Source of the DNA: an uncultured Bacteroidia bacterium
GTDB taxonomy: Bacteria > Bacteroidota > Bacteroidia > Bacteroidales > UBA932
NCBI GenBank assembly: GCA_902780935.1
Contig: CACZHP010000028.1
Coordinates: 1 to 38,033 of the forward strand
Length of the DNA stretch: 38,033 nucleotides
Direction: 5' to 3'
Below are positions 1 through 38,033 of the stretch, one piece after another. A program made the translations under genes and the position numbers. Below the pieces are notes generated by a model, which saw only the letters and a program-made list of their open reading frames with translations, was not told where the DNA came from and did no database searches. How positions within the stretch are numbered: the stretch's first letter is position 1; each line of letters opens with the position of its first letter.

Positions 1-2085
1 ACTGGCTCCGCGGACATCGAGTAAACTATCTTGGCTCCATTTGTCAAGTCGCTGTGCTTGAAGTAGTTCCTGGTCCAGTTCTTTCCATTGAGCTTTATTT
101 CTCCGATATAGAAGTTGTCCTTTGAGTTTTCAGGAGCTTCCAGCGAGATGACCTTGCCGCCGGGCAGCGAGACCGTCACTTTCTTGAACAGGGGAGTGCC
201 AATCGCATATTCATCGGAGGCAGGGCAGACAGGATAGAATCCAAGGGCGGAGAACACATACCAGGCAGATGTCTGGCCGTTGTCCTCGTCGCCGCAATAT
301 CCGTCGAAGTTGGCGTTATAAAGCTTGCCCATCGCCTCGCGGATGTGCTGCTGTGCCTTCCAAGGCTGGCCACCCCAGTCATACATGTAGAGCATGTGCT
401 GGATCGGCTGGTTGCCATGAGCGTAGTTGCCCATATTCATCACCTGCATCTCACGGATCTCGTGGATAGGGAAGCCATAGTAGCTGTCGTCGAAGAGCGG
501 CGGGATTGTGAACACGCTGTCCAGCATGGCGACATATTCCTCATCCCCGCCCATCAAGTCGATGAGTCCCTGGGGATCGTGGAAGACGCTCCAGGAATAG
601 TGGAGGCTGTTGCCTTCAGTGAAATTGCCGCCCCATTTGAGCGGGCTGAACGGACGCTCGAATGTCCCGTCGAGATTCTTCCCGACCATCAGCTTGTACT
701 CCGGATCGTAGAGATTCTTGTAGTTCATCGCGGCCTTGGCGTATGGTGCGAGTTCCTCCTCGCTCTTTCCGAGAGCCTTGCCGAAAGTGTAGATGCACCA
801 GTCGTCATAGGCATATTCGAGGGTTCTGGCGGCATTCTCGTTGATCCCGACATTGCAGGGAACAAAGCCGAGGCTGTCATAATATTCCCATCCGAGCCTT
901 CCGGTCGACTTAACCGAAGGGTGTACGGCGTGTGCTCCATGGGTCACGGCCTTCCACAGCTCCTCAGCATCGTAGCCGCGGAGTCCTTTTATATAGGCAC
1001 CTGCCACCACGGAGGCAGAGTTGTTGCCTACCATGCAGTTCCTGTGGCCCGGACTTGCCCACTCTGGCAGGAAACCACTCTCTTTCCAGGTGTTGACTAA
1101 GCCTTCCTGCATCTTGACTTCCTGGTCGGGATAGACCAGGTCAAGAAGAGGGAACAGGCTCCTGAATGTGTCCCAGAAGCCGGTGTCTCCGAAGAGATAA
1201 CCCTCATGGATCTGGCCATCGAAGGGGCTGTAATGCACCCTTTTGCCCTTCGAGTCGATCTCAGAGAGATCTCTGGGGAAGAGCACGGAACGGTATAGGC
1301 AAGAATAGAAAGTCCTCAGGTTGTCGATGTTGTCGTCTTCGACGGTGATCCTTCCCAGAACCTCGTTCCAGCGGGCTCGTCCTGCTTCGGCCACTTCATC
1401 GATCGAACGGCCGCCGAGCTCCTTGAGGTTGAGTTCCGCCTGCTCGGGGCTTATGAAGGATGAGGCGACCTGGAGGTTGACCTGCCTACCTCGAAAGGTG
1501 TGTCACTGACAACGATGAACCAGTTGCGGAAATTCTCCGTCACACCACCGTGGTTGGATGAAGACCAGCCACGGATTATATTCCTGGCCTTGTCGATTTC
1601 GACCTCTCCGCCCCTGTACGCATCAACTACAAGGTAGGAGGTGTCTTTCTGGGGATAGGTGAGCCTGAAGGCAGCGGCCCTCTCCGTAGGGGCCAGCTCT
1701 GCCACCACGTCGTGTTCGGCAAGGTACACCTTATAGTAATAAGGCTTGACTGTCTCGGCTTTATGCGAGAACCAGCTCTGCCTGCCTTCTTCGTCGTAGA
1801 TCGGACCTGTGGTGACCGGCATCAGGGAGAAGGCGCCGTAGTCGTTGATCCACGGGCTGGGCTGGTGGGTCTGCTTCTGCCTGTCTGTGGAGTCCAGAAA
1901 TGAGTGCCCCAAGGAAGCGCTATCGCCGGATAAGTGTTCCCTGTGGATAGCTCATAGGATGACGCTGTGCCAGTAAGGGGGTTGACCAAGTCGACCGGAT
2001 CGGGCATCGTCGGGCGGCCATTATCTTCGCACGACATCGCTGTCATGGTGGTGATGACAGCCAACAGATAGGCTAGAGGTTTCAT
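1..2085 (-). pseudogene. GH92 family alpha-mannosidase lipoprotein, broken by two frame-changing lesions (3' end just outside the window)
   Basis: Reads as a secreted GH92 exo-alpha-mannosidase, a calcium-dependent family that trims alpha-mannosides from N-glycans or mannan. It starts with a lipoprotein signal (MKPLAYLL..., lipobox AMSC, Cys19) and the family N-terminus with NTYPAIALPWG and FWTPQTG. The coding frame then changes twice: near 1885, where FWTPQTG runs straight into KQTHQPSPW, and near 1485, where DTPFE runs into QVNLQVASSFIS. In intact relatives about 15-20 residues (GDGW..Y...I.GF type) stand at the first junction and about 30 at the second, so both look like deletions rather than single-base slips. 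Beyond 1485 one frame stays open to the window edge, with GDTGFWDTFRSLFPL, YDDWCIY and GDEDNGQTSAWYVFSALGFYP. It lies 10 bases behind GH125. Pseudogene, or an assembly error in a working gene; the family call is firm. Confidence 0.85.
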
Positions 2086-2095
2086 ATTGAATGAT

Positions 2096-3511
2096 TTATT
2101 TGACCTTAATCGAGTTCAGGAGTTCGAGTTTGCCGTTATCCACAAGGTGAATGATCAGTTCTCCGAACAGGGTGTTCTGCCATGCGAACCAGGCGCGGGT
2201 GAACTTCGTGGCGTCGTCCTTGAAGAATGACTCATGCATGAAACCGGTGCCGGCGTCAGTCTTCATCAGGGTCTCGACGCACCACTTGATCTCTTTGTCG
2301 TCCTGGGATGTGAAGGCCTTCATCATTATGCTCATGGGCCAGATGTAGTCGTAGCCGATGTGCGGGCCGCCGATTCCTTCGCCGGCCGTGCCCTTGAAGA
2401 AATAAGGATTATCCTCGCTCCAGACGAACTTCCTGGTGTTCTGGTAGATAGGGTCATTGATGTCCACATCTCCGAGATATGCCATGGCCAAAAGGCTCGG
2501 AACGTTGGAGTCGTCCATCAGGAGGTGGTTGCCGAATCCGTCCACCTCGAAAGCGTAGATCTTGCCGTATTTGGGGTGGTTATAGACAGCATATTCCTTG
2601 AGCGCCGTCTCGACCTCAGCGGCCAGGTCCTCGCACTCTTTGGCCAGGCTCTGATCCTTGTTGACTGTCTTGAGAATTTCGGCCGCCTTCCTTAACGAAG
2701 TGACAGCGAAGAAGTTGGACGGCACCAGAAACTCGAAGATCGTGGCGTCGTCGGAAGGACGGAAGGCTGAGGCGATCAGGCCGCACGGCTTCACGGGGTT
2801 GCCTCTTCCGTCATTGGACTTGGTGTCGAACTGACGCTCTGTCACGCGGCCGAAACGGTAGGGCCCCGGGCCGTCCTTGCGCTGCTGCTCCTTGAAAGTC
2901 TTGAGCGTGGCCTTGATGGCTGTGAGCCATTTGTCGCCGAAAACCGAGTCGTCTCCCGTCACCTTCCAGTACTGGTAGGCGAGACGGATAGGGTAGCAAT
3001 GTGAGTCGATCTCCCATTTGCGCTCATGGTCCCAAGGGTTCATGTCGGTCAGGTCAGACTCCCATTCGCTGCCTTTCGGACCGTCATTGAAAGCGTTGGC
3101 ATAAGGGTCGATGGCAATCAGGGAGAACTGGCAGTTGATCACTCCGGCGAGCATGTTCTTGAGTTCCTCATCCTCGTTCGCGAGCTGGATGTAAGGCCAT
3201 ACCTGCGCACCTGAATCGCGAAGCCACATGGCATGGATGTCACCAGTGTACACGAAAGTCCTCCAGTCCCCGTTCTCATCCTTGCCGAAATGGACGGTGG
3301 TGTCAAGGGTGTTGGGATAGCAATTGGCGAACATCCAGGCCAGACGGGGGTTCTTCAAGGCTTTCCGCATCTGGTCGATCTTGTTCTCGACAGCGGTTGA
3401 CTTGAAGAGCCTCTGGTCGGGTGCGGGACGCTTGGACTCGTAATTCTTGGCCTGGGTGGCCCACGCGCAAAGCATCATGATGCTTATGATCAGAAGGAGT
3501 GATCTTTTCAT
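2096..3511 (-). CDS. GH125 exo-alpha-1,6-mannosidase, secreted
   Basis: A 471-residue protein of the usual GH125 length (old name DUF1237), whose characterised members are inverting exo-alpha-1,6-mannosidases. Residues 1-21 form a Sec signal peptide without a lipobox Cys. Family motifs are all present: YTGDIHAMWLRDS (88-100), WEIDSHCYP (166-173), AFRPSDDA (249-256, holding the expected general acid Asp) and GTGFMHESF (421-429, holding the expected base Glu). The (alpha/alpha)6-barrel length is complete. It is the first gene of a minus-strand pair with GH92 (10-base gap), which fits stepwise removal of alpha-linked mannose. A TAATTTTG -7 box lies on the minus strand at 3537-3544, but no convincing -33 element is seen. 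Confidence 0.95.
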   Translation of the reverse strand: MKRSLLLIISIMMLCAWATQAKNYESKRPAPDQRLFKSTAVENKIDQMRKALKNPRLAWMFANCYPNTLDTTVHFGKDENGDWRTFVYTGDIHAMWLRDSGAQVWPYIQLANEDEELKNMLAGVINCQFSLIAIDPYANAFNDGPKGSEWESDLTDMNPWDHERKWEIDSHCYPIRLAYQYWKVTGDDSVFGDKWLTAIKATLKTFKEQQRKDGPGPYRFGRVTERQFDTKSNDGRGNPVKPCGLIASAFRPSDDATIFEFLVPSNFFAVTSLRKAAEILKTVNKDQSLAKECEDLAAEVETALKEYAVYNHPKYGKIYAFEVDGFGNHLLMDDSNVPSLLAMAYLGDVDINDPIYQNTRKFVWSEDNPYFFKGTAGEGIGGPHIGYDYIWPMSIMMKAFTSQDDKEIKWCVETLMKTDAGTGFMHESFFKDDATKFTRAWFAWQNTLFGELIIHLVDNGKLELLNSIKVK

Positions 3512-3536
3512 TGGATATTTTTTTACCTGTTTTTCA

Positions 3537-3544
3537 CAAAATTA
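3537..3544 (-). promoter_or_regulatory. Possible -7 box for the GH125-GH92 operon
   Basis: Minus-strand TAATTTTG matches the Bacteroidetes -7 consensus TAnnTTTG, 26 bases before the GH125 start. No TTG at the usual 19-21 base distance, so support is partial. Confidence 0.4.
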
Positions 3545-3575
3545 ACAATTTTTCGCAATTTTTAGGTACTTTGTC

Positions 3576-3607
3576 TTGCAAGGTATTTAAAATTATTTAT
3601 ATCTTTG
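3576..3607 (+). promoter_or_regulatory. Bacteroidetes-type promoter of the PspC-PadR-PspC operon
   Basis: TTG (3576-3578), 21 bases, then TATCTTTG (3600-3607) matching TAnnTTTG. The first PspC ATG at 3641 follows 33 bases later. The same 21-base spacing is seen before folC. Confidence 0.6.
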
Positions 3608-3640
3608 CAAAGGAAAATTAATTGCAAAGCCAAGAATATT

Positions 3641-4315
3641 ATGAAAAAAGTTATTAATGCGAGCATCGGAGGGCGGAGTTTCGCCCTTGACGAGGATGCC
3701 TACAACAGGCTTTCCGCCTATTTCGATCATTTCAAGTCGAGGCTCAACCGTGACACCCAATCGGCAAAGGATGAGGTCATGTCCGATCTTGAGAGCAGGA
3801 TCGCCGAGCTCTTTGACGAAGGGATTGGGGGAGCGGCATACCGTGTGGTTGACCTGGCGCTGGTTAGCAAAGTAGTTGGGCAGCTTGGAATGCCGGACGG
3901 ATCGGCTGAGATGTCCGGTCAGGCCGGGCATGACGCAAGTGCTGCGGGGCATGACGCTGGAATGGGAACCGGGTATGAAGCTGGGGCAGGTGCCGGATTT
4001 GACAAGAGGTCGGCGGGACCTGATTTCTCATACAATGGGGACAAAGGCGAGGTGAAAAAGCGCCTGTACCGTGACCCGGACAACAAGGCTGTCGGTGGAG
4101 TCTGCTCCGGACTCGCCAGTTTCCTGAATATCGACACGACGATAGTGAGGATCATCCTTTTGCTGGCCCTCCTTCTCTGGGGAAGCGGTCTTCTTGTTTA
4201 CCTTGTGCTTTGGATCGTGGTTCCTCTGGCCAAGACTCCCGCCCAGAAGTGCGAGATGAGAGGACTGGAACCCACGGCGGAGAATATGGCGAAGTTCAGT
4301 GAATATCGTAAATAG
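3641..4315 (+). CDS. PspC domain membrane protein (first copy)
   Basis: A 224-residue protein. The start MKKVINASIGG at 3641 is chosen over an in-frame upstream ATG at 3605, because the latter lies inside the promoter's -7 box and homologues begin at the MKK..IGG block. Residues 1-87 are the soluble domain found before PspC in Bacteroidales (SFALDEDAYNRLSAYF, then DLESRIAELF). Residues 88-130 are a Gly/Ala-rich linker with GHDA twice. Residues 138-198 are the PspC domain (RLYRDPDNKAVGGVCSGLA) with hydrophobic segments near 168-198. PspC proteins are inner-membrane stress sensors; the partner here is unknown. The stop codon overlaps the Shine-Dalgarno of the next gene, padR. Confidence 0.88.
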   Translation: MKKVINASIGGRSFALDEDAYNRLSAYFDHFKSRLNRDTQSAKDEVMSDLESRIAELFDEGIGGAAYRVVDLALVSKVVGQLGMPDGSAEMSGQAGHDASAAGHDAGMGTGYEAGAGAGFDKRSAGPDFSYNGDKGEVKKRLYRDPDNKAVGGVCSGLASFLNIDTTIVRIILLLALLLWGSGLLVYLVLWIVVPLAKTPAQKCEMRGLEPTAENMAKFSEYRK

Positions 4316-4319
4316 GAGG
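4314..4319 (+). promoter_or_regulatory. Strong Shine-Dalgarno of padR overlapping the pspC stop
   Basis: AGGAGG at 4314-4319 shares two bases with the upstream TAG stop and lies 5 bases before the ATG at 4325. This suggests translational coupling, and a strong SD is uncommon in this phylum. Confidence 0.6.
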
Positions 4320-4324
4320 TTGAG

Positions 4325-4657
4325 ATGGAGAACAGTGCGGAAAATGTGCGCTCGCAAATGCGCAAGGGGGTGCTCGAGTACTGCATACTCAGCATCCTGG
4401 ACAAGAAGGAGGCTTATGCCTCGTCTATCCTTGAGGAGCTGAAAGCGGCCAACATGATAGTCGTGGAAGGAACATTGTATCCTTTGCTGATTCGCCAAAA
4501 AAACCAGGGACTCCTCTCGTACAGGTGGGAAGAGTCAACCCAGGGTCCGCCTCGTAAATATTACTGTATCACAGATAAAGGCCGTCAGCAGCTTGGCGAG
4601 ATGGACACCGCGTGGCAGGAAATCGTGGATACTATCAAGACTATTAAAGAGAAGTAG
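4325..4657 (+). CDS. PadR family transcriptional regulator
   Basis: A 110-residue winged-helix protein with the PadR layout: helix-turn-helix start LEYCILSILDKKEAYASSILEEL (about 18-40), the signature EGTLYPLL (about 48-55), the wing with PPRKYYCITDKG (about 75-86), and a C-terminal helix for dimerisation. PadR proteins usually repress an adjacent operon and respond to small molecules or envelope stress. It sits between two PspC genes (9 bases after the first, 2 bases before the second), so it most likely regulates its own operon; this is inference. No operator was recognised. Confidence 0.9.
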   Translation: MENSAENVRSQMRKGVLEYCILSILDKKEAYASSILEELKAANMIVVEGTLYPLLIRQKNQGLLSYRWEESTQGPPRKYYCITDKGRQQLGEMDTAWQEIVDTIKTIKEK

Positions 4658-4659
4658 TT

Positions 4660-5724
4660 ATGAAACCAGTCGAGTATGTCAGCATAGGCGGCTATGTGTT
4701 CAGCCTTGAGAATGATGCCTGCGTGGCGGCAAGGCAGTACTTGTCCGAGCTTGAGACATTCTATTCGAAAGTCGAGAGCGGCTCGGAGGTCATGGAAGGT
4801 ATTGAGGAAAGGATGTCGGAGCTGCTTCTGGAGCAAAGCGGCAGGGGCGGGGTTGTGACCCTTCCGATGGTGGAGATCGCCATCGCCACGCTCGGAAGGC
4901 CGGAAGCCATTGAGGAAGAGTCGAATGAAGACACTGTCACTGGAGATGCGACTTCGGCCCGCAATGAGGAAAAGGATACGGATGACTTCAAAGTAAAGAG
5001 AAAACTGTACCGGGATCCAGCCAACGGCAAGGTGGCTGGCGTATGCTCCGGTCTAGGAGCGTTTTTCGGAGTTGACGCCACAGTGTTCAGGATCCTTTTC
5101 GTGGTTCTGACCCTGGCTGGTTGCGGTTTCTTCATGAGACACGGCTGGCTCAACACGCCGTCTATGATCGCTCCTATTGTGTATGCCATCCTGTGGATAT
5201 GTATGCCTCAAGCGAAGACTGTCCGCCAGAGGGATGAGCTCCATGGAGAGAAAGGCACGGTGGACGCTATCAGCGCCAGGATCCAGAGCGCGGCGAAGGA
5301 AGTCGAGGAAGCGGCGAACAATGTTGCCAAGTCAGATTCAGCCAAAGCCTTCTGGAGACTATTGGCGCTTTGTATAGGGATAGTTTTCTTGGTCGCCGGA
5401 GTATCGGGGGTGGTGTCGCTCGGCTGCGTGACAATTGGGGATAACTTCTTGTCCAAGACCTTCTTCCTCAATAGGTTCCTGGAGGAAGTGGCGCAGGAGG
5501 CCCCTTTGGCTTTGGATATGTTTTCTTATCCGCCGCTGGTAGCCGCGCTAGCGGTCGTTGTGGTGATCCCTTTCATAGCCCTTATCTATGTGGGAATATT
5601 ACTTCTCTTCGATTTGAAAGCCCCCAAGTGGCGTCCCGGCCTTTGCCTGTTCGTGGTCTGGCTCATCGCCCTGACAGTCCTCGCTGTTTTCAGCGTTATG
5701 TTTTTCGCCAGAGGTACAATTTAG
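4660..5724 (+). CDS. PspC domain membrane protein (second, longer copy)
   Basis: A 354-residue relative of the first PspC gene. Residues 1-83 match the same soluble N-terminal block (YVSIGGYVFSLENDA, then GIEERMSELLLEQ), 112-187 are PspC (RKLYRDPANGKVAGVCSGLGAFF) with membrane segments, 200-225 are a charged helix, and further transmembrane segments lie near 232-256, 292-318 and 327-349. The extra C-terminal membrane part is absent from the first copy. It begins 2 bases after padR, so all three genes form one transcript ended by the hairpin at 5765-5795. The role is probably membrane-stress sensing or scaffolding. Confidence 0.88.
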   Translation: MKPVEYVSIGGYVFSLENDACVAARQYLSELETFYSKVESGSEVMEGIEERMSELLLEQSGRGGVVTLPMVEIAIATLGRPEAIEEESNEDTVTGDATSARNEEKDTDDFKVKRKLYRDPANGKVAGVCSGLGAFFGVDATVFRILFVVLTLAGCGFFMRHGWLNTPSMIAPIVYAILWICMPQAKTVRQRDELHGEKGTVDAISARIQSAAKEVEEAANNVAKSDSAKAFWRLLALCIGIVFLVAGVSGVVSLGCVTIGDNFLSKTFFLNRFLEEVAQEAPLALDMFSYPPLVAALAVVVVIPFIALIYVGILLLFDLKAPKWRPGLCLFVVWLIALTVLAVFSVMFFARGTI

Positions 5725-5764
5725 GAACCGTTTTCGTAAATAGTTATAAGTTAGTTAGTTGTGA

Positions 5765-5795
5765 AAAACGCGTAGCTTATTTGACTATGCGTTTT
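5765..5795. terminator. Two-way terminator hairpin between pspC and proC
   Basis: 11-bp stem (5765-5775 with 5785-5795, one G-T pair) and a 9-base loop. The arms begin with AAAA and end with TTTT, so it can act in both directions between the convergent genes. Confidence 0.7.
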
Positions 5796-5816
5796 CTGTA
5801 TATTATTGAAAAACAA

Positions 5817-6584
5817 TTATTTCCAAATTTTGAGGCCTTGGATGACGGCGTTGGAGAAGCCGGCTTCTTCCATGGCGTTCAGTCCCCGGATGGTGATCCC
5901 TCCGGGGGTTGTCACTTTGTCGATCTCCTGCTCCGGATGTGTGCCATGGGCGTCAGCAAGCATAGCGGCGCCCTTGACTGTCTGCAGGGCGGCCTCAAGG
6001 GCTTCTTTGGGGTATAATCCGAGCTCTACTCCTCCTTCCGTGGCGGCCCTGACATATCTCAAGGCAAAGGCAGTACCGCAGGAAGCTACCATCATTCCTG
6101 CTCCGAGCCGTTTCTCATCGACGAGCAAAGCCTTTCCGACAGCCTCGAAAAGGCCGGTGACGGTCGAGCGAGTCTCCTGCGTTCCGAAGACCTCGTTGAT
6201 GAAGGTCATGCTCTCGCCAATCTCAATGGCAAGATTCGGGATGACAGTGTAAACTCCTTGAATATTAAAACCTTCCGTCCACTCTCTTATGGTTGCGGCA
6301 GGGATCCCGGCGGCCAGGGAAACAAGAATCTTACCATTCGTCAAAGGCAGCAGGGGAGTCATGACATCCTTGAGAAGCCAAGGCTTCACGCCCATCACGA
6401 CGAGATCCGCATCCTTGACCGCCTCCGCGTTATCGAGGGTGGTCTTTATCCTTGTTGATGAATATTTATCCAGAGTCTCCTGGTGCCTGGCTGTGGCAGT
6501 CACCTCACAGTCAGAAAGGAAACGGGTGATGCCCAACGCTGTGGCACCACCCATGTTTCCTGCTCCTATTATAGCTATTTTCAT
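5817..6584 (-). CDS. proC: Pyrroline-5-carboxylate reductase
   Basis: A 255-residue enzyme that reduces 1-pyrroline-5-carboxylate to proline with NAD(P)H. The Rossmann start MKIAIIGAGNMGG (1-13) fixes the start at 6584; the upstream in-frame extension lies inside ppdK and is out of keeping with the family. The C-terminal P5CR signature reads TTPGGITIRGLNAMEEAGF (from about 224). The DLVVMGVKPW segment is the usual strand before the substrate domain. It starts 4 bases after the ppdK stop, so it is cotranscribed with ppdK. Length is close to the normal 260-270. Confidence 0.95.
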   Translation of the reverse strand: MKIAIIGAGNMGGATALGITRFLSDCEVTATARHQETLDKYSSTRIKTTLDNAEAVKDADLVVMGVKPWLLKDVMTPLLPLTNGKILVSLAAGIPAATIREWTEGFNIQGVYTVIPNLAIEIGESMTFINEVFGTQETRSTVTGLFEAVGKALLVDEKRLGAGMMVASCGTAFALRYVRAATEGGVELGLYPKEALEAALQTVKGAAMLADAHGTHPEQEIDKVTTPGGITIRGLNAMEEAGFSNAVIQGLKIWK

Positions 6585-6588
6585 GAGA

Positions 6589-9312
6589 CTATTTGCTCTG
6601 CTCGATGGCGGCCTGGGCTGCGGCGAGGCGGGCGATAGGCACGCGGAAAGGTGAGCAAGAGACGTAGTCCACGCCGATCCTGTTGAAGAAACGGATCGAG
6701 TCGGGATCTCCACCATGCTCTCCGCAGACACCGCACTTGAGGTCGGGCCTCTTGGAGCGGCCGCCCTGGATACCGAACTCGACCAGCTTGCCGACGCTCT
6801 TCACGTCGATGGTCTGGAACGGGTCTGAATCGAGGATCTTGTTGCCGAGGTAGTCACCCATAAAGGTGCCGATGTCGTCACGGGAGAAACCGAACGTCAT
6901 CTGGGTGAGGTCGTTGGTTCCGAATGAGAAGAATTCGGCGGCGCGGGCCATACGGTCGGCGGTCAGAGCAGCTCTCGGGATCTCAATCATGGTTCCGAAC
7001 TTGTAGTCGATGTTCTGGATCTTGATGCCCTCGACCTGGGCTTTGACGCGGTCGCAGATGGCTTTCTGGAAGCTGAGCTCGCGGGCGGAGATGGTCACGG
7101 GAATCATGATTTCCGGCATCGGGTGATATCCTTCGAGAAGCAGCTCGGCGGTCGCCTCGAATATCGCCCTGTACTGGGTCTCGGCGATCAGCGGGAAGCT
7201 GACGTGCAGACGCACTCCGCGGTGTCCCATCATCGGGTTGACCTCGTGAAGGGCCTCGCCCCTCTTCTCGATCTCCTCGACGGTGACGCCAAGCTCTCGT
7301 GCGATCTCCTTCTTCTTCTCCTCGGTCTTGGGAACGAACTCATGGAGAGGCGGGTCAAGCAGACGGAACACGACCGGCTTGCCGTCCATGATCTTCATCG
7401 TGCTCTTGACGGCGGCCTTCATGTAAGGCTCGAGGTCGGCCAGAGCCTCTTTACGCTCCTCGTCGGTGTCGCAGAGGATCATCTTGCGCAGCTTGGAGAG
7501 AGGTTTCTCGGAATGGGCTCCGTAGAACATGTGCTCGATACGGAACAGACCGATACCCTCGGCACCGAAACTAAGGGCCTTGGCGGCGTCCTCGGGGGTG
7601 TCGGCGTTGGTCCTGATCCCGAGCTTGCGGAACTTGTCCACGATCGACATGAATTTCTTGAACAGGGGGTTCTCGGAGGCGTCCATGGTGTCGATCTTGG
7701 AGCCATAGACGAAGCCCTTGGAACCGTTGAGGCTGAGCCAGTCGCCCTCCTTGAAGGTGTCTTTCTCGTTGAAGGTCACGGTCTTCTCCTCGAAGTTGAT
7801 CTTCATGGCCTCGCATCCGACGATGCAGCACTTGCCCCAGCCGCGGGCCACGAGGGCGGCGTGTGAGGTCATTCCGCCGCGGGTGGTGAGGATGCCGGCA
7901 GCGGCCCTCATTCCCTCGATGTCCTCGGGGGAGGTCTCCTCACGGATGAGGATGGCCTTCATGCCGTTGGCGGCGGCCTCCATGGCGGCCTCGGAGGTGA
8001 ACACTATCTGTCCCACGGCACCTCCCGGGGAGGCGGGCAGACCGACAGCGAGAACCTTGGCTTTCTTCTCTGATGAAGGATCGAGGATAGGGTGGAGAAT
8101 CTCGTCGAGCTGGGAAGGGGAGACCCTCATGACGGCGGTCTTCTCATCGATCATCTTCTCGTCCACCATGTCCATGGCCATCTGCAGGGCGGCCAGGCCG
8201 GTACGCTTGCCGATCCTGCACTGGAGCATCCAGAGGTGGCCTTCCTGGATTGTGAACTCGATGTCCTGCATGTCGTGGAAATGCTTCTCGAGCTTCAGGC
8301 GGATCCCGTCGAGCTCCTTGTAAACATCAGGCATGGCGGTCTCGAGGGACTCGAGATCCTTGTTCTTCTCGGTCTTGGTGGCCTCGTTGAGGGGGTTCGG
8401 GGTACGGATACCGGCGACCACGTCCTCACCCTGGGCGTTGATGAGCCACTCACCGTAGAACTTGTTGTCTCCGTTGGCGGGGTTGCGGGAGAAGGCTACT
8501 CCGGTGGCGGAGGTGTTGCCCATATTACCGAAGACCATGGACTGCACGTTGACGGCGGTGCCCCAGTCATCAGGAATCTTCTCGATACGGCGGTAGGCGA
8601 TGGCCCTCTTGCCGTTCCATGACTTGAAGACTCCACCGATGGAACCCCAAAGCTGCTCCTGGGCGGTGTCGGGGAAATCGACGCCGAGGACTTCCTTAAC
8701 CTTCACCTTGAATTTCTCGCAGAGGTCCTTGAGCTCATCGGCGGTGATGTCGGTGTCGGACTTGTAGCCCTTCTTCTCCTTGAGCTCCATCATCATCCTG
8801 TCCAGCTGCTGGCGGATGCCCTGGCCGTCGGCGGGCTCGATGCCCTCGGCCTTCTCCATGACGACATCCGAGTACATCATGATAAGGCGCCTGTAGGCGT
8901 CATACACGAACCTCGGGTTGCCGGTCTTCTGGATCATTCCGGGAAGGGTGGCGGAGCAAAGTCCGATGTTGAGGATAGTGTCCATCATGCCGGGCATGGA
9001 GCTTCTGGCTCCGGAGCGGCAGCTCACGAGCAGCGGGTCGGAAGGATCTCCGAATTTCTTGCCCATAATGGTTTCCGTGGCCTTCATGGCCTCCGCGACC
9101 TCTTTCTTCAGGTCGTTGGTGTAGCCGCCTCCAAGGGAATAATATTCAGCGCAGCACTCAGTGGTGATCGTGAAACCGGCGGGAACCGGCATGCCGAGTT
9201 TGCTCATCTCCGCAAGGTTGGCACCTTTGCCACCAAGCAATTCCCTCATGTGACCGTCTCCTTCGGCGGTTTTGCCTCCGAAGCGATAGACTCTTTTCTT
9301 CTTGTCGAACAT
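6589..9312 (-). CDS. ppdK: Pyruvate, phosphate dikinase
   Basis: A 907-residue full-length enzyme interconverting pyruvate + ATP + Pi and phosphoenolpyruvate + AMP + PPi. An N-terminal ATP-grasp domain (about 1-350; GGKGANLAEM at 27-36, RSGARSSMPGMMDT at 99-112) is followed by the swivelling phosphohistidine domain with GGMTSHAALVARG (479-491; catalytic His484, regulatory Thr482), and a TIM-barrel PEP domain (FRLLDPPLHEF 649-659, GVCGEHGGDP 861-870 with catalytic Cys863). All catalytic residues are present. In anaerobic Bacteroidetes it works in PPi-linked glycolysis or gluconeogenesis. PhoH lies 64 bases upstream and proC 4 bases downstream. Confidence 0.98.
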   Translation of the reverse strand: MFDKKKRVYRFGGKTAEGDGHMRELLGGKGANLAEMSKLGMPVPAGFTITTECCAEYYSLGGGYTNDLKKEVAEAMKATETIMGKKFGDPSDPLLVSCRSGARSSMPGMMDTILNIGLCSATLPGMIQKTGNPRFVYDAYRRLIMMYSDVVMEKAEGIEPADGQGIRQQLDRMMMELKEKKGYKSDTDITADELKDLCEKFKVKVKEVLGVDFPDTAQEQLWGSIGGVFKSWNGKRAIAYRRIEKIPDDWGTAVNVQSMVFGNMGNTSATGVAFSRNPANGDNKFYGEWLINAQGEDVVAGIRTPNPLNEATKTEKNKDLESLETAMPDVYKELDGIRLKLEKHFHDMQDIEFTIQEGHLWMLQCRIGKRTGLAALQMAMDMVDEKMIDEKTAVMRVSPSQLDEILHPILDPSSEKKAKVLAVGLPASPGGAVGQIVFTSEAAMEAAANGMKAILIREETSPEDIEGMRAAAGILTTRGGMTSHAALVARGWGKCCIVGCEAMKINFEEKTVTFNEKDTFKEGDWLSLNGSKGFVYGSKIDTMDASENPLFKKFMSIVDKFRKLGIRTNADTPEDAAKALSFGAEGIGLFRIEHMFYGAHSEKPLSKLRKMILCDTDEERKEALADLEPYMKAAVKSTMKIMDGKPVVFRLLDPPLHEFVPKTEEKKKEIARELGVTVEEIEKRGEALHEVNPMMGHRGVRLHVSFPLIAETQYRAIFEATAELLLEGYHPMPEIMIPVTISARELSFQKAICDRVKAQVEGIKIQNIDYKFGTMIEIPRAALTADRMARAAEFFSFGTNDLTQMTFGFSRDDIGTFMGDYLGNKILDSDPFQTIDVKSVGKLVEFGIQGGRSKRPDLKCGVCGEHGGDPDSIRFFNRIGVDYVSCSPFRVPIARLAAAQAAIEQSK

Positions 9313-9376
9313 ATTAATTATTGATTTTGTTTATAGTCTTTTACAAAAGGCTCGCGAATTTAATAAAAATGATCGG

Positions 9377-10750
9377 TTATAACAATTTTGACGCGATATC
9401 CGAAAGTTCGCTCCTCTCGCCGATCCTCAGGAAGACATGCTCGAAGAGTTTCTGTCCTCCCATTTTCTCGTTGAGGTGGGTAAGCCCGTTGGACCATTGG
9501 TCGAGATAGGGCTGGTCGATCTGGAATATGTCCCCGGTAAACACCATCTTGGTCCCCTCGCCGGCCCTTGTGATGATAGTCTTCACCTCGTTCGGAGTCA
9601 GGTTCTGGGCCTCGTCGCAGATGAAGAACACCCTTCCGAGGCTGCGGCCCCTGATGTAAGCCAGGGGGGAGATCAGGAGTTTCTCCTCCTTGAGCATCGC
9701 GTCCAGCCTCTGGGCCTCCTTGCTAGTGGATTTGAAACGGCTCCGGATCACGTTGAGGTTGTCCATTAGAGGCTGGATGAAGGGGCTCATCTTGGTCTTC
9801 TGGTCTCCCGGAAGGAACCCGATCTCCTGGTTGCCCAGTACGACCGTAGGCCTGGTGAGGATGATCTGGTCATATTCCTTGGCCTGTTCTAGGGCCGAAG
9901 CGAGCGCGATGAGGGTCTTTCCAGTGCCGGCTCCTCCGGTCATCGAGACCAGTTTAACCTCCGGGTTCAGGCAGGCGTCCACGGCGAAACGCTGCTCGTC
10001 GTTCAGGGGTTTGATCCCATAGACGTATTGGGTCTTGACGAGGATGACCTGGTCCTTGTCCGCATCGTAGCGGGCGCAGACGGTGTCCTTGCCGTTTCTG
10101 AGCTTGTAGAGCTGGTTCGGCCTGGGGCAGGTCTTCCCGAAAGCTTTCCAGGAGACGGCGTTGTCCGGTCCGAAGGTGAGGGCCTGGAGCGTCTCGGGGT
10201 CGGGGTTGTCGATGGTGATGACTTCCTTGATTGAGTTCTCGACTTTCTCGTCCTCCAGGCGGTCGGTCATATAGTCCTGGACCTCCATCCCGGCGGCCTT
10301 GGATTTCATCCGCAGGTTGATGTCCTTCGTGACGAGGGCCACGAAGCGGCCGGGATTGTTGTCCCGGATCCAGATCGCGGTCGAAAGGATGCGATGGTCC
10401 TGGATGTCATCCTTGAACAGGTCCTTCATCTCGTCCGGGAAAGGGTGGTTGGGCTCTATCTTGATCTTGCCCAGCCCCTTGGCGATGGGGATCCCGTCCT
10501 TGCCGAACAGCCGACCGTCCGTGATCCTATCCATGTCCCGCATGAACCCCCGGGCGTTGTAGGCGAGCTGGTCGGTGCCTTTCTTGAACTTGTCGAGTTC
10601 CTCGACGACGGCGACAGGGATGACAATGTCGTTGTCCTTGAACTTGCGAATGGCCTTGTAATCGTGCAGGATGACGTTTGTGTCCAGCACGAAAATCTTG
10701 GGCTTTCTGGTGCCATGGCCGGAAGCCATTGTCCTTGAATATCTTACCAT
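9377..10750 (-). CDS. PIN-PhoH family ATPase
   Basis: A 457-residue fusion of a PIN ribonuclease domain (about 18-165; FVLDTNVILHD at 20-30 with acidic Asp23, VTKDINLR at 140-147) and a PhoH helicase-like ATPase (about 245-450). The ATPase part shows Walker A GGAGTGKT (272-279), TRPTVVLGNQEIGFLPG (299-315) and Walker B FFICDEAQN (375-383). This is the PhoH2/YlaK-type architecture, thought to unwind and cut RNA. A second possible start is Met8 (10729), which fits homologues slightly better; no good Shine-Dalgarno settles it. It follows the hypothetical gene by 14 bases and precedes ppdK. Confidence 0.93.
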   Translation of the reverse strand: MVRYSRTMASGHGTRKPKIFVLDTNVILHDYKAIRKFKDNDIVIPVAVVEELDKFKKGTDQLAYNARGFMRDMDRITDGRLFGKDGIPIAKGLGKIKIEPNHPFPDEMKDLFKDDIQDHRILSTAIWIRDNNPGRFVALVTKDINLRMKSKAAGMEVQDYMTDRLEDEKVENSIKEVITIDNPDPETLQALTFGPDNAVSWKAFGKTCPRPNQLYKLRNGKDTVCARYDADKDQVILVKTQYVYGIKPLNDEQRFAVDACLNPEVKLVSMTGGAGTGKTLIALASALEQAKEYDQIILTRPTVVLGNQEIGFLPGDQKTKMSPFIQPLMDNLNVIRSRFKSTSKEAQRLDAMLKEEKLLISPLAYIRGRSLGRVFFICDEAQNLTPNEVKTIITRAGEGTKMVFTGDIFQIDQPYLDQWSNGLTHLNEKMGGQKLFEHVFLRIGERSELSDIASKLL

Positions 10751-10764
10751 TTCTTGAATATGAA

Positions 10765-11940
10765 TCAGTCTTCTCCTTCCGACGCCTGGCTGCTCAAAAG
10801 GGACTGGAGGATGTCGGAGATTCCTCCGCCCCGGCCTGACTTGACCTTGATCCCGGAGCTGCCGGCAGTAGGATGACCTATAGGATAATAAGCTATGTCC
10901 TGGAGCAGGAACTCAGCGTCGGCGTAGTCGTAGTCTATGTCTTTTATCTGTATCAGGACGCCCGGAACCTCGGAGAAAAGCACACGGATGCTTTTGTCCT
11001 CGTCGTAGGCGTTCATTATCCCGCTAATGTCGATCTTCGCCCCGATATCTTCCCCGCACATGGCTTTCATGGCGGGGAGCAAGCCTCCGTCGCTCACGGT
11101 CCTGCCGGAGAGTACCACCTTGTCTTCCACGAATTCCCGGATGATCTCGAAACAGTCGATGAAATAATCGCCGTCACCGATCTCCGGCGAACCATCTCCG
11201 TTCTGCCCGTAAACCTCACAGAGAATGGAGTTTCCAAGACGGAACTCGCAGCTGTCGAAGGGTACGAATATAATCCAGCTCTCTGGGTCGGGAACAAGTT
11301 TGTCCGGGATGGCCCTCCTTCGCCCTATCACGGGATGGGGGCTGCCGAACGGAGCGTTTCCGGGGAGGTCGATCTCCTCTTCCTCAGGGCCGATCTCTGC
11401 GTCGGGATCCTCCGCCCGGTCGGTCGCGGCGACCTTGAAGGAGATCTGGCTGACCCGCTCGCTTTCGGTGAATGAATATGAGTCAAGACTTATACCGAGA
11501 CTGTCAAGATAGTCGGCGGCAGCTTCGACGGATCCATAAAAAGCGGCCATATTCCCAAGGGGCCTTGTGTTCCAGCGCCATTTGGCGCTGAGAAGCAGGT
11601 CGCTGAGCCTGAAGTGGCCTTTCATCCAGATTGTGTCCAGCAGGGCTTTGGCTATCCGGCTCCTGGTGAACTCCTCGGCGTAGGCGGCGGGGCAATTCCT
11701 CGTGGTTCCCAAGAGGGCGGAGACGCCGGATAGGTACTCCTGGGCGTCCTGGGACTTGAACTCTCCGGCGGAGGGACATGGATCCACGCTCTCGTCCACA
11801 ATAGGCTCATGCTCCTCGTACTCCCTCGGCTGCTCTGTCTCATGGTCGAGGCAGCCGTCCAGGATGTCAGCCGGCGTGAACCTTCTCGGGATGCCGTCAA
11901 TGATGTATTCGGAATAAAGGGCTGATGCTTTTTCTTTCAT
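10765..11940 (-). CDS. Hypothetical protein with AIR-synthase-like C-terminal region
   Basis: A 391-residue soluble protein with no signal peptide and no close family that I can name. The C-terminal third resembles the C-terminal domain of AIR synthase/FGAM synthase proteins: GRTVSDGGLLPAMKAM (279-294) is like their DVSDGGL block, and LFSEVPGVLIQI (321-332) is like their LFSES.G block, followed by a YPIGHP segment (352-357). The N-terminal part (about 1-170) has an acidic stretch and a helical WRWNTRPLGN block typical of no family I know; 180-192 is acidic and low in complexity. The ATP-binding half of PurM/PurL is not recognisable. It is the first gene of the minus-strand run to phoH. Not called purL or purM; resemblance only. 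Confidence 0.6.
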   Translation of the reverse strand: MKEKASALYSEYIIDGIPRRFTPADILDGCLDHETEQPREYEEHEPIVDESVDPCPSAGEFKSQDAQEYLSGVSALLGTTRNCPAAYAEEFTRSRIAKALLDTIWMKGHFRLSDLLLSAKWRWNTRPLGNMAAFYGSVEAAADYLDSLGISLDSYSFTESERVSQISFKVAATDRAEDPDAEIGPEEEEIDLPGNAPFGSPHPVIGRRRAIPDKLVPDPESWIIFVPFDSCEFRLGNSILCEVYGQNGDGSPEIGDGDYFIDCFEIIREFVEDKVVLSGRTVSDGGLLPAMKAMCGEDIGAKIDISGIMNAYDEDKSIRVLFSEVPGVLIQIKDIDYDYADAEFLLQDIAYYPIGHPTAGSSGIKVKSGRGGGISDILQSLLSSQASEGED

Positions 11941-11944
11941 TCAG

Positions 11945-11976
11945 TTGGAATATGTCCGTAAATTTAAGTATTTTTG
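11945..11976 (+). promoter_or_regulatory. Promoter of folC
   Basis: TTG (11945-11947), 21 bases, TATTTTTG (11969-11976). The folC ATG follows at 12009. It lies in the 68-base gap between divergent genes. Confidence 0.6.
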
Positions 11977-12008
11977 AGTTGAGTTCAAAAAAGTGATTGT
12001 TCAAGGCG

Positions 12009-13394
12009 ATGGAAATTTATTCCGAAAAAGCATATAATGACAAGTTGGAGGCCATTTTCACCAGGTTCCCTTCGGTGCAGAAAGTCCCTTTCGGCGATGC
12101 ATACAAGCCCGGTCTTGACCATATGAGGCGTTTCGCGGCCTTTCTCGGGGATCCCCAGGGAAAGTATCGGACGATCCACATCGCCGGGACGAACGGCAAG
12201 GGTTCCGTGGCTAACATGCTCGCTTCGGCTCTCTCTTCCGCAGGTCTCAAAGTCGGCCTCTATACTTCCCCCCATATCATTGACTTCCGTGAACGCGCCC
12301 GGATTCTTCTGCCTTCGGCGGCAGATCCCTCCGGCTCCCTACGCTTCGCGCCCTATCCTTCTTATTGCGAGCTGGTGCCGAAGGAATATGTGTACGACTT
12401 CCTGTGTCGGTATGAGGAGGAAATGGACGAGCTGGACCTGTCTTTTTTCGAGATAACCACAGGGCTGGCTTTCAAGTGGTTCGCTGATCAAGGTGTTGAC
12501 GTCGCCGTGATCGAGACCGGTCTGGGAGGGCGCCTGGACAGCACCAATATCATCACCCCGGACCTTTCCATCGTGACCAGCATAGCCCTCGACCATTGCG
12601 CCCTTCTCGGGAACACCCTCGGGGAGATTGCCTCTGAAAAAGCCGGGATAATCAAGCCCGGAGTCCCGGCCCTGGTCGGGGAGTATCTCCCCGAGACCCG
12701 CCCTGTCTTTGAGGCAAAAGCCTGGGAGACAGGTAGTTCCCTGTATTTCGCTCAGGATATGGACTTGTCCATGGCCTCACTCGTGCCTTCGATAATGCGG
12801 GATATGGATCTGCGGGGAGACTATCAGTCCAAGAACCTGCGCACTGTCTTGGCCGCTGTTGATATTCTTAAGGAGAATCCTTTCTATTCGGGATTGTCCG
12901 ACTCACGGACGGTCGTCGACGCTCTTATCCACACGGCTTCCCGGGCAGGGTTCCACGGGCGTTGGGAGATGGTTAGAAAGGACCCCCTGATCCTCGCCGA
13001 CCTCGGGCATAACCCTGCCGCCCTTAAAGAGAATTACGCCCAGCTTGAGAGGATGATGGCCTCAGGGGACTTTTCCTCCTTGATAATCATATACGCTGTG
13101 ATGGCGGACAAGGATCTGGACGGGATCATGCCGCTGATGCCGAGGGATGCCGTCTATGTCCTTCCGGAGTTGAAGTCCTCGAGGGCACTTCCCGCATCAG
13201 ATGCCGCTCTTCGCCTGGAGGCTTTCTTCAAGGAGTCCGGTAACCCTTCCAGGGTGGTTCCCACGGTCTCTGTGGATGAGGCCATATCTGTCGCCCTTTC
13301 TCTCGACGAGAAACGTAACCCATTGATATTCATAGGGGGAAGTACTTATCTTCTCTCGGAAGCCTTACCTTTGTCAGGTTTGCGAGGTTTTTGA
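12009..13394 (+). CDS. folC: Folylpolyglutamate / dihydrofolate synthase
   Basis: A 461-residue Mur-ligase-type enzyme that adds glutamate to dihydropteroate or folates. The start is ATG 12009 (AAGG upstream at 12003-12006); a TTG at 11997 in frame is less likely. The ATP loop HIAGTNGKGSVAN lies at 57-69, then LYTSPHIIDFRER (about 82-94), the Mur-type VIETGLGGRLDSTNII block (about 170-185), SIALDHCALLGNTLGEIASEKAGIIK and a C-terminal HGRWE...DLGHNP segment. Both catalytic domains are complete. There is a 36-base gap to the macroglobulin gene downstream, with no terminator seen, so read-through is possible. Confidence 0.95.
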   Translation: MEIYSEKAYNDKLEAIFTRFPSVQKVPFGDAYKPGLDHMRRFAAFLGDPQGKYRTIHIAGTNGKGSVANMLASALSSAGLKVGLYTSPHIIDFRERARILLPSAADPSGSLRFAPYPSYCELVPKEYVYDFLCRYEEEMDELDLSFFEITTGLAFKWFADQGVDVAVIETGLGGRLDSTNIITPDLSIVTSIALDHCALLGNTLGEIASEKAGIIKPGVPALVGEYLPETRPVFEAKAWETGSSLYFAQDMDLSMASLVPSIMRDMDLRGDYQSKNLRTVLAAVDILKENPFYSGLSDSRTVVDALIHTASRAGFHGRWEMVRKDPLILADLGHNPAALKENYAQLERMMASGDFSSLIIIYAVMADKDLDGIMPLMPRDAVYVLPELKSSRALPASDAALRLEAFFKESGNPSRVVPTVSVDEAISVALSLDEKRNPLIFIGGSTYLLSEALPLSGLRGF

Positions 13395-13430
13395 AGTATT
13401 TCCGGCTTTGGAATGTAAAACATATTCATC

Positions 13431-16400
13431 ATGAAAAGCAACATGTTCTACCTGATTCTCACTGTCGCGGTGATTTGCGCCGTCACCGCCGTAGCTTGCG
13501 CCTATGCCAAGAATGAAAAGCCGAAGGGACCGGACGATCAAGGCCATGTCCTCTCGACTCTCTGGAAAAACTATTACGCCGCCCAGAAGGCGGATTTGCC
13601 GAAGAAGATGAGCGAGTCGCTCGATGCCATCATGGAGCAGGCCAAGTCGAAACGTTACCACTGGGATTTCTACGATGCGGCCGTGAAGAAAGTCGACGCC
13701 GAGGTCTCAAGGAACTGGAAGGTGCGCCAGGAGATGAACACCTTCCTCGCCAATGCTGTCAAGGAATATGACGAGCCGATCGTGACCTACACCTACAGGT
13801 CCTCCTACGGCGGTTCGGGACTCCTGGACTACGTCCTCGCCAACAAGACCCGCCTCCAGGCCGGCAAGAACAAGGCTTTCCACACCAGGACTTCCGGGCA
13901 GATGAACGACCTGTTGAACGGCTTTATCAAGGATGATTATGAATATGCCCTCTGGGCTGAGAGGCTCGGAGGCAGGAACTCCACCAAGGGCTTTGAGGCG
14001 CTGAAAGAATACTTGGGCGAGACATACCCTAACGCCGCTTGGAATGAATATGTGTCCCTCCAGGGCCGGTATTGGTCCTATAGGAAAGACGATGTCAAGG
14101 CTTTTATTGACAAATATTCCGGGAAGGCCATTGGCCTTTTCGGAAAGGCCCTTTTGTTTGAGGACAGGATGAACGACCTGTCCCGCAATAAAGGCACAGA
14201 GGCGGACTATAAAGCCTTGTACGCTGACATCAAGGCTGCCGAGAAGGAGCGTCTTTCATATAAATCCGGAGTTGACTCCAAGATCGCCGGAACAGTCAAG
14301 AGTTTCCAGAACCAGATGGAAACACTTGATGATAAGGATGTCTCGATCTTTTTCGAGGGGGATGACATTGTCGTGACGTTGAGGAATCTCCCCAGTGTCG
14401 AGGTTTCCATGTACCTTGACAATAAGGAAGGCACCCCGTTGTTCAAGAAGACGGTGGACAATCCCCGGAAGAGCTTTTATGTCCTTGACACCGTGAAGGT
14501 TCCCATTCCGAGGTGTGACGACGGGAACTATATCGTCAAGGCCAGGAACGGCAAGGTCGAGACCATCGGACAGTATATTCCCAAGACTTTGTCAATAGCT
14601 TTGAGAGAGGATTTCGAGGGCCGGAAGTTCTATGTGGCTGAATACCTTACCGGCAAGCCCCTGGCCAATGTGGACCTGGCGCTCATCCTCTCAGGCAAGG
14701 TCGTCGCCGAGGCAAAGGATGTCAAGGTTGACGGCTTCACGCCTCTGCCGGAAGCTCTGGTAAAGGCGATGAAGAAAGACACATATTATTATTTGCGCGC
14801 CTGCTGGAAGGATCCGGACGGTTTCCTCCATTTCTCCAAGGAGCAGAGCCTGCGCGATACGCGGGATTACTATTCCGAGCGTAAGGGCCGTGTCAGCGAT
14901 TACTGCGAGATATTAACAGACAAGACCGCCTTCAATCCCGGCGAGACCGTGAAGTACAAGGCTGTACTATATTCCGGCAACCAATATGTGAGCTTTAAAG
15001 TCTTTGAGGCCGGCGAGGCGATCCAGGTCAGTCTCATCAATGCGGAGAATAAAGAGATTGCCAAGACCGAACTGAAAACCAATGAGTTCGGCTCGGTGGC
15101 CGGAGAATTCAAGATCCCTGAAGGGGAGAGGAACGGCCGGTACACTATCAAGGTCCGTCACAAGAACAGCACCCTGGAGACCAAGTCCATAGTCGTGGAC
15201 GAATTCGTCCTCCCGACTTACGACCTCGCCTTCGACAGCATTGACCAGCTTTATTTCATGGGTGACGAGATCGAGGTGAAGGGAAAGGTGTCCAGTTACA
15301 GCGGGCATCCGCTCGATGCCGCCGAAGTGAATTACGAAGTAGACAGTTGGAGCAAAGTCATAGCCGATGGAGAGCTTAAACTCGAGCCGGATGGCTCGTT
15401 CTCGGTGAAGTTCCCGTCCGTGAAAGACAGGTATTGGTACAGGGTCACGGTGAAGGTCATGGATGCCACCGGCGAGACCAGCGAGTTCTCCAGGAGGGTA
15501 TTCGTCCTGGATGCCTTCAACATCGAAATGAATCTTGTGAATGCCGCCGAGGGAGACATAGTCCTGGGAAAAGACAAGTACGGACAATGCGACCTTCTGT
15601 CGGAGAATGTTGCGAAGGTGACGTTCACTTCCCGAAATAACGAGGGGCAGCCGGTCCCCGTAGGCATCAAGTACGAGTTGAAAGACAGCGATGACAAAGT
15701 CGTGGCCACCGGCGAGGCCGAGTCCGGCTCCACCAAGGAGATAGCCATCCCGGCTCCTGGACTTTACACCCTTGTCTCGACCTCCAGCGTCAAGGCTACT
15801 GACGGAAAGGAAATATCCTCCAAGTCCGAGATGAAGATACTCCTCGTCGGGGATGGAGACAAGTCCCTGAATGCCGATGTCGAGAATTTCTTCAAACTCG
15901 TTGGCTCCTGCGCCGATTGCTCGGTCAAGGACGGCGAGGAGATAAAGGTCCAGTTCGGGGCCGGTGAGGGTCCTGTATGGGCTGTCGCCGAACTCTTCGA
16001 TGAGCTGAGAAAACCTCTCGAACGTGAACTGGTCCATCTGGACGGGAAGCCCGGCTCGGAAGGCTCCGTCAAGACTCTTTCTTTTGAGTACAAGAGTGAA
16101 TATCCTGACGCTTTGACGCTGTATATCTTCTACTTCCGTAACGGGACACACTACGTTTTCCACCGTGAGTTCCAAAGGGAGAAGACGATTCTGAATCTCC
16201 CTCTGACCTTCACGTCTTTCGAGGACAAGGCCTATCCGGGGAAGCAATATTCATTCACCCTGAAGTCGGATCCCGGGACCGAGATGGTCGCGGCTATCTT
16301 CGACAAGGCTTCGGAGAGGATTTCCCCGAACCAGTGGGAGACTGTCAGGCTTGTCAACCTCGGTGCCCGTCCGGTCTATTTCGACGTGATGGACGGCAGC

Positions 16401-18704
16401 ATCGACCGAGGCAGGATCTTCGACTATGGTGACCGTAAGATGATGAAGACCCGTGCCGCCGCAGGGGCGGTTAATGACGCCATGGTGCTTGAGGCTGCCC
16501 CGATGATGGTGGAGGAGAGCGCCATGATGATGGACAGGGTAGCGGAGGATGCTGAAGAATCGTCCAGTGCCGCTCTTGATGAAGTAGCTGTCCGCTCAGA
16601 CTTCTCTACGGCACTTGCTTTCGAGCCTTATCTCAGGACTGACGGCAATGGCTCGGCGACTCTGAAATTCAAGACCTCCGACAAACTCTCCACCTTCATT
16701 GTACAGGTCTTTGCCCACACCAAGGAGATGAAGAATGCCCTCCTGCGGCAGGAGATGACGGTCTCTATTCCGGTGAAAGTCAATGTGGTGGAACCAAAGT
16801 ATATTTACAAGGGCGACAAGTATGTCCTCCACGCCACCGTATCGAGTTCCTCCGACAAGCCGGTATCTGGGACGGTCGCTCTCCAGACATATTCCGGACT
16901 CGACATCGAAGGGGCGAAGCCTTTCGCGACTGTCTCCAAGAAGGTGACAGTCCCTGCGGGGAAGTCCGTCCCGGTCGAGTTTACGGTCGATCCCAAGGGA
17001 CATGACATGCTTGGACTTAAGGTAGTGTTCGCTGACAACGCCAAGTCATTCTCTGACGCTGTGCTCGTCCCTCTGCCGATTTACGAGGCTGAACAGACAT
17101 TGACTGAGGCTCATTCAGCTGTCCTTCTCGCCGGGATGGACAAGAACGCTCTCATCCAGAGGATCCGTTCCGCATTCACCGGAACCTCCTCAGCCGGAGC
17201 GGAATACAAGGAAATCGATATCCGTCAGATGGTTCTGGACGCCATTCCTTCCAAGGTCGAGCCGGACGGAAAGGATATCCTCTCGCTGACAGAGGCTTAC
17301 TATGTACGTCGGGTCGCAGAGAAACTTGGAGCTGACTTCAAGTTCACGACTTCGGATGCGGACATCCTTGATAAAATAGTCGCCTGCCAGAATGCCGACG
17401 GCGGTTTCGGATGGTTCGAAGGCATGAAGTCTTCGCCGGTCATCACGGCAGTGGTCCTGGAGCGCTTTGCGAAGCTCCGTGACGCCGGACTGGCGGAGGA
17501 AGTAGCTGATTCCCAGAAGGCTGTCGCCTTCCTCGACAAGAACCAGTTCGTCCATGGCGACTGGCCTTACTGGAGCGGATGGATCTCTGCCGCACAGTAC
17601 GCCTATGTTCGCTCTATGTACCCTTCCGTAAAGTTCGATGTCTCAAAGGAAACCATCAGCGAGAAGAGTGAATATTCAAAGAACTTCAGGGAGTTCAAGA
17701 AATATATCAAGGACTACCTGATTCCTTCGCAGAAGGATGGCCGCGGCCTGCAGGGACAGATTCTCGCGAAGGCCCGCAGGATCAAGACTCTCGTGAATCT
17801 GGTTTATGGGGAGGGTGGATTGAAGCTGGCCTCCGACTGGGGAATCAAGATCTCCGCCGACCAGAAGATGAGAAGCTCAATCGTGGCCGACATCGCTTCA
17901 CTTGATGAATACGCTGTCGAGCACCGTGACGGTGGTTGGTACTATCCCAATGCCGTGATGCCGTGGAGGGGCCTGCTGGAGAGTGAGCTCTATGCCCACT
18001 CATTGCTCTGTGACCTGCTTTCCGACAAGAGAGTTGACTCTGGATCCGCTGTTGAGGCCAAGATCGCCGACGGCATCCGCATCTGGATGATGCTCCAGAA
18101 AGAGACCCAGAAATGGGGAGAGGATCCCGCTTTCGTGGATGCCGTCAACTCTGTGCTGACGGGCGGTGAGGACGTTCTCTCAACGAGGGTCATCCTGATG
18201 ACCAAGACTTACCGCAAACCCTTCAAGGAGATTGTCGCGGCGGGCAACGGCTTCACCATCGAGCGCCATTTCTACAAAGAGGTCCAGGGCGAGAACTCAT
18301 CTGTGAACCTACTTGAGATCTATCCTGGAATGAAGCTCAGCAGGGGAGAGAAGATCATCACCGAATATAAGATCTGGAACCAGGAGAACCGCAGCTTCGT
18401 GAAGCTCACGGCTCCCCGTGAGGCCGCTTTCAGGCCCGTGGACCAGCTCTCTGGCCATGTCGGTTGGTGGTACAGGCCGATCGGATCGTGGGCTGTCTCG
18501 CCTCAGGGCTACAGGAACGTCAAGGCTGACCGCACCGAGTACTACTTCGATGTCTATCCCGAGGAGAACACCACGGTGACAGAGGAGTTCTACATCACCC
18601 AGGAGGGAACCTTCAGCGCCCCGGTCGTCACGATCGAATCACTGTACGCTCCCCACTACAGGGCAAATGACAAATTCGGCGGGACACTTAATATTATTGA
18701 ATAG
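13431..18704 (+). CDS. Large alpha-2-macroglobulin-like envelope protein without thioester motif
   Basis: A 1757-residue exported protein. The signal ends near 23-26 (AVAC at 20-23 could be a lipobox; the AYA behind it could be a signal peptidase I site). About 30-320 is a helical domain; after it come repeated beta-sandwich (MG-like) units, including the MG2-type block TDKTAFNPGETVKYKAVLYSG (about 499-519) and the VDEFVLPTYDLAFDS junction. Residues about 1003-1055 are rich in Met, Ala and Glu and stand just before the A2M-domain block AFEPYLRTDGNGSATLKFKTSDKLSTFIVQV. An alpha/alpha-toroid (CQNADGGFGWFEGMKSSP, about 1320) follows. No CxEQ thioester motif is present. Macroglobulins trap proteases; without the thioester, trapping would have to be non-covalent. 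A propeller lipoprotein starts 2 bases behind it. Confidence 0.88.
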   Translation: MKSNMFYLILTVAVICAVTAVACAYAKNEKPKGPDDQGHVLSTLWKNYYAAQKADLPKKMSESLDAIMEQAKSKRYHWDFYDAAVKKVDAEVSRNWKVRQEMNTFLANAVKEYDEPIVTYTYRSSYGGSGLLDYVLANKTRLQAGKNKAFHTRTSGQMNDLLNGFIKDDYEYALWAERLGGRNSTKGFEALKEYLGETYPNAAWNEYVSLQGRYWSYRKDDVKAFIDKYSGKAIGLFGKALLFEDRMNDLSRNKGTEADYKALYADIKAAEKERLSYKSGVDSKIAGTVKSFQNQMETLDDKDVSIFFEGDDIVVTLRNLPSVEVSMYLDNKEGTPLFKKTVDNPRKSFYVLDTVKVPIPRCDDGNYIVKARNGKVETIGQYIPKTLSIALREDFEGRKFYVAEYLTGKPLANVDLALILSGKVVAEAKDVKVDGFTPLPEALVKAMKKDTYYYLRACWKDPDGFLHFSKEQSLRDTRDYYSERKGRVSDYCEILTDKTAFNPGETVKYKAVLYSGNQYVSFKVFEAGEAIQVSLINAENKEIAKTELKTNEFGSVAGEFKIPEGERNGRYTIKVRHKNSTLETKSIVVDEFVLPTYDLAFDSIDQLYFMGDEIEVKGKVSSYSGHPLDAAEVNYEVDSWSKVIADGELKLEPDGSFSVKFPSVKDRYWYRVTVKVMDATGETSEFSRRVFVLDAFNIEMNLVNAAEGDIVLGKDKYGQCDLLSENVAKVTFTSRNNEGQPVPVGIKYELKDSDDKVVATGEAESGSTKEIAIPAPGLYTLVSTSSVKATDGKEISSKSEMKILLVGDGDKSLNADVENFFKLVGSCADCSVKDGEEIKVQFGAGEGPVWAVAELFDELRKPLERELVHLDGKPGSEGSVKTLSFEYKSEYPDALTLYIFYFRNGTHYVFHREFQREKTILNLPLTFTSFEDKAYPGKQYSFTLKSDPGTEMVAAIFDKASERISPNQWETVRLVNLGARPVYFDVMDGSIDRGRIFDYGDRKMMKTRAAAGAVNDAMVLEAAPMMVEESAMMMDRVAEDAEESSSAALDEVAVRSDFSTALAFEPYLRTDGNGSATLKFKTSDKLSTFIVQVFAHTKEMKNALLRQEMTVSIPVKVNVVEPKYIYKGDKYVLHATVSSSSDKPVSGTVALQTYSGLDIEGAKPFATVSKKVTVPAGKSVPVEFTVDPKGHDMLGLKVVFADNAKSFSDAVLVPLPIYEAEQTLTEAHSAVLLAGMDKNALIQRIRSAFTGTSSAGAEYKEIDIRQMVLDAIPSKVEPDGKDILSLTEAYYVRRVAEKLGADFKFTTSDADILDKIVACQNADGGFGWFEGMKSSPVITAVVLERFAKLRDAGLAEEVADSQKAVAFLDKNQFVHGDWPYWSGWISAAQYAYVRSMYPSVKFDVSKETISEKSEYSKNFREFKKYIKDYLIPSQKDGRGLQGQILAKARRIKTLVNLVYGEGGLKLASDWGIKISADQKMRSSIVADIASLDEYAVEHRDGGWYYPNAVMPWRGLLESELYAHSLLCDLLSDKRVDSGSAVEAKIADGIRIWMMLQKETQKWGEDPAFVDAVNSVLTGGEDVLSTRVILMTKTYRKPFKEIVAAGNGFTIERHFYKEVQGENSSVNLLEIYPGMKLSRGEKIITEYKIWNQENRSFVKLTAPREAAFRPVDQLSGHVGWWYRPIGSWAVSPQGYRNVKADRTEYYFDVYPEENTTVTEEFYITQEGTFSAPVVTIESLYAPHYRANDKFGGTLNIIE

Positions 18705-18706
18705 TA

Positions 18707-19639
18707 ATGAGAAATGTATTCCTGCTTTCCATTCTTGCCGTGATGGTCTGCGCTTGCGGGGAGAAGACGATAACTGGGGTCAGTTATCCTGAACCCCCTG
18801 TGGAAATACTTCGCAGCGGGGCTTTCGGGATGAAACTGATCAATTATTTCAACATCATCCAAGCCCCGGACGGGACTTACAGGATGTATTTCTCGGGTAA
18901 TGAGAAAAATTCGATCGCGGAAGATGAATGGAGCCAGAACCTTTATCTCGCGGAGTCGTCCGATGGCTTCCACTATGAGTTGAAAACCAAGATAATGGAT
19001 TCTCTGATCGAGTCTTCAGTCTGTTTGGTGGAGGATAAGGATTGGCCTTACCGCCTGGTCGGCAACCAGAAAGTGGACGGGAAGCATTGTATGTTCCTCT
19101 GGAGATCCAAGGATGGGGTAGAATTTGTCGATCCTAAGTTGCTTTACGACTTCAAACACGACACCCAGAACGTCTTCGTTCCCAGGGGAAAACGGATGAC
19201 GCTTTATTCACGGCAGACTCAAGAGCACTTCCAGAACCGTAGAGTCACGTTAGCGGACTTCACCCTCGATGGTGAGGCTCTAGGAGAACCGGAGATCATG
19301 GCGGGCGACTGCCTGTATAACTCCGCTGCATGCAAGGTGGACGATCGTTACGACCTGCTGTTCCCGACCTATTACAACACCCATGGGGGTACCACCGACG
19401 GCAGTTGGTTTAGGACATATCTGGCGGACGGCAGTTTTGTGCGGGAGCTCCCTTGTGAGTTGAACCGCTGGGTCGAACCCGACGAACTGTGGGCTCTGGC
19501 ATCCCCGGGATTCATATTCATAGGAGGGGAGAGATACCTTGCCTTTGCCACCAGGACAGCATCTCATGACCATAGCCATGAGGGTATGATCAGCAAATAC
19601 AAGCTGATAAAGGTCGTCCTGGAATATGATAATCAGTGA
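18707..19639 (+). CDS. Beta-propeller lipoprotein, glycosidase-like (GH43/GH32/GH130 fold)
   Basis: A 310-residue lipoprotein (signal 1-16, Cys17 or Cys15 in MVCACG). The body shows repeated blade-like units such as APDGTYRMYFSGN (about 52-64), LYLAESSDGFHYE, MFLWRSKDGVEF and GGERYLAFATRT, typical of five-bladed propellers of the GH43/GH32/GH130 group. I cannot match the catalytic acids of any one family, so enzyme activity is unproven; it may be a glycan-binding propeller. It starts 2 bases after the macroglobulin stop, so the two are cotranscribed. Its 3' end overlaps the end of the convergent PAP2-GH43 gene by 7 bases. Confidence 0.7.
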   Translation: MRNVFLLSILAVMVCACGEKTITGVSYPEPPVEILRSGAFGMKLINYFNIIQAPDGTYRMYFSGNEKNSIAEDEWSQNLYLAESSDGFHYELKTKIMDSLIESSVCLVEDKDWPYRLVGNQKVDGKHCMFLWRSKDGVEFVDPKLLYDFKHDTQNVFVPRGKRMTLYSRQTQEHFQNRRVTLADFTLDGEALGEPEIMAGDCLYNSAACKVDDRYDLLFPTYYNTHGGTTDGSWFRTYLADGSFVRELPCELNRWVEPDELWALASPGFIFIGGERYLAFATRTASHDHSHEGMISKYKLIKVVLEYDNQ

Positions 19640-21315
19640 CGTAGTTTGCTGGCAGGGACTCCGTCGAAGGAGATCTTGACGGGAAGAATCCTGCCATCCT
19701 GGTCAAAATACAGCCTCTCGATGCAGACCACCCTATGGTTCCCGTCAGAGCTTTGAAGGGGGTGCCGGTGATAGACGATGTAGTATTCGTCTTTTCCGGG
19801 CCCCTTCATTACGGAATGGTGCCCGGCTCCGGTCGCGACTTCCATGTCTGACTCAAGGATGGTGCCGATGCGCTCGAACGGGCCGAAGGGGCTGTCGGAG
19901 ATGGCGTAGGCCACCCGGTAGTCGGGGCCTGTCCAGCCGCCCTCGCTCCACATGAAATAGTACTTTCCGTTCCTCTTCAACATGAAGGGACCCTCGACGT
20001 AGCCTTTTGGGGTGACTTCCTTGAACATGGTTCCGTCCTCAAAGGGAACCAGGCTCTTAAGGTCGTCTCCAAGCTTTACGATATTGCAGTGCTGCCAGCC
20101 GCCGTAGTACATGTAGTAGGTCCCGTCGTCGTCCTTGAACACGAACTGGTCGATGGGCTGGGCCCCGTTGATGACTTCGTCAATAAGCGGATGACCGAGA
20201 GCGTCCTTGAAAGGTCCGGCCGGATTGTCGGCGACAGCCACCCCGATGCCGCCCTCGCCTTTCTCATGCATGTCGTTGGCTCCGAAGTAGATGTAATATG
20301 TGCCGTCTTTCTCGATGACGGACGGAGCCCAGAGGGCCCGGCGCAGCCAGCTGATGTTTTCTTTGGAGAGAACCTTCTCGTGCCTTGTCCAGTGGACCAG
20401 GTCCCTTGAGGAAAACGCGTCCATGAAAAGCTGTTCGTCAAATGGTCTCGACCAGGTGGGATAAATCCAGTACTCATTGCCGAAGACCACTCCCTCTGGA
20501 TCGGCGTACCAGCCTGGGAACAAGGGATTTCCGCTGACTTTGCTATGCGTCCCGAAACGTGACAGCGCGTCGATCTCCTTTTGGGCCTTCTTCAAGTCTT
20601 TGCGGAATTCTTCGTTTGAGTGGAGCACGGCCACGATTCCGGAAGCAGCTGTTCTGGCTTCCTGGACATCACTCTGATAGTGGTAGCCGAGGATGACGCG
20701 GCTCGCCCCATACCTGTATCCCACTTCCAGGATGTCCTGGCTCCTTTCCGGAAGCAGCTCCGACAAGATGAGGGCCATCGTCCAGCCTCTTGTAGTGTGG
20801 CCCGATGGATATGAAGCCGACTCCCTGAGGCTCTCCTCATCCTCCGGGAGTCCAGTGGGTTCGGAGAACTCGATATACGGGCGGATGCGGGAGTAATATG
20901 ACTTGATCTTTTTGTTGGCGGCGGAAGATGTCTTGGTCGCCTTGGAAAGGAGACGATACAGGTTGGGCGTGAGTTCCTCGCTGAACCTCAGCCCGATAGC
21001 CTCTTCGAACAGCCTCGACATGTAATCCATGGAGGAAGCGGCATCCTCTTTCGCGACCCTTCCCCGGGCTCTTTCCCGGACAGTCTTTCCCCATTCGTAA
21101 TACGCCTTGTCTCCGGCGAACCTGGGATCATCTGCCTTGACCGGTGCGGGAATGATAGCGACCGCATCCGGCAACGAGGCTGTCTGGAAATATCTCTTGG
21201 CGGAGGCCTCTGATGACTGGCCTTGCTTTACGGTGCCGCAGGAAGACACGAAGACGATGATCGCGGCCGCCAGGACGGCCTGCAATACTGCGGAGTTTCT
21301 TCTCGGTTTGCTCAT
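19633..21315 (-). CDS. PAP2-type acid phosphatase fused to GH43 glycosidase, lipoprotein
   Basis: A 560-residue lipoprotein (VSSC, Cys26) with two complete enzyme domains. Residues about 45-245 are a class A/PAP2 acid phosphatase with all three motifs: K-x6-RP (Lys138, Arg145-Pro146), SYPSGHTTRGW (168-178) and SR-x5-H-x3-D (Ser205-Arg206, His212, Asp216). Residues about 260-555 are a GH43 five-bladed propeller: GWYADPEGVVF (268-278, likely base Asp272), RRALWAPSVIEKDGTYYIYFG (325-345), PIDQFVFKDDDGTYYMYYG (387-405, Asp389) and YVEGPFMLKRNGKYYF (439-454, likely acid Glu441). The junction has no frameshift or stop, and the linker is short. Substrate is unknown: a phosphorylated glycan is a natural guess. 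GH43 members act mainly on arabinosides and xylosides. Confidence 0.9.
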   Translation of the reverse strand: MSKPRRNSAVLQAVLAAAIIVFVSSCGTVKQGQSSEASAKRYFQTASLPDAVAIIPAPVKADDPRFAGDKAYYEWGKTVRERARGRVAKEDAASSMDYMSRLFEEAIGLRFSEELTPNLYRLLSKATKTSSAANKKIKSYYSRIRPYIEFSEPTGLPEDEESLRESASYPSGHTTRGWTMALILSELLPERSQDILEVGYRYGASRVILGYHYQSDVQEARTAASGIVAVLHSNEEFRKDLKKAQKEIDALSRFGTHSKVSGNPLFPGWYADPEGVVFGNEYWIYPTWSRPFDEQLFMDAFSSRDLVHWTRHEKVLSKENISWLRRALWAPSVIEKDGTYYIYFGANDMHEKGEGGIGVAVADNPAGPFKDALGHPLIDEVINGAQPIDQFVFKDDDGTYYMYYGGWQHCNIVKLGDDLKSLVPFEDGTMFKEVTPKGYVEGPFMLKRNGKYYFMWSEGGWTGPDYRVAYAISDSPFGPFERIGTILESDMEVATGAGHHSVMKGPGKDEYYIVYHRHPLQSSDGNHRVVCIERLYFDQDGRILPVKISFDGVPASKLRH

Positions 21316-21384
21316 ATACTGATTCTAACTATTCAAAAACAGTCCGCAATATATGTAAAACTTCCGAATTCCCGGCTGGAATAT

Positions 21385-21415
21385 TTTGTGGAATTGAAAA
21401 ACTGTAGTATTTTTG
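21385..21415 (+). promoter_or_regulatory. Promoter of tRNA-Val
   Basis: TTTG (21385-21388), 19 bases, TATTTTTG (21408-21415), 28 bases before the tRNA 5' end. It is probably also the only promoter for the esterase behind it. Confidence 0.65.
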
Positions 21416-21443
21416 CAACTCCCCGAAAGGTGGTGACAAGTCT

Positions 21444-21518
21444 GGAAGCATAGCTCAGCTGGTTCAGAGCACCTGCCTTACAAGCAGGGGGTCACTGGTT
21501 CGAATCCAGTTGTTTCCA
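21444..21518 (+). tRNA. tRNA-Val (anticodon TAC)
   Basis: A 75-base cloverleaf. Acceptor GGAAGCA (21444-21450) pairs with TGTTTCC (21511-21517; one G-T pair), followed by discriminator A. The D-arm GCTC/GAGC, anticodon stem CCTGC/GCAGG with loop CTTACAA (anticodon TAC at 21479-21481) and T-arm ACTGG-TTCGAAT-CCAGT are all intact. CCA is not encoded. Confidence 0.95.
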
Positions 21519-21531
21519 CTGATTGATAATG

Positions 21532-21562
21532 AAGCACTTACGTTGTCGTAGGTGCTTTTTTT
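21532..21562 (+). terminator. Rho-independent terminator after tRNA-Val
   Basis: 11-bp stem (21532-21542 with 21547-21557, one G-T pair), loop TTGT, then seven T residues (21556-21562). It ends 12 bases before the esterase ATG. Confidence 0.85.
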
Positions 21563-21574
21563 AAACAGTGAGAA

Positions 21575-22744
21575 ATGAAGAGTTTTATTTATGTCGCGGC
21601 TATGATGGCCGCATTGGCCGCAGGTTGCAAGAATAACTCTGAGAGCAAGGTCGATGAAAACACCGGAGAAGAGGTGACTCAAATGCGGGATTTCTACAAG
21701 GCTGACTTGAGCACCCTTGAAGGGCAGTGGCGAGACTCCGTCCACACTGCGCTGTCCCATATTCTCAAGGATCAGAAGATCGTCATCGGTAAATATACCA
21801 TGCCCATCTGGTGTGCTATCTACGGGAACGAGCCTTCTGACGGAAGGTCGCTGTATATATCTCTTCACGGTGGCGGGGGCGCTCCAGCCGAAGTCAATGA
21901 CCAGCAGTGGGATAACCAGAAGAATCTTTACAAGCCCTCAGAAGGTGTCTATCTCTGTCCGAGGGCGATCACGAACACCTGGGATCTACATTTCCAACCG
22001 GAGTCAGACAAGTTCTACGAGACCATCATCCAGCTCGCCGTCACCTGCTGGAATGTCAATCCCAACAAGGTTTACCTGATGGGCTATTCCGCTGGAGGTG
22101 ATGGTGTCTGGCGCTTGGCTCCCCGCATGGCTGACCATTGGGCGGCCGCCTCGATGATGGCCGGGCATCCCGGTGATGTCTCCCTCCTGAGCCTTCGCAA
22201 TACCCCTTTCATGATCTGGTGCGGAGCTCTTGACGACGCTTATGACCGCAACAAGGTCTGTGCGGAGAGGATCGAGGAGATGGACAATCTCCAGAAAGCC
22301 GACCCGGAAGGCTATATCCATGAAGGTCATATAGTCCCTGGTAAACCGCATTGGATGGATCTTGTCGATGCCGCGGCGGTGCCATGGATGGCGAAGTACA
22401 CACGTAACCCCTATCCGAAGAAAGTCGTTTGGTGCCAGGGTGATGTGATGAAGGAATATTCCTACTGGCTTGGGATTCCGCTTCAGGAAGCCAAAAAAGG
22501 CAGCCTTCTGACGGCCGCGATCGAAGGGAATACCATCAACATCAGTGACTGCGATTACTCTAAAGTGCGTATCTTCCTGAACGAGAAGCTTGTGGACCTG
22601 GGCAAGCCCGTCGTGGTCACCCATGGGGACAAGAAGTTGTTCGAGGGAACCCTCACTCCGTCCGACGCTGTCAGGAAGAAGACCCTCTTCACCCGCGACG
22701 ATCCCTCATATTCCTTCCCCTGCGTAGTCGAAGTGACATTATAA
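21575..22744 (+). CDS. Alpha/beta-hydrolase lipoprotein (PHB-depolymerase/feruloyl-esterase-like)
   Basis: A 389-residue lipoprotein (AAGC, Cys18). The alpha/beta-hydrolase core shows an oxyanion loop LHGGGGAPA (97-105) and nucleophile elbow LMGYSAGGDGVW (168-179, Ser172), with a candidate catalytic His in GKPHWMD (about 265). AASMMAGHPG follows as in esterase-D/PHB-depolymerase-like proteins. The C-terminal 90 residues look like a small beta-domain. It probably removes ester groups from a surface glycan; substrate unknown. The sulfatase follows after 10 bases. Its start lies 12 bases beyond the tRNA terminator, leaving no room for a promoter of its own. Confidence 0.85.
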   Translation: MKSFIYVAAMMAALAAGCKNNSESKVDENTGEEVTQMRDFYKADLSTLEGQWRDSVHTALSHILKDQKIVIGKYTMPIWCAIYGNEPSDGRSLYISLHGGGGAPAEVNDQQWDNQKNLYKPSEGVYLCPRAITNTWDLHFQPESDKFYETIIQLAVTCWNVNPNKVYLMGYSAGGDGVWRLAPRMADHWAAASMMAGHPGDVSLLSLRNTPFMIWCGALDDAYDRNKVCAERIEEMDNLQKADPEGYIHEGHIVPGKPHWMDLVDAAAVPWMAKYTRNPYPKKVVWCQGDVMKEYSYWLGIPLQEAKKGSLLTAAIEGNTINISDCDYSKVRIFLNEKLVDLGKPVVVTHGDKKLFEGTLTPSDAVRKKTLFTRDDPSYSFPCVVEVTL

Positions 22745-22754
22745 GTTTATTACC

Positions 22755-24239
22755 ATGTCGAGAAAGCACCTTATGTTGCCCTTTGCGGCCTTGCTGGCCG
22801 GATGCGCCGGCAACCAACCCCAAAACCCTAATGTCATCTTCATCCTCGCTGATGACCTTGGGTACGGAGACCTGGGTTGCTATGGAGCCCAGGGAGTTGA
22901 GACCCCTGTTGTGGATGGCCTCGCCAGCGAGGGCGTCCGCTGCCTGGACGCCCATTCCGTGGCCTCCACCAGCACACCCTCCAGGTACGCCCTCCTGACG
23001 GGACAATATCCCTGGCGAAAGGCCGGGACTGACATCGCTGCCGGCAACGCCAGCATGATCATATCCCCGGATCAGTTCACTGTGGCCGACATGCTGAAGA
23101 CCTGCGGCTATACCACCGGGGCGGTTGGCAAGTGGCATCTGGGCCTTGGCTCAGAGACAGGGAAGCAGGACTGGAACGGGAAGCTGGACCAGGATCTTTC
23201 CGACATAGGGTTTGATTATCATTATATCATGGCCGCGACTTCCGACCGGGTGCCCTGTGTCTTTATCGAGAACGGCCGCGTCGTGAATCATGATCCCGAA
23301 CACCCCATAGAGGTGAGCTACAAGGGCAATTTCGAGGGTGAGCCCACCGGGAAAGACAATCCCGAACTGCTTTACAACCTGCGTTCTAGCCATGGCCATG
23401 ACATGTCCATCGTCAACGGTATCGGCCGTATAGGCTGGATGAAGGGGGGCGGCAGGGCTCTGTGGAAGGACGAGTCCATCGCCGACTCGCTCGCCGCTCA
23501 TGCCGTGCGTTTCATCGAAGAGAACGCAGACCATCCGTTCTTCCTGTATTTCGCCACGAATGACATCCATGTGCCGAGGTTCCCTGCCGAGCGATTCAGG
23601 GGCGCCAGCACTATGGGACTCCGGGGAGATGCGATCGCCCAGTTCGACTGGAGCGTCGGGGAGATCCTCAAGGCTCTGGAAAGACTTGGCCTTGAGAAGA
23701 ATACGATAGTCGTCCTGACGAGCGACAACGGCCCGGTTTTGGATGACGGATACGATGATAAGGCCGAGGAACTGGTCGGAGACCATCGTCCCGCCGGACC
23801 TTGGCGCGGAGGAAAGTATTCCGCGTACGAGGGTGGCACGGCGGTTCCGCTTATCATCCGATGGCCTGGTCATATCGCCAAGGGACAGGAGGATGGCCGC
23901 CTTATCTCCCATATTGACGGATTCCGCTCCCTGGCTAATCTCCTGGGTGTCGAAATACCCGAGGGAGCCGCTCCCGACAGCCGTGACTTCAGGGATGCCG
24001 GATATGCGATGGAGATGTCCAACGACCACACCCTTTCGGTCTGTGACGAGGATTGGAAGTATATTTCCCCGTCCAATGGTCCTGAGATGATCAAGTGGGG
24101 ACCGAAGATAGAGACAGGTTACAGGCCTTACGAGCAGTTGTTCTCCCGTTCAGCTGATCCGGGCGAGACGGAGAATCTCGCGGAGAATAAACCGGACATC
24201 ACCGCCCGTTTCCGGGAGATTGTCCGGAAAGAACGCTGA
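22755..24239 (+). CDS. S1-family sulfatase lipoprotein, Ser-type
   Basis: A 494-residue lipoprotein (LAGC, Cys17). The sulfatase fold opens with NVIFILADDLGYGDLGCYG (26-44; Asp33 and Asp34 bind calcium). The activation motif STPSRYALLTG (73-83) has Ser73 where formylglycine is made, so it is Ser-type and needs the anaerobic sulfatase-maturing enzyme. GKWHLG (about 125-130) and LTSDNGP (about 317-323) complete the site. It removes sulfate esters from glycans; the substrate cannot be told from sequence. Cotranscribed with the esterase. Confidence 0.93.
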   Translation: MSRKHLMLPFAALLAGCAGNQPQNPNVIFILADDLGYGDLGCYGAQGVETPVVDGLASEGVRCLDAHSVASTSTPSRYALLTGQYPWRKAGTDIAAGNASMIISPDQFTVADMLKTCGYTTGAVGKWHLGLGSETGKQDWNGKLDQDLSDIGFDYHYIMAATSDRVPCVFIENGRVVNHDPEHPIEVSYKGNFEGEPTGKDNPELLYNLRSSHGHDMSIVNGIGRIGWMKGGGRALWKDESIADSLAAHAVRFIEENADHPFFLYFATNDIHVPRFPAERFRGASTMGLRGDAIAQFDWSVGEILKALERLGLEKNTIVVLTSDNGPVLDDGYDDKAEELVGDHRPAGPWRGGKYSAYEGGTAVPLIIRWPGHIAKGQEDGRLISHIDGFRSLANLLGVEIPEGAAPDSRDFRDAGYAMEMSNDHTLSVCDEDWKYISPSNGPEMIKWGPKIETGYRPYEQLFSRSADPGETENLAENKPDITARFREIVRKER

Positions 24240-24258
24240 TTCTGGAGAAGCATATTTG

Positions 24259-24518
24259 TCATTCCCCGGTCAAGGCTTTTTTGACTATGTTGTAGTAGTC
24301 ATAAGAGCCGATCACGGCATATTCCTTGGCTCCCAAGACCCAATGAACTCTTCTTTCCCATTCGGCGGCATCTACTCTGGCCCAGTCCTGGGGAGGAACC
24401 CCGGAGTTGGGGCTGCAGAAACGGACGGCCCCGGCACCGGGCCGGAAGCCTTATGGCCACATGAAGGCAGGAAGGCCGCTGACAAGATCGCCAAGACTAG
24501 TATCAACGTTTTTCTCAT
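24259..24518 (-). pseudogene. Small lipoprotein gene broken by a frameshift
   Basis: Starting at 24518 (MRKTLILVLAILSAAFLPSCG, lipobox LPSC), the frame carries a Sec/lipobox leader and a Gly/Pro/Ser spacer, then runs into an early stop at 24372. From about 24410 a different frame continues as a clearly protein-like tail (QDWARVDAAEW..., then HWVLGAKEYAVIGSYDYY, ending KKALTGE) to a stop at 24259. That frame has a stop upstream and no start of its own, so the two halves were one gene of about 85 residues. The break lies in a C/G-run region near 24400, so slippage or a sequencing indel is likely. Family not recognised. Confidence 0.55.
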
Positions 24519-24564
24519 GAATATAAAAATAAGCGTTTTTAACGGGATTATCACGTTAATCGGC

Positions 24565-24572
24565 TATATTTG
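24565..24572 (+). promoter_or_regulatory. Possible -7 box before the PhzF remnant
   Basis: TATATTTG matches TAnnTTTG, but it lies only 4 bases before the remnant's ATG at 24577 and no clear TTG is seen upstream. It could now serve the ThuA gene at 24741. Confidence 0.35.
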
Positions 24573-24576
24573 TAAC

Positions 24577-24732
24577 ATGAGACAGTACATTGTTGACGCT
24601 TTTGCCGAGGAACTTTTTACCGGCAATCCAGCGGCCGTTCTCCCTTGCCGGGAGATGCCATCCCCAGAGCTGATGCAAAGGCCTGTCTGTTCATGGAAGG
24701 AGACATCCCTTTTGATTTGTAATATTCAATAA
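24577..24732 (+). pseudogene. Truncated PhzF family protein
   Basis: The first 34 or so residues match the start of PhzF-type isomerases/epimerases (RQYIVDAFAEELFTGNPAAV, then PSPELMQ), which normally continue for about 260 more residues. After ELMQ the sequence loses all resemblance and stops within 20 codons. The following 9 bases lead into the ThuA gene, so the missing part is deleted rather than frameshifted. The N-terminal DAFA...GNPAAV block is a family hallmark, so the identification is good even though so little remains. Confidence 0.7.
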
Positions 24733-24740
24733 ATATCTGA

Positions 24741-25661
24741 ATGAGAATTATTTCCAATCTTTTTGCAATCGGGCTGACCCTAATTTCGGCCTTATTTACG
24801 GCCTGTGGCAGCAAGCCGATCCAAGGGGTCATCATCACTGGACAGAACAACCATAACTGGCCTGTGAGCCATCAGGCGATCAAGATGACGCTCGAGAATT
24901 CCGGGCTTTTCAAGATGGATGTCGCCATTTCACCGGCGGCTGGAGAGGATATGTCCGGCTTCGATGTTGATTTCAGCAAGTACCAGTTTGTCTTCCTGGA
25001 CTATAACGGAGATCCCTGGCCGGAGAAGATGAATGAAGCCTTTCTTGATTTTGTCAGGAACGGCGGGGGAGTGGTTGTCTATCATGCCGCCGATAATTCT
25101 TTCTCCAGTTGGGATGAGTACAATAAGATAATCGCTCTTGGCGGCTGGGGCGGAAGGAACGAGAAATCAGGACCTTATGTCTATTGGAAGGATGGGGCCC
25201 TTGTCAAGGACACTTCCGAGGGCTTCGGTGGATCGCATGGCGCGAGGCATGAGTTCGTCCTCAATCAAAGGGTCGCTTCCCATCCTATTTTGGAAGGTCT
25301 TCCGGAGCATTGGAAACACGCTTCTGATGAGCTTTATGACAGGCTTCGCGGCCCAGGGAACATCAAGGATTGCCTCTACACGGCATATTCCCCGGTAGAG
25401 AAAGGCGGATCAGGACGTGAAGAGCCCCAAATCTTTACCGTCGAATACGGCAAGGGCAAGATATTCCACATCACCATGGGACATTGTGGCGAGACCCTTG
25501 AAGATAATCCAGCGATGCAGTGCGCAGGATTCCAGACCATGCTCTTAAGGGGATCGGAATGGTGCGCCACCGGCAAGGTCAAACAAAAAGTCCCTGCCGA
25601 TTTCCCGACAGAGACTCAAGTTTCTCTTAGACCGGATTACAAGCCAGTCATTAATAAGTAG
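24741..25661 (+). CDS. ThuA domain lipoprotein
   Basis: A 306-residue lipoprotein (FTACG, Cys22). The rest is a ThuA-like (trehalose utilization, glutamine-amidotransferase-fold) domain: GVIITGQNNHNW (about 29-40), FVFLDYNGDPWPE (about 89-101), GGGVVVYHAADNSFSSW (about 108-124), then the HPILEGLP block and FHITMGHCGET (about 239-249). ThuA proteins in Bacteroidetes often accompany glycan or sugar-oxidation genes; the reaction is uncertain. It follows the truncated PhzF gene after 8 bases and ends 4 bases from the convergent M48 gene. Confidence 0.88.
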   Translation: MRIISNLFAIGLTLISALFTACGSKPIQGVIITGQNNHNWPVSHQAIKMTLENSGLFKMDVAISPAAGEDMSGFDVDFSKYQFVFLDYNGDPWPEKMNEAFLDFVRNGGGVVVYHAADNSFSSWDEYNKIIALGGWGGRNEKSGPYVYWKDGALVKDTSEGFGGSHGARHEFVLNQRVASHPILEGLPEHWKHASDELYDRLRGPGNIKDCLYTAYSPVEKGGSGREEPQIFTVEYGKGKIFHITMGHCGETLEDNPAMQCAGFQTMLLRGSEWCATGKVKQKVPADFPTETQVSLRPDYKPVINK

Positions 25662-25670
25662 ATACTTATT
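25653..25670. repeat. Perfect inverted repeat over two convergent stops
   Basis: AATAAGTA-GA-TACTTATT: an 8-bp perfect stem with a 2-base centre, covering the ThuA stop and the end of the M48 gene. The stem is AT-rich, so it is weak as a terminator; it may also be chance. Confidence 0.4.
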
Positions 25671-26472
25671 TCTTTGCTGGACGCTTGTAGCCGTCTTGTG
25701 TAGCGCGTTGCGACATGGTCGCGATGCGCTTTTCTGTTGACGGGTGGTCGGAGAATATCTCCGAGACGGCTGAGCTGGATGACGCCGCCTGGGTTCCGGC
25801 TGAAGCTCCCCCGTTCGAGAGGCTCAACAATTTCTCAAATGACATCGCCATTGCCCAAGGGTTTTTCTTGTGGGCGACGAGGAAGTCGTAGCCGTAATCG
25901 TCGGCCTGGGCTTCTTGCTTGCGGGAGAATTTCGCGCTCATGAGGGCCTCTCCGAGATCCCCGAGCTGGGAAGCGGTCAGTACAGCCACAGTTCCTCCAG
26001 TGGAGACAACCGCGTCCCTGATTGCGGAATTGCGGAGGGCTGCCTTGTACTGCTTCAGGGAATGTTTGAGAGCGACGTGGCCGATCTCATGGCCAACGAC
26101 CCCAAGAACCTCGTCATCAGTCATCCTGTCCAGAAGCCCGGTGTAGATCCTGACACTTCCGTCGGCGCAAGCGAAGGCGTTGACATCGTTGGTCTGGTAA
26201 ACCTTGAAATTCAGCGGAGTGCCATCGACGGAGGTGATGCCTTTGGTGAGGTTGCGGACCCTCTTGACATAGGCGTTGCTCTCCGGAAGTACCTGGCTCT
26301 GAGCGTCAAGCTGCTGGACATATTGGCTGACATAAGCCTTCATCTGCTCGTCGGTGACGGACGCCGCCTGAGCTATCTTGGCGCCGCTTGAGAGAAGATA
26401 AGCCGCGTTGAAGTTCTCGCTGCAAGAGACCAGAGTCAAAACAGCGGCCAAAGAGGCCAGAATCTTTTTCAT
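25666..26472 (-). CDS. M48 family metalloprotease lipoprotein
   Basis: A 268-residue lipoprotein (LVSC, Cys17). The M48 zinc site is GHEIGHVALKH (127-137; His128, Glu129, His132), and the third ligand Glu lies in RKQEAQADDYGYDF (about 184-197). The family segments FACADGSVRIYTGLLDRM (about 100-117) and SDHPSTEKRI (near the C-terminus) are present. Like LoiP/YggG proteins, it probably degrades damaged envelope proteins. It has its own -7 box upstream (26504-26511), separate from pbpC. Confidence 0.92.
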   Translation of the reverse strand: MKKILASLAAVLTLVSCSENFNAAYLLSSGAKIAQAASVTDEQMKAYVSQYVQQLDAQSQVLPESNAYVKRVRNLTKGITSVDGTPLNFKVYQTNDVNAFACADGSVRIYTGLLDRMTDDEVLGVVGHEIGHVALKHSLKQYKAALRNSAIRDAVVSTGGTVAVLTASQLGDLGEALMSAKFSRKQEAQADDYGYDFLVAHKKNPWAMAMSFEKLLSLSNGGASAGTQAASSSSAVSEIFSDHPSTEKRIATMSQRATQDGYKRPAKK

Positions 26473-26503
26473 ATCAATTGGTTTTAATTGTATTCCTAAC
26501 CTG

Positions 26504-26511
26504 CAAATATA
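26504..26511 (-). promoter_or_regulatory. -7 box of the M48 protease gene
   Basis: Minus-strand TATATTTG (TAnnTTTG) 31 bases before the ATG, in the 47-base gap after pbpC. No clear -33 TTG. Confidence 0.45.
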
Positions 26512-26519
26512 TAAAAATA

Positions 26520-28784
26520 TTATTTGTTCTCCGCTATGGTGAATCCGACGGAATGAGAGTTCCCAGCCTCGTCGACAACCGTGACCGAATGCTTGCCCGG
26601 AGACGGAGTCAATCTCATCTGGTGTATGAACCGTGTTTGCCCCACATACTCGTTGTCCAGATGCCAGAACACGGTCTGGCCCGGATCCCTGTGGGCGAGG
26701 TTGAAAGTCACTCCGGCAATACTCCCGTCCAGCTGCCTTGGAATATAAATCGTGGTCCCACCCTCTGGGTATATGAACTCCATCGGAGCGTAGTCCTCTT
26801 TGTTGGCAGGAATGTACGGGTCATATTCAGGATGATGCTGCCTATAATACCATTCCATCGAAGGCGGGAGAATGAATGTGCGTATCCCGTCCAGGGTTTT
26901 GTGGTATGGACACGGCTCCGTCTTGACCGCTTTCTGCGGAAGCATCAGGGTGTCAAGCCTCTCGCAACTTGGACCCGCCAGGTGACCGGACGAATGACAG
27001 GTCTCCATCAGGACATAGTCTCCTGGAGCGGGCTCCTTGAACCATCCTCCGGCCGCATAAGCGTTCTCCACATCCTTGACGGGCAGGAGGTTGAATATGT
27101 CGAACAAGACGGGCCCCGCCGTCCTGGCTCCGGTCAGTCCCGGGACACCCTGCCCTTGGGCGTTACCGGCCCAAACTCCGACGGCATAGTCGGATGTAAC
27201 CCCGACAGCCCAGGCGTCGCGGAATCCGTAGCTTGTGCCTGTCTTCCAGGCCACTTTCCTGAGTGATCTGACGAGTCTCCAGTCCATCTCATCGGGCCGG
27301 TTCACTTCCTTCAAGGCCTCGAAAGTATGCCAGAGGGCGCATTTGTCCGTGAGGGGGAAACCGCTGAGTCTATCGCCCTTACGAGAGAAATCCCGTCCGG
27401 ACGCCTGATAGGAGGCTGACATCTTGGCGTACATCGAAGTGATGTCCATCAATGTCGCCTCTCCTCCGCCAAGGATTAGCGATAGCCCGTAATGCGAGGC
27501 GCTCTTCGTCAGGGTGGTGAGGCCGGATTTCCGGAGAATATCCAGGAATCTCGGAACCCCGAACCTGCGCAGCATGTGGACGGAAGGGACGTTCAGTGAG
27601 CGGGCGAGTGCCTCGGCGGCCGGGACTGCTCCGGCGAACTCCCGGTTGAAATTCTGTGGGGAGAAACCGTTGAGGTTGACGGGAATATCCGGCAGCAAGG
27701 TATAGGGAAGGATCTCACCGTCTTGGAGTGACGCACAGTAAAGTATTGGTTTCAAAATACTTCCGGTGCTTCTTGGAGAACCTGCTATGTCCACGTCCGA
27801 TCCGGGTCTCTTGCGGTCGGGATCGGCGTTGCCGACATAGGCGAGAATCTCACCTGTTCGGACGTCCATTACCACCGCCGCAAGGTCGTTGATCCCTGTC
27901 ACCGCGAACTCGTCGTTCCACATGTCGGTGACTTCCTGAACCTGCCGCTGGAGATGTATGTCGACAGTAGTCTTGACTCTTTGTCCTCTTGAAGTCTTGG
28001 CAAAGCGTTCCGCAAGGTGCCTGGCATCTCTTGGGAGGGCTACGGGCTCAAGCGGAAGAGGTTCATCAAGAGCGAGTTCCAAATCGAGGTCGTCCATTTT
28101 GCCCCGTTTGTAGAGATTGGTTAGAAGGCGGTTTCGCTTTTCAAGCAATCTCTCCCTGTTCTTTCCGGGGTGGATGTCCGCGGGGGCGTTCGGCAGGACC
28201 GCCAGTGTGGCTGCCTCTCCCCAGGACAGTTCCTCGGGAGGTCGGCCGAAATATCTCCAGGCCGCAGCCTCCAGCCCTACCACGTTTCCGCCGAACGGAG
28301 CGTGGGAGGCATATAGCGCCAGGATTTTTTTCTTCGAATATCTAAGCTCGAGCCTTGTGGCCAGGACCGATTCCACGATTTTTTGCCAGATGGTCCTTTC
28401 CTTGCCTCGTGACAACCTAATGACCTGCATTGTGATCGTGCTGCCTCCGCTGGTCACCTTGCCCGCTTTGATATTCCCGATCGCCGCCCTCACGATCGAG
28501 ACCGGGTTGACCCCCGGATGGTAGGGGAACCACCGGTCCTCGAACTCTATGATGGCGTCTTTGAACTTGTCCGGAACCTTGTCGGAAGGGGGAAAACGCC
28601 ACTGCCCGTCAGCAGCGATCCTCGCCCCGAGAAGCTCCCCGTTGCGGTCCTCCACGACCGTGGAATAGCTCGTTCCCTTGAAAATGTTCCTTGGAAGACA
28701 GAGAAGGTAGGCTATCAAGATGGCGGCGGCCAAAATGATGATTGGCCGCCGCGCATTCTTGAATCTGACCTTCCTGATTCCCAT
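26520..28784 (-). CDS. pbpC: Penicillin-binding protein 1C
   Basis: A 754-residue bifunctional peptidoglycan synthase. The start at 28784 (MGIRKVRF) is chosen because it overlaps the macroglobulin TAA by one base; a longer in-frame version starts inside that gene. A membrane anchor (about 14-30) is followed by a GT51 glycosyltransferase domain (FEDRWF with Glu82, TSGGSTITMQ 111-120), a transpeptidase domain with SILK (Ser342, Lys345), SLN (396-398) and KTGTS (514-518), and a C-terminal BiPBP_C domain from about 670. All catalytic motifs are intact. The macroglobulin-pbpC pair is a recurring bacterial arrangement: the first traps proteases entering the periplasm, the second repairs the wall. 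Confidence 0.96.
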   Translation of the reverse strand: MGIRKVRFKNARRPIIILAAAILIAYLLCLPRNIFKGTSYSTVVEDRNGELLGARIAADGQWRFPPSDKVPDKFKDAIIEFEDRWFPYHPGVNPVSIVRAAIGNIKAGKVTSGGSTITMQVIRLSRGKERTIWQKIVESVLATRLELRYSKKKILALYASHAPFGGNVVGLEAAAWRYFGRPPEELSWGEAATLAVLPNAPADIHPGKNRERLLEKRNRLLTNLYKRGKMDDLDLELALDEPLPLEPVALPRDARHLAERFAKTSRGQRVKTTVDIHLQRQVQEVTDMWNDEFAVTGINDLAAVVMDVRTGEILAYVGNADPDRKRPGSDVDIAGSPRSTGSILKPILYCASLQDGEILPYTLLPDIPVNLNGFSPQNFNREFAGAVPAAEALARSLNVPSVHMLRRFGVPRFLDILRKSGLTTLTKSASHYGLSLILGGGEATLMDITSMYAKMSASYQASGRDFSRKGDRLSGFPLTDKCALWHTFEALKEVNRPDEMDWRLVRSLRKVAWKTGTSYGFRDAWAVGVTSDYAVGVWAGNAQGQGVPGLTGARTAGPVLFDIFNLLPVKDVENAYAAGGWFKEPAPGDYVLMETCHSSGHLAGPSCERLDTLMLPQKAVKTEPCPYHKTLDGIRTFILPPSMEWYYRQHHPEYDPYIPANKEDYAPMEFIYPEGGTTIYIPRQLDGSIAGVTFNLAHRDPGQTVFWHLDNEYVGQTRFIHQMRLTPSPGKHSVTVVDEAGNSHSVGFTIAENK

Positions 28785-31700
28785 TATTGGGCAGTTACCT
28801 TCGCTGTCCCGGAGGCTGAGTTGGCGCTGATGTGGGCGTCGTACAGAGCCTCGCATTTGACTGAAGGAAGGGTGAACTCGCCCTCGTAGGCGGCGTGCAT
28901 CTTGACCTTGAAGGTCTTGCTGCGGCCTCTCGGCAGGTCGAAGTACCAGATGACGCGGTCGTCTCGGATGTCCCTGTAGGAATAACCGGTCCTGCTTTCT
29001 CCTGAACCGAACAGTCGGTCGTTAAATATCTCCCATCCGGAAGGTACGACCTCGGTGAGCGCCAGATTGGTATAGTCTCTCATCGAGCTGGAGTTGCCGA
29101 CCGTGATGGTGACAGTGAAGTCAGTGCCCTGGGCAATCTCGGCGGGATTGATGACCTTGCCGTTGGAGGATGTGTAGGTGACGGTCATGTTGATGCCGTT
29201 GGAACGGGCCTCGTTCCTGGCACCGAACTCGGGCACTGTCGATGTGATGAGGGTGGCGTAGATGACACCGCCGGAGGTGTTCTTCACATCAGCGCCTCCC
29301 GCCTGGGTGTCGAGGGCGAGACCATAGACGGACTTCGGTGTCTTCACAGGAGTGGCCTTGCCGGCCTGGGTGACCTCAGCCTCGAGGTTGCCGGTATTGA
29401 CCTTGGCGGCGAGACTTGACATTCCCTTGGAAGCGAAGGCTGTCTCCTGTGTCATGTACCATCCTCCTGACATCGCTTTGGAGACCTCCTGGGCGATATC
29501 CATGGCTGACGGCACATCGTCGATCAGCACACAGGTCTCAAGGGCGACCGCCTTGTCGCGGGTGGATGAGCCGAATGTCCTGCCGGATTCGGTGTACTCG
29601 GAGAAGTCTGTCCTGAGATTGGCCACCATGTCCTTGGCGATATTCTTCTTTCCGGCCACGGCGTAGGCGGATGCGAGCATCCATCCGGCCTGCATTGAAA
29701 GGTTCTCGGAATCCTTGAGCCTGTTCATGGCGCCATTCTCGGATTCTCCCTTGAGCGCGAGGGTGTAAAGCCTGTAAGCCTGCTCGAAGTCCCATAGAGG
29801 ATATTCAGGATTGGCCCTGTAGTCCTGGACGGCTTTCTTTTGATATCTGGCCCAGCTGGCAAGCACGCCCTTGCTGACGCTGAACCCGTTCTGGGAGGCC
29901 ATGACCATGAACTGACCGGCCATGGAAGTGACCCAGCCATTGGCGTCAGGGGATCCTGGCCAGTAGGCGAAGCCTCCGCTGCCTAACTGCCTCTGGTAGA
30001 GCTGCTGCAGGATCGTGGGGATGAGCTTCTCAGCCTCCTGTTTCTTCTCGTCGGGGAGCATGTCCTTTATCGAGAGGAGGGTTATTCCCCTGGAGGCCAG
30101 CTGCTCGCTGCAGTTGTAGTCATAATCCTTGACGAACTTGTATATGCCTTCGTAGTCAACTGAAGGGAAGCTCGCGAGCTCAAGGGTGGCCCATTGCTCG
30201 GGACTTGCCGCGAAGGGTGAGAAACCGAAATGCTTGCTCTCTCCCTTGCCGATCATAGCCCTGGTGACATTGACTGTGGCGGGGTTGGGATTCCTCACCG
30301 GAATCTCGATTGTCTCGGAGGCCTTGTGGCCGCTGCCGTCAGCGGTTACCGTGACCTTGGCGACACCCTCACCTGTGGCTTCGAGGTCGAACTTGACGAG
30401 CTTGTCGCCGGGCTTGTCGAAGCTGACCGAGGTCTTCTCGTTGCCGGTTATCTTGAGCGGTCCTTCGACCTTGACGCTGACATTGGCGCTCTTGACACCG
30501 TCCTCAAGGGCGAAGACGTTGACAGGAAGCGTCACCTTCTCGCCGGTGCCGATTACCCTCGGAAGGGTAGGGAGCACCATCAGCGGCGAGCGGACGGGAA
30601 CTGTCTTCTCGGCGTTGCCATACTGCGCTCCGTGGCCGGCGATAAGCATGACCCTCACGCTTCCGACATACATCGGGAGAGTGATCTTATGGGTGGCGGA
30701 ACCGTTCTGGAGAGTGAACGGGCCGATGAACTTGACGACAGCGTTGAACCGGTTGTCCTTCTTCGCTCCGACGTTGACGCTCTCGTCACCGCCGATGCTG
30801 AACATCGGGGAGAACCTTCCGCTGTATGCGCCGATCACGTAGTCGTAGAGATCCCAGGTGCTCACTCCTAGCGCCTCCCTCTCGTACATCGCCTTCCAAG
30901 GATCAGGGGTCTTGAAGCCGGTCAGGTCGAGCAGACCCTCGTCCACGATGGCAAGGGTGTAGGTCATCGGTTTGCCGGACTTCTCCTTGATCTTGACCTT
31001 GAACTCTTCCTCGGGACGCAGCACGTCAGGCATCTCGATCACGGGCTCCAGGTGGGAGTTCTTGTCGTTGACCAGGATCGGCTGGACACCGTACAGCCTG
31101 ATCGGGAGGTCGTTGTCTGCCCTCTCGTGAGGCTGGAGCAAAGTGATGTGGATATAGAAGTTCGGAGCCATCTCGGGAGTAACCTTGAAGGTGTAGGTGG
31201 CGTCGCCCTCTCCGGAGGTCTTGACCCATTTCCTGGACAGGACGGTCCTCGAGTTCTCGAGTGAGACCAGGGCCTGGCCCTTGGCGGCGGCAGGAATGTA
31301 AACCGTCACTGTCTCACCCACGTCGTAAGACTCCTTGTCGGTGGAGAAGGAGAGCATCGAGAGAGCGTCGGGGTCTGATTTTGAAGACCTTCCCCTGTAG
31401 GCTGGCCAGTCGGCGTAGAAGACTCCGCCGGAGATATGGCCGCTATTGGTGTCCTTGACGATCAGCAGATAGCGACCCCATTCGGGATAATCGACCCTGA
31501 ACGGGATGGTGCTTCCGTTCTTTGCGGATCTCATCGATCCGGATGAAATCATCTCGGCCGAGGAACTGTTGACATAGGAGTCGAGGCTCTCGTCGCGGCT
31601 CTCCCACCACCAGCTCCACTTGATCTTGTAGATTGAATATGTCAGGTTGTCTCCCGCCACGGACGCTCCGTCCTTATCGACGACGATGACGTCGATCTTG

Positions 31701-34321
31701 TAGTCCTTGTCGGTCTCAAGCCAGTGGCTGTCACCTTCCTTGGGAAGCCTTACACCCACGTAGGAGGAATAAGGGGAGTAGGGAACCGACATGGTGTTGA
31801 AGCTGACGTCTCCGCCGGGCTCCTCAACAGTGGTAACGATGTCCGCTGTCAGCATCCCGGGCGCGTCGTTGGCTTTGGGGGTCTCCACGTTGATCCTCAA
31901 CTCACCGTTCTGGTCGAGCCTGTAGTCCACAAGGTCGTGCTCGCTTCTTGAGAAGCTGGCCATCGGGGTCCTGAAGATATATCCGTCATATCCCTTGAAA
32001 GTGGACGCTCCGGATCTCAGGGTCATGTTCACCTTAGCGTTCAGACCTGATGCGGGCGGGCCGGTGAGCCAGTTGGATGAGATAAATATCGGGACCCTGC
32101 TGCCGCCCTCGATGGCACCTTCGCCCATGTCGAGGTTGATCTTGAGCCGGTTGGGCTTGACGCTCTCGATGCTGAGCGACTTGTGGAAGGTAGCGCCTCC
32201 GATCTTGAAATAGGCGTTCCAGATTCCTGTGGGATCCTCCTGCTTGGTGGGGATGTTGAACACGTAGAAGCCGTCCTTGGCGTTGCCGTTGACGTTCTTG
32301 GCGTAGAAGCGTCCCTCGGGAGTGTAAAGCTCCATGACAGCCGGGTGGTTGTCCGGAATCTTGTCCTCCTTGTCCTCGAGGATGAGGCTGACGTGGAGGG
32401 TGTCACCGGGACGCCAGACGCCTCTTTCCCCGTATATGAAGGCTTTCAGTCCCTTGTCAAGAACCTTGCCTCCCACATCGAAGCGGCTGAGGGTCTTCTC
32501 GTCTCCGGCCGTCACCTTGAGGTAGCTCGTGGCGCCTCCACGCTTGGCGACCACCACGAAGGGTTTCCCGGACAGGGAGACCTCTGCCATTCCGTCAGTC
32601 CCGGTCTTGGCATAACCTATCTCCTTGAGCTGGTAGCTATAGACGTAGAGCTCGGAATTGAAGACCGGCTCGGCGGAGATGATGTCGCTGACGCTGACCC
32701 AGATCTTGTCGCCTCCGGAATATTTGGCTATGACTCCGAGGTTGGAGGTGACGAGATTGATGGCGGGGAACTTCTCCTCGTCCATGTAGTAGGTGGGCTT
32801 CAAAGGGTTGTCCCTGTCTTCCCACTCATATTCATCCCAATCGTAGAATGACTCGTAGAACCAGGGGGAAGGAGTGTCCCAGTCGCTGAAATCCTGGTCC
32901 GAATCCTGGTCTGAATACAGGCTGACGAGCTCGTTGGTGGGAGTGCCGCTCTTGAACTCGACCTGCTTCCCGTACACCGAGTAATCCTGCTTGAAGGAGA
33001 TCCTTACCCTGTAGATGGCGCCGGCCTCCTGCTTGAACAGGCCGGAGAGATCCACGCTGTAGTCCTGCCACTTGTGGAGGTTCTTGGAAGGATCCGAATC
33101 CAGCCTTACGCATCTCTTGTAGACGAGCCTTCCGCTCCTTCTCAGGGAGTTGTCTCCACTTAGATTGTTGTCCTGAAGGAACATCAGGACGTTGTCCTCA
33201 TATATCTGGATGACCTTGATGTCCACCGCGTTGAGGTTGACAGCCTTGAAGGGGAGGATCAGCTCCTTCGAGTTCGGGAGGATGTTCCCGGTCAGAGGTA
33301 TCTCGACCGCGGGTTTCTCCTCGGAGGCTGAGAATGACTTCGAGAAATCCGCCCCGAGCCTGACCCCGTCATAGCTCTTCACGGCTCCCGAGACAGTTAG
33401 GGTCAGGGGAACGTCTTGGGGATTCTCGTAGAATATCTTGGCCCTGGAATTCTCGGACTGCACATAATATCTTCCGACTCCGTCGAGCTTGAAGAGCCCG
33501 GAATTGTCGGCCACATCCTCGATCGGATTGGAGAAGAAGACGCTGATGTATGGATCTTCGGCTTCAACCCTTTCGGCACTGACTATCCTGAATCCGGCCA
33601 TCGAGGGGATCGTAGTCTCTATCTTGGAGTCAGCCACGAACCCTGTGTCTCCGGATTTGAGAGTGATCCTCAGGATGTTGTCCTTGTCCCCGCGGTTCAG
33701 CCCCACCAGGTCGAAATGGTAGTTGAGCTGGTCCTGCCCGGCAGTCACGGTCAGCTCACCGGACTTGTCTGGATAGCTGTAGTCTATCATCTTACGGACC
33801 TTCTCGACAGGAAGTTCCTCAGTCAGGGCGATGGTTCCGCTCACGCTCGCCTTGTCCGGGGAAGCCGGGGTGATCGTGATGTCATCCAGGGCCAAGACCG
33901 CCTCCTTGATGGCGACCAGGAAGTTGAACGAGAATCTCTTGAACTTCGACGAACCGACCTTGTGGATCTTGTCCAGACGCAGTTTTCCGGTGTAGGCCTG
34001 CCCTGGCTTGAGCGCCCCGTTCTCGGGAATGAACTCAATCGTGCTCTGGGTAAGCCATCTGGCTGTTCCTTTGATCGAAGGGGTGAAAGTGAGTATACCC
34101 TCTTTGACATCGGCTCCTGGAGTCACATCCTGGATGTCGGAGGTCAGTTCCACCCTGATCGTGGACTTGTCTGAGATGATGCCTCCCGTGTAGGCTTTTA
34201 TAAAGGTGGCGAACTCGGTGCTTTGCCCCTTGCTTTTTCCAAAGCGGCTGCAGGATGGCGCCGTGGCCGCTATGACGGCCAGAGTCAATACGGCCAATAA
34301 GGCCTTGGCTGATTTCTTCAT
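28784..34321 (-). CDS. Alpha-2-macroglobulin family lipoprotein with thioester motif
   Basis: A 1845-residue lipoprotein (APSC, Cys24). It has many beta-sandwich MG domains, with an MG2-type block GVWRPGDTLHVSLILEDKE (about 639-657) and an A2M-type region with VVKFIGPFTLQNG (about 1190). The thioester motif is intact: YNCSEQLASRG, with Cys1404, Glu1406 and Gln1407 (CSEQ), inside an alpha-toroid (QLGSGGFAYWPGSPDANG). A bacterial thioester macroglobulin covalently traps proteases. An acidic, aromatic loop (about 465-510, SDWDTPSP...DWDEYEWEDRD) is unusual in composition. The C-terminal 100 residues form a final beta-sandwich. It is translationally coupled to pbpC (TAATG, one-base overlap). Confidence 0.95.
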   Translation of the reverse strand: MKKSAKALLAVLTLAVIAATAPSCSRFGKSKGQSTEFATFIKAYTGGIISDKSTIRVELTSDIQDVTPGADVKEGILTFTPSIKGTARWLTQSTIEFIPENGALKPGQAYTGKLRLDKIHKVGSSKFKRFSFNFLVAIKEAVLALDDITITPASPDKASVSGTIALTEELPVEKVRKMIDYSYPDKSGELTVTAGQDQLNYHFDLVGLNRGDKDNILRITLKSGDTGFVADSKIETTIPSMAGFRIVSAERVEAEDPYISVFFSNPIEDVADNSGLFKLDGVGRYYVQSENSRAKIFYENPQDVPLTLTVSGAVKSYDGVRLGADFSKSFSASEEKPAVEIPLTGNILPNSKELILPFKAVNLNAVDIKVIQIYEDNVLMFLQDNNLSGDNSLRRSGRLVYKRCVRLDSDPSKNLHKWQDYSVDLSGLFKQEAGAIYRVRISFKQDYSVYGKQVEFKSGTPTNELVSLYSDQDSDQDFSDWDTPSPWFYESFYDWDEYEWEDRDNPLKPTYYMDEEKFPAINLVTSNLGVIAKYSGGDKIWVSVSDIISAEPVFNSELYVYSYQLKEIGYAKTGTDGMAEVSLSGKPFVVVAKRGGATSYLKVTAGDEKTLSRFDVGGKVLDKGLKAFIYGERGVWRPGDTLHVSLILEDKEDKIPDNHPAVMELYTPEGRFYAKNVNGNAKDGFYVFNIPTKQEDPTGIWNAYFKIGGATFHKSLSIESVKPNRLKINLDMGEGAIEGGSRVPIFISSNWLTGPPASGLNAKVNMTLRSGASTFKGYDGYIFRTPMASFSRSEHDLVDYRLDQNGELRINVETPKANDAPGMLTADIVTTVEEPGGDVSFNTMSVPYSPYSSYVGVRLPKEGDSHWLETDKDYKIDVIVVDKDGASVAGDNLTYSIYKIKWSWWWESRDESLDSYVNSSSAEMISSGSMRSAKNGSTIPFRVDYPEWGRYLLIVKDTNSGHISGGVFYADWPAYRGRSSKSDPDALSMLSFSTDKESYDVGETVTVYIPAAAKGQALVSLENSRTVLSRKWVKTSGEGDATYTFKVTPEMAPNFYIHITLLQPHERADNDLPIRLYGVQPILVNDKNSHLEPVIEMPDVLRPEEEFKVKIKEKSGKPMTYTLAIVDEGLLDLTGFKTPDPWKAMYEREALGVSTWDLYDYVIGAYSGRFSPMFSIGGDESVNVGAKKDNRFNAVVKFIGPFTLQNGSATHKITLPMYVGSVRVMLIAGHGAQYGNAEKTVPVRSPLMVLPTLPRVIGTGEKVTLPVNVFALEDGVKSANVSVKVEGPLKITGNEKTSVSFDKPGDKLVKFDLEATGEGVAKVTVTADGSGHKASETIEIPVRNPNPATVNVTRAMIGKGESKHFGFSPFAASPEQWATLELASFPSVDYEGIYKFVKDYDYNCSEQLASRGITLLSIKDMLPDEKKQEAEKLIPTILQQLYQRQLGSGGFAYWPGSPDANGWVTSMAGQFMVMASQNGFSVSKGVLASWARYQKKAVQDYRANPEYPLWDFEQAYRLYTLALKGESENGAMNRLKDSENLSMQAGWMLASAYAVAGKKNIAKDMVANLRTDFSEYTESGRTFGSSTRDKAVALETCVLIDDVPSAMDIAQEVSKAMSGGWYMTQETAFASKGMSSLAAKVNTGNLEAEVTQAGKATPVKTPKSVYGLALDTQAGGADVKNTSGGVIYATLITSTVPEFGARNEARSNGINMTVTYTSSNGKVINPAEIAQGTDFTVTITVGNSSSMRDYTNLALTEVVPSGWEIFNDRLFGSGESRTGYSYRDIRDDRVIWYFDLPRGRSKTFKVKMHAAYEGEFTLPSVKCEALYDAHISANSASGTAKVTAQ

Positions 34322-34342
34322 AAGTCAGAGTATTTGTAACCT

Positions 34343-34373
34343 CAAATATAAATATAATTTTTCAGTATTTCAA
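34343..34373 (-). promoter_or_regulatory. Promoter of the macroglobulin-pbpC operon
   Basis: Minus strand: TTG (34371-34373), 20 bases, TATATTTG (34343-34350). The gene starts 21 bases later, at 34321. Confidence 0.6.
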
Positions 34374-34407
34374 TTTCAGCTATTCTTTATCGGAATTTCC
34401 GGGAGGG

Positions 34408-34420
34408 TGACAATTTGTCA
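34408..34420 (+). promoter_or_regulatory. Palindrome TGACAATTTGTCA upstream of groES
   Basis: 5-bp inverted repeat with a 3-base centre, ending 13 bases before the -24-like element. A possible protein-binding site; it does not match the CIRCE sequence. Confidence 0.45.
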
Positions 34421-34433
34421 GCCGCATCTGGGG

Positions 34434-34448
34434 TGGCACAGCCTTTGA
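34434..34448 (+). promoter_or_regulatory. Possible sigma-54 (-24/-12) promoter of groESL
   Basis: TGGCACAGCCTTTGA: the GG (34435-34436) and the G of the -12 element (34447) are exactly 12 bases apart, as required; the only core mismatch is GA for GC at -12. The predicted start is near 34459. Confidence 0.45.
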
Positions 34449-34463
34449 TTCATTACCCGTGCC

Positions 34464-34480
34464 TCCGGAAGAAGTCCGGA
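34464..34480 (+). promoter_or_regulatory. Stem-loop near the predicted 5' end of groES mRNA
   Basis: TCCGGA (34464-34469), loop AGAAG, TCCGGA (34475-34480): a 6-bp GC-rich stem just after the predicted sigma-54 start site. It might stabilise the transcript. Confidence 0.4.
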
Positions 34481-34514
34481 CCCGTTGATAATAACGTAAC
34501 AAAATCTTAATATC

Positions 34515-36423
<1,909 letters not shown>

Positions 36424-36442
36424 TATCCGCTTCAAGGAATAT

Positions 36443-36487
36443 GAAAGGGCGGAAGGCTGAAAACGGCCTTCCGCCCTTTCTTTTTTT
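36443..36487 (+). terminator. Strong rho-independent terminator after groEL
   Basis: 15-bp perfect stem (36443-36457 with 36466-36480), 8-base loop, then seven T residues (36481-36487). Confidence 0.95.
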
Positions 36488-36549
36488 CTTCAAAAACCGT
36501 AAATTGCGCGATATATGCGACTATATTCATTCTTAAATATTCAGTTATC

Positions 36550-37560
36550 ATGGTAATCGTCAACAGTTACGCTCTAGCGGTTTTTCTTTGCTTCGTTATC
36601 ATGCTTTGCTGGGGCTCCTGGGGGAACACCCAGAAACTCGCGGCTAAAAGCTGGAGGTATGAGCTCTTCTATTGGGATTATGTCATAGGCATGGTCCTCT
36701 TCGCCCTGCTTCTCGCCCTCACTCTCGGCAGTTTCGGCTCAGACGGGGAGTCTTTCTTTTATAATATAGGTCATATCTCTTGGAAGAGTGTTGGATGGAT
36801 CCTCCTTGGCGGAATCATTTTCAACGCATCCAATATCCTCCTCAGCGCCTCGACCTCCATCGCTGGCATGTCAGTGGCCTTCCCGCTTGGAGTCGGTATT
36901 GCTCTCGTCCTTGGGGTCGTGAATAACTATATCACCAATAATAAAGGTAACGCCGTACTGCTGGCCATCGGAGTCGCCCTTGTTGTGATCGCCATAATCT
37001 GCAATGGCATCGCCTCCGGGAAGAAAGGCGAGTCCAACATCTCTAAGGCAGACCAGAAGAAGGGTGTCATCCTGGCTCTTATCGCCGGTATCGTCATGTC
37101 GTTCTTCTCCTCCTTTGTCATGAGGGGCATGGGCAATGTGACCGGGGAGGTTCCGTTCGTGCATCCTTACGCCACGCCTTACACCGCTTCCGTGATATTC
37201 ACTTTGGGAGTTTTTCTCAGCAATATCCTGTTCAACACGATCGTGATGAAAAAACCTTTCGTCGGGGAACCGGTCACCTATCAGCAGTATTTCGCCGGTA
37301 ACGCTAAGACTCATCTGGTCGGTATGTTGGGCGGAGCGATCTGGTGCCTGGGTACGGCCCTTAGCTATATCACTTCCAAGGCCGCCGGCCCCGCCGTTTC
37401 CTATGCTTTGGGACAGGGTGCTCCTATGATCGCGGCGATCTGGGGAGTATTTGTCTGGAAGGAATTCAAAGGCTCCAGTAATAAGGTTTATGGTCTGCTG
37501 GGACTTATGTTCCTGTTTTTCATTGTGGGACTGTCACTTATCGTTGTCGCAGGTATGTAG
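36550..37560 (+). CDS. DMT-superfamily sugar/ureide permease (GRP type)
   Basis: A 336-residue inner-membrane protein with about ten transmembrane helices. It has the GRP/ureide-permease type start (LCWGSWGNTQKLA, about 19-31) and the NILLSASTSIAGMSVAFPLGVGIALVLG segment (about 98-125), repeated as two related halves. The C-terminal half carries GGAIWCLGTALSYI and SYALGQGAPMIAAIWGVFVWKEF. Related bacterial proteins import sugars such as ribose or glucose, while plant homologues carry ureides; the substrate here is unknown. It sits alone between the groEL terminator and the transposase remnant, and no clear promoter is seen. Confidence 0.85.
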   Translation: MVIVNSYALAVFLCFVIMLCWGSWGNTQKLAAKSWRYELFYWDYVIGMVLFALLLALTLGSFGSDGESFFYNIGHISWKSVGWILLGGIIFNASNILLSASTSIAGMSVAFPLGVGIALVLGVVNNYITNNKGNAVLLAIGVALVVIAIICNGIASGKKGESNISKADQKKGVILALIAGIVMSFFSSFVMRGMGNVTGEVPFVHPYATPYTASVIFTLGVFLSNILFNTIVMKKPFVGEPVTYQQYFAGNAKTHLVGMLGGAIWCLGTALSYITSKAAGPAVSYALGQGAPMIAAIWGVFVWKEFKGSSNKVYGLLGLMFLFFIVGLSLIVVAGM

Positions 37561-37599
37561 AAGCGAGGTTTTGAACATTTTTATTGTTGAAAACTTTTG

Positions 37600-38033
37600 T
37601 CAGCTCATGAACTCTGGTGTTAATTTTTTTGAGGCGTCTATAGCCTCTGGAGTCGCACTTTTCGGATGCTTACTTCTGGGTAGCTTTTTTGACCAGCCAT
37701 GTCGATGCAGCACAAAGTATATCTGCCCATGACCAGTCTCATGTCCGACCTTCTTATCGTAAGCAGCTTTTATTGCTTTAACATCTGTTATGTGTCCGCC
37801 GTCCGCTTCATCTATGAACTGCGCCAGAAATGTAGCTTCTTCCTCATAGGTCATATTGCGACGATTGCCTCCATAGTGCTTGCCAGTTATTGCTTCTATC
37901 CCACCATGGATGTATTTCGATACAATCGTACTGACGTATGCAGAATGAAACCCCGTCGCTTCACTGATCTTCTTGGAATCTTCTCCTTCGGCTCGCATGA
38001 ACAATACTTTAAGTTTTGCTTCCGTGCGTTTGT
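37600..38033 (-). mobile_element. IS630-type transposase N-terminal ORF, partial (5' end outside the window)
   Basis: An open frame from the window edge to a stop at 37600. It encodes a helix-turn-helix (EGEDSKKISEATGFHSAYVS), the IGGIEA-type turn (HGGIEAITGKHYGGNRR), a second helical DNA-binding block, and the GYVLHRHGWSKK-like QIYFVLHRHGWSKK segment with LPRSKHPK, as in the first (OrfA) half of IS630 transposases. No DDE catalytic half follows: the permease gene ends 39 bases downstream, at 37560. So it is an orfA-only fragment, or a truncated IS. The terminal repeat cannot be seen. The true start lies upstream of the window edge. Confidence 0.75.

Follow-up and report, generated by a model that had tools for sequence, protein, structure and literature searches.

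The window, that is, the whole 38,033-nucleotide stretch of uncultured Bacteroidales DNA analysed here, encodes a protein in which a class A acid phosphatase (PAP2) is followed by a glycosidase of family GH43 (Table 1). An earlier sequence-only reading had described the gene as one frame with no lesion; the ORF check agreed, giving a single ATG-initiated frame of 560 amino acids, stop included, and the same fusion is conserved in relatives. The product is a lipoprotein-like protein, predicted to be exported, of a gut/rumen Bacteroidales genus. A tRNA-Val gene (tac) lies immediately upstream. The neighbouring gene, which converges on the fused gene and shares seven bases with it, encodes a lipoprotein-like product of 310 amino acids. 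It has no Pfam match, looks by eye like another sugar-active propeller, and has homologs at 4 of 80 GH43 loci (L037, L038, L040, and L043; E ≤ 1e-20). A GH92 gene stands beside a GH125 alpha-mannosidase gene at one end of the window; the former is truncated by the window edge and seems by eye to be split into two frames near 1394-1451. The window also contains a bifunctional penicillin-binding protein gene adjoining a bacterial alpha-2-macroglobulin gene, and a second alpha-2-macroglobulin-like gene is found near the fusion. When 20 kb of the window was searched against plasmids, no match among the 20 of 84 records listed was longer than 77 bases.

Table 1. Features of the fused gene and its surroundings in the window.
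Feature	Coordinates	Strand	Basis
Fused gene: lipoprotein-like signal, class A acid phosphatase (PAP2), GH43	19633..21315	-	ORF, Pfam, NCBIfam
Signal peptide, residues 1-26, lipobox VSSC ending at C26	21238..21315	-	sequence and regex
Class A acid phosphatase domain, residues 26-252	20560..21240	-	Pfam, structure alignment, motif test
Junction, residues ~252-261, directly before GNPLF	20533..20562	-	alignment of 8 fused and 3 solo copies
GH43 five-bladed propeller domain, residues 258-560	19636..20544	-	Pfam, structure alignment, motif test
GH92 gene	3..1912	-	
GH125 alpha-mannosidase gene	2096..3511	-	
Second alpha-2-macroglobulin-like gene	13431..18704	+	
310-aa lipoprotein-like gene	18707..19639	+	
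tRNA-Val (tac)	21444..21519	+	
Penicillin-binding protein and alpha-2-macroglobulin genes	26520..34321	-	

A domain search placed both halves above the curated Pfam cut-offs: PAP2 matched residues 130-223 (E = 3.5e-13, 49.9 bits against a cut-off of 27.2) and GH43 (PF04616) matched residues 262-541 (E = 5.2e-54, 184 bits against 32.2). Class A acid phosphatases carry the motif KX6RP-(X12-54)-PSGH-(X31-54)-SRX5HX3D and the catalytic residues His/Arg/His/Asp (PMC12356135). In the PAP2 half this signature is complete at residues 138-216 as K-X6-RP-X23-PSGH-X31-SR-X5-H-X3-D (K138, R145-P146, PSGH 170-173, S205-R206, H212, and D216), and both spacers, 23 and 31, fall within the published ranges. 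Alignment to the Escherichia blattae enzyme 1D2T and a Foldseek match to Shigella 8yc1 (39% identity, TMt 0.87-0.90) showed the same helical fold and catalytic His/Arg/His/Asp, so that motif, spacing, catalytic residues, and fold are all those of the PhoC/PhoN class. The NCBIfam PhoC equivalog NF045654 spans residues 25-249 (E = 5.5e-49); its score of 166.9 bits is below the cut-off of 430, and the PAP2 half was therefore not filed as PhoC. The matched solved class A phosphatases are stand-alone chains of 217-274 residues, whereas the window's protein adds a GH43 domain.

The GH43 half has the base D272, the pKa modulator D389, and the acid E441, which we take to be the triad on the basis of the family motif and of an alignment with solved GH43 chains; they are accompanied by H499-H500. 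The GH43 triad has been described as an Asp base, an Asp pKa modulator, and a Glu acid (PMC7809346). Foldseek matched this half to BT_3675 (3qz4; 38% identity, TMt 0.85), the nearest solved chain, with which it has the five-bladed propeller and the catalytic triad in common; together with the Pfam score, this places it in GH43. BT_3675, which is not a row of our GH43 tree, is a GH43_34 alpha-L-arabinofuranosidase; the account of this subfamily in PMC8939339 also includes beta-D-galactofuranosidases, and, of 228 multidomain GH43 proteins, counts 143 in which GH43_34 is C-terminal. A pentose is a likely, but not certain, substrate. Unlike BT_3675, the GH43 of the window's fusion is joined to a phosphatase, and it sits in a large clade of mostly solo Bacteroidota enzymes.

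We refer to the window's kind of PAP2-GH43 fusion as type I and to a second kind, represented by loci L141 and L142, as type II. All 16 checked positions (11 in the phosphatase, comprising the whole class A signature, and 5 in GH43, including D272, D389, and E441) are identical in the 10 fused rows tested, eight of type I and two of type II. The statements that the three phosphatase motifs and the GH43 acid/base positions are intact are thus upheld. A lipobox-like motif was detected by regex in 8/8 type I rows. Surface-exposed lipoproteins have, in addition to the lipobox, an acidic surface-export signal following the cysteine. No acidic stretch is evident right after the lipobox cysteine in type I proteins, where the residues are GTVKQG, GTASKD, or GTATKS, and a surface location, as the sequence-only reading would have it, is unproven. 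The AlphaFold2 model of the fused protein (mean pLDDT 87.9, pTM 0.67) predicts two confident folds, one per half; the domains are modelled well, and the orientation between them is uncertain. No long flexible linker separates the halves in the alignment of eight fused and three solo copies.

A search of genome contigs recovered six further copies spanning both halves (L037-L042, from the best 80 of 528 confirmed relatives), all in metagenome-assembled genomes; L037, L041, and L042 are labelled as from ruminant stomachs. Of 400 genomes sampled evenly across the window's genus, 7 hold type I, counting the window's own. The fusion is real but rare; the searches scored the best 2-6 first-look candidates per genome, and the counts may therefore be low. 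With both samples pooled there are eight distinct type I protein sequences, the window's among them, which are 82-91% identical to that of the window (75-90% in the PAP2 half and 90-95% in the GH43 half). Purifying selection acts on both halves: dN/dS is 0.055-0.129 for PAP2 and 0.024-0.047 for GH43 (27 of 28 type I pairs with a finite value), and although dS is near saturation in most of the 28 pairs, the pairs with low dS agree. Of the two halves, PAP2 is the faster-evolving one among type I proteins. Decay of one half is ruled out by dN/dS and by residue conservation. Several neighbours are shared with the window at four of the six further loci, while at L040 the sole shared neighbour is a remote relative of the 310-aa gene, and at L041 there is none.

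Type II was detected in 2 of the same 400 genomes, as a protein of 550 amino acids (L141) and one of 774 amino acids with the architecture PAP2-PAP2-GH43 (L142). These are only 39% identical to the window's protein in alignment A1. No lipobox was found in L141 by regex, and the true N-terminus of L142, downstream of which the row used in the lipobox test had started, carries by eye a signal without a lipobox. The type II GH43 has ten relatives at 75-79% identity, in frames of 335-396 amino acids with PAP2 absent from the match. The type II PAP2 pair occurs in two genomes at 77% identity, in frames of 514-519 amino acids that are too short for GH43. A further locus, L165, encodes a seven-bladed lactonase-type propeller joined to a type II-like GH43 (1450-3525, minus strand).

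Trees of each half, all of the 'quick' type with support values other than bootstraps, separate the two kinds. Type I forms a single clade (support 100) among the solo PAP2s of the 76-row PAP2 tree, and the GH43-adjacent PAP2 of type II groups with tandem, M28-joined, and GDSL-joined PAP2s (21 rows, support 99). In the GH43 tree (121 rows, with long-branch warnings for L030, L031, L148, and L076), type I is one clade (support 96) adjoining the solo enzyme of L043, and type II falls in a separate clade. Forcing types I and II together on the PAP2 tree was 115 log-likelihood units worse in an AU test (p-AU 1.2e-5, which is optimistic since the group was chosen after the first tree had been viewed). 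A single origin of both fusion types is ruled out by this test and by the separate GH43 clades, and the joins are therefore independent: PAP2 and GH43 were paired on at least two occasions, each time from other lineages of both families.

Class A PAP2 was found in 197 of the 400 genomes of the genus at E ≤ 1e-40, and it is the N-terminal module in several unrelated fusions. Among the fetched loci, picked largely for long frames so that partner numbers are not frequencies, and after rows with identical domains had been dropped, 28 distinct PAP2 domains were solo or without a recognised partner. The others were joined to a D-Ala-D-Ala dipeptidase (17), an M28 peptidase (8), a GDSL hydrolase (6), GH43 of type I (8), or GH43 of type II (1, plus two rows from one PAP2-PAP2-GH43 protein), or were tandem PAP2 (6 rows, two of them from another family of the order, L027). 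Partners were confirmed by Pfam for two of the dipeptidase fusions and for one each of the M28 and GDSL fusions, and typed by BLAST for the rest. The class A motif is complete in 73 of the 76 PAP2 domains of the census. At 6 of 65 loci the PAP2 gene lay under a longer antisense frame; these are dipeptidase fusions (L247 and L249), a GDSL fusion (L216), a tandem PAP2 (L211, which coincides in position with L153), and two loci with PAP2 alone recognised (L253 and L257), and all six were left out of the census counts and trees.

The loci with PAP2 and a VanX-like D-Ala-D-Ala dipeptidase (Peptidase_M15) are found among L175, L176, L226-L229, and L237-L249. Those with an M28 peptidase are L171, L173, L174, L222-L224, L235, and L236, and those with a GDSL hydrolase are L172, L179, L216, L219, and L250-L252. 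L254 (1220-2293, minus strand) encodes a class A PAP2 with an unassigned C-terminal domain of ~127 amino acids. Long frames can be deceptive: one of 581 amino acids (G358) turned out to be a solo gene with a spurious N-terminal stretch ahead of it, and the long PAP2 frame of L225 was rejected as a fusion on the same grounds by eye.

The GH43 lineage of type I (GH43-I) has likewise been joined to other domains: to DUF3089, GH3, GH31, and GH39 in the window's genus, and to GH42, GH78, GH92, a second GH43, and a cyclophilin-type PPIase in other Bacteroidales. Fused rows make up 17 of the 57 GH43-I rows in the genus sample (7 to PAP2, 6 to DUF3089, 2 to GH3, 1 to GH31, and 1 to GH39; one of each partner assigned by Pfam, the six DUF3089 and the other GH3 by BLAST), a count that ignores kinship, as the PAP2 joins form one clade and the DUF3089 joins another. 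The DUF3089 fusions begin their GH43 at the same SGNPLF start as type I (L009, L051, L052, L054, and L131-L135, in the window's genus). The PPIase fusion (L101, 7311-8936, plus strand) comes from a Bacteroidaceae metagenome-assembled genome from horse faeces.

Beyond the genus, profile A1 (E ≤ 1e-80) matched 45 of the 392 other genomes sampled from the order, one of which (G350) is from the window's genus, and 27 of 295 genomes sampled from the phylum. None of the matches in these 392 and 295 genomes spans both halves, all lying within the GH43 part; scoring covered the 3 or 4 top candidates in each genome, and fusions of weaker similarity would escape. Judged by frame length alone, room for a fusion was seen in 3 of 48 order-sample GH43 rows from outside the genus (645, 1070, and 1478 amino acids) and in 0 of 28 phylum-sample rows, compared with the 17 of 57 fused rows in the genus sample. 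Of the three, one has a GH3-like part by BLAST (L185) and one a GH78 (G082, at L013).

Class A PAP2 enzymes are EDTA-insensitive phosphomonoesterases that work through a phospho-histidine, and GH43 enzymes are inverting exo-glycosidases. We suggest, with a probability of roughly 0.6, that the fused protein is a bifunctional exported hydrolase in which each half works on small substrates of its own, made by a lineage that stitches hydrolases together; both activities, the location, and the independence of the substrates are what we infer. The PAP2 half would hydrolyze phosphomonoesters with H212 as nucleophile and H173 as acid. The GH43 half would remove a terminal sugar, most likely alpha-L-arabinofuranose, by inversion with D272 as base and E441 as acid. 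Keeping the two together at the membrane might provide co-export, equal dosage, and proximity, while each half would act separately. The signal and lipobox are part of the PAP2 half. Three aligned solo GH43 relatives carry a signal of their own, placed directly before the SGNPLF start that they have in common with the fusions, and this signal was probably what the join replaced. PAP2-GH43 would be one product of a lineage that repeatedly joins exported hydrolases. This explanation is favoured over one shared glycan because each half is found in many further combinations, among which no common substrate is evident.

The sequence-only reading had proposed that both halves act on one glycan, and the evidence gathered here does not support it. 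In such an enzyme the phosphatase would take off a phosphate blocking a terminal arabinofuranose or galactofuranose, and GH43 would then remove the sugar itself. Both steps would take place on a single phosphorylated glycan, for instance one from a microbial cell wall or capsule or a fungal phosphoglycan. Several observations fit: the pairing arose twice in one genus from different lineages, the junction is short and of constant length in 8/8 type I copies, GH43_34 as described (PMC8939339) is the nearest characterised subfamily and covers both sugars, the GH92 and GH125 mannosidase genes lie ~16 kb off in the window, and a GH43-I relative (L064) is fused to GH92. The recurrence is suggestive of a shared substrate, not decisive. 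Given one PAP2-GH43 join, the chance of one further GH43 among 5-7 other PAP2 joins, a number read from the PAP2 tree, would be ~9-12% if partners come from an assumed 500 exported genes (p = 9/500, from 9 GH43 matches) and ~2% if they come from an assumed 2,500 genes. Against a shared glycan, the flanks vary and no constant polysaccharide-utilisation locus was seen by eye around the fused genes; no fixed locus of this kind was found in the 75 of 80 GH43 loci that could be scanned, 50 of which have co-directional close neighbours. The PAP2 family is, moreover, joined to peptidases (the dipeptidase and M28) and a GDSL hydrolase, and the partners of the GH43 lineage comprise DUF3089, a PPIase, and seven GH families, GH43 itself among them. 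We consider a same-glycan enzyme unlikely, though the best placed of the alternatives.

In a related view, which we hold to be doubtful, PAP2 would be a general N-terminal module of the genus, joined several times independently to the D-Ala-D-Ala dipeptidase, the M28 peptidase, the GDSL hydrolase, and two GH43 lineages, and the GH43 versions would be dedicated to phosphoglycans, taking off first a phosphate cap and then the underlying arabinofuranose or galactofuranose. It is less probable still that one half is a catalytically idle passenger, with PAP2 acting mainly as a secreted carrier for folding or oligomerisation, or GH43 mainly as a binding module; the faster evolution of PAP2 and its N-terminal place in several unrelated fusions would suit this, but dN/dS is well below 1 in both halves and none of the 16 checked positions varies. 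An assembly or annotation artefact joining two genes, conceivable since the six relatives are all metagenome-assembled, is rejected by eight distinct sequences from separate assemblies with an identical junction, and by the differing flanks at L040 and L041, which leaves it a negligible probability.

The preferred explanation, a pair of hydrolases with separate substrates, also bears on how such proteins are read. No paper on the PAP2-GH43 pair was found among those listed from the open-licence literature, outside which most subscription journals lie, in line with the initial impression that the pair had not been described; nor is a two-step activity on a phosphate cap and then a sugar described in the open-licence literature searched. 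Multicatalytic fusions in Bacteroidota are already known, and are usually taken as hints of shared substrates. Two catalytic domains in one exported protein are likewise reported for BlArafE (GH43_22-GH43_34; PMC8939339), BoCE6-CE1 (PMC7110780), and CE15-GH8 (PMC8417218). As described there, both domains of BlArafE and of BoCE6-CE1 act on one plant glycan, whereas in the window's fusion the partner belongs to a broad phosphomonoesterase family. That a single phosphatase family is fused, within one genus, to enzymes cutting sugars, peptides, and esters suggests that fusion alone may reflect a lineage-wide joining of exported enzymes. If the two halves were to act on the same glycan after all, this would point to a phosphorylated glycan that is eaten in the rumen and to a one-protein route to open it.
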